64,000 nucleotides of DNA from Parabacteroides faecis (lineage in GTDB: Bacteria > Bacteroidota > Bacteroidia > Bacteroidales > Tannerellaceae), in the NCBI RefSeq assembly GCF_014647375.1, contig NZ_BMPB01000003.1, forward strand, positions 1-64,000. Reading direction: 5' to 3'. This document shows positions 1 through 64,000 of the stretch, in pieces. How positions within the stretch are numbered: position 1 is the first letter of the stretch; each line of letters opens with the position of its first letter. The notes beneath the pieces were generated by a model. The model ran no database searches and was not told the DNA's origin. It saw only the letters and a program-made list of their open reading frames with translations. The position numbers were made by a program, and so were the translations under genes.

Positions 1-543
1 TCCGAAAGTACCACATTTCCGTCCTTTATATTCTGAACCCAAAGCTTCAGCGGCATCTTCCAAGACAGGTATTCCATAATGAGAAGCAATAGCCATAATT
101 TCATCCATTTTTGCAGGCATGCCGTATAGATGGACCGGGATAATTGCTTTCGGAAGTTTTCCTGTTTTACGCAAACGATCTTTGATTGCTTCCTCCAGAA
201 ATAAGGGACTCATGTTCCAGGTATCCTGTTCGCTATCTACATAGACCGGAGTAGCTGACTGATACGCTATCGGATTAGCAGAAGCAGCAAAAGTAAAGGA
301 CTGGCAGATAACTTCATCACCAGCTTGCACTCCTAGTTCGATAAGACCCAGGTGAAGAGCGGCTGTGCCGGAAGATAATGCTACAATATGTCGGCCTTCT
401 TTAAGATATTCCGCTAGTTCTTTTTCAAATGCATTTACGTTAGGACCTAGGGGAACTACCCAATTGGTGTCGAATGCTTCTTTTATGAAGTCCTGCTCAT
501 GGCCGGACATGTGAGCGAGAGAAAGGTAGATTCGCTTATTCAT
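1..543 (-). CDS. DegT/DnrJ/EryC1 aminotransferase, 3' end missing at window edge
   Basis: The first 181 codons are present and the frame runs off the left edge. The protein opens MNKRIYLSLAHMSG and carries the typical N-terminal features of PLP-dependent nucleotide-sugar aminotransferases: a SSGTAALHLGL stretch, then GDEVICQSFTFAAS, and a LEDAAEALGS segment where this family binds the cofactor. The PLP lysine lies outside the window. Family members transfer an amino group to a 4-keto (or 3-keto) nucleotide sugar. The start ATG overlaps the stop of the upstream HAD gene by 8 bp, so the two are translationally coupled. With the PglF-like dehydratase at the head of the operon and the PglC-like transferase upstream, a 4-amino-sugar such as a bacillosamine-type sugar is plausible, but that is inference. 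Confidence 0.85.
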   Translation of the reverse strand, partial: MNKRIYLSLAHMSGHEQDFIKEAFDTNWVVPLGPNVNAFEKELAEYLKEGRHIVALSSGTAALHLGLIELGVQAGDEVICQSFTFAASANPIAYQSATPVYVDSEQDTWNMSPLFLEEAIKDRLRKTGKLPKAIIPVHLYGMPAKMDEIMAIASHYGIPVLEDAAEALGSEYKGRKCGTFG

Positions 544-1231
544 AATTATTTTTTGTGATTAAAATATCTTCATTTTTTCCAGGCAAAGACAATAAATCTT
601 TCAAGGTATTTATTGCCAATTGAGGTAAATAAATTTCCGGACAAGAGAAATCCTGACTGTGGATATTCCGCCCATCATCTAATAAACAAATCGTTGTCCA
701 ACCTAAACGATTAGGAGTTATAAAATCCTTCCGAAGATTATCACCTATATAAAAAAAATCGGCATTAATATATTTATCTTGGAAAAATAGAAAATTCTTC
801 TCCGAAAGTTTTTCAGAACCAAATTCTTCTGATATAATCAAATCATTATCATCTATAAACCGATCAAGTTCTAAGGCTCGATATTTATTTCGTTGTGTAA
901 TAGAACGCCCATCCGTTATCATACCTAACCTATAATTCAAACTCAAAACGTTCAATACACCTTCCGTATCACCATCCAAACAAATAACGGGAAAATGTAA
1001 CCGATACATATCCAATAAATCATCCTTCGTCAGAGGCAAATCATAAGTTCTAATCAATAATGAAAAAACATCCGATTTATTTTCATAAGCCCTCAACATA
1101 AATGAATAGATATCCTTTAAAGAAAATTTCAACTCGACCCATCGAGCAATCTCCCGATAAGCCGAATACAAAAAGTCGATCTCTTTATATAATGTATCGT
1201 CCAGGTCAAACACGAATATTTTATTTTTCAT
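536..1231 (-). CDS. HAD-superfamily hydrolase in polysaccharide operon
   Basis: A 231-residue cytosolic protein opening MKNKIFVFDLDDTLYKE. FDLDDTLY is HAD motif I, with nucleophile Asp and acid/base Asp. Motif II is in GMITDGRS, and motif IV is near YIGDNLRKDF, where GDN and KDF supply the metal-binding acidic residues. The length fits a cap-containing subfamily I phosphatase. Substrate cannot be read from the sequence; a phosphosugar or a phospho-intermediate made by the neighbouring ATP-grasp enzyme is possible. It overlaps the upstream ATP-grasp gene by 11 bp and the downstream aminotransferase by 8 bp, so the three are probably expressed as a block. Confidence 0.85.
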   Translation of the reverse strand: MKNKIFVFDLDDTLYKEIDFLYSAYREIARWVELKFSLKDIYSFMLRAYENKSDVFSLLIRTYDLPLTKDDLLDMYRLHFPVICLDGDTEGVLNVLSLNYRLGMITDGRSITQRNKYRALELDRFIDDNDLIISEEFGSEKLSEKNFLFFQDKYINADFFYIGDNLRKDFITPNRLGWTTICLLDDGRNIHSQDFSCPEIYLPQLAINTLKDLLSLPGKNEDILITKNNYE

Positions 1232-2180
1232 AGACGATCACCTCGCTATCGTAGCGTAACATCAACGTATTGTCACGCCAAGTATCTATATATTCCAAAC
1301 TCTCTCCTTGTATATATTCCCGAACAATATATTCCGGAAAGTTTGCCCCTGCATAATAAGAAAGCGGATATCCACCTCCAAAACGCGGGTTTATTTCGAT
1401 ACCCACCACATCGTGGTCTGATTCCCTGTAGAACAATTGGATACAAATACAACCTATTACTCCTGATAAATAATCCAACCGTTTTTTTAGGAACTGGACT
1501 AGAAAATTTTTTCTGGTAAAACCTTTGTTTATCTCACCGGCCCGAATCTCCACACGCTCACGAGGAATAATAGCTTTCACCCGATTATCTTTGCCATAAT
1601 ACATATCCACCGTAAACTCCTTATATTCACGCTTGTCTATGTATTCCATAAAGATCAATTTGGGATGATTCAAAATTTCCGGTGTTAATTCTTCCCTATT
1701 TCTTACTACATACAAATCCTTACTTAAAGAACCATCATAAGGCTTGGCAAAAAGAGGAAATGTAGGATGATTTTTATCAATCGGAGCTGGTACACGTATA
1801 TCATGTTCACTCAAAAATATACTTGTATTCCGTTTATCACGGCACGCTTGTATAAAAGCTAAGTCCGAAACAATTGGCTCTATTCCGTTTTTCTGAAACA
1901 ATTCCTTATTCTCTGCCAAGACCAAAAGTTCGGTATCAATTGTTGGTATGATTATGCCTACCTTTTGTCCTTTACATATTTGCAATAATTTATCTATATA
2001 ATCCGTTGCCGTAACTCTTGGAACTACAAAACATCCATCCGAAATAATCCCTGCGGGAGCCATATCCGGATTCATATCTGTGGTGAAGACTTTCGAATCT
2101 GAATAAAACCGTTTCAATGTTTCTTGAAATTTTTTTGTAAGAACCACACGTTTTCCTGCGGAAGTAATAAGTATATTCAT
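1221..2180 (-). CDS. ATP-grasp ligase (CarB-like) in polysaccharide operon
   Basis: About 319 residues opening MNILITSAGKRVVL, the standard start of a family of stand-alone ATP-grasp proteins annotated as carbamoyl-phosphate-synthase-like. An in-frame ATG two codons upstream (2186) is possible; I chose 2180 because the family begins at MNILITSAG. A Rossmann-like N domain is followed by ATP-grasp features: LFAKPYDGSLSKD, a YKEFTVDMYYG strand and the metal-binding VVGIEINPRFGGGYP. ATP-grasp enzymes join a carboxylate to an amine or thiol through an acyl phosphate. In a polysaccharide operon this suggests attachment of an amino acid or other acid to an aminosugar. The substrate is unknown. Confidence 0.8.
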   Translation of the reverse strand: MNILITSAGKRVVLTKKFQETLKRFYSDSKVFTTDMNPDMAPAGIISDGCFVVPRVTATDYIDKLLQICKGQKVGIIIPTIDTELLVLAENKELFQKNGIEPIVSDLAFIQACRDKRNTSIFLSEHDIRVPAPIDKNHPTFPLFAKPYDGSLSKDLYVVRNREELTPEILNHPKLIFMEYIDKREYKEFTVDMYYGKDNRVKAIIPRERVEIRAGEINKGFTRKNFLVQFLKKRLDYLSGVIGCICIQLFYRESDHDVVGIEINPRFGGGYPLSYYAGANFPEYIVREYIQGESLEYIDTWRDNTLMLRYDSEVIVYEK

Positions 2181-2189
2181 CTCCATAGC

Positions 2190-2798
2190 TTAGTTGTTAC
2201 CTGTAAAATATTCCTTCGTTGCCTGCCCCTCTTGAGAAATTCCTTCACGAACAAAGACTTTCTTTATCGTTAAAAATATAATTTTCAAATCAAGTAAAAA
2301 AGAGCAATGATCCACATACCAAACATCCAGTTCAAACTTCTTTGTCCACGAAATTGCATTACGCCCATTAACTTGCGCCCAACCTGTAATCCCAGGACGA
2401 ACTTCATGTCGACGTATCTGCTCTTTTGAATATAGAGGGAGATACTGCACCAACAATGGACGTGGACCAATTAATGCCATATCACCTTTAAGAACATTAA
2501 TCAATTGCGGTAATTCGTCGATCGAAGTAGAACGGACAAACCTCCCGACTTTCGTCAAACGTTTCTCGTCTGGTAAAAGATTTCCATCTGTATCACGTTC
2601 GTCCGTCATGGTTTTGAATTTGATTACCTTGAATATTTTACCCTTTTTACCTGGACGGTCTTGTAAAAAGAAAGCACCAGCCCCCTTGTTTGCAAAATGT
2701 AGCCAAAAGGTAATCAGAAGCAATATCGGCCAAATAATAGTTAATACACAGAATACGAGGATGAAATCAATCACTCTCTTAAAAAAGTTTTTATACAT
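2190..2798 (-). CDS. PglC/WcaJ-type initiating sugar-1-phosphate transferase
   Basis: A 202-residue monotopic polyprenyl-phosphate phosphoglycosyltransferase. It moves a sugar-1-phosphate from a nucleotide sugar to undecaprenyl phosphate and so starts each repeat unit on the cytoplasmic face. Visible are the N-terminal membrane helix (about residues 10-34), [20 protein letters not shown], the catalytic [10 protein letters not shown] (Asp-Glu dyad) and the [13 protein letters not shown] and [14 protein letters not shown] motifs typical of this family. The short length, with no extra four-helix N-terminal part, matches PglC rather than full WbaP/WcaJ. It sits between the deacetylase and the second ATP-grasp gene. 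Confidence 0.92.
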
Positions 2799-2844
2799 GG
2801 TAAATGAATATTACATCAACCCACTAAGCTCATCACCTATTGAG

Positions 2845-3696
2845 TTACATATGAATCACTGGTAATTCATCCCAGTTAATTTTAGCATCAGCTTCTTTTA
2901 CGCTACAAAAGTCAAAATCATAAATATATTTCGTAAACTTCTTAAAACAAGTATTTAGACCTACATAATTCTTAAAATACCGAGCAAGAGCAGACTCCCC
3001 ATCTAAAGTCGTAAACAAACGTTTCTGCTCTTTATCAAAATCCTTGATATGAAAATAGCTCATAACATAATTCGAATCAACTGTCAAAGCCTTTATCTTA
3101 AAATACGGGAACAGACGAAAGTAACCTCCCCCTGAATATACGATTTCACGTCCCCATATTGTAGATGGAGCTATCGGAAACTCTTTGATAGATACTCCAT
3201 CTATCTCTATTTTACCAGGGAACTTACTTTTATACTCCGGGAAACCACCAAAACTGCGACTGGTAGGAAAGATCGAACAATCATATAAAATACCAGCCTC
3301 TGCAAGAACAGACAAAATCCAACAATTCTCTCTCGTGATAGAAAACGCGGGCGCACGGTAAGCCGTCACTTTTTGACCGGTACAATCCTCTATCGTATTC
3401 AAAGCTTTATATGTATCTTCCCGAATCTCTTTTTCCGTAGGTTGTTTCCAAAAAGTATGGGAAAATGAATGACATCCTATATGATGTCCTCTATCCGCAA
3501 TGCATCTAACGACACTTGGATTTGAGACTGCAACTTCTCCTAAAATAAAGAAAGTTGCTTCGATATTTCTTTCATCCAATAAATCCAAAATATCCTGAAG
3601 GTATTTATCCAATCGTGGTTTCCAGTCTTGCCTATTTCCCAGTTTATAATAATCGTACCCCCACCAATCCTCTATATCAAATGTCAAAATATTCAT
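2845..3696 (-). CDS. NodB-type polysaccharide deacetylase
   Basis: A 283-residue protein opening MNILTFDIEDWW. The NodB domain fills the first ~190 residues: motif 1 is TFDIED (Asp7 and Asp10), the metal-binding HSFSH motif is His76-x3-His80, and YRAPAFS supplies motif 3. No signal peptide is visible, so it probably acts in the cytoplasm on a lipid-linked or nucleotide-bound N-acetyl sugar, or on a small metabolite, rather than on finished polymer. Members of this subfamily recur in Bacteroidetes exopolysaccharide clusters. It lies 46 bp upstream of the initiating transferase. Confidence 0.88.
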   Translation of the reverse strand: MNILTFDIEDWWGYDYYKLGNRQDWKPRLDKYLQDILDLLDERNIEATFFILGEVAVSNPSVVRCIADRGHHIGCHSFSHTFWKQPTEKEIREDTYKALNTIEDCTGQKVTAYRAPAFSITRENCWILSVLAEAGILYDCSIFPTSRSFGGFPEYKSKFPGKIEIDGVSIKEFPIAPSTIWGREIVYSGGGYFRLFPYFKIKALTVDSNYVMSYFHIKDFDKEQKRLFTTLDGESALARYFKNYVGLNTCFKKFTKYIYDFDFCSVKEADAKINWDELPVIHM

Positions 3697-3714
3697 ATTA
3701 CAACTCCTTTTATA

Positions 3715-4857
3715 TTAAAAACCTAATTTTGATTTTAAGAACGAAGGAGAACAGATCTTACAAAATCCAGATAACAAAGAAAACAACATCGCACCTTTTT
3801 CTTGATAATATAAATCCTCACCGAAAAATCTAAACCAAGATGGATTACACGAAAAACGTTTAGAAGAAGACAAAAACCATATAAAATCCAGTCCCAAATA
3901 ACGGAGTTGTTTATTGGGAATATAAAGGTATTTGTCAGATACTTTATTTAAAATATCTTTCACGATTATATCAGGAAAATTTACACCCGATATTTCTGCG
4001 GCTCGAATAGAAGCTGGCACACGAGGATTTATCTCTATTATCTTATAGTCGCCATCAATCGTTTTCAATATATCAAAATCTGCGAATCCTATCCAATTCA
4101 ATATAGACAGTGTTCTAGCACAAATATCTACTAACTTTTTTGATTCTATGGTCTTACAAAATGAACTACTTCCTCCTTTTACAGGAAAATATCGAATTAT
4201 CTCAATAATTACAGAATTAATAATTTCGCCTTGTTTATTCCTATAAAGCATTACATTATAATATGGAGAACCATCATTTTGGATATATTCCTGCAATGTA
4301 CATTCTCCGTATTGATTATATATTAAACCATATTTATTACACAAATCATTAAAATCATTAACCAATGTAATACCTCTAGCACCTACAGATAAATTAGGTT
4401 TAATTAAGGCCGGAAAACCAACAAAAGAAGCAGTTTCAAATAAAGTATCATAAGTCAATATTCTCGTTTTTGGATGTGGTATATTATTATTTTCACATAA
4501 TTCCATAAGCAACCATTTATCATTTGCTTTTTGAAAAACACAATAATCTGGTATCGCGCACTTCAAATGATAAGTTTTTTCTATATACTTTTTATATAAG
4601 CTTAACCAATCGGATGTCCTATCACTTAAAGGAATAATAACAGCAAATTCCTTATTATCCAAAATCCTGTACAAAAAACGAATACAATCCTCTGCTTTAT
4701 CTAAAGTTCCAAACGTTATATATATATCATCTATAAAATTTGATCTTACAGCCACATCATTCTTTTGTAACATGGCACAAACATAATATCCAGCCTTTTT
4801 CAAAGAACGAGCAACGGAAAGAGCTTGAAGCCCACCATCAATAATTAAAATATTCAT
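3715..4857 (-). CDS. ATP-grasp ligase, second copy in operon
   Basis: The protein starts at MNILIIDGGLQALSVARSLKKAGY; an in-frame ATG eight codons upstream adds only a hydrophobic leader-like stretch and is less likely. About 380 residues. The N-terminal pre-ATP-grasp domain is followed by FPALIKPNLSVGARGI (ATP-binding lysine and glycine-rich loop), CTLQEYIQNDGSPYYNVM and the metal-binding YKIIEINPRVPASIRAA. It is distinct in sequence from the ATP-grasp protein at 1221-2180. Probable role: ATP-driven ligation of a carboxylate substituent to a sugar or precursor. The coding region is very AT-rich compared with the operon head. Confidence 0.8.
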   Translation of the reverse strand: MNILIIDGGLQALSVARSLKKAGYYVCAMLQKNDVAVRSNFIDDIYITFGTLDKAEDCIRFLYRILDNKEFAVIIPLSDRTSDWLSLYKKYIEKTYHLKCAIPDYCVFQKANDKWLLMELCENNNIPHPKTRILTYDTLFETASFVGFPALIKPNLSVGARGITLVNDFNDLCNKYGLIYNQYGECTLQEYIQNDGSPYYNVMLYRNKQGEIINSVIIEIIRYFPVKGGSSSFCKTIESKKLVDICARTLSILNWIGFADFDILKTIDGDYKIIEINPRVPASIRAAEISGVNFPDIIVKDILNKVSDKYLYIPNKQLRYLGLDFIWFLSSSKRFSCNPSWFRFFGEDLYYQEKGAMLFSLLSGFCKICSPSFLKSKLGF

Positions 4858-4902
4858 AATTACAAAGAAATAAAATATCAATAAATTAATCTATAAAAAC
4901 TA

Positions 4903-5308
4903 TCACTCATTCATCTTTGCATTTTCTTTAATCCTTCTTGCTGAATTACCTGCAATAATACTATTTTCCGAAAAATCTTTCGTCACAACAGAACCCGCAC
5001 TGACTATACAATTATCACCAATATGTACACCAGGTAAAATAATAGAAGCTACTCCTATAAAACAATTGGCACCTATAAAAACATCTTTTTTCATATTTCT
5101 TGCCACGTCATGAGAAAGAATACGTACACCACCTCAACGTATTATCACCTATATGAATTCCACTAGGATTTATTGAAAGATCTAATCTTGCCCGCCAAGA
5201 AATACGAACATTATATCCTATATCTACCTTATATATCTTACGAAGATACCAAGGATAGAAGCGAACAAATAATTCCCATAAGAGAACTCTTAGTCTATTC
5301 AGTTTCAT
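4903..5308 (-). pseudogene. Hexapeptide-repeat acyltransferase split by a frameshift
   Basis: Two adjacent frames together make one ordinary small left-handed beta-helix acyltransferase. The first (5308 down to 5108, 66 residues) runs from MKLNRLRVLLWELF to SGIHIGDNT and then diverges. The second frame resumes the family pattern as GGVRILSHDVARNMKKDVFIG at about 5119, followed by IGVASIILPGVHIGDNC and the C-terminal SAGSVVTKDF and IIAGNSARRI. Rejoining them gives about 135 residues, normal for WbbJ/VatD-like O- or N-acetyltransferases of capsule loci. The break lies near 5118-5126 and needs net +1 or -2 bases. It may be a real inactivation or a base-calling error; no homopolymer explains slippage. 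Confidence 0.75.
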
Positions 5309-5310
5309 TT

Positions 5311-6231
5311 TTACACATCCTTTCTCTCAATAAAAAATTCCGAACTCAAATCAATCCCTGTATAAAAATGTCGTTCCCGCCTCTCTACTGGTGGTATTTG
5401 CATATAATCACCATACAAATTTTTTAAGTAAACATCTGGATTGTGAGGTAGATTTACCTCCATCCCCTCAAAGGATCCTTTTGAAACAGGAAAAAAGACC
5501 TCACGCTTTAAACATTCTCCATAACTCATTCTCCTCCCTGTTGGAATCGTACAATAATCCATTCCTGTACTAGATGATGCTAATTTATCAAAAAAACCAT
5601 ACATTCTTTCTCGACCCAAAGCTGAAAAAATAAAACCTATTATACATCTTGTTTTATAGTAAATACTAGCAACTCTATCTTTTTTAAAATATTTACTACG
5701 TATCTTTCTATTTTTATACTCCGATATAGACAATGATATTATTCTTAATAGATCTAAAAAAAAACATTTCAGTTTTCTTAACAATAGAATATCAGGCATT
5801 TTTTCAATAGCATAAATATCGACTAAAACATTATCGTATCCAGTCTTATTAAAAGGGGTTTTCAATACAGTATTCGATTTCAATATTTGCATATAAAGAG
5901 AGGTACAAAGTCCTCTATATCTAGGAACCGATAATATATACTTATCAGATAATTCTTTTTCAAACACCTCCTTCAACTTATCAAAATCCTCCCTTGGCAT
6001 CATCATATCAAAGTCATCGTCCCAAGGAATAAACCCCTTATGTCTAACGGCTCCCAATACAGATCCTCCACCTAACATCAATGTCAGACCATATTTATCA
6101 CATACCGATTTAACATCGATATAAATGGATAATAGACACTTTTTCAAGGCATCTCTTTCTTCATCAGTCAACTCATAAAAAAGATCTGACTGCCTCGCTA
6201 TTTCATTTAAATAATCAGAAGTTCTTTTCAT
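5311..6231 (-). CDS. LicD-family phosphotransferase
   Basis: A 306-residue LicD/FKRP-family protein. The diagnostic block spans residues 54-78: GGGSVLGAVRHKG followed by FIPWDDDFDMMM, with the metal-binding acidic cluster around Asp71-Asp75. LicD enzymes transfer phosphocholine, and relatives transfer phospho-alditols, from CDP-linked donors to glycans. Two genes upstream is a TarI/IspD-like cytidylyltransferase, which would make such a CDP donor, so the trio cytidylyltransferase-epimerase-LicD reads as a module for adding a phosphodiester substituent. It overlaps the upstream epimerase gene by 4 bp. Which group it transfers is not visible. Confidence 0.88.
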   Translation of the reverse strand: MKRTSDYLNEIARQSDLFYELTDEERDALKKCLLSIYIDVKSVCDKYGLTLMLGGGSVLGAVRHKGFIPWDDDFDMMMPREDFDKLKEVFEKELSDKYILSVPRYRGLCTSLYMQILKSNTVLKTPFNKTGYDNVLVDIYAIEKMPDILLLRKLKCFFLDLLRIISLSISEYKNRKIRSKYFKKDRVASIYYKTRCIIGFIFSALGRERMYGFFDKLASSSTGMDYCTIPTGRRMSYGECLKREVFFPVSKGSFEGMEVNLPHNPDVYLKNLYGDYMQIPPVERRERHFYTGIDLSSEFFIERKDV

Positions 6232-7292
6232 TCCGGATCATTATTACAACATTTTACTACTCGTTCAATACCTATACATAAAGGAATAGAAGGCTTCCAA
6301 CCTAACCTCTCCAATTTTGAAGTATCCAATCCAACTCTAACATAATCACAATAAACATTTGAATTATTTTCTGGGATATCATACTGTATCTGTAATCTCT
6401 TCCCAGGATTGAGATCAAGAAGCATTTCTGCTAATGAATAGATACTTACCTCTTCTGTCTCATTTGCCAGATTATATGCACTAGAGTTTTCCCCGTAAAA
6501 AAGAACATACATCAATCCTAATAAAGTATCCGTAATATAACAAAATGCTCTCAATGCTTTCCCTTTACTTTTCAATACGACATCATTACCTTTCACAACG
6601 AAACTTAATAAATCCGCCATCACACGACCATCATTATCCAGTCTCATACCCGGTCCGTACGTATGAGCTATACGTACAGAATTGAAACCTATTCCATATT
6701 GCAAGAAATAACTTTTACATAGAGTTTCTGCAGCTCGCTTACTTTCCGGGTAACATGAACGACTCTCCATACAATCTATATGTCCGAAAGAAGTTTCCGT
6801 CAAAGAAGTTTCACTTCTATTCTCACCATAGACTTCACGAGTGGAGGCAAATATTACTCTGTCCACCCCCTTTTCTCGCGCCAACTCCAATACATTTATA
6901 GTCCCCAATAGGTTACTTTTCATGATTCCTACAGGATCATTTTTTATATAAAAAGGACTGGCATTTCCTGCAAAATGAAAAATATAATCCAATCGGCTTA
7001 TAATACGAATCGGCTCACATACATCTTGAATCAATAATTCAAAATGAGAATCATCAAGAAAATCAACAAATAGTTCCTCCGATTTCTTCCGATTTCGTGA
7101 CAATGCTATAATATGAATATCCAAACCTTTCTCGCGGACAAGAGAAATTAATAGATAAATTAAATATGTAGCGATCATTCCATTCGCCCCAGTCACCAAA
7201 CAATATTTTCCATCCAAACGATCCCAAGAGATAGGAATATTAATCATCTCCTTCATATCGTTTTGTATAATCGTATTCTTATAACTAAACAT
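6228..7292 (-). CDS. Extended-SDR NAD-dependent epimerase/dehydratase
   Basis: A 354-residue extended short-chain dehydrogenase. The Rossmann loop reads VTGANGMIATYL, so the third glycine of the usual GxxGxxG is alanine. Further features are IFHFAGNASP, the STREVYGEN active-site strand, YPESK (catalytic Tyr-x3-Lys) and RIAHTYGPGMRLDNDGR, which is the UDP-xylose-synthase/dTDP-glucose dehydratase-like pattern. Most likely it oxidises, epimerises or reduces a nucleotide-bound sugar. Its place between the cytidylyltransferase and LicD suggests a CDP-linked sugar or alditol (compare the NDP-mannitol branch of some pneumococcal capsules). The 4-bp overlap with licD supports a shared pathway. Confidence 0.82.
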   Translation of the reverse strand: MFSYKNTIIQNDMKEMINIPISWDRLDGKYCLVTGANGMIATYLIYLLISLVREKGLDIHIIALSRNRKKSEELFVDFLDDSHFELLIQDVCEPIRIISRLDYIFHFAGNASPFYIKNDPVGIMKSNLLGTINVLELAREKGVDRVIFASTREVYGENRSETSLTETSFGHIDCMESRSCYPESKRAAETLCKSYFLQYGIGFNSVRIAHTYGPGMRLDNDGRVMADLLSFVVKGNDVVLKSKGKALRAFCYITDTLLGLMYVLFYGENSSAYNLANETEEVSIYSLAEMLLDLNPGKRLQIQYDIPENNSNVYCDYVRVGLDTSKLERLGWKPSIPLCIGIERVVKCCNNDPE

Positions 7293-7298
7293 AATCTA

Positions 7299-8033
7299 TC
7301 AAAAGCCAAAGATTTGTTGATTCTCATGTACATCCACCATCGCCTTGAAAATAAAATAATCTGTTGGTGTTGTGATTTTTATATTTTCCATCGGACCTAT
7401 AATCGTATGTAGCCTGTATCCATAGGCGCTCATCATGGAACAGCTATCAACAAAATCATGTTTTTCCTCTTGCAATGCTCTACGATGAGCCAATAAAACA
7501 TCAGACAATACAAAACTTTGAGGAGCACGCGCCACCAAAGAATCTTTTCTGGAGGGTATTTCTAGCTCTCCTTCGGACTTAGAAACCACAAATGTTTCGA
7601 CCGCAGGAATACAAGTAATACACGATCCATATTGACGCACGGCTTTTATATTATCAGAAATAGTCTGCCCTGTAATCAACGGTCTAACCCCATCATGAAT
7701 TAATACGCAACTATTTTCTGCAAATAGTTTTTCCGCAGCCATCAACCCTTTATAAATAGAATCCTGTCCAGTATCTCCTCCAGGAACGATAGAACAAACT
7801 TTAGTTATCTCGAATTTACGAATCAATTTCTCCAGATAAGGTATCCAATCTGTTATACACGATACTATAATACCATCAATAGCAGGATGATTGTCAAAAA
7901 TTTCAAGAGTATAGATAATGATAGGTTTCCCTCTCAATTCCAAAAACTGCTTGGGCTTTGACACCGTATTCATTCGTTTACCAGAACCTCCAGCAAAAAT
8001 AACAGCTATATTACCCCTTCTTTTTATATCCAT
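7299..8033 (-). CDS. TarI/IspD-family cytidylyltransferase
   Basis: The chosen start gives MDIKRRGNIAVIFAGGSGKRM, close to the usual beginning of the family; an upstream ATG (8075) would add 14 residues and overlap the previous gene's stop. The protein has the nucleotide-binding FAGGSGKRM with SKPKQFLEL, the LIHDGVRPLI metal/CTP motif and RAPQSF, all typical of 2-C-methylerythritol-4-phosphate or ribitol-5-phosphate cytidylyltransferases. The position inside a capsule operon, next to an SDR and LicD, favours a TarI-like role: CTP plus a sugar- or alditol-phosphate giving a CDP-linked donor, rather than isoprenoid IspD. Confidence 0.85.
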   Translation of the reverse strand: MDIKRRGNIAVIFAGGSGKRMNTVSKPKQFLELRGKPIIIYTLEIFDNHPAIDGIIVSCITDWIPYLEKLIRKFEITKVCSIVPGGDTGQDSIYKGLMAAEKLFAENSCVLIHDGVRPLITGQTISDNIKAVRQYGSCITCIPAVETFVVSKSEGELEIPSRKDSLVARAPQSFVLSDVLLAHRRALQEEKHDFVDSCSMMSAYGYRLHTIIGPMENIKITTPTDYFIFKAMVDVHENQQIFGF

Positions 8034-8061
8034 AAGTTTGTGTTTTAGATTTATAAAATAT

Positions 8062-8907
8062 TTATCCCATTCCAAATATAATTCTACCCCATTTGACTAT
8101 TTTATATTTCATCAAAGTCCACATAGAAATAGGAAACGGTAAATCTTTGAAATGATTCATATAAAGATAAGACTCTTTAACATATCGAATAGGAGCAAAT
8201 AATAAACATTTTAACATTTGTTTTACAGAATATCCAGAATCTTGAAATCCAGCAACATTCTCTCCATGTTGTCTATAATAAATAAGTGGTTCATCCACAA
8301 ATCCTGCATAACCAAAATGAGATACTATCAATATTGTCCAATGATCATGAAACTTCCAATTTTTATATGGAAAAAGTAGTGACTTTGTAATCCTATTAAA
8401 CATCATAGTACAACCATAAGAAGGAGATCCATAAACAATCAATTTATACAAATCAAATACATTTTCAGGGTTCCTATGACATCTTTTCCACAAAGAATCA
8501 GATATTATATTTAAAGACTTATCTACTATATACAAATTCGTGAATACTGCAATAGCATTATGAGCATGATTCATCTCTAATGATTTCATTTTCAAATAGG
8601 TCTTTTCTATCTTAGAAGGAAGCCATACATCATCTTGGTCACAAAACATATAATAATCAGAATCAATTGATGATAACAGTTTCATAAACGAACGTCCTGA
8701 TCCTAAATTCCCTAATCTATCATATTCATAAATGATTTTATCAGGATAATTACCAACATAAGTTTTAATTATACGGATAGTCCTATCCGTTGAGCCATCA
8801 TCTCGAATATATAATATCCAATCCTTATAAGTTTGGCTTAATATCGATTCTATTTGGTCCTTCAAATAGCACTCTCCATTATAGGTGGACATCAATATAG
8901 CTATCAT
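8062..8907 (-). CDS. Family 2 glycosyltransferase (rhamnosyltransferase-like)
   Basis: A 281-residue GT-A fold enzyme opening MIAILMSTYNGECYLKDQI. GT2 landmarks are QTYKDWILYIRDDGSTDRT, the DxD-containing MFCDQDDVWLP (metal and nucleotide-sugar binding) and a later HDHWTI segment, where the catalytic base region lies in this subgroup. The CDQDDVW form is common in putative rhamnosyltransferases of O-antigen clusters. No membrane segment is obvious; it should act on the inner face of the cytoplasmic membrane, extending the lipid-linked repeat unit. It follows the Wzy-like gene after a 170-bp gap, the longest inside the operon. Confidence 0.87.
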   Translation of the reverse strand: MIAILMSTYNGECYLKDQIESILSQTYKDWILYIRDDGSTDRTIRIIKTYVGNYPDKIIYEYDRLGNLGSGRSFMKLLSSIDSDYYMFCDQDDVWLPSKIEKTYLKMKSLEMNHAHNAIAVFTNLYIVDKSLNIISDSLWKRCHRNPENVFDLYKLIVYGSPSYGCTMMFNRITKSLLFPYKNWKFHDHWTILIVSHFGYAGFVDEPLIYYRQHGENVAGFQDSGYSVKQMLKCLLFAPIRYVKESYLYMNHFKDLPFPISMWTLMKYKIVKWGRIIFGMG

Positions 8908-9077
8908 TTCAACATATATTTATGAATTAACGATATAGTTATTTCTTATCTCTGTATCCTATCATATTTTTTGTCAATAGGAAACGGTCATACCAAATCT
9001 CAAACAACATTTTCCAATCATAGAAAAAATAAAATAAAACACCGCATTATTTTCATTATTCATCAATACTTTAACAC
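8908..9077 (-). other. AT-rich intergenic gap inside the polysaccharide operon
   Basis: This is the widest gap between genes of the operon, about 170 bp and very rich in A and T. I see no ORF, no TAnnTTTG promoter box on the minus strand and no clear terminator hairpin. It may mark the join of two gene blocks assembled by recombination. Confidence 0.5.
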
Positions 9078-10307
9078 TCATTTTTTAACACAAATAGATA
9101 TCTTTATTTTTAGGAATAAATAAATAATAAAGCAAATAATATAATCAATCACATAATTATCTGCCCAAGAAAAAACCCCTATAAACAACTTAACATAAAC
9201 ATATGTAAAAAAACAGACATCCTCAATATTATAACGTTTAATATTCAATAAAATAAAAGAATAAACAAATACAATAAGAGCTATAAAAAAAGTTATATAA
9301 GGACCTACATCTACATAAATACTACCAACAAATGTATAAAATTTCGTAATCCATCTTGTACCTAATGTAAAGTTCATAAATGCATCATTTCCATATAAAA
9401 ATTCACATCCATAAATTCCATATCCATATTCAGAAATAGGATATACACCTACATTCCAAAATAAAAAAGACTGTCCCATATAACTTAACAATGAAGTCAG
9501 TCCATTATATGTTTCATAAATATTATAAGAAGTATCAAAATCTCCAAATCTAGAAACAGTGACAGTAAAAAAATAAACAGTGGCAATAAAAATGGAAGAA
9601 AATAGAATTTTATTTATCAATTTAATAGTCTTATATGGTAAGTTTTTTTTAAACAATAAATAAGGAGTAATTATAGATATAAAAAAAATAACAAAAACCC
9701 CTCTACCTCCTCCTTTTAAAGATAATAATGATATCGAAAAAAACATACAAAATAACAATATGTACAATAGAGATTTACTTTTATTATTTGTCAACATGAA
9801 AAAACATATAACAGACATAAAAATAGTTGATTGAGAATTAAAAACAACAAGAATTTGTTCAAGAAAAAAATGATAATTAAAAGCTACATCTAATTCACTA
9901 GAAGCTTTTTTAATATCCCCCCATTCTCCAGAATAAATATTTGATATAACATCGTTTATAGACAAATAAAAAACAACAACAGTAGATAAGATATACACAT
10001 ATATTAAAAAATACATCTTTTTCCATCGTCCTTTCGCGTAAATATTTGTAAGATTTCGTATATCTACCTTTACAAAATATCTAACAAACATTATAAATAC
10101 AATAAATAAATAGATAAAAGGTTCTAATGTTATATCATCTACATCATGTAACAATTCTATTGAAAGATAATATCTAGGTATCGCAAATATTGCAACAATA
10201 GTATATAACGCAATTAATATAACACCTAAAATATTTTTCTCACGACTAAACATATAGAATAATAGTAAGAATATATAAAGTAAAGCATTAACTATTACGT
10301 AGATCAT
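9078..10307 (-). CDS. Wzy-like O-antigen/capsule repeat-unit polymerase
   Basis: A 409-residue polytopic membrane protein with roughly eleven hydrophobic segments from the first residue (MIYVIVNALLYIFLLLFYMF) to the C-terminus, and a larger soluble loop around residues 245-320. Such proteins are poorly conserved in sequence. The assignment rests on topology, on its place between glycosyltransferases and a Wzx flippase, and on the absence of another polymerase candidate in the operon. It would join lipid-linked repeat units on the periplasmic face. The gene is the most AT-rich in the window, as is usual for horizontally exchanged polymerase genes. Confidence 0.75.
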   Translation of the reverse strand: MIYVIVNALLYIFLLLFYMFSREKNILGVILIALYTIVAIFAIPRYYLSIELLHDVDDITLEPFIYLFIVFIMFVRYFVKVDIRNLTNIYAKGRWKKMYFLIYVYILSTVVVFYLSINDVISNIYSGEWGDIKKASSELDVAFNYHFFLEQILVVFNSQSTIFMSVICFFMLTNNKSKSLLYILLFCMFFSISLLSLKGGGRGVFVIFFISIITPYLLFKKNLPYKTIKLINKILFSSIFIATVYFFTVTVSRFGDFDTSYNIYETYNGLTSLLSYMGQSFLFWNVGVYPISEYGYGIYGCEFLYGNDAFMNFTLGTRWITKFYTFVGSIYVDVGPYITFFIALIVFVYSFILLNIKRYNIEDVCFFTYVYVKLFIGVFSWADNYVIDYIICFIIYLFLKIKISICVKK

Positions 10308-10312
10308 AAAAC

Positions 10313-11332
10313 CTATCTTATAGCTTTTTTTATGTAAACCATCATAACCAAAACAGTAAACAACAATACATCAGACAATCTATGTATAAAATATAAGCCT
10401 ATGGAAATTTTTTCAATTCTATTATTAGTTGTATATTTATTGAATTTCATATCGCTATAAAACCCAACAATCCCCCTATACTTCTCATTCATATTCATTT
10501 TATCAGAAGATAAAATATATTCACCCCAAACTCGAACAGATCTGTAAATACTATGTAATAAAATATCCTGAAGAGTTATATCTTTAATCTCTCTTATATA
10601 AGATTTTTTATACAGAAGAAAATCCATCAACATACCAACCTCTCTTATTGATAAATGACTTTGTATCCTATCCATAAAAGAGTTAGATCTTATATAATAT
10701 GAATATGTAATATTATTAATGTACGAAAAAGATTGAACACATCTTTCTACATTAAAAGAAAAATATAGATCTTCACAATTATGTCCAGCTATACAACGTA
10801 TACAGTTCTCCTTTAAAAAAGATAGACTATACAACTTATTCCATGTATATACAGGAAATATATGATTTTCAACATAATGATAGTTTATTAATATCCCTAC
10901 CCCTCTTCTATTTACATTATCCAACCGTAGTTGCTCAGACACCATTCCATTCATATTTATGGATTGGCTTGATCCTACCACCATATCGACCTTTTCTTCC
11001 ATCATCTTATCATACAACACCTGTATGCAATCAGGAGTGATCTCATCATCGCTATCCATAAAAAACAAATATTCTCCTTGGGCATTATCTATAGCTGTAT
11101 TTCTAGTAGCACCAAGTCCAACATTATATGGATGCTCTATAATACGGACATCTTTCCCTCTCGGATGGTCTTTGATGATCCGACGAACGATCTCCATACT
11201 ATTATCTGTCCCTCGATCGTCCACTAACAAAAACTCGATACTTTCAAATGTTTGATTCAATGCAGATAGTAAAGCACGTTCCACATACGGAGCCACATTA
11301 TATATCGGCATAGACAGGGTTACTTTGTACAT
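10313..11332 (-). CDS. Family 2 glycosyltransferase
   Basis: A 339-residue GT2 enzyme opening MYKVTLSMPIYNVAPYVERAL. The GT-A domain covers about the first 210 residues, with QTFESIEFLLVDDRGTDNS, the loop GLGATRNTAI and the metal-binding FMDSDDEI. A hydrophobic stretch near the C-terminus (about residues 310-335) may anchor it to the inner membrane. Donor and acceptor sugars cannot be inferred. The start overlaps the end of the flippase gene by 13 bp, and the polymerase follows 5 bp after its stop. Confidence 0.87.
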   Translation of the reverse strand: MYKVTLSMPIYNVAPYVERALLSALNQTFESIEFLLVDDRGTDNSMEIVRRIIKDHPRGKDVRIIEHPYNVGLGATRNTAIDNAQGEYLFFMDSDDEITPDCIQVLYDKMMEEKVDMVVGSSQSINMNGMVSEQLRLDNVNRRGVGILINYHYVENHIFPVYTWNKLYSLSFLKENCIRCIAGHNCEDLYFSFNVERCVQSFSYINNITYSYYIRSNSFMDRIQSHLSIREVGMLMDFLLYKKSYIREIKDITLQDILLHSIYRSVRVWGEYILSSDKMNMNEKYRGIVGFYSDMKFNKYTTNNRIEKISIGLYFIHRLSDVLLFTVLVMMVYIKKAIR

Positions 11333-12774
11333 TCTATATATATATTTTTTATTTTCAACACTATCTGATCTACTTCACTTATTCTAAAAATAAGACAAAA
11401 TAATATGTAAACCAATAAACCTATAAGGCAGCCTATCGTCAATTGTTCTAATAAGTATCCTTTAAAAAATTGTATGCTTAAATAAACTACACCTCCTGTT
11501 AGCAATGAGATAAAAAAGAAAGGCATTATATTACGAATTTGTTCCAAATATTTTACAGATATTACTTTCTTTGAATAATAGAAAATAATTACCATATCAA
11601 AGAAATTATATACAACTATTCCCCAACATAGTGTCCAAACTCCAAAAGGTAAAGTAATAAACAGTATAGTAATAGCTATCACTTTCTTAAGAATCTCTGC
11701 ATAAAGAAAATAATCAGAACGTCCTTTTACATTTAATATCTGATTATTGACAACCATCACCGGATACCACATATAAGCAAAACATAATATGGAAAGCAAT
11801 TCAGCAACCGGAAGCCATTTCTCTGTCAGTAACAATAATATTAATGGTTTAGACAAAGTAGCCACAATAATCATCAACGGAAATACAATAAAACAAGACA
11901 TTCTTAAGTACTTGATAAAAGATGTTTTAAGGCGTTTATCATCATCTTGCATTTCGCACTGTATTGGATAAATTACTCTATTAATAATCCCCACTATATT
12001 TATAGAAGGAAAACTGGCAAATTGGTACGCCCTATTATAAAAACCTACATCCATAGAAGAATATCGCTTTCCTATTACTAAGCTGTACAAATTTATATAA
12101 ATTGTATGCAATAATCCTGACAACAATAATTTAGAACCAAAAGAGAATAATACGCTAAAAGATTCTCTTGAAAATGTCCATTTTGGAACCCACTTAGCAA
12201 ATATCCATAATAATAATGTATTCAACAGACTATTTGATAAAGTCTGAAATACTAATGCCCACACACCCCAGCCCTTATATGCCAGCAAAATTCCTATTAT
12301 CCCACTGATCAGTACAGCAGTCAAAGAAGCTTTAGCTTGTTTTTTAAAGTCTACATTGATTGTCAATTTAGCCCGTTGGACAATAGAAAAACCTGATATA
12401 ATAATATTCAATCCTATCCAACGTGTTACAGGAGACAAATCAGGTTCCTTATAAAAGGATGCTATGTAAGGTGCGCTGATATACAGAAGTAAATAAAAGA
12501 CTATCGAAATAAGACTATTAAAATAAAAAACTGTTGAAAAATCAGTTTCCGTACGATCCTTCTTCTGTATCAAAGCATTGGAGAAACCACTGTCCACAAA
12601 GACTTGTGCAATAGCCAAAAAGATATTCAGCATTGCTATCAATCCATAATCAGAAGGCAACACCAAACGGGCTATAATGATAGTCAGTACAAACTGTATC
12701 CCCTGTACGGAAAACCGTTCAACAGCACTCCACATCACGCCTTTTACAGCTTGATGTTCTAATGAATCACTCAT
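11320..12774 (-). CDS. Wzx-type lipid-linked oligosaccharide flippase
   Basis: A 484-residue integral membrane protein of the MOP superfamily. The N-terminus (AVKGVMWSAVERFSVQGIQF, then IIIARLVLPSDYGLIAM) is the usual signature of the WzxC/lipopolysaccharide biosynthesis subgroup, followed by about 12-14 hydrophobic segments. It should translocate undecaprenyl-diphosphate-linked repeat units to the periplasmic face for the Wzy polymerase. Located between the nucleotide-sugar synthesis block and the first glycosyltransferase, with a 13-bp overlap with the latter. Confidence 0.9.
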   Translation of the reverse strand: MSDSLEHQAVKGVMWSAVERFSVQGIQFVLTIIIARLVLPSDYGLIAMLNIFLAIAQVFVDSGFSNALIQKKDRTETDFSTVFYFNSLISIVFYLLLYISAPYIASFYKEPDLSPVTRWIGLNIIISGFSIVQRAKLTINVDFKKQAKASLTAVLISGIIGILLAYKGWGVWALVFQTLSNSLLNTLLLWIFAKWVPKWTFSRESFSVLFSFGSKLLLSGLLHTIYINLYSLVIGKRYSSMDVGFYNRAYQFASFPSINIVGIINRVIYPIQCEMQDDDKRLKTSFIKYLRMSCFIVFPLMIIVATLSKPLILLLLTEKWLPVAELLSILCFAYMWYPVMVVNNQILNVKGRSDYFLYAEILKKVIAITILFITLPFGVWTLCWGIVVYNFFDMVIIFYYSKKVISVKYLEQIRNIMPFFFISLLTGGVVYLSIQFFKGYLLEQLTIGCLIGLLVYILFCLIFRISEVDQIVLKIKNIYIECTK

Positions 12775-12798
12775 ATAGCTTAAATGGGAATAAATTTA

Positions 12799-13749
12799 TT
12801 ATTTCAAGTGGGACTCTTTTATTTTATTCTCGAAATATCTAATTGTCTTTATCAATCCTTCATCCAATGGGATAATAGGTTCCCAATCCAATTTATCTTT
12901 CGCCAATGTAATATCTGGCTTCCGTTGTTTCGGATCATCACCAGGTAACGGATAATACACAATCTTTGATTTCGAATTTGTCAACTCTATCACTTTCTCT
13001 ACCAATTCCAACATCGTAAACTCTCCCGGGTTCCCTGTATTGATAGGGCCAATAAAGTCATCACCGGTAGCCATCATACGGATCATGGCTTCTATCAAAT
13101 CGTCTATGTATTGGAAACTTCTAGTTTGAGTTCCATCTCCATAGATTGTGATATCTTCACCTTTTAACGCTTGTACGATGAAATTAGAAACGACACGTCC
13201 GTCATTCGGATTCATTCGTGGACCATACGTATTGAAGATGCGGATGATTTTAATTCGTACACCGTTCTGACGATGATAGTCCATAAACAAAGTTTCGGCT
13301 GCGCGTTTGCCTTCATCGTAACAACTACGAATTCCAATTGGGTTCACATTTCCCCAATAAGATTCTACCTGCGGATGAATAGCCGGATCTCCATACACTT
13401 CGCTGGTCGATGCCTGGAGAATCTTTGCTTTAGTTCGTTTAGCCAACCCCAACATATTCATTGCTCCATAAATGGAGGTTTTCATTGTCTTGATGGCATT
13501 ATATTGATAATGAGGAGGCGATGCAGGACAAGCCAAATTATAAATCTCATCGACCTCAGCATAATAGGGAGAGGTTACATCGTGACGAACCAACTCAAAG
13601 TTGTCATACTGCAACAGGTGACGAATATTATCCTTACTTCCGGTAAAATAATTATCCAGGCAAATCACATCATTGCCTTCTTTCACCAAACGTTCACATA
13701 AATGGGAACCAAGAAAACCGGCTCCACCCGTTACTAATATACGTTTCAT
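12799..13749 (-). CDS. UDP-glucuronate decarboxylase (UDP-xylose synthase)
   Basis: A 316-residue extended SDR beginning [28 protein letters not shown] at residues 8-14 is the NAD-binding loop, Tyr144-x3-Lys148 (YDEGK) is the catalytic pair, and [22 protein letters not shown] with [11 protein letters not shown] are hallmarks of the UXS family. It converts UDP-glucuronate to UDP-xylose with CO2 loss. The upstream gene makes UDP-glucuronate and overlaps this start by 4 bp, so the two reactions are coupled. Xylose, or a 4-keto-pentose derived from it, is therefore a likely repeat-unit component. Confidence 0.93.
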
Positions 13750-15062
13750 TTTTGTCCGATTCTCGAATAAATAAAACCTAACTCTTTCAATTCTTCACCA
13801 TCATAGATATTCCGTCCATCCACAACCACGTAATTCTTCATGGCTTTACGGATGATAGCCCAACTAGGCATACGGAATTGTTTCCACTCCGTCATCAAAG
13901 CAATAGCATCTGCATCGATCACTGCTTCATACATATCCTTACAATAAGTGACTACATCCCCTATCCTACGCTTTGTTTCATCCATAGCTATAGGATCGAA
14001 TACATTGACCACAGCACCTGCTTTCAGGAGTTTATCAATCACAACCAACGCAGGAGCTTCGCGCATATCGTCTGTTTCAGGTTTAAAAGACAATCCCCAC
14101 ATAGCAATAGTTTTACCTTTCAGATCTCCATTAAAAGCCTTACTCAATTTATCAAACACAATATTCTTTTGCTCTTCATTTACCGATTCTACAGCTTCTA
14201 TAACACGCATGTGGTATCCGTTTTCTATTCCCGTATGCAATAGAGCTTTTACATCCTTTGGAAAGCAGGAACCTCCATACCCACAACCGGCATACAGGAA
14301 ACGGCTACCGATACGGGAATCCGCCCCCATACCTTTACGCACATTGTCTACATTTGCTCCGATACGTTCACAGAGATTTGCTATATCGTTCATAAAGCTG
14401 ATACGGGTTGCTAACATGGCATTTGCTGCATATTTCGTCATTTCAGCTGAAGGAACATCCATGATCAGGATGGGATAGCCATTCAATGTGAAAGGACGAT
14501 ATAATTTCTCCATCATTTTCTTTGCCTGTTCACTTTCAACTCCGACCACCACCCGGTCCGGAGCCATAAAGTCTTTAATGGCTGCTCCTTCTTTCAGAAA
14601 TTCAGGATTAGATGCCACATCAAAAGGTATAGCAACTCCCCGTTTATTTAATTCTTCCTGAATAGCAGCCTTTACTTTCTGGGCAGTTCCAACCGGAACC
14701 GTACTTTTCGTTACAAGTAATGTATATTTATTGATGAAACGACCAACTGTATGTGCCACATCTAAAACATATCTCAAATCGGCACTTCCATCTTCTTCTG
14801 GGGGAGTTCCTACAGCACTGAAAACAACAGATACATTATCTAAACAAGTGGTGAAATCAGTTGTGAAATGTAACCTACCTGCTTCTACATTTTTTTTAAC
14901 CAAGTCTTCTAAGCCTGGTTCATAGATTGGCATTACACCTGACTGCAAAGCTTTTATCTTCGCTTCATTGATATCCACACAGGTCACATCTACTCCCATT
15001 TCAGAGAAACAAGTACCTGTAACCAGGCCTACATAGCCTGTTCCTACAATTGCAATATTCAT
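13746..15062 (-). CDS. ugd: UDP-glucose 6-dehydrogenase
   Basis: A 438-residue UDP-glucose/GDP-mannose dehydrogenase-family enzyme. The NAD loop is [10 protein letters not shown] (residues 7-16), the substrate region includes [12 protein letters not shown], and the catalytic cysteine is Cys266 in [10 protein letters not shown]. It oxidises UDP-glucose twice to UDP-glucuronate with two NAD+. The pattern [11 protein letters not shown] with PDRVVVG is the UDP-glucose type rather than the UDP-N-acetylmannosamine type. It stands directly between the membrane dehydratase and the UXS gene and is well conserved, in contrast to the AT-rich genes further down the operon. Confidence 0.95.
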
Positions 15063-15070
15063 TATTAGAA

Positions 15071-17005
15071 TTATTTATCCAGTTTTTCGTACTCCGAATT
15101 CTTACTCATGAACTCCGGCACAATCGATTTCATCACTTTCACTGTTTCCAACTTTTCTACTCGAATAGCCAAATTTACCAAATGCGAAACGATAGTTGAT
15201 ATATCAGTAAAATTATATTCCCTCACTTTCGCATGAAAGATTTTAGTATTGTTTGTAGGAAGAGTATTTTCTTTGGTTGCCAGCAACTCTTCATACAACT
15301 TCTCACCCGGGCGAAGGCCGGTATATTTTATTTCGATATCTTTTTCGGGAATAAGACCAGCCAATTCTATCATTCGACGTGCTAGGTCGGCAATCTTTAC
15401 TGGAGTACCCATATCAAATACGAAAATCTCATTTCCTTTTCCCATAAAAGCTGCTTCCAAAACAAGACGACAGGCTTCAGGGATCGTCATGAAATAACGG
15501 ATAATATCAGGATGGGTGACTGTTAAAGGGCCGCCTTTCGCCAGCTGTTCACGGAAACGAGGAATAACAGAACCGTTACTACCTAATACATTACCAAAGC
15601 GGGTAGTGATAAAACGGGTTTTTCCCGGGTGTAATCCTTTGCTTATCGCAATACTCAGGCTTTGCACATAGATCTCTGCCAGGCGTTTGGAAGCCCCCAT
15701 CACATTGGTTGGATTGACTGCCTTATCGGTAGAGATCATAATAAATTTATCTGTTCCATATTTTACGGACATGTCAGCCATATTACGGGTTCCCTGGACA
15801 TTGGTATGTACAGCTTCACAAGGATTTTCCTCCATCAGAGGGACATGTTTATAGGCTGCTGCATGAAAGACATATTGGGGATGGAAACTTTTAAAAACAC
15901 TTTCTACACGGGCTAGCATCCGGACATCACCCATAATCGGAGTGAAAACAACATCCGGGAATCGGTCTTCCAACTCCAGACGGATGGTATGCATAGGTGT
16001 CTCGGCACTGTCAAACAAGATCAGTTGCTTCAAACCAAATGTACAAAGTTGTCGACAAAGCTCACTACCGATAGATCCGGCAGCACCTGTAACCATAACG
16101 ACTTTACCCCCTAATTCATCTGCAATCTCTTTCAGATTAATATTAATTTCATCACGTCCTAACAGATCTTCGATACGGACCTCCGGTAGATTTCGTAAAT
16201 TGACTGTCCCCCCTTTTAACTCATCCACGGTAGGAAGCATCAACATACGAACCTTTTTCCGCTCACAATAACGAACCAGGCGTTCACTTTCTGCTTTTAC
16301 TGCATGATAGTCGGTAAACAAAATAGCCTTGATACCTTTTCGGTTTACCAAACCATTAAATTCCAACTGATCCTTTACCGAATAGACCGGACATCCTCCT
16401 ATGCGGATCTTACTTCTTTTTCCTATTCGTATATATCCTTCGATCTGATAATTATCAGATTGTTTCCAAAGAGAAATCGCAGGCGAATTAGAGACAGCGT
16501 CTTCTTCCTTGTAAATTAACAGCTTTTCGTTATTGGAAGCCACACTTTTGACTATCATGCTATACATTATTATTAATAAAGCACGAAATATCGTCAAAAC
16601 GAAGAAAGTCAGGAATAGGTCAAGCCCCCCCCCTAAAAAGATTTGTAGAAAAGATAACGAGTGGATAAAACAGGAAAGAGCAGAAGTCATCAAAGCAACT
16701 TTCACAAAAGAGGCAATAGCAATACGCCCCGTTTCTGTAAAAGTTGAATGACGAATAATACCTTTATAAGTCTGGCAGGAAAGAAAACTGATTGTACTGC
16801 AAACGATAGCAAAGAGGTTTATATAAATAAACTCATGTATCGGCAGATTTATTTTCAAAATATTGCCAAGGGTCGCAAAAACTAAAAAAGTAGATAAAAC
16901 TGAGAAAAATAGGTCTATAAAAAAGATTATCCAGCGATTAAAGTATTTTTGCTTCGAGAACAGAATGATAAGATCGTTGATTTTCAACACATTAATACTA
17001 GCCAT
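15071..17005 (-). CDS. WbpM/PglF-type membrane nucleotide-sugar 4,6-dehydratase, operon head
   Basis: A 644-residue protein with four N-terminal membrane helices (roughly residues 24-50, 60-78, 95-118 and 122-150), a degenerate Rossmann-like middle domain and a C-terminal SDR domain. GAAGSIG at 307-313 binds NAD(P). The catalytic residues follow the Ser-Met-Lys pattern of WbpM (STDK at 425-428, then Met436-x3-Lys440) with Met in place of the usual Tyr. Family members convert UDP-GlcNAc to the 4-keto-6-deoxy sugar used for QuiNAc, FucNAc or bacillosamine. As the first gene of the operon, its 5' region includes the candidate invertible promoter. No UpxY/UpxZ-type antitermination genes precede it. 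Confidence 0.93.
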   Translation of the reverse strand: MASINVLKINDLIILFSKQKYFNRWIIFFIDLFFSVLSTFLVFATLGNILKINLPIHEFIYINLFAIVCSTISFLSCQTYKGIIRHSTFTETGRIAIASFVKVALMTSALSCFIHSLSFLQIFLGGGLDLFLTFFVLTIFRALLIIMYSMIVKSVASNNEKLLIYKEEDAVSNSPAISLWKQSDNYQIEGYIRIGKRSKIRIGGCPVYSVKDQLEFNGLVNRKGIKAILFTDYHAVKAESERLVRYCERKKVRMLMLPTVDELKGGTVNLRNLPEVRIEDLLGRDEININLKEIADELGGKVVMVTGAAGSIGSELCRQLCTFGLKQLILFDSAETPMHTIRLELEDRFPDVVFTPIMGDVRMLARVESVFKSFHPQYVFHAAAYKHVPLMEENPCEAVHTNVQGTRNMADMSVKYGTDKFIMISTDKAVNPTNVMGASKRLAEIYVQSLSIAISKGLHPGKTRFITTRFGNVLGSNGSVIPRFREQLAKGGPLTVTHPDIIRYFMTIPEACRLVLEAAFMGKGNEIFVFDMGTPVKIADLARRMIELAGLIPEKDIEIKYTGLRPGEKLYEELLATKENTLPTNNTKIFHAKVREYNFTDISTIVSHLVNLAIRVEKLETVKVMKSIVPEFMSKNSEYEKLDK

Positions 17006-17075
17006 ATTTCACAAAAATGTTCGTCAGTCCCAAAATGAGACTAACACTTAAAGCTTATTTTTCAAAGCATACATA

Positions 17076-17127
17076 AGAAAAAGAGTGACTAGAAAAAACG
17101 ATCGTTTTTTCTAGTCACTCTTTTTCT
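17076..17127. repeat. 52-bp perfect palindrome, left repeat of the switch
   Basis: Both arms of 26 bp (17076-17101 and 17102-17127) are exactly complementary. The centre is AAACGATCGTTT, and the sequence runs out through CTAG and GTGACT-type arms. The middle 32 bp (17086-17117) recur at 17262-17293. The central motif differs by one base from the ARACGTTCGT-like core I recall for B. fragilis capsule-promoter repeats. It lacks a long T-run after the stem on either strand, so a plain terminator is the weaker reading. Confidence 0.9.
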
Positions 17128-17196
17128 GTTTAAAATCGTTAATTGCTGATTAACAGATATTTTGCTAAATTCAAAGACAGCATATTGATATTTAAG

Positions 17197-17210
17197 AGAA
17201 TAATTATTCT
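17197..17210. repeat. 14-bp palindrome upstream of the invertible promoter
   Basis: AGAATAATTATTCT is a perfect palindrome 8 bp upstream of the -33 element and lies inside the candidate invertible segment. It could be a binding site for a dimeric regulator that would travel with the promoter on inversion. It could also be chance in AT-rich DNA. Confidence 0.35.
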
Positions 17211-17218
17211 GAAAACAC

Positions 17219-17249
17219 TTTGATTATTGGATTATAAAGAATACTTTTG
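17219..17249 (+). promoter_or_regulatory. Bacteroides-type promoter inside the inverted repeats, facing right
   Basis: TTTG at 17219-17222 (-33), a 19-bp spacer, and TACTTTTG at 17242-17249 match the Bacteroidetes primary-sigma consensus (TTTG, then TAnnTTTG) without a mismatch. The start of transcription would be near 17256, just before the right palindrome. In the present orientation transcripts run toward the nuclease gene at 17443; after inversion they would run into the polysaccharide operon. Confidence 0.75.
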
Positions 17250-17258
17250 CACACAAAT

Positions 17259-17296
17259 AAATGACTAGAAAAAACGATCGTTTTTCCTAGTCATTT
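17259..17296. repeat. 38-bp near-perfect palindrome, right repeat of the switch
   Basis: Arms 17259-17277 and 17278-17296 pair at 18 of 19 positions; the only mismatch is A17269 against C17286. The same AAACGATCGTTT centre and the same TGACTAG/CTAGTCA flanks as the left palindrome are present. The single C is the only thing that gives the shared core a direction. Confidence 0.9.
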
Positions 17297-17395
17297 CACT
17301 TCAATTCAATCAATTATTCAGTCTTATTTCTTAATTTATATATATAGATACAAAAACAATTCTATTTTTACACCGTGTATTAAAGAATAATTGCA

Positions 17396-17403
17396 TACAT
17401 TTG
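17396..17403 (+). promoter_or_regulatory. Possible -7 box of the Rpn-family gene
   Basis: TACATTTG matches TAnnTTTG and would give a start near 17410, 33 nt before the ATG at 17443. No good -33 TTTG is found 19-21 bp upstream. The gene may therefore have its own weak promoter in addition to the invertible one. Confidence 0.4.
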
Positions 17404-17442
17404 CTGAAACTCTATTTACAGAGGTAACTAAAACAATTGATT

Positions 17443-18342
17443 ATGAACAAATTTGTTAATCCATTCTCAGACTACGGCTGGAAAAAGATTTTTGGCAGTG
17501 AAGTAAGTAAAGATCTTATCATCAGTTTCCTTAATGAAGTCATTCAACAAGAAGTAATCGTAGACATCACCTTTCGCAATGTAGAGATGCTTGGTCTGAA
17601 ACAAGACCAACGGCGTGCCGTGTTCGATATTTTCTGCGAAAATGAAAAGGGAGAAGTTTTTATTGTTGAAATGCAAAAAAGCCGACAGAAATACTTCTCC
17701 GACAGAGTGCTGTATTATGCATCATTTGCTATCCAACAACAATCCATGATCGTAAAAGAGAAGTTGGAGAAGGAACCGGATGAAAGGATTCGCAAACGGT
17801 GGAACTATCACATAAGTAAAGTATATGTCATTTGCGTACTAAACTATATCATGGAACCATCACGTTCGGAGAAATACCGTTGGGATATTGTACGCATGGA
17901 TCGGGAACTGAAGATTCCTTTCAGTGAAACGCTTAATGAAATCTATCTGGAAATGCCGAAATTTGTATTACCTTTGCATGAGTGTGATACGCTTTATAAG
18001 AAGTGGTTATATGTATTAAATAATATCGAGATCATGGAACGATTACCTGAAGAACTGAATAATCAGATATTCCGCAAACTGAAAAGTATTGTGGAAGTAG
18101 AAAGAATGACTCCTGATCAACGACTGGAATATGAACTGAGCCTCTCTGTAGAACGTGACCTTTCCGCTGCACTCGATACCAGTTTTGATGATGGCATGGA
18201 GAAAGGGGTAGAAAAAGGAAAAGTTGAAGGAAAAGCAGAAGAACAACGCCTTATTGCTGCTAATTTCAAAAAGAAGGGAATTAATATCGAAACAATTGCC
18301 CAATGTACAGGTCTGTCAGTCGAAGAAATTGATAAATTGTAA
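17443..18342 (+). CDS. Rpn-family PD-(D/E)XK nuclease / putative transposase
   Basis: A 299-residue protein starting MNKFVNPFSDYGWKKIFG at the ATG; a TTG two codons earlier is less likely. The nuclease core is VFDIFCENEKGEVFIVEMQ, supplying the Asp and Glu-x-Gln of the PD-(D/E)XK fold, followed by FSDRVLYYAS. The C-terminal part has a short Lys/Glu/Gly-rich linker (MEKGVEKGKVEGKAEEQ) and a helix-turn-helix-like tail ending in GLSVEEIDKL. Relatives are recombination-promoting nucleases found in many copies in Bacteroidales genomes and sometimes called transposases. No terminal inverted repeats or target duplication are visible. It is transcribed away from the polysaccharide operon and lies downstream of the promoter as presently oriented. 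Confidence 0.85.
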   Translation: MNKFVNPFSDYGWKKIFGSEVSKDLIISFLNEVIQQEVIVDITFRNVEMLGLKQDQRRAVFDIFCENEKGEVFIVEMQKSRQKYFSDRVLYYASFAIQQQSMIVKEKLEKEPDERIRKRWNYHISKVYVICVLNYIMEPSRSEKYRWDIVRMDRELKIPFSETLNEIYLEMPKFVLPLHECDTLYKKWLYVLNNIEIMERLPEELNNQIFRKLKSIVEVERMTPDQRLEYELSLSVERDLSAALDTSFDDGMEKGVEKGKVEGKAEEQRLIAANFKKKGINIETIAQCTGLSVEEIDKL

Positions 18343-18356
18343 CTTATCCATTATAA

Positions 18357-18406
18357 AAAATCAGCAAAGTAGCTACTATCTATACTACTTTGCTGATTTT
18401 GTTTTT
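18357..18406. terminator. Bidirectional terminator between convergent genes
   Basis: A 16-bp perfect stem (18357-18372 with 18385-18400) and a 12-nt loop are followed by GTTTTT on the plus strand. On the minus strand the complement of the A-run at 18355-18360 gives a T-run. It sits between the convergent nuclease gene and the GH92 gene and can serve both. Confidence 0.85.
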
Positions 18407-18442
18407 AAGTATTTTCCGGATCAAACACGAAAAAAGAAGTCA

Positions 18443-20719
18443 TTATTGAGGCATCGGAGCAGCTGAAGGCGGAGGAGTCTTTGTTCCCCATGTCTTATTG
18501 GCTTTCGGCCCCATCTCCAGTTCCAGCAGACCGCCCTGGGCGATGTCGCTGTGCTGGAACCACGGTTGGTTCAACACTTCACCGTTCAGGCGGGCAGACT
18601 GTACGTATTTGTTTTCAGGAGAAGCATTATTTGCTTTGACCTCGAATGTATTGCCATTACCCAGGTCGACCTTCACATCCGTAAATACCGGGCTACCTAT
18701 ATTATATGTAGGCGAACCGGGAGTAACCGGATAGAATCCCATCTGACTGAAGACAACGAAAGCAGACATACCACCACCGTCTTCATCACCAGGAACACCC
18801 ATCACGTCGTTACGGAACCACTGGTTCAACAACGTACGGATACGTTTCTGTGTCTTCCAGGGCTGACCGGCGTAGTTGTACAGATACGGGATATGCAAAC
18901 TCGGTTCGTTCGCCATCGAGAACATACCCACATTACCAGTATGGTCGGGAAGGAAGGAGTAAAAACTCCATTTAGACATACCCAGCGGTTCGTTGAACAT
19001 AGAATCGAGAGCCGAAGTGAAGGCTTTGTCTCCACCGATCATAGAGATCAGGTCGCCGATATTATGCTGTACATCCCAACGGTATACATATCCGTTATTC
19101 TCGTCGTAGTAATCGCGTGCACCCAGGCCACCATCGTAACGGTAATCCATCGGCTCGATGAATTTGCCGTCCTTATCCTTCGGATGGAAGAAACGGGTAT
19201 CGGGGTTGAACAGGTTACGATAGTTGTACGATTCGCGCAGGTAATGTTTAGCTTCGTCAGTCTTACCCAGTTCGGCTGCGATCTGTGAAAGACACCACTG
19301 GTCGTAAGCCGTACCTAAGGTAACAGCTACCGGCTGGCGTTTTTCCCAGGGAGAAACATTGGCTACAGTCTCTTTTTCGCCTGGTTTCAATGCCGGGATA
19401 TAACCGTGTTCCTTATAGAAATCATCCAACCATCCGGCAGGTGCAGCCGACCAGGGGATCAGTGTTTTCTCTTCGATACCTTTCTTTGAGGCAATATAAG
19501 CCTTTTCCAGGTCGAAGCCGCGTAAACCTTTCTTCCAGGCATCGATCACGGTGGCTACGGCATGGTTGGAGTTCATACGACGCGAATCGCCGGTAACTTC
19601 CGGGAAGGTCGGCATCCAGTTCGTACCCATCTGTTCTGCCATCAGCAGGAAGGAGTTGATGATATCGCTTTCACGTTCGTTATCGATCAGGATACGCAAT
19701 GGGTGGGTTGCACGGTATGTATCCCAAATCCAGTCGTCGGTATAGAAAGGACGACCTCCGTCTTCATGTACCTGGCCGTCGAAAGCACTGTAATAGCGTC
19801 CGTCTTCACTCAGGTTGACCGGACGTTCGTAGCAACGGTACAGGGAGGTGTAGAATACCACCTTGTCGTCTTCCGTTCCGCCTTGAGCCTGTATCTTGCC
19901 GAGGGCATCGTTCCAGTCGTTACGGGCGATCTTGGCAACCACATCGACATCATAGGCGGCAATCTCACGTTCCAGGTTCTTCTTAGCCTGTTCTTCGCTG
20001 ATAAATGAGATACCGTAACGTACACCCAGCTTCTTTACATCATTTCCATAAGAGAGGACAAGAGCAGCGTCTTTTCCTTCTACTGATGTTTCGCCGTACT
20101 TCACAGTGTTGTCGCTCAATACGCCGGATTTCTGCGGTGTCTTGTCGGTTTCTGCATAAAGGTATACTTTTGTTTTCCGGTCGACGAACTGGTAACCGCT
20201 GATGTTCTTACCGTCGGTCTTCAACTGTCCGTTACGGCTGTTGAAGATCAGGTAGGCAGGACCTTCGCCTTCAAACGTAATACCATAAACGGCACTCTGG
20301 TGAGACGGGGCAAAATCTACGTCGATATTGTTGTCGTCCAGATATACCTGATAGCGATAAGGATAGATCTTTTCCTGATCGTAGCTGTAGTTGATAACCG
20401 GTTTCAGTCCGGATTCCTCTCCCTGGTACGGACTCAGGTTGAAAGCGGAACTACCGCGGTGGCTGGTCACGATAACAGGCAGTCCGCTCAACAGGTCGCC
20501 GGTAAAGTCGGCACGCTCCGGATATACGCGAAGCATACTGTTAGGCAGATGTACAGTCGGATAGGTCGGCACCAGCAGGTGACTGATATTTCCCATGTAA
20601 GGGTTCACATAGTCCACCGGGCTTTTTTGCGGGGAAGACATATCTCCCCCGGAGGCACAAGAGGCCAGTAAAAAGATGGAAGCCAAAAAGGCTACGGGTG
20701 TCTTGAATCTTTTAATCAT
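18443..20719 (-). CDS. GH92 alpha-mannosidase lipoprotein, divergent member
   Basis: A 758-residue GH92-family exo-alpha-mannosidase with a lipoprotein signal (IFLLASCASGG, lipid on Cys). GH92 enzymes are calcium-dependent and inverting. The C-terminal hallmark around residue 643 reads GDEDGGGMSAFVVFSQMGFYPV, where most members have GQMSAWYVFSALGFYPV. The region of the catalytic acid reads DENNGYVYRWDVQHN rather than TEGNxWxYTW; the Glu is kept but its surroundings differ. It is therefore probably a different linkage specialist from the next two genes. It is third in a three-gene GH92 unit, 24 bp after the middle gene, and ends at a strong bidirectional terminator. Confidence 0.93.
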   Translation of the reverse strand: MIKRFKTPVAFLASIFLLASCASGGDMSSPQKSPVDYVNPYMGNISHLLVPTYPTVHLPNSMLRVYPERADFTGDLLSGLPVIVTSHRGSSAFNLSPYQGEESGLKPVINYSYDQEKIYPYRYQVYLDDNNIDVDFAPSHQSAVYGITFEGEGPAYLIFNSRNGQLKTDGKNISGYQFVDRKTKVYLYAETDKTPQKSGVLSDNTVKYGETSVEGKDAALVLSYGNDVKKLGVRYGISFISEEQAKKNLEREIAAYDVDVVAKIARNDWNDALGKIQAQGGTEDDKVVFYTSLYRCYERPVNLSEDGRYYSAFDGQVHEDGGRPFYTDDWIWDTYRATHPLRILIDNERESDIINSFLLMAEQMGTNWMPTFPEVTGDSRRMNSNHAVATVIDAWKKGLRGFDLEKAYIASKKGIEEKTLIPWSAAPAGWLDDFYKEHGYIPALKPGEKETVANVSPWEKRQPVAVTLGTAYDQWCLSQIAAELGKTDEAKHYLRESYNYRNLFNPDTRFFHPKDKDGKFIEPMDYRYDGGLGARDYYDENNGYVYRWDVQHNIGDLISMIGGDKAFTSALDSMFNEPLGMSKWSFYSFLPDHTGNVGMFSMANEPSLHIPYLYNYAGQPWKTQKRIRTLLNQWFRNDVMGVPGDEDGGGMSAFVVFSQMGFYPVTPGSPTYNIGSPVFTDVKVDLGNGNTFEVKANNASPENKYVQSARLNGEVLNQPWFQHSDIAQGGLLELEMGPKANKTWGTKTPPPSAAPMPQ

Positions 20720-20743
20720 TTTTCTGCTATAATTTATAATTGT

Positions 20744-23014
20744 TTATTCAGCTGACTTCGGACGGTTCTCAGGTGCTGCCCCGAACTGTTTGTTCGGAGT
20801 ATTTCCCATGACAAACGTCAAATTACCGCCTTTCATAATATCGTCATACAAAATGTATGACTTATCATACGACTGGCCGTTCAGTGTAACAGACTGGATA
20901 TAGATATTATCCTTGCTGTTGTTCTGTGCAACCACATCAAATGTCTTTCCGTCTTTTAAACGAACGGAGGCCTTACCGAACAACGGACTGCCGAAGACAA
21001 ACACGCCGTTTGAAGGATTTACCTGATAGAATCCCAGAGCAGACATCACATGCCAGGCTGACATCTGTCCGCAGTCTTCGTTTCCGATGATCCCTTCCGG
21101 CTGATCCGTATAGAATTCATCCTGGATATAACGTACCTTCTCGGCTGTCTTCCACTGTTCGCCGGCATAAGGGTACAGGTAAGCAACATGATGACTCGGT
21201 TCGTTGCCATGTGCATACTGGCCGATCAGACCGCTGATATCGCTGGATGCGCCCTCTCCCATATCGCCTTCAACAACGAACAACGAATCGAGCTTGGTTA
21301 TGAAAGCAGCATCGCCTCCCAGTATTTCGATCATACCTTCCGGATGCTGGGGTACGAAGAATGTATATTGCCATCCTGTACCTTCCGTAAAGTCTCCCAC
21401 TCCATGAATAGAGCGGAACGGATCGTACGGTGTACGCCAACTGCCGTCATCCATCTTAGGACGGACAAAGTTAATGTCCCGGTCATAATACTGAGCATAA
21501 TATTTACCACGTTTCAGGAAATTCTCATAATCCTCCTGCTTACCCATTTTCTTAGCCATCAGTGCTGTACCCCAGTCGTCTGCCGCATATTCCATAGCAA
21601 TGGAAGTGGCTTCATGGACTTTATCACAAGGGATATATCCTTTTTCAAGCACGTAAGGGACACCGTTTTGTTTCTCGTAAGTCGCAGTACCTTTCATTGT
21701 CTGAAAAGCGCGTTCCGCATCGAAACCGTTAAAGCCTTTCAGATAAGCATCGGCAATAACAGGTACGGAGCTATATCCCGGCATACAGTTGGTTTCGCCT
21801 CCTACCAGATGCCAGATAGGAAGTTTGCCCTGCTGGTCGTAGATACTCAGGAAGGAATTGACGATATCGTCCACCTTCTCCGGTGCGATGATAGTATACA
21901 AGGGATTCAATGTACGGTAAGTATCCCACAAAGAGAAAGTGGAATAATTCGTCCAGTTTGTATCTGTATAGACTTTGTCGTCCTGTCCGCGAAACTCCCC
22001 GTTCACATCGCAATATAATGTCGGAGCAATGAATGTATGATAAACGGCTGTATAGAAAATCTTCTTAGCACGCTCGTCGGGGGTATCAACCACCACACAA
22101 GCCAGTTGGTCATTCCATTTGGAGACAGCTTCCTGGTGTACCTGGTCAAAATTCCAATGTGACAATTCCGCCTGCATATTCTTCAACGCATTCTCACAAC
22201 TGACGGAAGAGATGGCTACTTTCGCCTGCACATCTTTGGTGCCTTCTTTGAAAGAAACGACACCTTTCACCTTTTCGCCGGTCAACTCGTCGGTACCTGC
22301 CGGTTCGTCGTCATTGAATACTTCGAGTGAAGCGACAGGCTGGTCGAATTTCATGGTAAAGAAGACTTTATGCTGCGGACTCCAGCCATGCGAGAAGCGA
22401 TAGCCTTCTACCGTATAGTCATCGATCTTCTTCAGATATGTATCGTACGCACGGTCGCCGTTCCCTTCTTTCAGGTTGATCAGCAAATGAGCCGGTTCGT
22501 TCTGCGGGAAAGCATAGCGATGCATAGCGACACGTTCGGTAGCTGTCAGTTCGACATGAACGCCATTGTCTAAAAGTAAAGAGTAATAACCGGGACTTAC
22601 CGATTCGTTTTCATGCCGGTAGTAAGAGGAACAAGCTCCTTCAATGTTATCCTGTTCACCACGTGCCGTACGGACCTTGCCGGTAAAAGGCATGACCAGG
22701 ATATCCCCCAGGTCGGCACATCCGGTTCCGCTCAGATGGGTATGGCTAAAACCGATCAATACACTATCCGAATAATGATACCCCGAACACCAGTCCCATC
22801 CTTTATGGATGTTCTGCGGGCCGATCTGCACGGCTCCGAACGGGACGTTCGCCCCGACAAATACATGACCGTGTTCACCTGATCCGATATAAGGATCTAC
22901 ATAAGAAACGTAATCCGTCTCCGTTGCCGTCTTCTCTGTCGTCTGGCAAGAGAATACGAAAGATGTCAGGCACACAACCAGGCCTGACATCATCCATTGT
23001 TTTTTCACATTCAT
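20744..23014 (-). CDS. GH92 alpha-mannosidase lipoprotein
   Basis: A 756-residue GH92 enzyme with a lipoprotein signal (FVFSCQTTEK). The N-terminal beta-sandwich begins YVSYVDPYIGSGEHGHVFVG, typical of the family, with a GFSHTHLSGTG strand. The catalytic acid region is FTEGTGWQYTFFVP (about residue 543), and the base region is GNEDCGQMSAWHVMSALGFY near residue 643, where the usual GDED is GNED. It removes terminal mannose from alpha-mannosides in the periplasm or at the outer membrane. It lies 18 bp after the first GH92 gene, so the three are co-transcribed. Confidence 0.94.
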   Translation of the reverse strand: MNVKKQWMMSGLVVCLTSFVFSCQTTEKTATETDYVSYVDPYIGSGEHGHVFVGANVPFGAVQIGPQNIHKGWDWCSGYHYSDSVLIGFSHTHLSGTGCADLGDILVMPFTGKVRTARGEQDNIEGACSSYYRHENESVSPGYYSLLLDNGVHVELTATERVAMHRYAFPQNEPAHLLINLKEGNGDRAYDTYLKKIDDYTVEGYRFSHGWSPQHKVFFTMKFDQPVASLEVFNDDEPAGTDELTGEKVKGVVSFKEGTKDVQAKVAISSVSCENALKNMQAELSHWNFDQVHQEAVSKWNDQLACVVVDTPDERAKKIFYTAVYHTFIAPTLYCDVNGEFRGQDDKVYTDTNWTNYSTFSLWDTYRTLNPLYTIIAPEKVDDIVNSFLSIYDQQGKLPIWHLVGGETNCMPGYSSVPVIADAYLKGFNGFDAERAFQTMKGTATYEKQNGVPYVLEKGYIPCDKVHEATSIAMEYAADDWGTALMAKKMGKQEDYENFLKRGKYYAQYYDRDINFVRPKMDDGSWRTPYDPFRSIHGVGDFTEGTGWQYTFFVPQHPEGMIEILGGDAAFITKLDSLFVVEGDMGEGASSDISGLIGQYAHGNEPSHHVAYLYPYAGEQWKTAEKVRYIQDEFYTDQPEGIIGNEDCGQMSAWHVMSALGFYQVNPSNGVFVFGSPLFGKASVRLKDGKTFDVVAQNNSKDNIYIQSVTLNGQSYDKSYILYDDIMKGGNLTFVMGNTPNKQFGAAPENRPKSAE

Positions 23015-23032
23015 ATTATAATTAATATATTG

Positions 23033-25348
23033 TTATTTCTTCTTTTTTTCATCTACAGAGAATGAATAAGGAAGATCTTCCGGGTTAACGCCCCGGTTCA
23101 GATTCGGCTTGTCGCCCATCTTGATATCGAGCACACCACCTTTCAGCAGTTCGTTATGATCGAGATAATTCTTTGTATAGTTCACGCCGTTGAACGACAT
23201 CGATTCGATATAGATATTCTTGTCGCTGTTATCGGGAGCATTGATCACCAGGTTCTTGCCGTTCTCGAAATGTAAAGTGGCCTTCTTGAACAACGGAGCA
23301 CCTAACACATATTGGGTCGTACCCGGAGCAACCGGATAGAAACCAAGAGCAGAGAATACATACCAGGCAGAAGTCTGGCCGTTATCTTCGTCACCACAAT
23401 ACCCGTCCGGTGTCGGGGTGTACATCTTGTTCATCACTTCACGCAGCCAGTACTGAGCTTTCCAGGGCTGTCCGGCATAGTTATACAGGTAGATCATATG
23501 CTGGATCGGCTGGTTTCCATGAGCATAGTTACCCATGTTCATGATCTGCATTTCACGGATCTCGTGGATCACCTGGCCATAATAGCTATCGTCGAACAAT
23601 GGCGGAACGGCAAATACGGAATCGAGCATCATAACGAAAGAATCTTTTCCTCCCATCAAGTCGATCAGTCCCTGAGGATCATGGAAAACAGACCAGGTGT
23701 AATGCCAGCTGTTTCCTTCCGTAAAGGCATCACCCCATTTCAACGGAGAGAACGGTGACTGGAATTTACCGTCGGCGTTCTTACCACGCATCAGTTTGGT
23801 TTCCTTATCATACAGGTTCTTATAGTTCATAGCACGCTTTGCATACAGGTCGAGTTCCTTTTTCGGACGGCCCAGTTCTTTAGCGATCTGGTAGATACAC
23901 CAGTCGTTATAAGCATATTCCAGCGTACGGGCTGCATTCTCATTGATCTTCACGTCGTAAGGAACATAACCCAGTTTGTTATAATATTCATGTCCCAGAC
24001 GGCCGGTTGAAGAAACAGTCGGATGTACATTCTCCGTACCGTGGATCAAACCTTTGTACAGGGTTTCCAGATCATCCACTTTCACACCTTTCATATAAGC
24101 GTCGACCAGGATGGAAGCCGAGTTGTTACCTACCATGCAACCACGATGTCCCGGACTTGCCCATTCCGGGAAGAAGCCGCTTTCCTTATATGTATTGATC
24201 AAACCTTCCTGCATCTCCTTGTTCATTGACGGATACATCAGGTTCAGGAATGGGAACAGGGCACGGAAGGTATCCCAGAAACCGGTATCCGTAAACATAT
24301 ATCCCGGTAGTACTTCGCCGTTATACGGACTGTAGTGAACGACATTTCCGGCTGCATCGATTTCGTAGAACTTACGAGGGAACAGCAGGGAACGGTACAT
24401 GCAGGAATAGAATGTACGATACTGGTCTAACGTACCGCCTTCCACTTCGATCTTACCCAGCACATCGTTCCAGGCTTGTTTGCCTTTGGAAACCAGGGTA
24501 TCGAAATTATCGTTACCCAACTCTTTCATATTGATGGCAGCCTGGTCGAAGCTGATAAAAGAAGATGCGACTTTGGCATGAACGATTTCTCCCTTCTTTG
24601 TCTTGAAACCGATCACAGCTCCCACATGGCTCGAAGTCTGTTCTTTCGCGCCTTCTTTCAAAGAATTATCGGCGAAAGTGGCTTCGTAAGTGAAAGGTTT
24701 ATCGAACTCGATAATGAAATAGTTCTTGAAGTTCTCGGGAACACCACCGCTATTCTTGGTCGAGTAGCCGATGATCTTGTTTTCTTCCGGGATGACTTTG
24801 ATATAAGATCCATTATCCAGTGCATCGACAACAATGTAGGAATGGTCGTTTTCCGGGAAAGTGAAACGGAACAGTGCTGCACGGTCGGTCGGCGTCAGTT
24901 CGGTTATCACATCATGGTCAGCCAGATAGGCTTTATAATAATAAGGTTTAGCCACCTCGCTCTTATGAGAGAACCAGCTGGCACGTTTATCCTGATCGAA
25001 CTCCGGAGTACCTACCACCGGCATAATTGCGAACTGTCCGTAATCGTTGATCCACGGGCTTGGCTGATGGGTTTGCTTGAAACCACGAATTTTATTTGCC
25101 GTATAGACATACTGCCATCCGTCTCCCATCTTTCCGGTCTGTGGCGTCCAGAAATTCATACCCCAGGGACGCGCAATAGCCGGATAGGTATTTCCTGTCG
25201 ACAGCTCGAAACTCGATTGAGTTCCCATCAACGGCATTGCATACTCTACCGGATCGAAGGCACCCGTACCGGTAGCTGCCATAGCAGGCTTCCCTACCCA
25301 GGCCATCATCGTGACCAAAGCAAGAGCCAATACACTTTTCTTATTCAT
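23033..25348 (-). CDS. GH92 alpha-mannosidase, secreted
   Basis: A 771-residue GH92 enzyme with a cleavable signal peptide ending near KPAMAATG and no lipobox cysteine, unlike the two genes after it. The family landmarks are canonical: FTEGNSWHYTW at about residue 545 and GDEDNGQTSAWYVFSALGFYPVAPG near residue 651. It is the first gene of the GH92 trio, preceded by a TAnnTTTG-type box at 25418-25425 and by the terminator that ends the susCD unit, so the trio can be transcribed separately from the transporter genes. Confidence 0.95.
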   Translation of the reverse strand: MNKKSVLALALVTMMAWVGKPAMAATGTGAFDPVEYAMPLMGTQSSFELSTGNTYPAIARPWGMNFWTPQTGKMGDGWQYVYTANKIRGFKQTHQPSPWINDYGQFAIMPVVGTPEFDQDKRASWFSHKSEVAKPYYYKAYLADHDVITELTPTDRAALFRFTFPENDHSYIVVDALDNGSYIKVIPEENKIIGYSTKNSGGVPENFKNYFIIEFDKPFTYEATFADNSLKEGAKEQTSSHVGAVIGFKTKKGEIVHAKVASSFISFDQAAINMKELGNDNFDTLVSKGKQAWNDVLGKIEVEGGTLDQYRTFYSCMYRSLLFPRKFYEIDAAGNVVHYSPYNGEVLPGYMFTDTGFWDTFRALFPFLNLMYPSMNKEMQEGLINTYKESGFFPEWASPGHRGCMVGNNSASILVDAYMKGVKVDDLETLYKGLIHGTENVHPTVSSTGRLGHEYYNKLGYVPYDVKINENAARTLEYAYNDWCIYQIAKELGRPKKELDLYAKRAMNYKNLYDKETKLMRGKNADGKFQSPFSPLKWGDAFTEGNSWHYTWSVFHDPQGLIDLMGGKDSFVMMLDSVFAVPPLFDDSYYGQVIHEIREMQIMNMGNYAHGNQPIQHMIYLYNYAGQPWKAQYWLREVMNKMYTPTPDGYCGDEDNGQTSAWYVFSALGFYPVAPGTTQYVLGAPLFKKATLHFENGKNLVINAPDNSDKNIYIESMSFNGVNYTKNYLDHNELLKGGVLDIKMGDKPNLNRGVNPEDLPYSFSVDEKKKK

Positions 25349-25417
25349 GTTTTACTTATTTTTAGTTGATATATCACAAGTTTAAATTTAGCCAAATCAT
25401 CAAATTCATTATTCACA

Positions 25418-25425
25418 CAAATATA
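25418..25425 (-). promoter_or_regulatory. Possible -7 box for the GH92 trio
   Basis: Read on the minus strand the site is TATATTTG, matching TAnnTTTG, and it would give a leader of about 60 nt. The nearest minus-strand TTTG upstream is 25 bp away, longer than the usual 19-21, so the -33 element is uncertain. Confidence 0.4.
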
Positions 25426-25499
25426 AAGACAATCCGGTACAGAAAGAACACAAATATCTTTAATTCGCATACAAAATCACATAAAGGGGCTCTTTTTAT

Positions 25500-25528
25500 G
25501 AAAAAAGGAGGAGTAATCCTACTCCTCC
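25500..25528 (-). terminator. Terminator after susD-like gene
   Basis: A 9-bp GC-rich perfect stem (25507-25515 with 25520-25528) with a 4-nt loop is followed on the minus strand by six Ts. It lies 76 bp after the SusD stop codon and separates the transport genes from the GH92 trio. Confidence 0.88.
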
Positions 25529-25603
25529 TCTCCCATTTCTGACCATTGACATGTAAAATGATCGACTAAATTAAAAACACTTTTTATCCATTGCTAGTAT
25601 CTT

Positions 25604-27172
25604 TTACTGGGCAGAATAACCGGGGTTCTGGGTCAGACTCGGATTACGTTGCATCTCATTTACAGAGATCGGCCACAACAGGTCGGTTTCCTTAAATGTC
25701 GCACCGGAAGCATTCTGTGCCCCCACCAGGTTGACATAATCGATCCGGCCGGCCTCAGTTTTGGAGATCACAGGGAATTTACCTGTACGCACACAATCAT
25801 CCCATATCTTATATTCCAGCGGGAACTCACGTAAACGCTCGGTCCAACAGGCTTCGATAAAGGCTTGTTTCGACAATTTCTGTAATTCGGAAGCGATCTG
25901 ATCAGCCGTTTTACCTTCCATATCGGCACGTGCCTGCACTTGTGCCAGGTAACCGGCTGCTTCGGCCGTTACTCCCTGGCTTTGAGCGATAGCTTCGGCT
26001 CCGTCCAGCAATGCTTCGGCATACCGGTAGACATTCCAGTCTTTCGTTCCTTTACCGGTACTAAGCAAAGCGTCTTCGTCGTAATAATACCAGCAGCCCG
26101 CATTCTTGGAAGACCATGTCGCCCCTGTATTCGGATTGGTGTATTCCCAATGGAAGAACTGGTTCGGCTGGATACGCAAGTCGTTCTTTTCGTATACATT
26201 CAGGAATTCGTCTGTCGGACCATAGACACGTTCGAAGATCGAATAAGTTCCGAATACGGAAACGGCACTCGAATTAAAGGCATAAGTCGGGAACCAGTCA
26301 CTGGTATTTACCGCATTATCATACTCCTGGGCATAGATCACTTCATCCAGATCGTCGGTCGAACGAAGTTTGTTGAAGGCACTGTTCATCTTCAGGTCGT
26401 CATTCGTAGCCAGGCTGTGCGGGGAATCGATTACGATCTTCGCATACGGGACTGCTTCTGCATACTTACCTTGCTGCATATACACAGAGGTCAACATCAT
26501 AGCTGCCGCATATTTAGTGATCCTGTGGGAATTATCCGCAAACTTAGCCGCCGGCAGTGCATCGGCCGCCTCTTTCAGGTCGGTCTCGATCTGGGCATAA
26601 ATAGTTTCCACACCCGTACGATCCAGTTCCATGTTTTCGGCAGTAACATACGGTTCCGTATAGAACGGTACGGCACCAAAGGTCTTTACCAGATAAAAAT
26701 AATTGAAGGCACGGAAGAACTTCGCCTCTCCGATAAGTTTTTTGGACAGGGCTTCCTCCATCTTGATATCCGGAATACTTTTGATGGCGGCATTAGAGAC
26801 ATTGATGGCCTTATAACAGGCATCCCATATCCCGTCCATCGTACCGGATATTTGCATGGTATATTGCTGGCGGTTCAACTCACGGGAATATTTACACACG
26901 ATCTCCTGTCCTTCGTAACTGTTCAGGAAATAGCCGGTCAGTAATCCGGTAATAGAGGCGAAACTTCCTACATACGCACTCGGAGCGGAGGCTATCTGAC
27001 GAATGGCCCCTGTGCGGTACAGATAATTGACATTTGCCAGAGCCTGTGCTTCCGTTGTATAATACCCCACAGTAGTCAGCTGGCTTTTGGGGTTCTCATC
27101 CAAAAAATCACTGCATGCCGTAAAGCTGAACAGTCCGGCACATAAAATCGCGGTCGTTAGTATCTTTTTCAT
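25604..27172 (-). CDS. SusD/RagB-family outer-membrane glycan-binding lipoprotein
   Basis: A 522-residue SusD homologue. The signal peptide ends in FSFTACSDFLDENPKSQ, the standard SusD lipobox and opening, followed by alpha-helical TPR-like repeats and ending in NPSLTQNPGYSAQ. It sits on the cell surface as a lid over the SusC barrel and binds the oligosaccharide to be imported. It is encoded 29 bp after the SusC gene and is followed by a terminator. Substrate cannot be read directly; the surrounding GH92 and GH38 genes point to alpha-mannosides. Confidence 0.95.
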   Translation of the reverse strand: MKKILTTAILCAGLFSFTACSDFLDENPKSQLTTVGYYTTEAQALANVNYLYRTGAIRQIASAPSAYVGSFASITGLLTGYFLNSYEGQEIVCKYSRELNRQQYTMQISGTMDGIWDACYKAINVSNAAIKSIPDIKMEEALSKKLIGEAKFFRAFNYFYLVKTFGAVPFYTEPYVTAENMELDRTGVETIYAQIETDLKEAADALPAAKFADNSHRITKYAAAMMLTSVYMQQGKYAEAVPYAKIVIDSPHSLATNDDLKMNSAFNKLRSTDDLDEVIYAQEYDNAVNTSDWFPTYAFNSSAVSVFGTYSIFERVYGPTDEFLNVYEKNDLRIQPNQFFHWEYTNPNTGATWSSKNAGCWYYYDEDALLSTGKGTKDWNVYRYAEALLDGAEAIAQSQGVTAEAAGYLAQVQARADMEGKTADQIASELQKLSKQAFIEACWTERLREFPLEYKIWDDCVRTGKFPVISKTEAGRIDYVNLVGAQNASGATFKETDLLWPISVNEMQRNPSLTQNPGYSAQ

Positions 27173-27201
27173 ATTTTAATCGTCTTAATAAGTTAAATGA
27201 A

Positions 27202-30200
27202 TCAGAAAGTCACATTAACACCAAAAGTGAATGTTCTTGCTCTCGGGTAAGAGAAAAACGTCATGTTCTGACCAAACTTACCGGCTCCTTTATCAGTCGA
27301 ACTGGTTTCCGATGTCGATTCGGGATCGTAGCCCAGGAAATCTTTGGAAACGATCTGGAACAGGTTGTTACCGCTTGCATACAGACGTAAACCGGACAAA
27401 CCGATCTTCTTAACGACATTGCTATCGAAAGTATATCCGATCTGCAACATATTACAACGCAGATAAGAACCGTTGGCAACCCATTGCGAATCGGTTGTAG
27501 TATCCTGACCGGCATGTTTTACACCGTTATGCTCGGCGCTCTGCAGATAGATCATCTGCTGCATGGTTCCCGGATTTGTTCCGTCGTAAGCATCATAAAG
27601 GATATTCTTCAGGCCATTGGTAATACCGAAACGGTCGTAAGTCGAGTGGAAGAAACGTTGCAGTGTCTCAACGCCCCAAACGAACTGCAGGTCGAGTGTA
27701 AGGTCGAAGTTCTTGTAAGAAAGATTATTGATCCAGCTACCGGTCCAATCAGGTAATCCTTTACCGATGATGGTCTTTTCGGAAGAACGTTTTGCACGGC
27801 CAACCTGGCTCTTTTCACAATTACCGGCTTCAAAATCTTCTATAGTATAAACGCCCTGACGTTCCAGGCCATAGAAGCTACCCATACTTTCGCCTACACG
27901 CAGGATACTTCCGCCACCTACCCAGTCATACAGGTACACATCGGCATCGGTATCACCCAAAGCGAGGATTTTATTTTTGTTATAGTTCAGGTTCACAACA
28001 GAGTTCCAGGTGAAATCTTTACTACGCACCGGAGTGGCATTCACCATCAGGTCCATACCCTGGTTCCTTACAGAACCGATATTCTTAAAGATAGTACTGA
28101 AACCGGTAGAGTGAGGAACCGGACAATCGAGCAACAGATCGGTCGTTTTCTTATTGTAGTAAGCAATATCGAGGTTCAGGCGATTCTGGAAGAAACCGAT
28201 ATCGAAACCGATATCAAACTGTCCTGTCTTTTCCCATTTCAAATCCGGGTTCGACATGGTTTTGATATAAGACCAGGGAGCACGTTTACCGTCGATCAGG
28301 TGCGTTCCGGCATCTGTCTTACCCAAAGAGTTGTACGGGCCGATTTCCGAGTTACCTGTCAGACCGTAGCTGGTATGCAGCTTCAGGTTGCTTATCACCT
28401 CGCTGTCCGCCAGGAAATCTTCCTGCGAAATATTCCATGCCAGACCTGCTGACGGGAAAAAGGCATACTTATTATTATCTCCGAACTTGGAAGAACCGTC
28501 GACACGTCCTGTTACCGTTGCCGAATAACGATCTTTATAAGTATAAGCCAAACGCAGGAAATAGGAGTTCATAGCCCAACGTTCCCAACTCGATTCCGGA
28601 CTGCTCGGATTGGTTCCGACAGCCATGTTGTTGTCTTCATAAAAGTCGTCGGCAAACCCTTCCGTACGAGACTTGTTCCAACGTTGCGTACGTTCTTGCC
28701 AGGATAATCCCGCCATTGCATTTATGCGGTGCTGACCGAAAACTTTGCTATAAGTCAGATAAGTTTCTTCCTGCCAGTACAGAGAATTCCAGTTCTGGTA
28801 TTCAGCCCAACCGTTAGGCATGGAGATGTTATTCAGGGAAATAGAAGAATAGCCTCTGTATGTCGCATTATGGCTGTCGATACCGAACTGGGTCTTCAGG
28901 TCCAGACCGTCCATCAAATGGAATGTCAGGGCGGCATTACCGAATATCTGCGTATTATAACGCATACGTTTTTGCAAGTCCAGGATCATTGCCGGATTGG
29001 ACATACCCTCCAAACCGAAATAATTACTTTCCGTCAGAGAAGTGGTGCTGGTCGTATAATCGCCGTTGGCATCGTATACCGGCAACCAGGGAACCATCTC
29101 GATCATTGTACGCCGGGCATCCTGTCCGCCGCCATCTTCCGGAGTATAACGTCCCCAAGTATGATTAACCAACAGGTTCACGGCTGTAGAAAGCCACGGG
29201 GTCGGGTTGGCATCGTAGGCGATCTTAGCATTCAGACGTTTATTATACGTATTGTTTACAATACCTTGCTGGTCGGTATAATTCAGGAAAGCACCCATAG
29301 AAGAGTTCTTACCTGCCTGCTGGATATTTATCTGATGGTTGTGTGAAACGGCTGTACGGGTAGCTTCATCCTGCCAGTCCGTATCGTACAACGGGTTACC
29401 GTTCTCATCGAAGTAATTACGGTCGTGGAACCAGTAGGAACGATCCAGAGACCAGTTCTTTCCCATGTAAGTGTTTTCATTTTCCAATCCTTTCATAAAG
29501 GTATCACACCATTCCTGAGAATTCAACAGGTCCATTTTACGTGCAATATGGCTAACGCTGATCGATCCCTGATAGCTCACGGCTGTTCCTTCGCCATCCT
29601 TCTTTCCGCGCTTGGTTGTTACCATAATGACACCATTCGCACCACGGGCACCGTAGATCGCTGCGGCAGAAGCATCTTTCAGTACTTCCATCGATTCGAT
29701 ATCATTCGGATTAACCAATCCGAAATCCTCCATCACGACACCGTCCACTACATATAACGGTTCGGAAGATGAATTGATAGTCGCCATACCACGGATAATA
29801 ACACGGTTGGAATAGGCTCCCGGCTGGCTGGAGTTTGAAAAGATATTGACACCGGATACTTTACCTCGCAGGTTATCCAACGCACTGAAGTTCTGATTCT
29901 TCGTCAGTTCTTCCCCCTTCGCAACTCCGATAGATCCTGTTACATCCGATTTACGCATCGTACCGTAACCTACAACGACCACTTCGTCCAGTGCCTGCGT
30001 GTCTTCCGCCAATACCGCACTAACTGTGGATTGGCCGTTCACCGGGACTTCACGGGTGAGGTAACCGATATAAGAAATTACCAATACTGCTTTATCCGGT
30101 ATCTCCAGCGAGAACTTTCCGTCGACATCGGTAATCGTTCCATTGGTCGTTCCTTTTACTACCACATTGGCACCGATGATAGGCTCTCCTGACGAATCAG

Positions 30201-30579
30201 TCACCGAACCGGTTACTTTTTTACCATGCTGTTTGATGGAGGGCAGGCTGTTTTTCGTCAATACGATATAATCATTCTCAAAAGCGAACTTCACTTCCGA
30301 GCCTGCAAAAGCATCATTCAGGTATTGGGCGACAGTTCTGTTGCCGGCTTTTACAGGAATGGTTTTATTCACATCTACTTCATTCTTACTATAGACAAAC
30401 AGATAGTCGGTTTGTTGTTCGACCTGGTCTATAAAATTCGCAATAGTCATAGTCTTTCCACTGATATTCACCTTCACGTTTTGCGAGCTTGTTTTCGATG
30501 CAAAGGAAGAGAATACACAAAGGGAAAGCAGAATGGCTGAAATTCTCATAACATTTAGAATTTTCGGTTCTTTTTTCAT
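27202..30579 (-). CDS. SusC-family TonB-dependent transporter with STN signalling domain
   Basis: A 1125-residue outer-membrane receptor. After the signal peptide (to about residue 33) comes an STN domain (about 40-110, with YLFVYSKNEVDV), a carboxypeptidase-D-like beta-sandwich (VTGSVTDSSGEPIIGANVVVKG), a SusC linker (LDEVVVVGYGT), the plug with AAAIYGARGANGVIMVTTKRG-type motif, and a 22-strand barrel ending FGVNVTF. The STN domain is the part that talks to a FecR anti-sigma factor, and a sigma/FecR pair lies directly upstream, so expression is probably induced by substrate passing through this transporter. Confidence 0.96.
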   Translation of the reverse strand: MKKEPKILNVMRISAILLSLCVFSSFASKTSSQNVKVNISGKTMTIANFIDQVEQQTDYLFVYSKNEVDVNKTIPVKAGNRTVAQYLNDAFAGSEVKFAFENDYIVLTKNSLPSIKQHGKKVTGSVTDSSGEPIIGANVVVKGTTNGTITDVDGKFSLEIPDKAVLVISYIGYLTREVPVNGQSTVSAVLAEDTQALDEVVVVGYGTMRKSDVTGSIGVAKGEELTKNQNFSALDNLRGKVSGVNIFSNSSQPGAYSNRVIIRGMATINSSSEPLYVVDGVVMEDFGLVNPNDIESMEVLKDASAAAIYGARGANGVIMVTTKRGKKDGEGTAVSYQGSISVSHIARKMDLLNSQEWCDTFMKGLENENTYMGKNWSLDRSYWFHDRNYFDENGNPLYDTDWQDEATRTAVSHNHQINIQQAGKNSSMGAFLNYTDQQGIVNNTYNKRLNAKIAYDANPTPWLSTAVNLLVNHTWGRYTPEDGGGQDARRTMIEMVPWLPVYDANGDYTTSTTSLTESNYFGLEGMSNPAMILDLQKRMRYNTQIFGNAALTFHLMDGLDLKTQFGIDSHNATYRGYSSISLNNISMPNGWAEYQNWNSLYWQEETYLTYSKVFGQHRINAMAGLSWQERTQRWNKSRTEGFADDFYEDNNMAVGTNPSSPESSWERWAMNSYFLRLAYTYKDRYSATVTGRVDGSSKFGDNNKYAFFPSAGLAWNISQEDFLADSEVISNLKLHTSYGLTGNSEIGPYNSLGKTDAGTHLIDGKRAPWSYIKTMSNPDLKWEKTGQFDIGFDIGFFQNRLNLDIAYYNKKTTDLLLDCPVPHSTGFSTIFKNIGSVRNQGMDLMVNATPVRSKDFTWNSVVNLNYNKNKILALGDTDADVYLYDWVGGGSILRVGESMGSFYGLERQGVYTIEDFEAGNCEKSQVGRAKRSSEKTIIGKGLPDWTGSWINNLSYKNFDLTLDLQFVWGVETLQRFFHSTYDRFGITNGLKNILYDAYDGTNPGTMQQMIYLQSAEHNGVKHAGQDTTTDSQWVANGSYLRCNMLQIGYTFDSNVVKKIGLSGLRLYASGNNLFQIVSKDFLGYDPESTSETSSTDKGAGKFGQNMTFFSYPRARTFTFGVNVTF

Positions 30580-30634
30580 AACTTTGTATTGTTTACTTGT
30601 TAATACTTAATTATTTTTGATTACGTGTTAGCAG

Positions 30635-30674
30635 ACGGCCGAATGGATGCGGGAACGTCTTTCGGCCGTTTTTT
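30635..30674 (+). terminator. Hairpin with plus-strand T-run in the susC leader
   Basis: ACGGCCGAA (30635-30643) pairs with TTCGGCCGT (30661-30669) around a 17-nt loop, followed by TTTTTT on the plus strand only. It lies between the FecR stop and the SusC start, whose genes run on the minus strand. On that strand it is a hairpin without a T-run, so it may end antisense transcription or fold in the susC leader RNA. Confidence 0.55.
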
Positions 30675-30739
30675 CTTCTTTATACTTCCATAGGCAATAA
30701 ATAATTTAAAGGTTAAACATATTTGATGATCTCTCTATT

Positions 30740-31753
30740 TTATCTGATTATTATGCTATTATTTTCTTCGTCTTTCATATACGTAAAATAATAGACTTTC
30801 CGCAATGTACGGAGTGCACTTTCCACCCCGTCGCGCTGCCGGAATTTCCCACTGAATTTATATTTCATAAGCTTGCTGTTACTGACCGTTATCCCGATAT
30901 CATAATACAGTTCGAGTTTCTTTATTATTTCTTCAAACGGGACGTCATCAAATGCATAAATTCCCTCTTTCCACAGCAGGAAATCGGTATTTCCCATAGG
31001 ACGTTTTACTAATTTATTGTCTTTTAATTCGGCACATTCGTTAGGATTCATAAACAGAGCTTTAGCCTCGTCTTCCCGTTCATATATTTTGACCGAACCT
31101 TCCAGTAATGCCGTATTAAACTCATTCCTGCCTTTATAGGCAAATACATTGAATTTTGTACCCAACACTTTTATATCCAGCTTTTCAGTCGATACGACAA
31201 ATGGCTTTTGTTCGTCATGTTCGACCTCGAAAAAGGCCTCACCGTCCAATTCCACTTTACGCTCTCCGCTGGTAAAACGATTCGGATACCGGAGCGTAGA
31301 ACGGGCGTTCAACCAGACAGTCGTCCCGTCATGTAACTTTACCATCGCCCGCTGGCCGGAAGGTATGGAGAACTCTTCATAAGCAATATGCTCTTCCGGA
31401 GACTGTCGGTTGTCCAACACTATCCAGGTGGAAAGGATAGTCAGGCAGATGGCTGCGGCATAGCCTGCCACATGTCTCATAAAAGGTACCGGATTATGTT
31501 TCTTCCTGCAATGAGCCTGTTTGAAACCTGCCAGTTTATCGACGGCATCCAATTCATCATTTTCTTTCGGTAACCAAGAGGATAATGCATACAGATTCTG
31601 CACGGAAGAGAAGTCTTTTCTGACTTTCGCATCCGTCCGAATCATTGAGAATAACAGCTTTCTCTCTTCTGCGGTTATTTCTCCTTCAAAATATTTAGTT
31701 ATTAAGTAGTGCATTTTCCAGCTTGTATACAGGGAGAGCGTTTCAAACTCCAT
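30740..31753 (-). CDS. FecR-family anti-sigma factor
   Basis: A 337-residue inner-membrane regulator. The cytoplasmic N-terminal part (ITKYFEGEITAEERK) binds the sigma factor, one membrane helix lies near residues 91-110 (VAGYAAAICLTILSTWIV), and the periplasmic FecR domain carries FSIPSGQRAMVKLHDGTTVWLNARSTLRYP and VLGTKFNVFAY. The C-terminal portion (DVPFEEIIKKLELYYDI) is the STN-interacting domain found in Bacteroidetes members. It follows the sigma gene by 30 bp and precedes the STN-type SusC gene, the standard trans-envelope signalling order. A start at the internal Met (31714) is also possible. Confidence 0.93.
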   Translation of the reverse strand: MEFETLSLYTSWKMHYLITKYFEGEITAEERKLLFSMIRTDAKVRKDFSSVQNLYALSSWLPKENDELDAVDKLAGFKQAHCRKKHNPVPFMRHVAGYAAAICLTILSTWIVLDNRQSPEEHIAYEEFSIPSGQRAMVKLHDGTTVWLNARSTLRYPNRFTSGERKVELDGEAFFEVEHDEQKPFVVSTEKLDIKVLGTKFNVFAYKGRNEFNTALLEGSVKIYEREDEAKALFMNPNECAELKDNKLVKRPMGNTDFLLWKEGIYAFDDVPFEEIIKKLELYYDIGITVSNSKLMKYKFSGKFRQRDGVESALRTLRKVYYFTYMKDEENNSIIIR

Positions 31754-31783
31754 TTACTCCCAAAGCCAGTATGCAAATAAATA

Positions 31784-32347
31784 TTATTTAACATCCAATA
31801 GGAAGAGTAATAAAGGCAGGTAGTCCTTTAGTTCTATGCGTAGTTTCCGTAAGGCTATGGTCATCTGGTTCTCTACGGTACTCATCGATAAATCAAGTTC
31901 GTCGGCAATCTCACGGTTCTTTTTCCCTTCGATACGGCTTTTAAGAAAAACCTGGCGACAGCGTTCGGGAAGTTTATCGATAGCAGTCATCAGTATTTGT
32001 TCTATCTCTTCATCCGAAGTAAAAGAATAATTCAGTGATTCCAAAGATGCCAGTTTTGCACTAAGCTCCTCTTTATATTCGTCTGCTATGACTTTGCGCC
32101 TGAGATAATCGAGGGATTTATTTTTGACTAATGCGAAAAGATAAGAAACCAAACTTATCTGTATATCCAGCACCTCTCTCTTCTCCCATAACAGGAGGAA
32201 AACATCCTGTACTATATTCTCCGCATCTTCATCAAACAATACATATTCCTTTGCAAAACGAAACATACGGGAATAATACATCACATAGATTTTGTCAAAA
32301 TTATTCCGTACATCTTTCAGCAAAATATCTGTATTTTCCACTTGCAT
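31784..32347 (-). CDS. ECF-type RNA polymerase sigma factor
   Basis: A 187-residue sigma-70 family protein of the Bacteroidetes ECF group. Region 2 includes FRFAKEYVLFDEDAENIVQDVFLLLWEKR, written here only for its key parts (DAENIVQDVF, -10 binding), and region 4 has LPERCRQVFLKSRIEGKKN followed by the IADELDLSMSTVENQ helix-turn-helix. It would direct polymerase to the SusCD promoter when released by the FecR partner encoded next to it. A housekeeping-type promoter box is found 62 bp upstream of its start. Confidence 0.94.
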   Translation of the reverse strand: MQVENTDILLKDVRNNFDKIYVMYYSRMFRFAKEYVLFDEDAENIVQDVFLLLWEKREVLDIQISLVSYLFALVKNKSLDYLRRKVIADEYKEELSAKLASLESLNYSFTSDEEIEQILMTAIDKLPERCRQVFLKSRIEGKKNREIADELDLSMSTVENQMTIALRKLRIELKDYLPLLLFLLDVK

Positions 32348-32408
32348 TTTTATCTCAGGAATTACTTGTTTTTATAAAAACTCATAGACATGAATGTTAT
32401 TGCCACGA

Positions 32409-32416
32409 CAAAGATA
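32409..32416 (-). promoter_or_regulatory. Possible -7 box for the sigma/FecR unit
   Basis: On the minus strand TATCTTTG matches TAnnTTTG and would give a leader of about 55 nt. An ATTG 18 bp further upstream is a weak -33. It suggests that the regulatory pair is made constitutively from the primary sigma factor. Confidence 0.5.
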
Positions 32417-32496
32417 TAAAAGATACTTTCATCGCAATAAAGTTCAGGTAAGAAATATTTCCTTATCAAACGACAGAGAAGGAGAGGTAAAAAGAA

Positions 32497-32548
32497 ATGC
32501 CGCTTATGAAAAGCCTTCCCTTCCGAAGAATCTTTCCATAAGCGGCAT
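32497..32548 (-). terminator. Terminator after the GH38 gene
   Basis: A 12-bp perfect stem (ATGCCGCTTATG, 32497-32508, with CATAAGCGGCAT, 32537-32548) with a 28-nt loop. On the minus strand it is followed by TTTCTTTTT; on the plus strand a run of seven Ts stands eight bases after the stem. It ends the GH92-transporter-GH38 unit just after the GH38 stop. Confidence 0.8.
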
Positions 32549-32570
32549 GCTCTATTTTTTTCATCCGAGA

Positions 32571-35474
32571 CTACCAGGATAACTTTATAAACTTATTCTC
32601 CCACGGAGCAAAGTCTGTCGTTCCGTTTCCGGTTACAGGGTCTCCCACAACATCGCAAACCGTCACTTTCGTGAAGTTGACCTTATCGGAAGTAACGGCG
32701 AAGGTAGCCGGTTTCCCATCCACCTCGCGCAACTGGAGCATGACGGCCTTTTCTCCTTCAACAGGCTTCATGTTTACCAGCAACAGGTTGGCAGGGGTAA
32801 TCGTAAAGACAGAGGCCGGCGAGATGACCTTGGAACCTTTGGCACCAGCCGGCAATACGCGGGTCAGGAACGGGATACGGTTCTCCCAGGCAAAACGGGT
32901 GGCATAGCCAAGAGAGTTGTCCTTATCGGAGTTGATGAAATAGCTCCATTGCAACTCGCCCATCTGGTCGGCATTGAAATTGGTTACCCAATAATTGTTC
33001 ATCGGCCAGGAATACATATTGGTGGACTGCGGAACGGCGCCGGCTTTATAACGTCCTGTATTGATCGCACCGAACTGCATCAAAGGGATTTCCGGACTAC
33101 CCATAACAACCTGCGACTCGCTGTTGCGTGCCGTGGCAAAGTTCTGGACCGTGTACCAGTCGTTCGATGATCCGGGTATCTGGTCTACACCAGCCTGAAT
33201 ATTTCCGCCGGGAACATCCAGGAAAATCTTACCCTGGTTGACTTCAAACGGGAAAGAGATGTAAACAGCCTCCGGATCGGTAACGGCTTTCTTACGCAGG
33301 CGGTAAACGATTTCTATCTTCTTGGTCACGTTGAAGACACGGAACTCCACCATCAGGTTGTTCGGCTCGCGGCCAGCAACCGTCTCGCCACGGAAACGGT
33401 AGGTATCCCAGATGTCACCCTTCTCGTAACGTTCGAAACGGATCCGTTCCGGACGGCGGCGAAGGAATTGCGGGGCACGGTATTGTTCCATCGGATGACG
33501 ACTGTCGATGATCTCATAGATGAACTCTCCCATCTCCCACTCTGCATTCGGCGTCGTCAGTTCCTTGTTCAGTTCCTTGTCGAAGAGTTTGCTGATAGTG
33601 CCCTTACGCGGATTGAAGTCGATGGAATACCAGGAATTTTCCACATGCGCATTCTCCAGCTTCTCTGCTGATTGTATAGCTGCACGGGGAGCATCTTTTA
33701 CCTTAATATAATATTGCGCATATCCCAGAGCCGGTACGTCTTTTACATAAAGAGACCAGTACGTTCCGTCCGAACGGCTTTCTGCCGGTTGGGCAGGAAT
33801 GACATTGCCCGAAGCATCCACTATCTCGAATGCCTTTTCGCTCGGCAGGATCTGGTGGTCGATATAAACTTTGGCAATGCCGCTATACGTCCAGTTCAAG
33901 GTATTGAAGACGGCAACAGACGGATATTCAGCTTTTGGCACGAAAGACTGCAGCAATCCCATCGTCACCTCTCCCAGCAAGCCGGAATGGCGGTAAGCCT
34001 CCCAGGCATACGACTGTTTCAGGGAACGTTGTTCCCAGGTCTCCTTGCAATAGGCATCACGTACACTTTCACTGTAACCGAACGTATGTTCGTCATAAAA
34101 CAACAACGCTTTGTTGATATCGTATATCTGGTCGTCTATCTGTGCGGGGAGTTTGGCTCCGAGCATACCGGCAAAAGATAATCCTGCCTGATTGGCGATA
34201 ATATCCGAATGGGTGATACGAGATATGGCCGCTTCACGTGCTCCGGATCCAAAACCGTCGGTCCACCAGTCGGGCCATGCGCCACGGATGGTCTGTATCT
34301 TATCGGCATAGTTCGATTCCACCTCTTTGATAAACTCGCTGGCTACGGCCGTACGGAGTTTAGGCCATTCGTATTTCTCGTTCCATTTCATCAGCATCTC
34401 GCAACTCTTGGTCGAAGGAGGCGAATTATCCGTGAAATAACCGGAGTGCTGGGCGGCAACGATATCGTACGGATAGTTTTTCGCTTCCATCTCTCCCAGA
34501 TAATTCAGAACGCGTTCCTCAAACTGTTCAAAGTTATCGGTATGGATACCGAAGAAGTTACCCTGGTTATAATGCTCGGCACGATAGGTCAGCACCTTCT
34601 TTCCCGAAGGAGACTGCCACCAGAAGACGGTCGGGATATCGAAACAGATCAGGGCACGGTGGCCGTGTGTTCCCATATTGACATACTTCACACCGGCGTC
34701 GGCAAAGAACTCGCTGAAGCACCAGCCGATACCGTTCACATCGTTCTGCATAGCGACTTCCGCCTTCAAACCGGCATCGCGGAATTGTTTCAGGGGATAC
34801 AAAGAGGCAGCCAATGTCTGTTCGTCCGGCAGTTCGTCGAAGTTCAGATACATGGCGGCCAGCTCGATACGTCCTTCCGCTACCCGTTTCTTCAGCCGGG
34901 CGATCTGTTCGGCGGGACGGCATTTCAGGTATTCACTGACAGCCCAAGCGATCTCGCAAGTCCAGCGGAACTTGGCGAAGTCGGGGTAATTGTCGGTTGC
35001 ATCGCAATAGTCGAGCGCATAGTCGATGTAACGGAGGTGTTCCGCCAGAATCTCGGTCTGCGAACGGGTATAACCGATATCCGTATGGGTATGCTGTACC
35101 ATATTCATCTGCCAATGGCGGATAGGTTTCACTTCTACCTGAGCAGACTCTTTTTCTTTCCCAATCATTACCGTCAGAGGTAGTTGCACGACGGACTGTA
35201 CAGCCGGTATCTCAAAAAAGAACTGGTTAGCGCCATCATTCAACTTCTCCTTTCGCGACTGGTCTCCCAACATAAGCGTAGCAGTAACAGGCGCACCGCT
35301 ATGCTTCACGGTTACCCGTACTTTCTGCACCGGGCCTTTCGCTGTTTTATATAAGGCTGGGAACAGGTGGGTTTCGATCGCCGGAGGCGCTGTCGAAGCA
35401 CTCCATACGGAGGACGACATAGCGAACAATGCCAATCCTGCCAGAAATAAGGTCTTTAGTGTTTTCATAAGCAT
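32571..35474 (-). CDS. GH38-family alpha-mannosidase, secreted
   Basis: A 967-residue protein with a signal peptide ending near SVWSASTAPP. The catalytic domain opens with the zinc-binding HTHTDIGYT (His128, Asp132) and carries the nucleophile in QNDVNGIGW (Asp245), both GH38 hallmarks. The remaining ~500 residues form the middle helical and C-terminal beta-sandwich domains. GH38 enzymes are retaining and remove alpha-1,2/1,3/1,6-linked mannose. Its start abuts the transporter stop with no gap; an ATG two codons later (35468) is equally plausible. It is the last gene of the GH92-MFS-GH38 unit. Subfamily and linkage are not certain, as this is a divergent member. Confidence 0.88.
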   Translation of the reverse strand: MLMKTLKTLFLAGLALFAMSSSVWSASTAPPAIETHLFPALYKTAKGPVQKVRVTVKHSGAPVTATLMLGDQSRKEKLNDGANQFFFEIPAVQSVVQLPLTVMIGKEKESAQVEVKPIRHWQMNMVQHTHTDIGYTRSQTEILAEHLRYIDYALDYCDATDNYPDFAKFRWTCEIAWAVSEYLKCRPAEQIARLKKRVAEGRIELAAMYLNFDELPDEQTLAASLYPLKQFRDAGLKAEVAMQNDVNGIGWCFSEFFADAGVKYVNMGTHGHRALICFDIPTVFWWQSPSGKKVLTYRAEHYNQGNFFGIHTDNFEQFEERVLNYLGEMEAKNYPYDIVAAQHSGYFTDNSPPSTKSCEMLMKWNEKYEWPKLRTAVASEFIKEVESNYADKIQTIRGAWPDWWTDGFGSGAREAAISRITHSDIIANQAGLSFAGMLGAKLPAQIDDQIYDINKALLFYDEHTFGYSESVRDAYCKETWEQRSLKQSYAWEAYRHSGLLGEVTMGLLQSFVPKAEYPSVAVFNTLNWTYSGIAKVYIDHQILPSEKAFEIVDASGNVIPAQPAESRSDGTYWSLYVKDVPALGYAQYYIKVKDAPRAAIQSAEKLENAHVENSWYSIDFNPRKGTISKLFDKELNKELTTPNAEWEMGEFIYEIIDSRHPMEQYRAPQFLRRRPERIRFERYEKGDIWDTYRFRGETVAGREPNNLMVEFRVFNVTKKIEIVYRLRKKAVTDPEAVYISFPFEVNQGKIFLDVPGGNIQAGVDQIPGSSNDWYTVQNFATARNSESQVVMGSPEIPLMQFGAINTGRYKAGAVPQSTNMYSWPMNNYWVTNFNADQMGELQWSYFINSDKDNSLGYATRFAWENRIPFLTRVLPAGAKGSKVISPASVFTITPANLLLVNMKPVEGEKAVMLQLREVDGKPATFAVTSDKVNFTKVTVCDVVGDPVTGNGTTDFAPWENKFIKLSW

Positions 35475-36620
35475 CTATTTTTTATCGATTCCAAAAGATA
35501 TAAGACAAATATAAAGGATACAGAGCAGGAGAATGGATAATCCGGCAACCTGCCCGAAACCGTCGGCAACAATCCCCATCAGCGGAGTGATCAGCGCACC
35601 GCCGGATACTCCCATGATCATCAGGGCCGATATTTCGTTCGCACGCTCCGGTTTATGCTGAAGGGCAAACGAGAAGATGATCGAGAAGACATTCGCACAA
35701 GCCAGTCCCACGATCACGATCATCACGAACATGCTCCATGTGTCGGGAACCGCCAACAGCAGGACAAACGCCACGATGGCGACAAACATGCTGTATTTCA
35801 GGAAACGGCTTGCCGAAAGTTTCGCCAACAGGAAAGCACCGGCAAACGAACCGATTGTACGGGCGGCAAAATACAAGCTGGTTCCTAATCCGGCTTCGGA
35901 AAGAGCCATGCCGGTACGCTCCATCAGGAGTTTGGGAATGGTCGTGTTCAAGCCGACATCTATGCCGACTATAAAGAGAATTCCCAGGAACAAGGAGGTT
36001 ATATATTTATCGCTGAAAAGAGATAACGTCGTTCCAAAAGTAGCCTTCGCTTCTTCCAGTTTTTCCTTTCCCGGAATGGTCGAGATCAACCAGACGGTAG
36101 AGACAAGTGTCGTTGCTGCATAGACGGCGAAAATCAGTTTCCAGTCACCCCAGAAAGAGGCGGCGGCTCCCGCTATGATCGGTCCCAGAAAAGAAGAGAT
36201 GGCCTTGATGAACTGCCCCAGAGTCAGGACGCTGGTGATGCGATCCGGGTTGACGACGTTGGCGACCATCGGGTTCAACGATACCTGAAGGATCGTATTA
36301 CCGATACCCAGCAAAGCAAAAGCCAGCAGGACTGAAGCAAAATCGTAGAGGAACAAAGGCAGCAACATGGCCAGAGTGGTAACGGCCAACGCTATCACAA
36401 CAGTATTGCGCCGCCCGGCTTTCCCCATCAGGATACCTGTCGGGATCGAGAACAGGGCAAACCACAGGAACACCATCATCGGTATCAGGTTGGCTAGCGT
36501 ATCGGAGAGGGCAAAGTCTACCTTTACATAATTGGTAGCGATGCCTACTACATCGACAAAGCCCATCACAAAGAATCCGAAGAGGATGGGGTAAATAGCT
36601 TTTGAATTTTGTTTATTCAT
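35475..36620 (-). CDS. MFS sugar transporter (FucP-like)
   Basis: A 381-residue major facilitator with twelve hydrophobic segments from IYPILFGFFVMGFVDVV to the last helix. The loop GKAGRRNTVV between helices 2 and 3 and the repeated GxxxGP-type helices (SSFLGPIIAGAAASF) fit the fucose/glucose/galactose:proton symporter group of Bacteroidetes. In this setting it most probably imports mannose, or a short mannoside, from the periplasm after GH92/GH38 trimming. It lies between the GH92 gene (12 bp upstream) and the GH38 gene (abutting). Confidence 0.88.
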   Translation of the reverse strand: MNKQNSKAIYPILFGFFVMGFVDVVGIATNYVKVDFALSDTLANLIPMMVFLWFALFSIPTGILMGKAGRRNTVVIALAVTTLAMLLPLFLYDFASVLLAFALLGIGNTILQVSLNPMVANVVNPDRITSVLTLGQFIKAISSFLGPIIAGAAASFWGDWKLIFAVYAATTLVSTVWLISTIPGKEKLEEAKATFGTTLSLFSDKYITSLFLGILFIVGIDVGLNTTIPKLLMERTGMALSEAGLGTSLYFAARTIGSFAGAFLLAKLSASRFLKYSMFVAIVAFVLLLAVPDTWSMFVMIVIVGLACANVFSIIFSFALQHKPERANEISALMIMGVSGGALITPLMGIVADGFGQVAGLSILLLCILYICLISFGIDKK

Positions 36621-36632
36621 GGTATATATTCT

Positions 36633-38996
36633 TTATTTGTAATCATCCACAGCCTGATTGCCCATATCCATCTCCAGACGACCTCCGGCAGTGATTGTTT
36701 CAAAAGGAATACGGGTGGCAGGATATGCCTCGCCATTCAAGCGGTATTGCTGCACATAGACGTTTTCCTTACTGTTGTTCTTTGCTTCGATAACAAACTC
36801 TTTTCCTTTATAATATCGATTGTTGAGTCGGATGGTTATCTTGTCAAATACCGGACTGCCCAAAGCAAAAGACGGCGATGAATCCGTCAGGCCTTTCACA
36901 TCGAACATTCCCAGTGAAGCGATCACATACCAGGCACCTAACTGGCCCTGATCTTCATCCTGTCCGTAACCGTAGCCATGAATTCCGTCCGTACCATAGA
37001 ACTCATCGAGGATGGCACGTACCCATTTTTGGGTCAGCGAAGGACGTCCGGCTTCATTGAACAGCCAGGAGATATGCAAGCAAGGCTGGTTACCCTGGTT
37101 ATACAGGGTTTGCAGACCGGCAAAAGCACCGACTTCCGTACCACCGCTGAAAATCAGCTTTTGGGAAACAGTGAAGATACTATCCAGGCGTTGATTGAAA
37201 ACATCCGCACCGACCTTGCTGACCAGTCCTGCCGGATCCTGAGGCACATAGAACGTGTATTGCCAGGCGTTTCCTTCCTGAAAACCGCGCCAGACCTGCA
37301 TCGGGTTGAAATCACCGATGAACTGTCCATCTGCCTTTTTCGGGCGTACGAAATTGGTCGAAGGGTCATAGATACGTTCCCAGCCTTTGGACAACCACAT
37401 CAGTTTATCGTAATCTTCCGTCTTACCGAGCTTCTTTGCCCATTGGGCAACGGCCCAGGCACTATAAGAATATTCCAAAGTATGGGAAGCGGAGAACATA
37501 AACGCTTCGTCCGGTCCGTCGCCTTTATCCTGGTGGGGGACATAACCGTATTTGAGAAACATGTCCGTATCGACCTTACCGGCACCGAGCGGACGGTCCG
37601 TACCATCGAGTTCATTTTTGAGGGATGCTTCATAAGCCAGGTCTACATCAAAGTCACGGATGCCGCATTGATAAGCGCCTGCCAGAATCGTACTCAGCAG
37701 GTTCGTGCCGACACCCGATACGTAACGGCTGTTGGCAATACCGTCCGCCAGCCATCCGGCATCTTTATAAACCAGCAAATGACTGCTGATGTAATCGGAA
37801 GCATATTCCGGATAAGCCAATATCCATACCTGCGAAAGATTCCACTGGGCACCCCAGGCTGCATCGGTGTTATACAGATTATGTACCGGCTTGCCGTCTT
37901 TCACGGGAATTTGTCCGACACTGCCGTCGTTGCGGGGATAAGCTCCGTTCACATCGCTCGCCAACCCACGCCCTAACAGCGCATGATACAGGCCGGTGTA
38001 GAATTTCACCTTGTCTTCCTTCACCGGAGTTTCTACCCGGATGCGTCCGAGGTAGTTTTCCCATTGCTGATGGGCGGCTTCTTTCGCCTGGTCGAAGGTG
38101 AATGTACGTGCTTCTGCCTCCAGGTTCAGGCGGGCATTCGCTACGGATGTGTACGAGAGGCCAACCTTAGCCGTAATGCTTTCGCCTTCGTTCGTTTTAT
38201 AAGTGAGGTACAAACCTGATCCGATACCTGAAATATGTCGGGTGTCCGGCTGTATCTTCTCTCCGGCAAATGTACCGTAACCTTCCGGCTGTTTATCCAG
38301 TTGGGCGAAGAAATAGAGAGGAACTTCTGCTCCGGGTTGATATTTCTTTACGTATTCCGGCATAGTGATTACCCAGCCTTCCACTGTACCATCTTCGTTC
38401 AGGGTGACGGAGGCATCTTTCACAGCACCGCTCTCTCCTTGCCTGTTACCGATATCGAACAGGATACGGCTCTCGTCGGATGCCGGGAAGGTGTAACGCT
38501 GGAAAGCCACGCGGGGCGTAGCGGTCAGTTCTGCACGGATATTGTAATCTTGCAGGTTAACGGAATAATAGCCGGCCGTTGCAATCTCTTCCGAATGATC
38601 GAAACGGGAACGATAGCCGGTTCCGGTAGAATCATCCACGGCACCGGGGACAGTCTTCAACTCGCCTACCGTAGGCATCAGGACGATGCCGCCCACCTGA
38701 AATTCATGCAAGCAGGGGAAACCTTCGATCGAAGTATCCCGGTAATCATAGCCGGTAGCTTCCCAACCGGAGTTATTCCCCAGATGCCCATTGGTCGACG
38801 GGGCAGGCTTTGCCATCCCGAAAGGATAAGCTCCCGGCGTGAAATGGAACCAACGGCAATGGGCTGTCCCGATACGTGGCTCCACATATTGGGATAGTTC
38901 TTCTGCAACCCTCTCCTCCTTCACCGGCGAACAGGCAATAGCCAATCCACCAGCCAAAAGACAGAGAGCCGCACTTAAGAAATTGTTTTTATTCAT
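36633..38996 (-). CDS. GH92 alpha-mannosidase lipoprotein, fourth copy
   Basis: A 787-residue GH92 protein with a probable lipoprotein signal (GGLAIACSPVKEE). The N-terminal sandwich begins YVEPRIGTAHCRWFHFTPGAYPFGM, the family's variant opening (key part RIGTAHCRWFHF). The acid region is FQEGNAWQYTFYVP. The base region near residue 681 is GQDEDQGQLGAWYVIASLGMF, with an extra residue before DED and Leu-Gly in place of Met-Ser. This copy therefore belongs to a different GH92 branch from the trio at 18443-25348. It heads the unit with the transporter and GH38 genes. Confidence 0.93.
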   Translation of the reverse strand: MNKNNFLSAALCLLAGGLAIACSPVKEERVAEELSQYVEPRIGTAHCRWFHFTPGAYPFGMAKPAPSTNGHLGNNSGWEATGYDYRDTSIEGFPCLHEFQVGGIVLMPTVGELKTVPGAVDDSTGTGYRSRFDHSEEIATAGYYSVNLQDYNIRAELTATPRVAFQRYTFPASDESRILFDIGNRQGESGAVKDASVTLNEDGTVEGWVITMPEYVKKYQPGAEVPLYFFAQLDKQPEGYGTFAGEKIQPDTRHISGIGSGLYLTYKTNEGESITAKVGLSYTSVANARLNLEAEARTFTFDQAKEAAHQQWENYLGRIRVETPVKEDKVKFYTGLYHALLGRGLASDVNGAYPRNDGSVGQIPVKDGKPVHNLYNTDAAWGAQWNLSQVWILAYPEYASDYISSHLLVYKDAGWLADGIANSRYVSGVGTNLLSTILAGAYQCGIRDFDVDLAYEASLKNELDGTDRPLGAGKVDTDMFLKYGYVPHQDKGDGPDEAFMFSASHTLEYSYSAWAVAQWAKKLGKTEDYDKLMWLSKGWERIYDPSTNFVRPKKADGQFIGDFNPMQVWRGFQEGNAWQYTFYVPQDPAGLVSKVGADVFNQRLDSIFTVSQKLIFSGGTEVGAFAGLQTLYNQGNQPCLHISWLFNEAGRPSLTQKWVRAILDEFYGTDGIHGYGYGQDEDQGQLGAWYVIASLGMFDVKGLTDSSPSFALGSPVFDKITIRLNNRYYKGKEFVIEAKNNSKENVYVQQYRLNGEAYPATRIPFETITAGGRLEMDMGNQAVDDYK

Positions 38997-39018
38997 GGCG
39001 TAACTTGTTTATTATTTT

Positions 39019-39123
39019 AGTTGACAGTTGACAAGTGACAAGTGACAGCTATTTCGGCTTTCAGCCGATTTATTTATCGAGCGCGAAGCTAAACTGTCAA
39101 TTGTCATCTGTCAACTGTCAACT
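39019..39123. repeat. Long imperfect inverted repeat of TGACA-type units
   Basis: Left arm 39019-39050 pairs with right arm 39092-39123 with about four mismatches over 32 bp. Each arm is itself made of repeated TTGACAG/AGTGACA units. A smaller hairpin (CGGCT, loop, AGCCG at about 39055-39067) lies in the middle. The right arm runs into the last codons of the ROK gene. It lies at the end of the isomerase/kinase unit and upstream of the GH92-MFS-GH38 unit, so it may act as a terminator or as an intergenic repeat element. Confidence 0.75.
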
Positions 39124-40216
39124 AATTTGTCAATTGATTTAGTGCATAAACATAAGCTCCCAAAGCTACCGAACGACTGGCACCCTGCTTACTGATCATA
39201 ACTCCGATACGTTTACAAGGGTCATAATCCACTTCACGACCTGAACCGGGAACATGTATCTTGACCGCTTCTCCTTTTGCAAACTGGCTGAATTGAGTCT
39301 CGTCATCCAGATTATAGGCTTTACTTTGCAAACGACTGAAACGACTGCCGTCCATCATGCCGGTCTGGCTGTTCATCTCCTGCAAAAGTGCGGGAAGGAT
39401 ATATTTAGCCGCACCCGTCAGACCACCGCCGATCACGATCAAGCCGTCGATCAACGTGATTGCCTGTGCAATGGCATCCCCCGCCATCTCTCCCAGTTCG
39501 GCAAAAGCACGAAGGGCTGCTTGCCGGTTACCCGGACGGGTGCCTTCTGCCATATCGAATATATCTTTCGGAGTATAAGTGGCTGTGTCTCCGGAAAGCT
39601 CCCGGTACACTCGTTGTACGGCACGGATGCTCACGCTTTCTTCTACAATATACTGCTGATATTTCTTATTGCGGAAACACCAGACGTCACCTCCGGCAGC
39701 ATTATCGCCCATCAGCAGATTTCCATCGATAACGACTCCTGCACCGAAACCTGTACCCAATGTGACACCCAACAGGTTTTTATAACGTTTGATGCTGCCT
39801 GCCTTTTCCAAACGGTTATTTATCTCCGGCAAAGCACCGGTCAGTGCTTCCCCGTAAGCAAAAAGGTCACCGTCATTATTTATGAAGACAGGGATATTGA
39901 ACTGGTCTTCCAGATACGGGCCTAATGCCACACCTCCCCGGAAAGAGGGAAAATTCGGCAGGTTACCGATGATACCTGCCGGATAGTCTGCCGGACCGGG
40001 AAAAGCGAAGCTGATAGCGACCGGCGACTCCGGCAGTTGCTCGCGGATACGGGTGAAACCCGTTGCCAGTTGTCCCAAACACTGATCCAGGTCGCAGGCA
40101 CAGGAGGGTAAAGTGATCGGGATCACGATCTCATCGCCCCCGCGGATAGCCGAGAAGACCAGGTTGGTTCCTCCGGCGTCGAGAGTCATTACTATGCGGT
40201 TATCGTTACTATACAT
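39122..40216 (-). CDS. ROK-family sugar kinase
   Basis: A 364-residue ROK protein with no DNA-binding domain, so a kinase rather than a repressor. The phosphate-binding LDAGGTNLVFS lies at about residues 12-22, the catalytic Asp is in FINNDGDLFAYGEAL, and GVTLGTGFGAGVVIDG is the ROK signature. The zinc-binding CxCGxxGCxE cluster that usually follows is absent; the matching region reads GGDVWCFRNKKY. It should phosphorylate a hexose; encoded 31 bp after the mannose-6-phosphate isomerase gene, mannose is the best guess. Confidence 0.85.
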   Translation of the reverse strand: MYSNDNRIVMTLDAGGTNLVFSAIRGGDEIVIPITLPSCACDLDQCLGQLATGFTRIREQLPESPVAISFAFPGPADYPAGIIGNLPNFPSFRGGVALGPYLEDQFNIPVFINNDGDLFAYGEALTGALPEINNRLEKAGSIKRYKNLLGVTLGTGFGAGVVIDGNLLMGDNAAGGDVWCFRNKKYQQYIVEESVSIRAVQRVYRELSGDTATYTPKDIFDMAEGTRPGNRQAALRAFAELGEMAGDAIAQAITLIDGLIVIGGGLTGAAKYILPALLQEMNSQTGMMDGSRFSRLQSKAYNLDDETQFSQFAKGEAVKIHVPGSGREVDYDPCKRIGVMISKQGASRSVALGAYVYALNQLTN

Positions 40217-40247
40217 TATATATATGTGTTTTAATTGATATTCGATT

Positions 40248-41999
40248 TTATCCTTTCACCCGAACATATGCTTTTATCGTTCCGCAGGGTTTCCCTTCGG
40301 AAATACCATACGGACGAATCGTATAATCACCGACTATGGCAGGAACAATAAATGTTTCGGCATAATGGACAATGAATGGTTCGAACGCATTCGTCGGACT
40401 CTCCACGATCAGCTCATCACCTTCGATCACATTAAGAACGTTGACTCCCCCACCTGTATTGTGCGGCACCATTCCGGTAAACCAATGACGACGGGTTTCG
40501 ATAAACTCATTTTCATGCAGACCGGTACGTTCTTCCACCCAACCTTCACCTTCGGCACGCGGTTCGAAATGATTGACCAACTGGTCGCGTACAAAATCAG
40601 TCTGCCGTTCCCACTGGATCACATGAGAGCCGTGTTTGATATTGATCGGGCGCGGCTTACCGTCCAGTCCCAGACGTCCCCAATCCCACAGTTTGAAGGT
40701 GAAAAGACTGGGTGTCGCACTGATCTCAAGCACCATCGCATTCGATCCCGAACAATGGATGGTCCCGTTCGGGATCAGGTAATGGTCATGTTTCTTTGCC
40801 GGCCATTTGTTCACATACTTCTCCGTGTTGAACGGTTCGCCCGAGACCTGCGCCTCATTCAAAGCGGCGATCATCTCTTCCGGATCGACACCGGTTTTCA
40901 GTCCGAGATAAACTGTTGCATCCTCACCGGCATCCAACAGATAGTAACTTTCGTCCTGCGTGTACCAGATACCGAACGTATCATGGATATATTGAGTTGT
41001 CGGATGAACCTGTAAACTCAGATTACCCCCTCCCATCGTATCGAGAAAGTCGAAACGTATCGGGAAGTCCTGTCCGAAACGCGATTCTACCGGACCACCC
41101 AACAGGTTACGTGTCTGATAGAACACCAGGTTATTGGAAGCCATCTCGAACAGTTCGCCTTCAACTTTCAGATACAAGCTATTCTCTTCCGGCACACAAT
41201 CGAAACACCAGCCAAAATTCTCCTGCTCCTTATCCAGGTCGCATACTTCTTTCATCCACTGACCGCCCCAGGGTGCAGGGTCGAAGAAAGGAACCACGCG
41301 GAACGGTTTATGGGCAGTCTTTTCCAGACCGGCACGCATCGTCTCACCGGTAATCATCTTCGGCATACCGGCAATATGGGTATCCAGCCAGTAATCGACT
41401 TCAGGCAGTAATTCTTTCTTCAGGGCATCACAGACATTCCAGTCGATGAAATATCCCCGTTTATAATGGTAGGAAGGGGCTTCCTCACGGTTCTTCACAC
41501 CTAACCCATCGATCTCACCCCGACGGAAACGCTGCTGTATCTCCCAACGTGCCATATCCACATAAACCAGCACATCGGCTTTGCGGACAATCTCTGCCGC
41601 GGCATGTCCGTAAATAAGAATCAACCCGGTAGACGCTGTTATCTTCTCCCGGCATTCTTTTACTTTGTCTGCATCCAGAAAGTCTGCATAATAAAAGGGT
41701 GCGCGACGTCCAAAAAGGCGATCGTCTGTCAGATAAGGATAAGTCATCTTCTCAATGTCTTTTACGCCTTTAAAACACTGATCCGAATGAATCATCAAAG
41801 AAGGTTGCAATGTTGCCAGATGTTCAGCCAGTTCTTCCGGATATACACCATGATAACACTCAATGACAACGACCTTTCGTGCCAACTTTTCCGGGACGTT
41901 GCATGCTTCCTTCAACTTATCCAGCACAGACTCCCAACCTTTCCAAAGAGCCCCGTCGACAGCTGTCGAGGGACTTTTATCATAATTACTCTTTCTCAT
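40248..41999 (-). CDS. Class I mannose-6-phosphate isomerase with N-terminal extra domain
   Basis: A 583-residue protein, far longer than ordinary phosphomannose isomerases (300-400). The isomerase part begins near residue 230 (FRVVPFFDPAPWGGQWM) and has the zinc ligands QVHP (Gln330, His332) and PNGTIHCSG (His415). It interconverts mannose-6-phosphate and fructose-6-phosphate. The first ~220 residues form a separate domain with VVVIECYHGVYPEEL and a VLVYVDMARWEIQQRF strand-helix that resembles a degenerate P-loop kinase lacking GKS/T. The operon order, glycosidase-like gene, isomerase, ROK kinase, completes mannose catabolism. Confidence 0.88.
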   Translation of the reverse strand: MRKSNYDKSPSTAVDGALWKGWESVLDKLKEACNVPEKLARKVVVIECYHGVYPEELAEHLATLQPSLMIHSDQCFKGVKDIEKMTYPYLTDDRLFGRRAPFYYADFLDADKVKECREKITASTGLILIYGHAAAEIVRKADVLVYVDMARWEIQQRFRRGEIDGLGVKNREEAPSYHYKRGYFIDWNVCDALKKELLPEVDYWLDTHIAGMPKMITGETMRAGLEKTAHKPFRVVPFFDPAPWGGQWMKEVCDLDKEQENFGWCFDCVPEENSLYLKVEGELFEMASNNLVFYQTRNLLGGPVESRFGQDFPIRFDFLDTMGGGNLSLQVHPTTQYIHDTFGIWYTQDESYYLLDAGEDATVYLGLKTGVDPEEMIAALNEAQVSGEPFNTEKYVNKWPAKKHDHYLIPNGTIHCSGSNAMVLEISATPSLFTFKLWDWGRLGLDGKPRPINIKHGSHVIQWERQTDFVRDQLVNHFEPRAEGEGWVEERTGLHENEFIETRRHWFTGMVPHNTGGGVNVLNVIEGDELIVESPTNAFEPFIVHYAETFIVPAIVGDYTIRPYGISEGKPCGTIKAYVRVKG

Positions 42000-42002
42000 T
42001 AT

Positions 42003-43301
42003 TTATTTATTTTCTTCTGACCATTCATTAAACATCTCGATAGCTTTTGCCAGTACTCCTGCCGATCCTTTGAAATGACCGGAGCCACTGGGCACACCGC
42101 CCATACCGTACCATTCGTAGAAACCCTTGTTTTTGATTACCCGGTCGATCATCGGACGTACTTCTTCATAGGCTTCTTTTACCATCCCATTGGCAATAAG
42201 CTGCTGGATCATACGGCCTCCGAACCAGGTCCAGTCGCCGCCATTCTGATAGATATACGCTTTCGACATTCCTCCACGGAAAAAGTTTTCCGGATAAGTG
42301 GGATATAAGGTTAAACCGATACTCGGCATACCCGACAGACGGACATTTTCCAGCATCTGCGCATTGACCGTAGCGATCTCTTCCGGAGACAACAGGCCGG
42401 CTTCAATCGCAATGGCCGTTCCTCCGTGATAATGCACGTCCAGTTCATTAAAGCCTTCGGGTATCGGAGAATTTTCGGGATAGATATGCGGAATAAACTT
42501 CTGCCGCTGCGCATCCCACAGATGTTTACGGGTATTTGCAGCAATACGGGTGCGGAGTTCTTTCCAACGAGTCTGGTCTGCCTCGTCCGCAGTCATCTCC
42601 TGCATATAATCGAGGGCAATGATAAACATGGCGTTGTCATAGACATCGATAGCCGGGTCGGACAGTTCGTTCATATCGCAACCGAAGTCGTCGTTTGGCT
42701 GCACGTCTCCCCAGTCTGCCGTCATGGCACCGTAGAGAAGGCCATATTGCTCGTTATAACGTTCTTTCATCAGATAGTCGATCATTCCGACCATACGCTG
42801 GTAGACCGTGCGGCCTGCAACCGTTTCATTCAGGATAGAGGTGTCGCCGGTCTTACGGATATACTTTCCTACGATATGGATCAAAGAAGATTCCTGGTCG
42901 GTTTCGACCGTATTCTTAAAAGCGACATGGTCGGGAGCCGCATCCGAATAATACGGATGGTCATCGCCCCAGTTGAAATCTGTTTTCAGGACATAACCAT
43001 CTATCATTTCGTCGTTCGGCTGTTGCAAAGCAAAGAACAGTAGGATTGCATTACGCAGGTCGGACGGGTTGCTCTCTTCACAGGCTACTTCGATAAAGGT
43101 ATTCATATCGCGTGCCCATATCTGGGAATAACCGCTTCCCGCATTGAACCCGCTGCGGATCACAGAACGGGCCATACTGTCGACCACATGGAAACTCTGA
43201 TCGGCAAGGATTTCTTTGGCTAACTGCTGTGTTGCCGTAGGGGCTGTACAAGATAAAAGTCCGCCACAAAGCAGGGCGAATAGTAAATGTCTTTTCTTCA
43301 T
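42003..43301 (-). CDS. Secreted (alpha/alpha)6-barrel glycosidase-like lipoprotein
   Basis: The start at MKKRHLLFALLCGGLLSCTA (433 residues) is preferred over an upstream ATG (43358), because the upstream extension would cover the promoter box at 43326-43333. A lipoprotein signal ends at LLSCTAP. The body shows GYSQIWARDMNTFIE near the N-terminus and DWTWFGGRMIQQL near the C-terminus, plus KTDFNWGDD and ADWGDVQPND, typical of six-hairpin glycosidases such as GH15/GH37/GH63 relatives. I cannot assign it to a numbered family; it lacks the GDIPAMWLRD motif expected of GH125. It is 3 bp from the isomerase gene, so it is probably a mannoside-acting hydrolase. Confidence 0.7.
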   Translation of the reverse strand: MKKRHLLFALLCGGLLSCTAPTATQQLAKEILADQSFHVVDSMARSVIRSGFNAGSGYSQIWARDMNTFIEVACEESNPSDLRNAILLFFALQQPNDEMIDGYVLKTDFNWGDDHPYYSDAAPDHVAFKNTVETDQESSLIHIVGKYIRKTGDTSILNETVAGRTVYQRMVGMIDYLMKERYNEQYGLLYGAMTADWGDVQPNDDFGCDMNELSDPAIDVYDNAMFIIALDYMQEMTADEADQTRWKELRTRIAANTRKHLWDAQRQKFIPHIYPENSPIPEGFNELDVHYHGGTAIAIEAGLLSPEEIATVNAQMLENVRLSGMPSIGLTLYPTYPENFFRGGMSKAYIYQNGGDWTWFGGRMIQQLIANGMVKEAYEEVRPMIDRVIKNKGFYEWYGMGGVPSGSGHFKGSAGVLAKAIEMFNEWSEENK

Positions 43302-43325
43302 TAATCTATTTGTATAAATATACTG

Positions 43326-43333
43326 CAAAGATA
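43326..43333 (-). promoter_or_regulatory. Possible -7 box for the glycosidase-isomerase-kinase unit
   Basis: On the minus strand TATCTTTG matches TAnnTTTG and predicts a start about 18 nt upstream of the ATG at 43301. The region where -33 should be is occupied by the hairpin at 43335-43363, and only a weak TTTA is found there. Confidence 0.55.
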
Positions 43334-43334
43334 G

Positions 43335-43367
43335 AAAGCTTGCTTCTGAATAAAGCAAGCTTTTGTT
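43335..43367. terminator. Hairpin between the alpha-2-macroglobulin gene and the next operon
   Basis: An 11-bp perfect stem (43335-43345 with 43353-43363) and a 7-nt loop. The T-run is TTTTGTTT on the plus strand and weaker on the minus strand. It lies about 90 nt after the stop of the minus-strand alpha-2-macroglobulin gene and directly against the next promoter box. Confidence 0.55.
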
Positions 43368-43454
43368 TCGATATACTTATACTATCTTACGATCCAAGAT
43401 CTCCTAAAAGCCGGTCGAACAGTGTAAGTAGAGATTTTAGGCCTAAAAGCCTGT

Positions 43455-46400
43455 TTATTCAACAACAACCTCTTTCCCTTCCGTATTCGCACGGATCAGA
43501 TTATCGTACATCGCTTCGCAATAAACCGGAGGCAGATAGAAACGTCCCGGATAGACGGCACAAAGGTTGATCTTTACAGTCACCTGACGACCCGATGGCA
43601 GATAATCGATATAACTATACACCTTATCGTCGCGGATATCCTGATAGTTCACGCCTGTAGCCTGGTTATCCGTAGCTCCGTCATTCAGAAAGCGGGTATT
43701 GAGAATCTCCCAACCTGCCGGGAATATCTCCGTTAATACCAGATTGTTCATGCCCCGGGCAGATGGATTCTTAACCGTTACCACAGCCATAAAATTCGTT
43801 CCCTGTGGGAGTTTGGCTACATCTACGGCGCGGCCGTTCTGATCGGTATAGCTGACAGCCAACGATACACCGTTCGCATAGGCCTCTTCCTTGCCCTGCT
43901 CCGGAATACCTTCGGTCAGGATGCGGGCGAACAAGGTCGACTTACCTGTATTCTGCAGGTCAACCATTGCAGATGTTCCGGCTTTATCCAGTAATTTTTC
44001 CGTCCATACATTCTTCGTGGAACTTACGTTGCCCGTCTTTCCACTGCAGGAATAGGTAAAGTCCATCGAACCTCCGACCTTGTATTTCGCCATATAGTCA
44101 GACAGGGCTACCAAAGCAAATGCCGTGGACTGCGTACTCAGCCAGTCATCCGAAGAAAGAACCTTCGAGATATCGCGGGTTAGCAAAGCAGCCTCTTTAC
44201 CGTCATTCAGCAAAGTCAGTGTCATCAGACGGATAGCCTCATCACGCAGGCTGCTGCCGAATGTCAGGTCGTAATCCGAATAGTCAGTCTTTACTTCCGT
44301 CGTCTTTTCGATCAGACCTTTCGCCACATCGGTACGTCCGACCAAAGCATAACCGGCAGCGAGCAGCCAACGGCTCATCGGTGTCAGCGATTTATTTTCT
44401 TTCAGGCGGTTCATGGCACCAACCTCAGGTACTTGTCCCAATGCCAGCACATACAAACGATATGCCTGCGTCATCTCTTCCGAACGAACATAGTAGGAAC
44501 TTACCGGTTTCCAGTCGCGCGCTACACGCCGCAGGTTATTCAATACGTTACGCTTCATTCCGTCGGGAACCAGATAACCTTTAGCCTCGGCAGAAAGCAG
44601 GAAATGGGTAGCATACACCGTTCCCCAGGCGTTGCTGCTGGTACCGCCGGGCCAGTAAGAGAATGCTCCGTCCACCGTCTGGTAAGAACGCAGGCGGCGG
44701 ATTACCTCCTTGACAGCGTTCTCGGTTGTCACCTGCTGCTCTTTCGACAAAGCGGCAAACTCACCTATATACAGTTGCGGGAAACCTTTGGAAGTGATCT
44801 GCTCCACACACCCGTGAGGATATCCGATCAAATAAGACAAACGGGAGGAGAGGTTCAACGGCGGTACGTCCGACATCTCCAGTGTCAGCGAATTAGTCCC
44901 CTTCATACCCGGCAAACGAACAGTTTGTGTCCATGACCTACCGGCCTCTAGGGTGACAGGCAGAACCTTCACTTGCGGACGGCTGACGGAACGGATCTCT
45001 ATATCCGTTGCATAGACTGATTTATCGCCTTTTCCGGATGCTGTAATCGTTACCCGTCCGGCTCCCGGCATGTCTTTCACCTTGATACGGAACGAGGCTT
45101 GCTTATCACCTGTCTTAGTGAAGTTAAGCTGCTGGGTTGCCGAACCCATTATTTCCATATTATCGGAACAACTGATTGACACAGCAACATCACCCACCCC
45201 GTTTTCCGTCGCAAAGACAGTAGCCGGGACAACCATCTCCTCACCTACACCGATCACGCGCGGCAACGTACCGAGCAACATCACCGGCTTACGCACAAAG
45301 ACGCTCTTGTCGGCGTGTCCGTAGGCTTCTCCGTTTCCGGCTACGACCATCACTTTCACCCGCCCGTTATAATTCGGCATGGTATAGATATGATGTTGTT
45401 TCTTTCCTTCCCTCAGCAGGAACGGACCTTCAAACTGTACGACAGGCTTAAAGCGGTTTACGATAGCTTTCGGACCTTTGTTCAGGGCATCGTCACCGCC
45501 GATGCTGAATAGTTGCTCGATGCGTCCTCCATAAGCTCCGACGACAAAGTTGTACATATCCCAGGTACTGACTCCCAGAGCTTCGCGGGCATTGAACGCC
45601 TTCCAGGGCTCGGGTGTACGGAAGCGGGTCAGGTCGAGCAGACCTTCATCCACGATAGCCAATGTATAGGCCATCTCCCGTCCGTTCTTCTCAGAGATAG
45701 TGATTTCGTATTTAGCTTCCGGTTTGATCTCATCCGGCACGCTGATCTGCGGATATAAATGGCTTTCGGGTGAAGTCACCGTAAACGGAACGACTCCGTA
45801 CATACGGATCGGCAGGTCATTTTTAGTAATGCCATGAGGCTGGAGCAATGTGACGTAGACGTATGCATTCGGTTGCATTTCCCTAGTCACATCGAGTTTG
45901 ATCACGGTCTGCTGATCGTCGCAGGTATGCTCGGTTACGGAAAGGACTTTCGTTCCATTTTCTATACTGACAACGGCACGGCTTCCTTTTACCGACGGGA
46001 TCGTGATAATCAGTTTCTCGCCCGGCTGGTAATTGTCTTTATCTGTTTTGAATGTCAGCATGCTGGCCGATTCGCTGCCGTCGGCATTCCGGCGTCCTTC
46101 GTTGTAAGGCCAGTCGAAATAGCTCATGACTCCGGTAGAATGCTTGCTTTCCTTATCTTTTACAGAGATGAAATAAGTACCCCATTCTTCATTACTGAAC
46201 GAGAGTTGGAAAGTACCCTTGCCGTTCTCCCCGGTACGGACAGTGAACTGTTTGACCGGTTTGTTGTACGAATCGGATACGTAATTAGCCAGGCTACTGT
46301 TGTCCGAACTCCACCACCAATACCAATAGACTTTATAGACCTGCACATCCAGTTCCGTGTTTGCCTGCGGATTACCCTGGTAGTCTGTGGAAGCTACTTC

Positions 46401-48989
46401 ATAGGTATAGTTACTCCCCGTGTTGAGTTGATCACGTGTCTGCTGCGGCGATTTGATACCGGCATACCGTTTATAAGGAGAATAAAGCATCCGGTTCGCA
46501 TCGATACTGAAATCGCCCGACTCTTCATAGACACGGGTCACAAAGTTCGCCATCAACATACCCGGAGCCGTCGAGCCGATCTCGAACTTTGCCTGTATGG
46601 TTGCATCCCCTTTCTCGTCCGTCGTACCGGATATCAGTTTACTTTCCTCACTGTTGAATGTCTTCGACGGATCATCGAAATAGAAATCCTTATAACCGGC
46701 AAACGTGGTCGGTGTCGAGATGAATGTACCCTGAATATCATATTTCAGGTTCCTGGCTGTTGCTCCCTGCAACCATTCCGTATGCAGACGGGCATTCAGC
46801 GGTTCGCCCCGCAGCAATGTCTTTTCCGGCATGGACAGGTCTATCTTCAAACGATTCGGTTTGATCGATTCCACACGCAGGCGTTTGGTGAAGCTGACGC
46901 CACCCACATTTACTTTTACGCTCCAGGCTCCTGTCGGTGCATCTGCCTCGGTCGGCATGGCAAACGAATATAAGCCCAGTTCACCTTTGGTTTGCGTCTT
47001 ACGCAAATAGAGTTGTCCCAGCGGGTTGTACAATTCCATGACCACCGGATGATTAGCCGGGAGTTTCTTTGCCCGGTCATTCAGCATAAAGCTCAGGAAC
47101 AGGGTATCACCCGGACGCCAGACACCCCGGTCGCCATAAATAAATCCTTTGATGCCTTTCTGCACAACTTCGCCGGAAACATCGAAAGAGCTTAGAGATA
47201 AAGCCGAACCACCATCCACACGCAGGTAGGAACGTTCCCTGCCCATTGAGGCTATCAGGTAAAAAGGTTTGCCGGAAGTAATCTTCAGGCGGGTTTGTCC
47301 CTGACTATCCGTGATGCCGGATGCTAGTTGCTGGTTCTGGTAATTATAGGCAGCCACATTGACCCCGTTCTCGGGGTTCGTGGTAATAAGGTTATGGACC
47401 AGGACAGTCATTTCGTTGTCCTCACCTGCCATAGCCATCAGGCCCAGGTTGGTTGCCAGGACATTCTTACCTTCTACCTTATTATAATAGTAACTGTTTG
47501 AACAAGGATTATTACGTTCGTTGTAGTTATAATCGTTCCAGTCGAAATCGCCGTTGTAATAATAATATCCGCCATTGTCGAAACGGGAACTTTCTTCTTT
47601 GAACTTGATCTCGTTATCAGCCAGCAGTTGTTCGCGGGATACCTTCACAGAGTCGTCACACGGATAAGCGGACAGGTCTTTATTAAAGGATAGCTCAACA
47701 CGGTAGATAGCACCGGGTTCCGGGTCCATCAGTTGTTTCAGGTCGATGGCATAGGTATTCCACTTAGACAGATCACCGCCGTCTTCATCCAGAAAGATCG
47801 TCTTACGGGCAACCAGGCGGCCGACACGCATCAGGTCCGAAGTACCGTCCAGATTATTTACTTGCAGGAATTGTCCTATATTCTGTTCGAGTATCTTTAT
47901 CACACGCACCACAACGCCCCGGAGGTAAACAGCCTGGAAAGGTACGAGCAACTGTGTAGACTGGGGAATAACAACGCCCTGCCCGATAAATTTGACATCC
48001 GGCAACAGACTGCTGATCTCCACCTGACGGGTCACATCATCCTTCAACGTCAGTCCGTTCTTGCTGCGGATCTGATTGTTCAGATGTACATTCATCACTC
48101 CTGTACGTTGCGCATCAGGATACAGACGTAACCTGTTTCCTTCCACATTCACCGTTTCAGAGGTATTACCGGCAATAAATGCCAACCCCTGCATATCCTG
48201 GGAAGAATCCAGTTCCTTAGAGAATGTCACTTCCACATAGCGTTCAGGTTCCGTTACATAGGTTACGTCATAAACTTCGAAATCATTCCGATCGGGGATA
48301 CTCACGGAAAGTAATTTAGCCTCATCGACACCCAGTTTATTCGGTGCAACGGAAAGGATCAGTTCCCGGCTTCCTTCAGTTCCTGCTTCTACATTTTGCA
48401 AAGTGACCTGATGTTTTTTCCCGTCGGGACTGTGTTGCCATACGGCATCCGCCTTTTCGGAGAAACGTACCAAGGATTCTACTGTTTCGGGGGATTCCTT
48501 ATCGGGTGTCAGCAAGGTACACAACACATCATAGCCAAGCTCATTCTTTTTGTTGATCTCCATCGATTCCAAATTCGCACGCAGAGCCATCGGGAAGGTA
48601 GAGAAACCAAAGGTAAATTCTTTGTCTTTACCTGTCACGTCAAACCATTCGGAAAGGTCCGCCGACAGTTTGTAGGAAGTATTCCGTTCAAAATCTTTTG
48701 CCGATTTGAAAACAATGGTCCGGTTATTCTCGAAAGAAAACTCTCCAGCAACATCCGGTTTGATACGGACCAGTTTAGACAGCCGGTCACTCTTCAGTTT
48801 ATCCTGCGGTATATCCTGATTGAATATCAGATACACCGGCGTATACCGGGATATTTTCCCCGATGTAAAGGCTTCTACATTCGGATTAAAAGGCAACTCA
48901 TCCGTCTCGCCTTCGCTACTCTTTGAAGTACAACTGCCCAACAGGCACAGTAAATAGCATAAACACATCCAATAAAGATACCTTGCCAT
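43455..48989 (-). CDS. Alpha-2-macroglobulin-family lipoprotein (bacterial, thioester-containing)
   Basis: A 1844-residue periplasmic lipoprotein; the signal ends CLLGSCTSKSS with lipid on the Cys. It has an N-terminal Ig-like region, repeated MG domains, the A2M core (LAIVDEGLLDLTRFRTPEP), the internal thioester in GYPHGCVEQ (Cys1394 with the Gln three residues on), and a helical thioester domain followed by a C-terminal receptor-like sandwich. Such proteins trap or block attacking proteases covalently and protect the envelope. In many Gram-negatives this gene is next to pbpC; here they are divergent with a toxin-antitoxin pair between them. The length is above the ~1650 of E. coli YfhM, as is usual in Bacteroidetes. 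Confidence 0.93.
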   Translation of the reverse strand: MARYLYWMCLCYLLCLLGSCTSKSSEGETDELPFNPNVEAFTSGKISRYTPVYLIFNQDIPQDKLKSDRLSKLVRIKPDVAGEFSFENNRTIVFKSAKDFERNTSYKLSADLSEWFDVTGKDKEFTFGFSTFPMALRANLESMEINKKNELGYDVLCTLLTPDKESPETVESLVRFSEKADAVWQHSPDGKKHQVTLQNVEAGTEGSRELILSVAPNKLGVDEAKLLSVSIPDRNDFEVYDVTYVTEPERYVEVTFSKELDSSQDMQGLAFIAGNTSETVNVEGNRLRLYPDAQRTGVMNVHLNNQIRSKNGLTLKDDVTRQVEISSLLPDVKFIGQGVVIPQSTQLLVPFQAVYLRGVVVRVIKILEQNIGQFLQVNNLDGTSDLMRVGRLVARKTIFLDEDGGDLSKWNTYAIDLKQLMDPEPGAIYRVELSFNKDLSAYPCDDSVKVSREQLLADNEIKFKEESSRFDNGGYYYYNGDFDWNDYNYNERNNPCSNSYYYNKVEGKNVLATNLGLMAMAGEDNEMTVLVHNLITTNPENGVNVAAYNYQNQQLASGITDSQGQTRLKITSGKPFYLIASMGRERSYLRVDGGSALSLSSFDVSGEVVQKGIKGFIYGDRGVWRPGDTLFLSFMLNDRAKKLPANHPVVMELYNPLGQLYLRKTQTKGELGLYSFAMPTEADAPTGAWSVKVNVGGVSFTKRLRVESIKPNRLKIDLSMPEKTLLRGEPLNARLHTEWLQGATARNLKYDIQGTFISTPTTFAGYKDFYFDDPSKTFNSEESKLISGTTDEKGDATIQAKFEIGSTAPGMLMANFVTRVYEESGDFSIDANRMLYSPYKRYAGIKSPQQTRDQLNTGSNYTYEVASTDYQGNPQANTELDVQVYKVYWYWWWSSDNSSLANYVSDSYNKPVKQFTVRTGENGKGTFQLSFSNEEWGTYFISVKDKESKHSTGVMSYFDWPYNEGRRNADGSESASMLTFKTDKDNYQPGEKLIITIPSVKGSRAVVSIENGTKVLSVTEHTCDDQQTVIKLDVTREMQPNAYVYVTLLQPHGITKNDLPIRMYGVVPFTVTSPESHLYPQISVPDEIKPEAKYEITISEKNGREMAYTLAIVDEGLLDLTRFRTPEPWKAFNAREALGVSTWDMYNFVVGAYGGRIEQLFSIGGDDALNKGPKAIVNRFKPVVQFEGPFLLREGKKQHHIYTMPNYNGRVKVMVVAGNGEAYGHADKSVFVRKPVMLLGTLPRVIGVGEEMVVPATVFATENGVGDVAVSISCSDNMEIMGSATQQLNFTKTGDKQASFRIKVKDMPGAGRVTITASGKGDKSVYATDIEIRSVSRPQVKVLPVTLEAGRSWTQTVRLPGMKGTNSLTLEMSDVPPLNLSSRLSYLIGYPHGCVEQITSKGFPQLYIGEFAALSKEQQVTTENAVKEVIRRLRSYQTVDGAFSYWPGGTSSNAWGTVYATHFLLSAEAKGYLVPDGMKRNVLNNLRRVARDWKPVSSYYVRSEEMTQAYRLYVLALGQVPEVGAMNRLKENKSLTPMSRWLLAAGYALVGRTDVAKGLIEKTTEVKTDYSDYDLTFGSSLRDEAIRLMTLTLLNDGKEAALLTRDISKVLSSDDWLSTQSTAFALVALSDYMAKYKVGGSMDFTYSCSGKTGNVSSTKNVWTEKLLDKAGTSAMVDLQNTGKSTLFARILTEGIPEQGKEEAYANGVSLAVSYTDQNGRAVDVAKLPQGTNFMAVVTVKNPSARGMNNLVLTEIFPAGWEILNTRFLNDGATDNQATGVNYQDIRDDKVYSYIDYLPSGRQVTVKINLCAVYPGRFYLPPVYCEAMYDNLIRANTEGKEVVVE

Positions 48990-49045
48990 ATTTCTTCCAA
49001 TTAACGGTTATTACTTATTCCAGATCAAACAGATAATTTACGAAT

Positions 49046-49080
49046 ATACACATTTATTTTTACCGGAAATGAATGTGTAT
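49046..49080. promoter_or_regulatory. Inverted repeat upstream of the toxin-antitoxin genes, possible operator
   Basis: ATACACATT (49046-49054) and AATGTGTAT (49072-49080) are perfect 9-bp inverted repeats with a 17-bp spacer, ending 12 bp before the TATCTTTG box of the antitoxin gene. Antitoxins of this class commonly repress their own promoter by binding such palindromes. Confidence 0.5.
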
Positions 49081-49092
49081 TATAAAAAGGAC

Positions 49093-49100
49093 TATCTTTG
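49093..49100 (+). promoter_or_regulatory. Probable -7 box for the antitoxin-toxin-pbpC unit
   Basis: TATCTTTG matches TAnnTTTG and predicts a start about 15 nt before the ATG at 49122. No clear -33 TTTG is found at the usual spacing, as expected for a promoter controlled by a regulator. Confidence 0.55.
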
Positions 49101-49121
49101 TAACAACTAAAACAAAATAAT

Positions 49122-49328
49122 ATGGATACTAGAGTATTACAAAGAGCGGAGATCATAATTCCTTCTGTAGATATTAGTCTTCTAAAGAAGCTCGCACAGA
49201 AGTTTGGCTGGTCAATCCAATTCAAAGAAGAAAAGAATAAAATTGATCAATCACTGGAAGATGCCGCCAAAGGAAGAGTCTACACATCAAAAGACATTGA
49301 CGATTTAATGGATCACCTTTTAAAATAG
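49122..49328 (+). CDS. Antitoxin of a YafQ-type toxin-antitoxin pair
   Basis: A 68-residue protein with an N-terminal portion (AEIIIPSVDISLLKKLAQKFGW) and an acidic C-terminal tail (KDIDDLMDHLLK) that would wrap the toxin. No family name is clear from the sequence alone, but size, charge and position directly before a YafQ-like gene (10 bp gap) fit an antitoxin. Related small proteins are common in Bacteroidales before RelE/YafQ toxins. It probably neutralises the toxin and represses the shared promoter together with it. Confidence 0.75.
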   Translation: MDTRVLQRAEIIIPSVDISLLKKLAQKFGWSIQFKEEKNKIDQSLEDAAKGRVYTSKDIDDLMDHLLK

Positions 49329-49338
49329 AACAAGCTTT

Positions 49339-49614
49339 ATGTATATAACCAAAACCACCAGACAGTTTGATAAGGATTTTAAATTGTGTATTAAACGCGG
49401 TTGTGACCCTACCTTATTTCAGGAGGTGATTACTGTTTTATCACAAACCGGGAAATTACCAATAAAGTATCGTCCGCATAAATTAAGCGGAAAATATGCT
49501 AATTTATGGGAATGTCATATAACTTCAGACTGGTTGTTACTATGGGAACAAAATGATATTGAATTAATTCTACTACTAACTAATACAGGTACACATTCTG
49601 ATTTATTCAAATAA
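49339..49614 (+). CDS. YafQ-family mRNA-cleaving toxin
   Basis: A 91-residue RelE/YafQ-superfamily ribosome-dependent endoribonuclease. His47 (RPHKLSG), His60 (WECHI), Asp64 (SDW) and His86 (TGTHSDLF) match in order and spacing the His/His/Asp/His set known as catalytic in E. coli YafQ, so an active toxin is expected. It is preceded by its antitoxin and followed by pbpC, whose ATG comes one base after the toxin's stop codon. That tight spacing means the peptidoglycan gene is probably translated from the same message. Confidence 0.9.
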   Translation: MYITKTTRQFDKDFKLCIKRGCDPTLFQEVITVLSQTGKLPIKYRPHKLSGKYANLWECHITSDWLLLWEQNDIELILLLTNTGTHSDLFK

Positions 49615-49615
49615 G

Positions 49616-52039
49616 ATGAATCATACAAGACTAATTACCTCACTGAAAACAAACCGTAAAAGGGTACTTCTTTTCTTTTTGCTGTTTGTCATTCTTTTGT
49701 GGGGAGGAATGTTCCTATTGGTTCCCCGTGTTTTATTTCCGGTATCCTATTCTACTTTACTTTATTCTTCGGAAGGCAACTTGCTGGGAGCACGTATTGC
49801 GCCGGACGGGCAATGGCGGTTTCCGGCAACAGACTCGCTGCCGGATAAGTTTATCACCTGTCTGACAACCTATGAAGACCGGTATTTCTTTTATCACCCC
49901 GGGATCGATGTGACAGCTATCCTGCGTGCCGCCTACCTGAATGCCAGATACCGCCGTGTCGTCAGCGGAGGAAGTACACTGACCATGCAACTGGCACGTA
50001 TCGCCAGAGGGAACAAAGATCGCACTCTTTACGAGAAAAGTATCGAAATGTGCTGGGCACTCTTCCTCGAAACGACCCACAGTAAAAAAGAAATACTCAA
50101 CTTATACGCCTCCCATGCCCCCTTCGGCGGAAATGTAGTCGGCATAGAGACTGCTGCCTGGCGTTATTTCGGACGTAGTGCCTCCGACCTGTCCTGGGCG
50201 GAAAGCGCCACACTGGCCGTCCTGCCCAACTCTCCCGCTCTGATCCATCCGGGAAAAAACCGCAAACAACTAAAAACAAAACGCGATAACCTTCTGCTCA
50301 CCCTGAAGGAAAGAGGTATCATCGACAACACCGAATATGAGCTATCCTGCATGGAACCCCTGCCGGAAGCTCCTGTCCCCCTGCCGGACGAAGCCCCTCA
50401 TCTGTTGGAACGTCTGGCAGTCCTCACACCAGGAACACGTATCACGACTTCGGTATATTACTCCCTGCAAAAGCAGGCACAAGAGCTAGTCAACCGCTAC
50501 GCGCTCGAATATAGCTCCAATCATATCCACAACCTCGCCGCCATCATTGCCGATGTCGAAACCGGAGAAGTGCTGGCCTATGCCGGCAACGCCAGTTTCA
50601 AGGCCAATGAGAAACGGGGAAACCAGGTAGACATCATCACCTCTCCCCGGAGCACAGGAAGTATATTAAAACCCTTCCTCTATGCCGGGATGCTCCACGA
50701 CGGACAGATACTTCCTTCCACCCTCGTGTCTGATGTCCCACTGAATATAAACGGCTTCATGCCGCAAAACTACAACAAGACATTCAACGGAGCCGTCCCT
50801 GCCCACCGGGCTATCGAACGTTCCCTAAATGTTCCGCTCGTCCGCATGTTATCGCAATACAACACCGGACGTTTCATGACACTGCTGAAAGCATTGGGAA
50901 TGACCACCCTCCGCTTTTCAGAAGAACACTACGGGGCCTCCCTGATCCTTGGAGGAGCCGAAGGAACCTTATGGGATCTCTCAGGAATGTATGCCTCCCT
51001 TTCACGGGTTCTCACACATTACCGTCCTTACAACGGCCGATACAACCCGAAAGATATCCACCCCCTAACCCCTTTTATAAATAAAGAAAAGGAACCGATC
51101 CGGTCGGTCGCAGACCGGCGTCTCACCGACAAGCCCCTTCTTTCAGCCGCTTCCATCTGGTTCACCTACGAAGCGATGTCCGCCCTCAACCGCCCGGAAG
51201 AGGAAGCCGACTGGCAACAATTCGAATCGATGAAACAGATTGCCTGGAAAACAGGGACCAGCTACGGAGGACGTGATGCCTGGGCCATCGGTACAACTCC
51301 CCGTTATGTGGTCGGTGTATGGGTAGGAAACGCATCGGGCGAAGGCCGCCCGGGACTGACCGGTGTAGGCAATGCAGCCCCGGTGTTGTTCGATCTGTTC
51401 TCCTTGCTTCCCGGTGGTGGTTGGTTCGATATGCCGTACGATGAACTGGAGGAGGTAGCCATCTGCCGTAACAGCGGTCATAAAGCATCGCAGATATGCG
51501 ATCAGACAGACACATTGTATATTCCCCGTTCAGGTATCAATACTCCCGTCTGCCCTTACCATCAACTGTTGCATCTCTCTGCCGACGGACGTTTCCGCGT
51601 AAACAGCTCCTGCGAATCAGTCGACCGGATGATCACCCGTCCCTGGTTTGTTCTCCCACCTTCCCAGGAATATTATTACCGCAATTACCATATAGATTAT
51701 ATTTCCCTCCCGCCCATCAAGCCGGGATGCGAACAGACACAAAGCCAGCAGATCGAACTGATCTACCCGGAACACCATGCAGTCTTGTATCTGCCGAAAG
51801 GATTCTCCGGCAAACCCGAAAAGTTAGTCTTCAAAGCTGCACATGCCCGGGGTGACGCTACGATTTACTGGCATCTTGACGATACCTACCTGGGAGAAAC
51901 CACCGACAACCACCAGATCGCCTGTTCCGTTCCGTCGGGCAAACACATGCTTACGCTGATCGATAATTGGGGCAATCAGCGCAAGATATTGTTTGAAGTA
52001 AAAAGTTACTCTTTCCCTGTGTCGAAAGGTTCAAAATAA
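49616..52039 (+). CDS. pbpC: Penicillin-binding protein 1C
   Basis: An 807-residue bifunctional murein synthase. One membrane anchor (about residues 17-38), a GT51 transglycosylase domain with YEDRYFFYHPG (Glu87) and SGGSTLTMQLAR, a transpeptidase domain with the active-site Ser349 in SILK, the SLN motif at 403-405 and KTGTS at 545-549, and a C-terminal PBP1C-type domain. It polymerises and cross-links glycan strands in the periplasm. The alpha-2-macroglobulin partner is divergent. It follows the toxin gene by 1 bp. The last 34 bp overlap, tail to tail, the opposite-strand gene at 52006. Confidence 0.95.
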   Translation: MNHTRLITSLKTNRKRVLLFFLLFVILLWGGMFLLVPRVLFPVSYSTLLYSSEGNLLGARIAPDGQWRFPATDSLPDKFITCLTTYEDRYFFYHPGIDVTAILRAAYLNARYRRVVSGGSTLTMQLARIARGNKDRTLYEKSIEMCWALFLETTHSKKEILNLYASHAPFGGNVVGIETAAWRYFGRSASDLSWAESATLAVLPNSPALIHPGKNRKQLKTKRDNLLLTLKERGIIDNTEYELSCMEPLPEAPVPLPDEAPHLLERLAVLTPGTRITTSVYYSLQKQAQELVNRYALEYSSNHIHNLAAIIADVETGEVLAYAGNASFKANEKRGNQVDIITSPRSTGSILKPFLYAGMLHDGQILPSTLVSDVPLNINGFMPQNYNKTFNGAVPAHRAIERSLNVPLVRMLSQYNTGRFMTLLKALGMTTLRFSEEHYGASLILGGAEGTLWDLSGMYASLSRVLTHYRPYNGRYNPKDIHPLTPFINKEKEPIRSVADRRLTDKPLLSAASIWFTYEAMSALNRPEEEADWQQFESMKQIAWKTGTSYGGRDAWAIGTTPRYVVGVWVGNASGEGRPGLTGVGNAAPVLFDLFSLLPGGGWFDMPYDELEEVAICRNSGHKASQICDQTDTLYIPRSGINTPVCPYHQLLHLSADGRFRVNSSCESVDRMITRPWFVLPPSQEYYYRNYHIDYISLPPIKPGCEQTQSQQIELIYPEHHAVLYLPKGFSGKPEKLVFKAAHARGDATIYWHLDDTYLGETTDNHQIACSVPSGKHMLTLIDNWGNQRKILFEVKSYSFPVSKGSK

Positions 52040-52626
52040 ATGATATAATAAACAAAATCCTTCACCCCATACTTTTCTGGCCATTTTTCAGGATTAATCT
52101 TCGCAAAACGTAACCCGCAATAATCAATACCGGTTACAGGTTTTCCTTCAAACATAAAACTCTGAACCAAACCTGTCGTATAAGCTATTACTGGTATAGT
52201 ATCCGCCGTAGTCAGAGGAGTTTCCGTGTAAGTCTCCATTAATATATGACTCTTACAATTCTTCACATCATATTTACTGGTCGAATGTATAGCTTTACTT
52301 TTCAAAGATATTTTAGATGTATCGGCATCAACTGATTGCGCAAAATAGGTCAGTTGAATCACCGAATCTTTTTCCTGAAAACGTACCGGCTTGTCATAGG
52401 AGAACTTACCATCCCGGCAATGCACCATCACCAGATTACACATCTTACCGGAAAAGTCTCCTTTAACAAAAACTTTATAATAACGAATTTCCTGAAAATC
52501 CATTAACTCACGTATCATATCATCTTCACAAAGCTCATAAGAAACTTCCACCTTAGATGATTGAGCCGATGCCAACAACGAAGCCAGACAAAACACTAAA
52601 AAAATCCATATTCTACACATAATCAT
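52006..52626 (-). CDS. Secreted protein of unknown function
   Basis: A 206-residue protein with a clear signal peptide (IWIFLVFCLASLLASAQSSK). The mature part starts VEVSYELCEDDMIREL and is rich in beta strands (YKVFVKGDFSGKMCNLV, VIAYTTGLVQSFMFEGKPVTG). It resembles in layout the small periplasmic/secreted beta-sheet proteins common in Bacteroidetes, but I do not recognise a family. It converges on pbpC with a 34-bp overlap of the ends. No function can be proposed. Confidence 0.7.
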   Translation of the reverse strand: MIMCRIWIFLVFCLASLLASAQSSKVEVSYELCEDDMIRELMDFQEIRYYKVFVKGDFSGKMCNLVMVHCRDGKFSYDKPVRFQEKDSVIQLTYFAQSVDADTSKISLKSKAIHSTSKYDVKNCKSHILMETYTETPLTTADTIPVIAYTTGLVQSFMFEGKPVTGIDYCGLRFAKINPEKWPEKYGVKDFVYYIIYFEPFDTGKE

Positions 52627-52741
52627 TCCGTATTAAATAAAAGAGAGAACAAGCCGAAGCAATAATAAGCATTATTACTCTTCACTGTTTAAAGTTCAAA
52701 GTGTTTGACAACACAAAAACCTTTATTTAACAGTCAGAAAG

Positions 52742-54097
52742 TTATTCTTTCGGGATTTTCGGTAAATACTTCTTCAGCAGTAAGTACCCGCAAAGACCGG
52801 AAACAAACGATCCGGTGAATACTCCGAGTTTGGCTTGATTCAATAAATCGGCTCCGAGCGCATCCATTCCGGTAAACGAAAGATTGGCAATAAATAATGC
52901 CACCGTGAAACCAATACCGCCCAACATGGAAACGCCAAACAGATTCATGCGGGTCATTCCTGTAGGCAAAGACCCCATTCTCGTACGGGCAAAGAGGTAG
53001 GTGAACGAGAAAATACCCAACGACTTTCCGACAAATAATCCCAGGAAGACAGCCAACGGCACATTCACCAGCGATGCCGGTTGGATATCGCCAAACGTAA
53101 CCCCGGCATTCACGAAAGCAAACAGCGGAAGTATCAGGTAATTTACCAACGGATGCAATTTGTCGGCAATGCTCTGCAACGGACTGATCGTGTTATCAGC
53201 CAGCGAATGAATATTATTCAATACTTGTATCTGTGTTGGTGTCAATACCGATGCCGTTTTGGACTGACGTACCTCCGTATAATCGAGCATATTCAGATAG
53301 CCGGTCATATCGCAGGTAAAGTCATTCAGGTTAACCTTCGGACGGGCAGGGACGGTAAAAGCCACCAACACGCCCGCTATGGTCGGATGAATACCCGATT
53401 CAAGGAACAATACCCACACAAAGAAACCGACGACATAATAAAAAAGATTATTATTTACCCGCATTTTTCCCCCTACATATAATAAAGCCAGCAGAGCCAG
53501 AGAGATCAATAACGGTTGATAGGCGATATGTCCGCTATAGAATAAAGCTATAATTATAATACCACCGATATCATCCACCACGGCCAGTGCTGTCAGGAAG
53601 ATCCGCATCCCCAAAGGAACCCGTTTCCCCAGCAATCCCAGGACAGCAAGAGCAAATGCAATATCGGTAGCCATTGGAATGGCAGCCCCACGTACTTCCG
53701 GAGCCGTATTGCAGACAAGCAAATAAAAAAGGACCGGTACGATCATACCACCACAAGCCGCAATAACCGGAAGGAGTGCTTTACGAACCGAACTCAATTC
53801 CCCGATCAATACCTCCTGCTTGATCTCCAGTCCGATTACAAAAAAGAATACCGCCATTAGAGCATCATTCACAAAGGCAAGCATCGGCATGGGTTCACCA
53901 TGATGGGAGAACAAATTAAAACTGCCAATCTGAAGGTCAATAGGATAAGATAATATATGATGATAGGCGTGAGCCCAGGGGGAGTTTGCCAGTATCATAG
54001 CCAATACCGTGGCCATAAACAATAAAAAACTGGCACTCGACTTCTGTGTGGCGAATCGGCGCAACGGTTTAAGGATAACATTAATAGTACGATCCAT
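52742..54097 (-). CDS. nhaA: Na+/H+ antiporter NhaA
   Basis: A 451-residue inner-membrane antiporter. NhaA hallmarks are FVNDALMAVFFFVIGLEIKQEV, PMATDIAFALAVL and ALAVVDDIGGI with the Asp-Asp pair that binds and exchanges cations. About 11-12 hydrophobic helices. It exports Na+ in exchange for protons and serves salt and pH tolerance. It is encoded downstream of a second antiporter on the same strand, and a 9-bp stem-loop (54114-54140) lies in the 59 bp between them. Confidence 0.96.
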   Translation of the reverse strand: MDRTINVILKPLRRFATQKSSASFLLFMATVLAMILANSPWAHAYHHILSYPIDLQIGSFNLFSHHGEPMPMLAFVNDALMAVFFFVIGLEIKQEVLIGELSSVRKALLPVIAACGGMIVPVLFYLLVCNTAPEVRGAAIPMATDIAFALAVLGLLGKRVPLGMRIFLTALAVVDDIGGIIIIALFYSGHIAYQPLLISLALLALLYVGGKMRVNNNLFYYVVGFFVWVLFLESGIHPTIAGVLVAFTVPARPKVNLNDFTCDMTGYLNMLDYTEVRQSKTASVLTPTQIQVLNNIHSLADNTISPLQSIADKLHPLVNYLILPLFAFVNAGVTFGDIQPASLVNVPLAVFLGLFVGKSLGIFSFTYLFARTRMGSLPTGMTRMNLFGVSMLGGIGFTVALFIANLSFTGMDALGADLLNQAKLGVFTGSFVSGLCGYLLLKKYLPKIPKE

Positions 54098-54113
54098 TCT
54101 GTTTTAATATTTG

Positions 54114-54140
54114 CGGAGACAGCTTGCTGGTCTGTCTCCG
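54114..54140. promoter_or_regulatory. Stem-loop in the nhaA leader
   Basis: CGGAGACAG (54114-54122) pairs perfectly with CTGTCTCCG (54132-54140) around a 9-nt loop. It ends 17 bp before the nhaA start on the minus strand and has no T-run on that side, so it is a leader hairpin, not a classical terminator. Confidence 0.5.
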
Positions 54141-54156
54141 TAATTCCTAACTGTGT

Positions 54157-55359
54157 TTATTGCCTTTGCTGCTCAGCCATCTCAAGCTGATAGGCGCTGC
54201 GGGTCAATTTCTCTACCCAGATTACAAATATACCAGTTAAAATTAAATTAAACACTATGGTCAGAACAGAAATCATCAGGGCCGGACCACCCAGATTATA
54301 TCCCAGGGCAATAAAAATAATACCTGCCCCTACTTCACCCCGTGTAAACATACCGATCGACAAAGCCAGACGTTCGCGCTTACGTCTGTCGCGATAGAAG
54401 AACAGAGGGAAAAGCTTTCCTATATTGGATAAGAAAGAGACGATCACCACATGGAGAAGGATCATCGGCCATGACATCATCGGCTGTGCACCGGTAATGG
54501 TCGATGCTTCCGCCGATTGTTTGGCAAAATCGACCCCAAAGAACACGGGCATGCTCACTCCTACCAGGAACATGAACAGGAATGAAATCGCCGTCGCCAC
54601 ATTGTGCTCCGTCTTCGTATCGATATGCTTATGTTTCATAATCATACCCAGTACAAAGGCCGGTAACAGCACTTCTATATGGATACTCGCTTCCTCCCCG
54701 TAAAAATGTTTGGACACCAGATAGATTCCCTGGGTAAATGCCAACGTAACAATGGCATAAAGCAGAATGGCCTTCCAGTCTTGCCGCATATTGTAGGTTC
54801 CCATCTTCTTCCATCCGATCATAAGCAATACCATCACGATAAGAATGATCACTCCCAACTGCCAACGCAAGCCAACCATCATGATCTGAAGCGGGATCAT
54901 CAACAGGATTGTATCGAGGTCGTCGAAAATGGCCAGCACCTGTACCTTTTTATATACCCAGGATGCTTTCAGTCCCGCAGCAGCCAGCATGGTAAACAAG
55001 ATACCGGCAGACGTGGGAGCCGCAAAACGGCTTAACAACAAGTTCTCTTTCCAGGCTTCCCCACTCGACCAATAGATGTCGGGGAGCAGGACGAACATAT
55101 AATACAATGCCACAAATATCCAGGGAAAAGCAGCGGTAGCCATCGCTATGAAATAATCCTCCGTATAAGACCTCCAACGAGTCTTATCCATTTCAAACTC
55201 CCGGCCTACGTTGATCATAATAAAGGCCAGACACACATACAACAGTGAATTGGATACTGTCTTCACCAACGAATAATTCGCTCCTACAAGAGAAGGAAGA
55301 AACTGCGAGACAACCAAACCAACCACTAAGAAAAAAGAAAATAACAGAATCTTCTTCAT
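54157..55359 (-). CDS. Cation:proton antiporter (CPA2-like)
   Basis: The start at MKKILLFSFFLVVGLVVSQ is preferred; an ATG 20 codons upstream lies before the promoter box at 55397-55404. A 400-residue membrane protein of about 12 helices with GREFEMDKTRW, APTSAGILFTMLAAAG, the FDDLDTILLMIPLQ acidic pair, and FTRGEVGAGIIFIALGYNLGG, all usual in CPA2-type sodium/proton antiporters of the Kef/NapA class. It lacks the C-terminal NAD-binding domain of Kef channels. Co-directional with nhaA just downstream. Confidence 0.87.
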   Translation of the reverse strand: MKKILLFSFFLVVGLVVSQFLPSLVGANYSLVKTVSNSLLYVCLAFIMINVGREFEMDKTRWRSYTEDYFIAMATAAFPWIFVALYYMFVLLPDIYWSSGEAWKENLLLSRFAAPTSAGILFTMLAAAGLKASWVYKKVQVLAIFDDLDTILLMIPLQIMMVGLRWQLGVIILIVMVLLMIGWKKMGTYNMRQDWKAILLYAIVTLAFTQGIYLVSKHFYGEEASIHIEVLLPAFVLGMIMKHKHIDTKTEHNVATAISFLFMFLVGVSMPVFFGVDFAKQSAEASTITGAQPMMSWPMILLHVVIVSFLSNIGKLFPLFFYRDRRKRERLALSIGMFTRGEVGAGIIFIALGYNLGGPALMISVLTIVFNLILTGIFVIWVEKLTRSAYQLEMAEQQRQ

Positions 55360-55396
55360 TATATTACCACTATTTGCTTGTTTAGATTTCAGAGTA

Positions 55397-55404
55397 CAAA
55401 AATA
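55397..55404 (-). promoter_or_regulatory. Possible -7 box for the antiporter pair
   Basis: On the minus strand TATTTTTG matches TAnnTTTG and predicts a leader of about 30 nt to the ATG at 55359; a TTTC 18 bp further upstream is a partial -33. It supports the shorter start of the antiporter gene. Confidence 0.5.
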
Positions 55405-55461
55405 AAGAAATCCTCTCAAATCGAAAATAGCAGGTAACTCATGTTTCAGATTATTAATAAT

Positions 55462-56058
55462 TTACTTCAGATAGGCCGACTCGACTTTCAATAAGCGGTT
55501 CTTCAACTTTTCCGCCTCTCCTTTGCGTATACGCAAAGTCATTTCACAGTCCATTTCAAACTTTTGGGATACAATAAGGGGATTATCCTCTTTCACAATA
55601 CGCATGATCCCGTTCAGGTAAGGATATTCGAAAGCGACCGTAATATCTTCGTCAACCGTACGTTCCTCTATCTCGGCTGCAGCAATCGCTTCGGCGGCAG
55701 CTGTACGGTACGCAACGATAAGGCCGCTGGTGCCCAGTTCGATGCCACCGAAATAGCGAACGACCAGGATCAGGATATCCGTTAACTCGTTGGAATTGAT
55801 TTGTCCCAGAATTGGTTTACCGGCTGTGGATGATGGTTCGCCGTCATCGTTCGCACGGAAAGTCAGGCGATCGGCCCCCAGCATATAGGCCCAGCAGACA
55901 TGGCGGGCGTCGTAATATTGTTTACGATATTTATCCAGTTGCTCCTTCACCTCTTCGACCGTACGCACCGGGATGGCATACGAGATAAAGCGGCTGCGCT
56001 TCTCCGTGTAATAGCCCTCTGCTACTTGTTTAATGGTTCTGTAACTGTCGTCCGCCAT
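55462..56058 (-). CDS. YigZ/IMPACT-family protein
   Basis: A 198-residue cytosolic protein. The N-terminal UPF0029 domain contains DARHVCWAYML, the hallmark DDGEPSSTAGKPIL and VVRYFGGIELGTSGL; the C-terminal DUF1949-like domain follows from about residue 135. The family is conserved in bacteria and, as IMPACT, in eukaryotes, where it acts on translation control; the bacterial role is not well defined. Last gene in the transglycosylase-uvrA-YigZ run, 3 bp after a small gene. Confidence 0.92.
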   Translation of the reverse strand: MADDSYRTIKQVAEGYYTEKRSRFISYAIPVRTVEEVKEQLDKYRKQYYDARHVCWAYMLGADRLTFRANDDGEPSSTAGKPILGQINSNELTDILILVVRYFGGIELGTSGLIVAYRTAAAEAIAAAEIEERTVDEDITVAFEYPYLNGIMRIVKEDNPLIVSQKFEMDCEMTLRIRKGEAEKLKNRLLKVESAYLK

Positions 56059-56061
56059 AAA

Positions 56062-56280
56062 TTAATCCGGGATATGGGTTTCCTGTTCCTCCCGGAAGGC
56101 CCGGAAGTCTTTCATTATCTCTTCGATCTCTTCTATAAAGTAAGGATCTTTAACTTTTTTCTTCACCTCGGCGTAATAGGTCTCAATCGCCGCCAAAGCA
56201 CATATATCTTGTCCGCGCAGCAGAAAGTAGGGTTCTTCCTTCTCTACGCATTGTTTGATCATTTGGATAGGATTCTTCAT
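56062..56280 (-). CDS. Small conserved hypothetical protein
   Basis: A 72-residue, highly charged, probably helical protein (IKQCVEKEEPYFLLRGQD, then EIEEIMKDFRAFREEQE) with no signal peptide. It begins 2 bp after the uvrA stop and ends 3 bp before the YigZ-family gene, so it is surely translated as part of that operon. Function unknown; its placement after uvrA suggests nothing specific. Confidence 0.75.
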   Translation of the reverse strand: MKNPIQMIKQCVEKEEPYFLLRGQDICALAAIETYYAEVKKKVKDPYFIEEIEEIMKDFRAFREEQETHIPD

Positions 56281-56282
56281 AT

Positions 56283-59126
56283 CTATTTATTTTTTAATTC
56301 GTCTTTCAGGAACGGAGCCGTATAACTCTTGTTTTTCTTCTTGATCATTTCCTCGGGAGTGCCGGTGAATAAGACCTGGCCGCCTTTTCGGCCACCTTCG
56401 GGGCCCATGTCGATCAGGTAGTCGGCACATTTGATCACATCGAGGTTATGCTCGATCACGATGATGGTGTTGCCTTTTTCCACGAGCTTGTTCAAGACAC
56501 CCAGCAGGACACGGATATCTTCAAAATGAAGACCGGTAGTCGGTTCGTCCAATACATATAAGGTATTGCCGGTATCCTTTTTGGCCAGCTCAGTAGCCAG
56601 TTTTACACGCTGACTTTCTCCTCCGGATAAGGTGGTGGAAGGCTGGCCCAGTTTGATATAACCCAATCCCACATCCTGCAGGACTTTGATCTTAGAAAGG
56701 ATGGTCGGGATATTCTCAAAGAATTCCACAGCCATATTGATTGTCATATCCAACACATCAGCTATGGATTTACCGCGGAAACGGACTTCAAGCGTTTCAC
56801 GGTTATATCGCTTGCCATGACAGTCTTCACAAGGCACCAATACATCCGGCAGGAAGTTCATTTCGATAGTCTTGTAGCCGTTACCCTTACAGGTTTCACA
56901 GCGTCCGCCGGATACATTGAACGAGAAACGTCCGGGTTTGTATCCCCTCACCTTCGATTCGGGAAGGTCGACAAACAGGTTGCGAATATCCGAAAAGACA
57001 CCTGTATAAGTGGCCGGATTACTTCGCGGCGAACGGCCGATAGGCGACTGGTCTACATTGACGATCTTATCCACGTTGTCGATACCTTCGATGGATTTAT
57101 AAGGCAACGGATCTTCCAGTGAACGATAGAAGTGCTGGCTCAGGATCGGTTGCAGGGTTCGGTTGATCAACGTCGATTTTCCGCTACCCGACACACCCGT
57201 GACACAGATCAGCGTTCCGAGCGGAAAGGTCACGTCAACATTCTTCAGGTTGTTACCGCCAGCTCCTTTTATGGTGATGAACTTGCCGTTTCCCGGACGA
57301 CGTTCGGCAGGAACAGCAATCTCAGTCTCCCCGTTCAGGTATGCAGAGGTCAGTGTATTCACTTTCAACATATCCTGCGGCGTTCCTTCATAAACGACTT
57401 CACCCCCCAGACGCCCGGCTTTCGGTCCCATATCGATCACGTAATCGGCATTCAGCATCATATCCTTGTCGTGCTCGACAACCACTACCGAGTTACCGGT
57501 ATCACGAAGCTCTTTCAAAGAGTTGATCAGACGGACATTATCGCGTTGATGCAATCCGATACTCGGCTCGTCGAGGATATAAAGTACGTTGACCAGCTGA
57601 CTGCCGATCTGGGTTGCCAAACGGATACGCTGGCTTTCCCCACCGGAAAGGCTTGCCGAAGCACGGTTGAGAGACAGGTAATCCAGTCCCACATCCAGCA
57701 GGAACTTCAGGCGGGAACGTATCTCCTTCAATATTTCTATGGCAATCTGTTTTTGCTTCTGGTCCAGACGCTCCTCGATACCGTCCAGCCATTCGTAAAG
57801 TTCGGAAATATCATACGAAGAGACCTCTGCTATATTCTTTCCCGCAATGCGGTAGTGCAACGCCTCTTTGTTCAGACGCTGGCCGTTACATTCCGGGCAT
57901 GTAGTCATTTTGATGAACTGTCCCGCCCATTTCTGTGCGGAAGCCGAAGCCTCGCTCTCCTGCTGCATCAGGATATATTTGGCAACACCTTCGTAAGACA
58001 GGAAATAATTGGAAGAACCCAGCGATTCGTTCTTGATCTGGAGACGTTCGTCCGTCCCGTTCATGATCTCATCGATCGCCTCTGCCGGGATATCTTTGAT
58101 CGGCGTCTTGATCGTCACGCCGTGCTTTTCGCAAAGAGCCTCGATCTGCCAGAAGATAAGGGAGTTCTTGTATTTACCCAAAGCAACTATCCCACCGTTA
58201 TAAATACTGAGGGAAGGGTCGGGTACGATTTTTTCCATATCCAACAGGTTCACCTGTCCCAATCCTTTACATTTCGGACACGCCCCCTGGGGCGAGTTGA
58301 AAGAGAAGTTGTGCGGAGCCGGTTCGCTATAAGAAAGTCCGGTTGCCGGGTCCATCAGGCGGCGACTGTAGTGACGCAACTCGTCGGTATCGGCATCCAA
58401 CAGCATGACCAGCCCGTCGCCCTGCTTCATGGCTGTACGCAGACTTTCTTTCAGGCGGCGTTCGTCGGAAACCGACACGACCATCTTATCGATCACCACC
58501 TCGATGCTGTGCATCTTGTAGCGGTCGAGCTTCATGCCATGAAATATCTCTTTTATCTCACCATCGACACGGACTGTCAGGTAACCCTTCTTACGAACCT
58601 GTTCAAACAATTCCTTGTAGTGTCCTTTACGGTTACGGACAAGCGGAGCCAGCAGATAGGTTTTCTTCCCTTCGTAATGTTCCAGGATCAGGTCGAGCAC
58701 CTGTTCTTCGGTGTACTTCACCATCTTTTCCCCGCTCAGGTACGAGTAAGCCTCACCCGCCCTTGCATAAAGCAGACGGAAAAAGTCGTATATCTCTGTC
58801 GTAGTACCTACGGTAGAACGGGGATTCTTATTGGTCGTTTTCTGTTCGATCGAGATGACCGGGCTTAATCCGGTAATCTTATCCACATCCGGACGTTCCA
58901 TATTGCCGAGGAAATTACGGGCATAAGCGGAAAATGTCTCCACATAGCGGCGTTGTCCTTCAGCAAAGATCGTATCAAAAGCCAACGAAGATTTACCGCT
59001 ACCGCTCATACCGGTTATCACGGTGAGTTTGTTTCGCGGTATCTCGACGTCTATATTTTTCAAATTGTGAACACGGGCGCCTAAAACGGAAATACGACCG
59101 CCTTCCAATGCATTTTTATCGTTCAT
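56283..59126 (-). CDS. uvrA: Excinuclease ABC subunit A
   Basis: The ATG at 59126 (MNDKNALEGG) is chosen over an upstream TTG. The 947 residues contain two ABC ATPase modules: Walker A GMSGSGKSSLAFD with first signature LSGGESQRIRLAT, and Walker A GVSGSGKSTLINR with second signature LSGGESQRVKLAT. Zinc-finger cysteine pairs CPKCKG, CPECNG, CETCKG and CEDCHG are all present. It recognises bulky DNA lesions and loads UvrB in nucleotide excision repair. It begins 18 bp after the transglycosylase gene. Confidence 0.98.
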   Translation of the reverse strand: MNDKNALEGGRISVLGARVHNLKNIDVEIPRNKLTVITGMSGSGKSSLAFDTIFAEGQRRYVETFSAYARNFLGNMERPDVDKITGLSPVISIEQKTTNKNPRSTVGTTTEIYDFFRLLYARAGEAYSYLSGEKMVKYTEEQVLDLILEHYEGKKTYLLAPLVRNRKGHYKELFEQVRKKGYLTVRVDGEIKEIFHGMKLDRYKMHSIEVVIDKMVVSVSDERRLKESLRTAMKQGDGLVMLLDADTDELRHYSRRLMDPATGLSYSEPAPHNFSFNSPQGACPKCKGLGQVNLLDMEKIVPDPSLSIYNGGIVALGKYKNSLIFWQIEALCEKHGVTIKTPIKDIPAEAIDEIMNGTDERLQIKNESLGSSNYFLSYEGVAKYILMQQESEASASAQKWAGQFIKMTTCPECNGQRLNKEALHYRIAGKNIAEVSSYDISELYEWLDGIEERLDQKQKQIAIEILKEIRSRLKFLLDVGLDYLSLNRASASLSGGESQRIRLATQIGSQLVNVLYILDEPSIGLHQRDNVRLINSLKELRDTGNSVVVVEHDKDMMLNADYVIDMGPKAGRLGGEVVYEGTPQDMLKVNTLTSAYLNGETEIAVPAERRPGNGKFITIKGAGGNNLKNVDVTFPLGTLICVTGVSGSGKSTLINRTLQPILSQHFYRSLEDPLPYKSIEGIDNVDKIVNVDQSPIGRSPRSNPATYTGVFSDIRNLFVDLPESKVRGYKPGRFSFNVSGGRCETCKGNGYKTIEMNFLPDVLVPCEDCHGKRYNRETLEVRFRGKSIADVLDMTINMAVEFFENIPTILSKIKVLQDVGLGYIKLGQPSTTLSGGESQRVKLATELAKKDTGNTLYVLDEPTTGLHFEDIRVLLGVLNKLVEKGNTIIVIEHNLDVIKCADYLIDMGPEGGRKGGQVLFTGTPEEMIKKKNKSYTAPFLKDELKNK

Positions 59127-59144
59127 ACTTTTTATCAAGGGAAT

Positions 59145-60119
59145 TTATCTTACCACCCAAGCCGAGTTATGCACGTAGGTGTTAGGTGTCTTGTAATACA
59201 TTTCATTTTCTTTCGGGACCTGTAGCGTATAAGTCTTGCCCAGTGTCTGCAATTTCCGGTCGCGTAACCAGGGATTGAAGCGTTTCAGATCGGCATACAT
59301 TATATTATACTTCTGCGCGAAAGCAGACAAATCGGGAATGTCCGACGATACAGCCACATCTTCGCAGGCAATCGGTTTATAAAGGTCTTCTGCGCGGAGC
59401 ACGAAACCGTACTTATAAGGATTCTCAAAAATCTGCTTGATCGCCATGATACGGTATACATAACGGCTTGTCTCCTCTACCAGCCAGAGGTCGAAGGTGC
59501 TATCGGCTTCCTGTTTGGTCAGTTCGCCGGAGATACGCCCCATGCCCGCATTGTAAGAAGCGGCCACATTTGCCCAGTCACCGTATTTGTCGTAAGCAGC
59601 TTTCAAATACTTACATGCTGCTTCAGTTGCTTTAGCCACATGACAGCGTTCATCCACGGTCGGGGTGACAGTCAGCCCATATTGCTTGCCTGTCCCTTCG
59701 AGAAACTGCCACATTCCCACGGCACGTGCCGGAGACGACACACGCGGGTCGAGATGGCTCTCTATGACCGCCAGGTATTTGAAGTCGTCGGGAATGCCGT
59801 TGGCTTTCAATATCGGTTCGATAACCGGAAAATAACGGTTGGCGCGTTTGATCAGCAACATAGTGGTCGAATGGAAGTATGTGAAACTACTCATCTCCCG
59901 GTCGAATCCTTCACGCATATTATAGCGGGTTAAGTCGATCGGCGTTCCACAAAAAGTGACCGACGAGGGTATATCGGGCGACGAAGTCATCGACATCACC
60001 ACCGGACGCCCGTCAAGCACCTTTTCCGAATCGCTCGATCCGATAGACAAACACGCAGTCAGGCAGATCAGACCGCCCGACAAAAAACTGAATATATTAT
60101 TCTTCGATAATTTCATCAT
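59145..60119 (-). CDS. Lytic transglycosylase lipoprotein (MltD-like)
   Basis: A 324-residue envelope enzyme (start at 60119, or Met2 at 60116). A lipoprotein signal ends LICLTACLS (Cys23). The SLT domain shows FKYLAVIESHLDPRVSSPARAVGMWQF, of which the key parts are the catalytic Glu120 and AVGMWQF, then YNAGMGRI. The C-terminal ~60 residues (FAQKYNIMYADLKRFNPWLRD) form a LysM-like peptidoglycan-binding module. It cleaves glycan strands with formation of 1,6-anhydro-muramic ends. Its start overlaps the end of the upstream sorting-domain gene by 23 bp, so the two are coupled. Confidence 0.9.
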   Translation of the reverse strand: MMKLSKNNIFSFLSGGLICLTACLSIGSSDSEKVLDGRPVVMSMTSSPDIPSSVTFCGTPIDLTRYNMREGFDREMSSFTYFHSTTMLLIKRANRYFPVIEPILKANGIPDDFKYLAVIESHLDPRVSSPARAVGMWQFLEGTGKQYGLTVTPTVDERCHVAKATEAACKYLKAAYDKYGDWANVAASYNAGMGRISGELTKQEADSTFDLWLVEETSRYVYRIMAIKQIFENPYKYGFVLRAEDLYKPIACEDVAVSSDIPDLSAFAQKYNIMYADLKRFNPWLRDRKLQTLGKTYTLQVPKENEMYYKTPNTYVHNSAWVVR

Positions 60120-61476
60120 CTATACTCTTTGATCTAAAAATGTTAATTGAACCTTTTTTCTTTATTGGCTTACCGTCTGAGCCGGTAGCCTCTATCACAT
60201 AAAAATAAACTCCGGGCGGGACGTATTTACCGCCTTTTTTACCATCCCAACCCTGCGACGGGTCTGTCCAGTAATACATCTGTACTCCCCAACGGTTGAA
60301 TATCCAACATTTGAAACGGGTCAACGAGCGGTAGGCCACTTTGAACTCATCGTTTATGCCGGGTGACGTACCGGGTGAGAAAGCATTCGGAACATCGAGA
60401 AAAGAGTCCGAGATGTTGATCGTAACCGGATCTTCAGGCTCCCATGTACACTGGGCTGTACGATCTGATACTGATAAATAAACCGTATAAGTACCGTTTT
60501 GGTTGAATATATAGCTTACTTCTTCTCCTTTGTTAAAGTCGATCACTTTTGTCCCCTTTCCCTCGGTTCCATCTTTTTTATAGATCTCCCACTTGAAAAT
60601 GGCAGCAACCGGCGTATTGCAAACAGCTTTAAAATTGAACTCGACCGGGGCGGAAAGGCTATCCCCTTTTGCAACCATATTGGTTGCGTTCGTATATGAT
60701 AAAGTATCTATTTTCAAAACGACTTTCACTGCGATTGCCTGGTAGACACCTGTCGTCATTGTTTTCTCCACTCCGAAATGACGGGCAAACAAATCTCCTT
60801 TCAGAGTGACATCGGTGTCGCAAAGAGGGGCTTCGATACCGACTGTAAAAATATCTTCCACCGTATCAGTAACTGTTTTCGGCAGATATGCCGTTTGATC
60901 TTCCGATATATCCATCGTCTGGTAAGTAACATCAAATTCACGCTTCAATATTCCAGGTACTCCTGACGGATCATAATATCTCATCTCCTTCATATCAACA
61001 TCTCCACCCAAATACATCTTGCCGCAATTGCTCTTTTGCACATCTATATAGAGGCTAGTCGCCTCAAAAACATATTTACTGTAGTCTATAATCCATACAT
61101 ACCCGCCAGCTTTCGAATAAGCATCGTCTTCCAATATATAATACCCATATCCTTCTTCCAGATTTCGAATGACTGTTTCACTACCCTCCTGAACAGATGA
61201 TATTTTTTCGGCATCGCTACCAACCCCTGCTTTCGCTTTAGTCTTATAGCGATACCATTGATACGAACCAGATGTAGGAGTATATCGTATTTCTACATTA
61301 TCCATGCCATATACAAGGTAAACCTGAAACTGGCTACTGGTGGGTTGTTTATTATCAAAAGCCAGCAAAGGAGTCCCTTTCCCCCCTGTCACCGTATATT
61401 TTTGAGCATGTGCTGCAAGTATCAATAATAAAAAACAGAGCGTCCCGACCACTCTTCTTATAAAATTCCTTTGCAT
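60097..61476 (-). CDS. Secreted protein with type B T9SS (gliding-motility-associated) C-terminal domain
   Basis: A 459-residue protein with a signal peptide ending LAAHAQKYTV. The middle is a set of Ig/PKD-like beta domains (a PKD-like stretch at FNQNGTYTVYLSVSDRTAQC). The last ~85 residues have VPNAFSPGTSPGINDEFKV, IFNRWGVQMYYW and PPGVYFYVIEATGSDG, the gliding motility-associated C-terminal (CHU_C) domain used as a type B sorting signal by the type IX secretion system. It is therefore probably exported to the surface. The transglycosylase gene overlaps its end. Confidence 0.88.
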   Translation of the reverse strand: MQRNFIRRVVGTLCFLLLILAAHAQKYTVTGGKGTPLLAFDNKQPTSSQFQVYLVYGMDNVEIRYTPTSGSYQWYRYKTKAKAGVGSDAEKISSVQEGSETVIRNLEEGYGYYILEDDAYSKAGGYVWIIDYSKYVFEATSLYIDVQKSNCGKMYLGGDVDMKEMRYYDPSGVPGILKREFDVTYQTMDISEDQTAYLPKTVTDTVEDIFTVGIEAPLCDTDVTLKGDLFARHFGVEKTMTTGVYQAIAVKVVLKIDTLSYTNATNMVAKGDSLSAPVEFNFKAVCNTPVAAIFKWEIYKKDGTEGKGTKVIDFNKGEEVSYIFNQNGTYTVYLSVSDRTAQCTWEPEDPVTINISDSFLDVPNAFSPGTSPGINDEFKVAYRSLTRFKCWIFNRWGVQMYYWTDPSQGWDGKKGGKYVPPGVYFYVIEATGSDGKPIKKKGSINIFRSKSIDDEIIEE

Positions 61477-61497
61477 ATATATAACCTAATTAGCTTC

Positions 61498-61505
61498 CAA
61501 AATTA
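61498..61505 (-). promoter_or_regulatory. Possible -7 box for the sorting-domain/transglycosylase/uvrA unit
   Basis: On the minus strand TAATTTTG matches TAnnTTTG, about 15 nt before the expected transcript reaches the ATG at 61476. No convincing -33 element at standard spacing. Confidence 0.4.
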
Positions 61506-61526
61506 GTATTTTATACGGACATACAC

Positions 61527-61534
61527 TATCTTTG
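61527..61534 (+). promoter_or_regulatory. Probable -7 box for the LysM/barrel unit
   Basis: TATCTTTG matches TAnnTTTG, with TTAG 20 bp upstream as a partial -33. It predicts a start about 16 nt before the ATG at 61557 and stands back to back with the minus-strand box at 61498-61505. Confidence 0.55.
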
Positions 61535-61556
61535 CTGCAAATATTCGAATTAACAA

Positions 61557-63356
61557 ATGAATAAGATCAGTATATACGTATTGACGTTGTGCCTGAGTTT
61601 CTGTAGTGTTTCATTGTATTCACAGAACAACAAAGCACGAATTATTACTACTAACGAATTAAATGATAATATATTTTATCATACGATTGAGCGGGGACAG
61701 ACAGTATACTCAATCGCAACGATGTATGGAGTGACCGTCGATGACATTTACCGTTTGAATCCGGAAAGCCGCGAATCGATCAAAGCGGGTGCTACATTAA
61801 AGATTCCGCAACGGGATGCCGGTACGGCTCCGATGGGGAAAGCAGAGGATAATTTCCTGTATCACACCATACAACCGAAAGAAACGCTTTATTCGTTGTC
61901 TATCCGGTATGCCGTACCCGGAACCGATATCATCGAGGCAAACCCTGGACTGTCGACTTCCACCTTCACGATCGGCAAGACGATTCGTATCCCGGCAACA
62001 CCTATCGAGACACTGCCCACCAAGGAAGTAAAGTCGGTAACCAAAGAAATCGAATACACGATCGCCAAGAAAGAAACGATGTACCGCATCTGCCGGAAAT
62101 TCAACATATCGAGCACGGAACTGATCAAACGAAACCCCGAACTGAAGAACGGGGTAAAGGCCGGAATGGTCATCAAAATACCGGTGGAAACCAAAGAGAC
62201 AGTTACGGAAACAGCTCCGGTCATGCATGAAAGAGACGTAAATGCGTTGCTATCGACCCCGAAAAAGATCGAACGGGTCAACATGATCAAAGTAGCTTTA
62301 TTGTTGCCCTTCATGACAAATGAGGCAAAACCATCCTCCAACACGCAACGTTTCATCGAATATTATGAAGGTCTGTTACTGGCCGTCGACAGTCTGCGTA
62401 ACAGCGGCTGTTCGATCGAACTCTCCGTATTCGATACAGGCAACGGCACCAAAAAGGTGAAAGAAATCCTGAAAGAAGATGTCTTGAAAGAAGCCAACCT
62501 GATCATCGGAGCCGTACAGAACGACCAGATCGCGCCGGTCGCCGAATTTGCCGAAAAGAATAATATCAAATATGTGATACCGTTCACCTCCAAAAACGAT
62601 GATGTATTGTCCAATGCAAATATATTCCAGGTAAACACCCCTCACTCCTACTTGTATGCCAAAGCATCACAAGCTGGTTGCGACCTATTTGCCAACGACA
62701 ACATCATCCTGTTGAAAGTGCCCGGTACCGAAGAAAAGACCGACTTCGTCAAAGCCCTGCAAGGAGAGATGAAGCAACGCAACATCTCCTGGCGCGAACT
62801 AACTTATTCGAGCGAGACATTCCCGGTCGAAATGGAAGCGATGCTCAGCACAGACAAACGCAGTGTCATTATCCCTACTTCAGGCAGCCTGGAAGCATTG
62901 AACAAGTTCAAAGCGCCTTTGCGTATGCTGGCAGAGACAAAACCGGAATACAACATCACGATGTTCGGTTATCCGGAATGGCAAACTTATACCAACGAAT
63001 GCCTCGACGACTTCTTTGCATTGAATACCTATATATATAGTTTCTTCTATGCTGACAACCTCTCGCCGGAAGTCTCCGACTTTTATTCCAAATATAAGAC
63101 ATGGTATAGCAAGACCCTGATTAACATATTCCCTAAATATGGTATATTAGGTTTCGACACAGGTATGTTCTTTTTCGATGCCATCCGGAAATACGGTTCC
63201 AACTTCGAGAACAACCTGGGCAATATTCGTTACAAGGGCATACAGACCTGTTTCGATTTTGAACGGGTAAACAACTGGGGCGGATTCATCAATACCAGCA
63301 CATTTATCGTTCATTACCAGAGTGACTATAACGTAACACGTAGCGAAGTAAGATGA
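61557..63356 (+). CDS. Periplasmic triple-LysM protein with type 1 substrate-binding domain
   Basis: A 599-residue protein with a signal peptide ending SLYSQNNKA. Three LysM modules occupy about residues 41-84, 102-146 and 167-209, each ending in a KIP/RIP-type motif. The rest (from about residue 235, KVALLLPFM) is a Leu/Ile/Val-type periplasmic-binding fold, with IIGAVQNDQIAPVAEFAEKN and IIPTSGS. LysM anchors it to peptidoglycan. No ABC transporter is encoded nearby, so the binding fold may sense or scaffold rather than feed a transporter. Its stop overlaps the next gene's ATG by 4 bp. Confidence 0.88.
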   Translation: MNKISIYVLTLCLSFCSVSLYSQNNKARIITTNELNDNIFYHTIERGQTVYSIATMYGVTVDDIYRLNPESRESIKAGATLKIPQRDAGTAPMGKAEDNFLYHTIQPKETLYSLSIRYAVPGTDIIEANPGLSTSTFTIGKTIRIPATPIETLPTKEVKSVTKEIEYTIAKKETMYRICRKFNISSTELIKRNPELKNGVKAGMVIKIPVETKETVTETAPVMHERDVNALLSTPKKIERVNMIKVALLLPFMTNEAKPSSNTQRFIEYYEGLLLAVDSLRNSGCSIELSVFDTGNGTKKVKEILKEDVLKEANLIIGAVQNDQIAPVAEFAEKNNIKYVIPFTSKNDDVLSNANIFQVNTPHSYLYAKASQAGCDLFANDNIILLKVPGTEEKTDFVKALQGEMKQRNISWRELTYSSETFPVEMEAMLSTDKRSVIIPTSGSLEALNKFKAPLRMLAETKPEYNITMFGYPEWQTYTNECLDDFFALNTYIYSFFYADNLSPEVSDFYSKYKTWYSKTLINIFPKYGILGFDTGMFFFDAIRKYGSNFENNLGNIRYKGIQTCFDFERVNNWGGFINTSTFIVHYQSDYNVTRSEVR

Positions 63357-64000
63357 TCAGAAAGATAACAATCATATCCTTTTTATACCTGGCCGTCATA
63401 ACCGGCGTTATGGCACAAAATAAATTTCCCCAGGAAGTATCCGTAGGTGCCTCTTTCGGCATGAACTTCTCATCTGTCAGCTTCAACCCGAAGGTCTACA
63501 CCAAGATGAAACAGGGATACAACGGGGGCCTGGTACTGCGTTGGAACACGGAAAAGAATCTGGGGCTACAGACGGAACTGAATTTCAGCCAGCAGGGTTG
63601 GGACGAGCAATTCGACGAGAACCCGACTTACAAATATACACGTACGATCAATTACCTGGAGATACCGTTCTTCACCCATATTTATTTCGGTAGTAACAAG
63701 TTCAAGTTCTACGTAAACCTAGGGCCGAAGGTCGGCTTCGCTATCAGCGAAAAGACCGATCAGAACCCCAATGAGAAAAACCAGAATGCAGGAGCCAACA
63801 ACCAGCACGACATGCCTATCGAACAAAAGTTCGACTGGGGATTATGTGGTGGTCCCGGTATCGAACTGCGTACCGGCATCGGTTATTTCCTGCTCGAAGG
63901 ACGTTATTACTATGCGTTGGGAGACATCTTCCACAATCGTAAAACGGATTATTTCAACAAATCGGCCAGCCAGGTTTTCTCCGCACGTATCATTTATCTG
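63353..64000 (+). CDS. PorT-like outer-membrane beta-barrel, 3' end missing at window edge
   Basis: The first 216 codons are present. A signal peptide ends LAVITGVMAQNKFPQ, followed by VSVGASFGMNFSSVSF and repeated amphipathic beta strands (NLGLQTELNFSQQGW, INYLEIPFFTHIYFG, FKFYVNLGPKVGFAIS), the pattern of the OMP_b-brl_2/PorT family. The barrel continues past the window. The ATGA overlap with the LysM/binding protein gene shows translational coupling and suggests that both parts work in the envelope together. A specific PorT role in type IX secretion is possible but not shown. Confidence 0.85.
   Translation, partial: MIRKITIISFLYLAVITGVMAQNKFPQEVSVGASFGMNFSSVSFNPKVYTKMKQGYNGGLVLRWNTEKNLGLQTELNFSQQGWDEQFDENPTYKYTRTINYLEIPFFTHIYFGSNKFKFYVNLGPKVGFAISEKTDQNPNEKNQNAGANNQHDMPIEQKFDWGLCGGPGIELRTGIGYFLLEGRYYYALGDIFHNRKTDYFNKSASQVFSARIIYL

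Follow-up and report, generated by a model that had tools for sequence, protein, structure and literature searches.

We found that positions 17076-17296 of the analyzed stretch of Parabacteroides faecis DNA (64,000 nt, hereafter the window, which is the start of contig C3 in a genome of 6.66 Mb) contain two palindromic sites enclosing a promoter, and that the segment between them (17101-17278) is very probably a phase-variable promoter segment, with the adjacent polysaccharide operon OFF as sequenced. The initial annotation had proposed an invertible promoter caught in the OFF state, and this proposal is supported by a genome-wide family of paired sites, a protein of the Mpi family, a two-base rule of site pairing, and inversions between orthologous loci with like sites in sister genomes. 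From these comparisons we infer that the window pair inverts as well.

Anatomy of the switch locus

The features of the locus and its surroundings are as follows.

536-15062, (−) strand: further same-strand genes, read together with the next gene as one polysaccharide operon
15071-17005, (−) strand: operon gene 1, Polysacc_synt_2 nucleotide-sugar dehydratase/epimerase (Pfam match)
17076-17127: putative left recombination site, a palindrome with perfect 26-bp arms; 32-bp consensus site at 17086-17117, central dinucleotide AT at 17101-17102
17101-17278: segment predicted to invert, bounded by the two crossover dinucleotides, the exchange point being placed by pair matching and by natural inversions at other loci
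17219-17249, (+) strand: Bacteroides-type promoter TTTG-N19-TACTTTTG, perfect match, directed away from the polysaccharide operon (OFF)
17259-17296: putative right recombination site, a near-perfect palindrome (95% complementary); consensus site at 17262-17293, central dinucleotide AT at 17277-17278
About 17386-18345: Rpn unit, with a −7-like box TACATTTG at 17396-17403
17443-18342, (+) strand: Rpn family (PDDEXK_2) nuclease gene beyond the right site, judged not to be the main target

The two palindromes had been described as sharing a 32-bp core with one differing base and as having centers 176 bp apart. Both the coordinates and the core alignment agree with this description, with a direct-repeat spacing of 176 bp and cores 1 base apart. 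Both sites score 0 mismatches to the consensus derived for the family, and a 28-bp core occurs twice in the window (≤3 mismatches) versus 0 times in 100 dinucleotide shuffles. The perfect promoter reported earlier within the segment was likewise recovered, on the (+) strand and pointing away from the operon; we take its TTTG upstream element to be part of the Bacteroides-type promoter. On the opposite strand of the segment, a script search for promoters of the TTTG-N19-TAnnTTTG type returned none.

The initial annotation further placed the promoter 71 bp from the first polysaccharide gene. This figure is right for the gap between the outer edge of the left palindrome (17076) and the operon start codon (17005) and wrong as a distance from the promoter. 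Simple arithmetic places the inverted promoter at 17130-17160 on the (−) strand, in agreement with the leader of ~120 nt that had been predicted for the ON state.

Polysaccharide genes extend leftward from 17005 almost to the contig's first base. The product of the first gene (15071-17005) is presumably CapD-like, and the genes at 536-15062 encode a UDP-sugar dehydrogenase, epimerases, a flippase, GT2 glycosyltransferases, an IspD-like cytidylyltransferase, LicD, ATP-grasp enzymes, a deacetylase, a sugar transferase, and a HAD hydrolase; a Pfam search with one further frame within the operon (9078-10307) gave no match.

Paired sites form a genome-wide family

Searching the P. faecis genome with the core of the window sites revealed 19 places at 15 loci (≤3 mismatches), and a wider consensus matched 49 sites, while the reversed-pattern control yielded 0 in either search. 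A script assembled 24 site pairs in this genome (G000), with a spacing of 141 to 176 bp. In comparison, three sister genomes contained 48 (G013, P. goldsteinii), 54 (G009, P. gordonii), and 47 (G038) sites, with 1, 0, and 0 matches, respectively, in the reversed controls. Altogether, 100 pairs were obtained over the four genomes: 24 in G000, 24 in G013, 28 in G009 (drawn from 50 listed of its 54 sites), and 24 in G038. Sites at ≤2 mismatches were present in 18 of 39 genomes of the genus, P. faecis included.

The genes next to the pairs vary. Polysacc_synt_2 genes neighbor the window pair as well as the pairs at loci L006 and L012, and Glycos_transf_4 genes neighbor those at L009 and L011; other neighbors include a TonB-type receptor (L005) and ECF sigma factors (L007 and L010).

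One switch class (L040-L048, on contigs C1, C4, C5, C10, and C16) has exactly 173 bp between sites and mostly TT centers, and lies upstream of large proteins. A scan of ten of these large proteins detected DUF6383 at the end of one (L042:2217-5597) and gave no Pfam match for the remaining nine, each of which was truncated by the stretch fetched.

Three sites lacked a partner under the pairing rule: a lone consensus site on contig C12 (L017:2687), a site at a contig end (L104), and the third member of an array in L099. The L099 array of P. goldsteinii consists of three sites (at 1567, 1744, and 1918), two of them direct copies and one inverted.

Partner sites agree at two central bases

The central dinucleotide of one site was the reverse complement of its partner's in 99 of the 100 pairs, having been left free during pair choice. 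Permutation of the 100 pairs yielded 33.5 matches on average and at most 53 in 20000, and in the P. faecis genome, where central dinucleotides agreed in 24 of 24 pairs, the permuted mean was 7.3 and the maximum 17; these figures are not probabilities because the pairs, like the comparisons, share ancestry. The single exception comprised two wrongly matched sites of the L099 array, and once this array was dropped, both central positions agreed in 99 of 99 pairs (z about 12). Away from the center, agreement above z 3 was seen at 1 of 15 outer-arm positions (z 3.1) and at 5 of 15 inner-arm positions (highest 9.6).

As judged from the aligned sites, this pattern best fits a serine recombinase with a 2-bp stagger. 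A tyrosine recombinase acting across a 6-8 bp spacer is disfavored, as agreement on the outer side stops at the central two bases; however, agreement on the inner side continues beyond them, which limits this argument, and the bases next to the center are uninformative about a tyrosine spacer because they are invariant.

Both window sites have an AT center. An AT core is itself palindromic and, therefore, cannot alone enforce inversion over deletion. The initial annotation had pointed out that the window core differs by one base from the B. fragilis core; this difference falls in the central dinucleotide, which is variable between loci and equal within a pair. The within-pair rule also makes it simple to test from sequence which palindromes form one switch.

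An Mpi-family recombinase is encoded away from the sites

On contig C13 lies the gene for a 200-aa protein whose score on NF009949, the Mpi family model, is 323 bits (curated cut-off 272). Two PF00239 paralogues, on contigs C2 and C7, reach 188 and 185 bits on the same model, under the cut-off, and a fourth PF00239 match lies within a 621-aa frame on contig C20. The mpi gene does not adjoin the paired sites; on its contig, ~19 kb separate it from the closest pair. Mpi is the enzyme that we infer to act on the sites, and one enzyme probably reads all 24 paired sites of the genome. Relatives of the C13 protein were found in 36 of the 39 genus genomes, ranging from 100% identity down to weak matches. 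In two genomes (G005 and G024), Mpi is present at 78% identity, and this form of the site is absent. Another (G022, a draft of 490 contigs) holds 15 sites, together with Mpi-like matches that are 24-45% identical and mostly fragments; since it has sites but no close Mpi match, the link between sites and Mpi is not perfect.

A degenerate, partnerless Mpi-like site lies in the leader of mpi itself (L049:2374-2405; contig C13, 214873-214904). Its 32 bases are identical in the four genomes, 57-58 nt before the start codon. A shorter core of the element is kept in 14 aligned Mpi loci out of 29 scored and was placed 57-61 nt before the start in 13 of these 14; the element was absent (13-17 mismatches) from the 15 further Mpi loci, and one start could not be located. 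In the four genomes, the element breaks the C next to the crossover that all 200 paired sites keep, a base that the search pattern itself favors. No pair was formed with this element, and the pairing rule would not start from so degenerate a site. On one reading, it may be a binding-only operator and, on another, a conserved leader RNA element.

These observations can be combined in a broader model, which we regard as tentative and, taken as a whole, doubtful; its probability, like that of the phase-variable promoter reading, is lowered slightly by the sites of G022, which lacks a close Mpi, and by the 15 Mpi loci with no leader element. A single Mpi would run the entire switch family and set its own level through the copy in the mpi leader, which it could bind but not recombine; the central dinucleotide would act as a pairing code barring recombination between locus classes; and the feedback would help to hold nearly all switches OFF (0 or 1 ON per genome).

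Natural inversions between sister genomes

Next, we consider the orientation of the segments between genomes. Among 34 cross-genome comparisons with both flanks matched, some of which share loci, 2 were inverted and 32 had the same orientation. Specifically, the flanks of L096 (P. goldsteinii) and L153 (G038) are 92.3 and 92.5% identical, and the segment between them is 93.5% identical when inverted versus 60.0% as is. In this comparison, the two sites have exchanged their inner arms and kept their outer ones. The second case, L086 versus L157, involves AT centers like those of the window; here, the flanks match at 92.5 and 81.0%, and the segment matches at 95.7% inverted versus 61.3% as is. 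The simplest account of these natural inversions is exchange at the site core, and the two cases place the exchange there without the need for reads. Six more inverted calls were supported by one flank only, five of them involving L157 and one (L105 versus L116) being weak.

The same data bear on the idea that an ordinary fixed promoter is flanked by palindromes acting as transcription terminators or structural hairpins. The left palindrome folds at −34.2 kcal/mol, and 5 of 7 terminator-like calls in 16900-17500 sit on it, where 0.1 would be expected in all. However, such pairs occur at 24 places with matched central dinucleotides, segments of the same kind are inverted between sister genomes, and a hairpin role could coexist with recombination. 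We consider a purely terminator-based explanation very unlikely, and it is rejected as a full account because of the pairing rule and the natural inversions.

For the window switch, we searched the sister genomes for the ON orientation and found none, as the homologues identified share its orientation. The window and the related switches L006, L093, L123, and L148 have one common orientation, the window being matched by its operon-side flank only. It is because these related switches agree in orientation that inversion at the window locus itself is put forward as probable rather than observed.

Across the four genomes, 71 of the 100 pairs could be scored for orientation, i.e., had a clear promoter and one clear target, and 68 of these were OFF and 3 ON, an excess that says little about frequencies within populations, since an assembly displays one orientation. 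The ON pairs are L012, L120, and L157, with none in P. goldsteinii (G013); L012 is a polysaccharide switch of the P. faecis genome. The 29 unscored pairs had no gene start within 230 nt (n = 13), no promoter match (n = 11), ambiguous features (n = 3), or targets on both sides (n = 2). The window itself is unscorable in this count because genes start on both sides.

The shared orientation of the window and its four relatives, together with the 68 OFF calls among 71 scorable pairs, would also be expected of a switch that was once invertible and is now fixed in its present orientation. We consider this improbable: the two sites are 1 base apart in 32, the promoter match is perfect, and the OFF excess is family-wide, including L086, whose orthologue L157 is ON.

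The Rpn gene on the far side

As sequenced, the promoter faces the Rpn nuclease gene; the reading frame of this gene starts past the right site, at a distance of 143 nt (TTG) or 149 nt (ATG). The segment could, accordingly, be a two-way switch, with one orientation driving the Rpn gene and the other the polysaccharide operon. This arrangement is unlikely given what is seen elsewhere. Relatives of the Rpn gene that are 78-90% identical recur at six loci of other genomes, none of which contained a site when scored (best 7-8 mismatches, versus 0 for both window sites). The homology starts at about 17385-17387 at three of the six loci (L053, L070, and L056), and a TAnnTTTG box is aligned to 17396-17403 at four (the same three and L071). 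In addition, the related switch L006 has no gene start on its far side. Judging by these alignments, we read the Rpn gene as an independent unit that has a promoter of its own.

We also weighed whether the palindromes are ends or targets of a neighboring Rpn (PDDEXK_2) element. The 19 core matches fall into 15 loci; PDDEXK_2 matches are nearby at 3 of these, but the other 12 have no close match (there are 17 in the genome), and the Rpn unit of the window begins 90 bp outside the right site. This explanation has next to no probability in our judgment and is rejected, because 12 of 15 core loci have no close Rpn match and the six Rpn relatives have no sites.

Proposed mechanism

Returning to the phase-variable promoter as the preferred reading, we propose that each palindrome would be bound by a dimer of the Mpi-family serine recombinase, which would make cuts staggered by 2 bp at the central AT, and that strand exchange would then invert ~176 bp. 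This mode of action is modeled on serine invertases in general. In the present state, the promoter reads rightward, leaving the operon, which runs leftward from 17005, OFF; in the inverted state, it would be directed at the operon, giving a leader of ~120 nt. Orientation would, on this model, set operon expression. The locus thereby marks the polysaccharide operon as probably phase-variable in this gut Parabacteroides, and the OFF state of the assembly matters to anyone reading expression from this genome.

Comparison with known systems

Serine invertases such as Hin and Gin act on palindromic sites with a 2-bp crossover and invert the DNA between inverted copies. The Parabacteroides switches resemble them in their palindromic sites and 2-bp crossover, and differ in that mpi is not beside the sites. 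Mpi-controlled invertible promoters of the polysaccharide loci of Bacteroides fragilis were reportedly described by Krinos in 2001 and Coyne in 2003, and Fletcher is said to have described phase-variable surface glycoproteins and polysaccharides of Parabacteroides distasonis in 2007. Among the papers listed by our literature searches, which covered few subscription journals, none concerned, by title and abstract opening, promoter inversion in P. goldsteinii or P. gordonii or a site in the mpi leader; a search with the core letters gave no relevant paper among the matches listed.

For P. distasonis, a member of the same genus and a different species, promoter inversion has been proposed for polysaccharide loci (PMC9409006). 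For B. fragilis, PMC4747536 states that Mpi inverts 13 regions, seven of which are polysaccharide promoters, and gives the −7 consensus as TAnnTTTG. PMC12632263 describes the single global invertase and a UpxY/UpxZ layer.

The switches analyzed here are like the B. fragilis Mpi system in having a promoter segment flanked by inverted sites, an Mpi-family serine invertase, the −7 element TAnnTTTG, and many loci, polysaccharide operons included. The Parabacteroides sites are long palindromes (TGACTAGAAAAAACGNNCGTTTTTTCTAGTCA). Unlike the B. fragilis polysaccharide loci, the operon is not headed by a UpxY (NusG-like) gene, its first gene being Polysacc_synt_2, and the two NusG-domain matches in the genome, on contig C9 and at C2:20492, lie away from the sites. 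The window locus is a further case of the well-known class of Mpi-type invertible promoters, in a genome with 24 site pairs versus the 13 regions reported for B. fragilis (PMC4747536).
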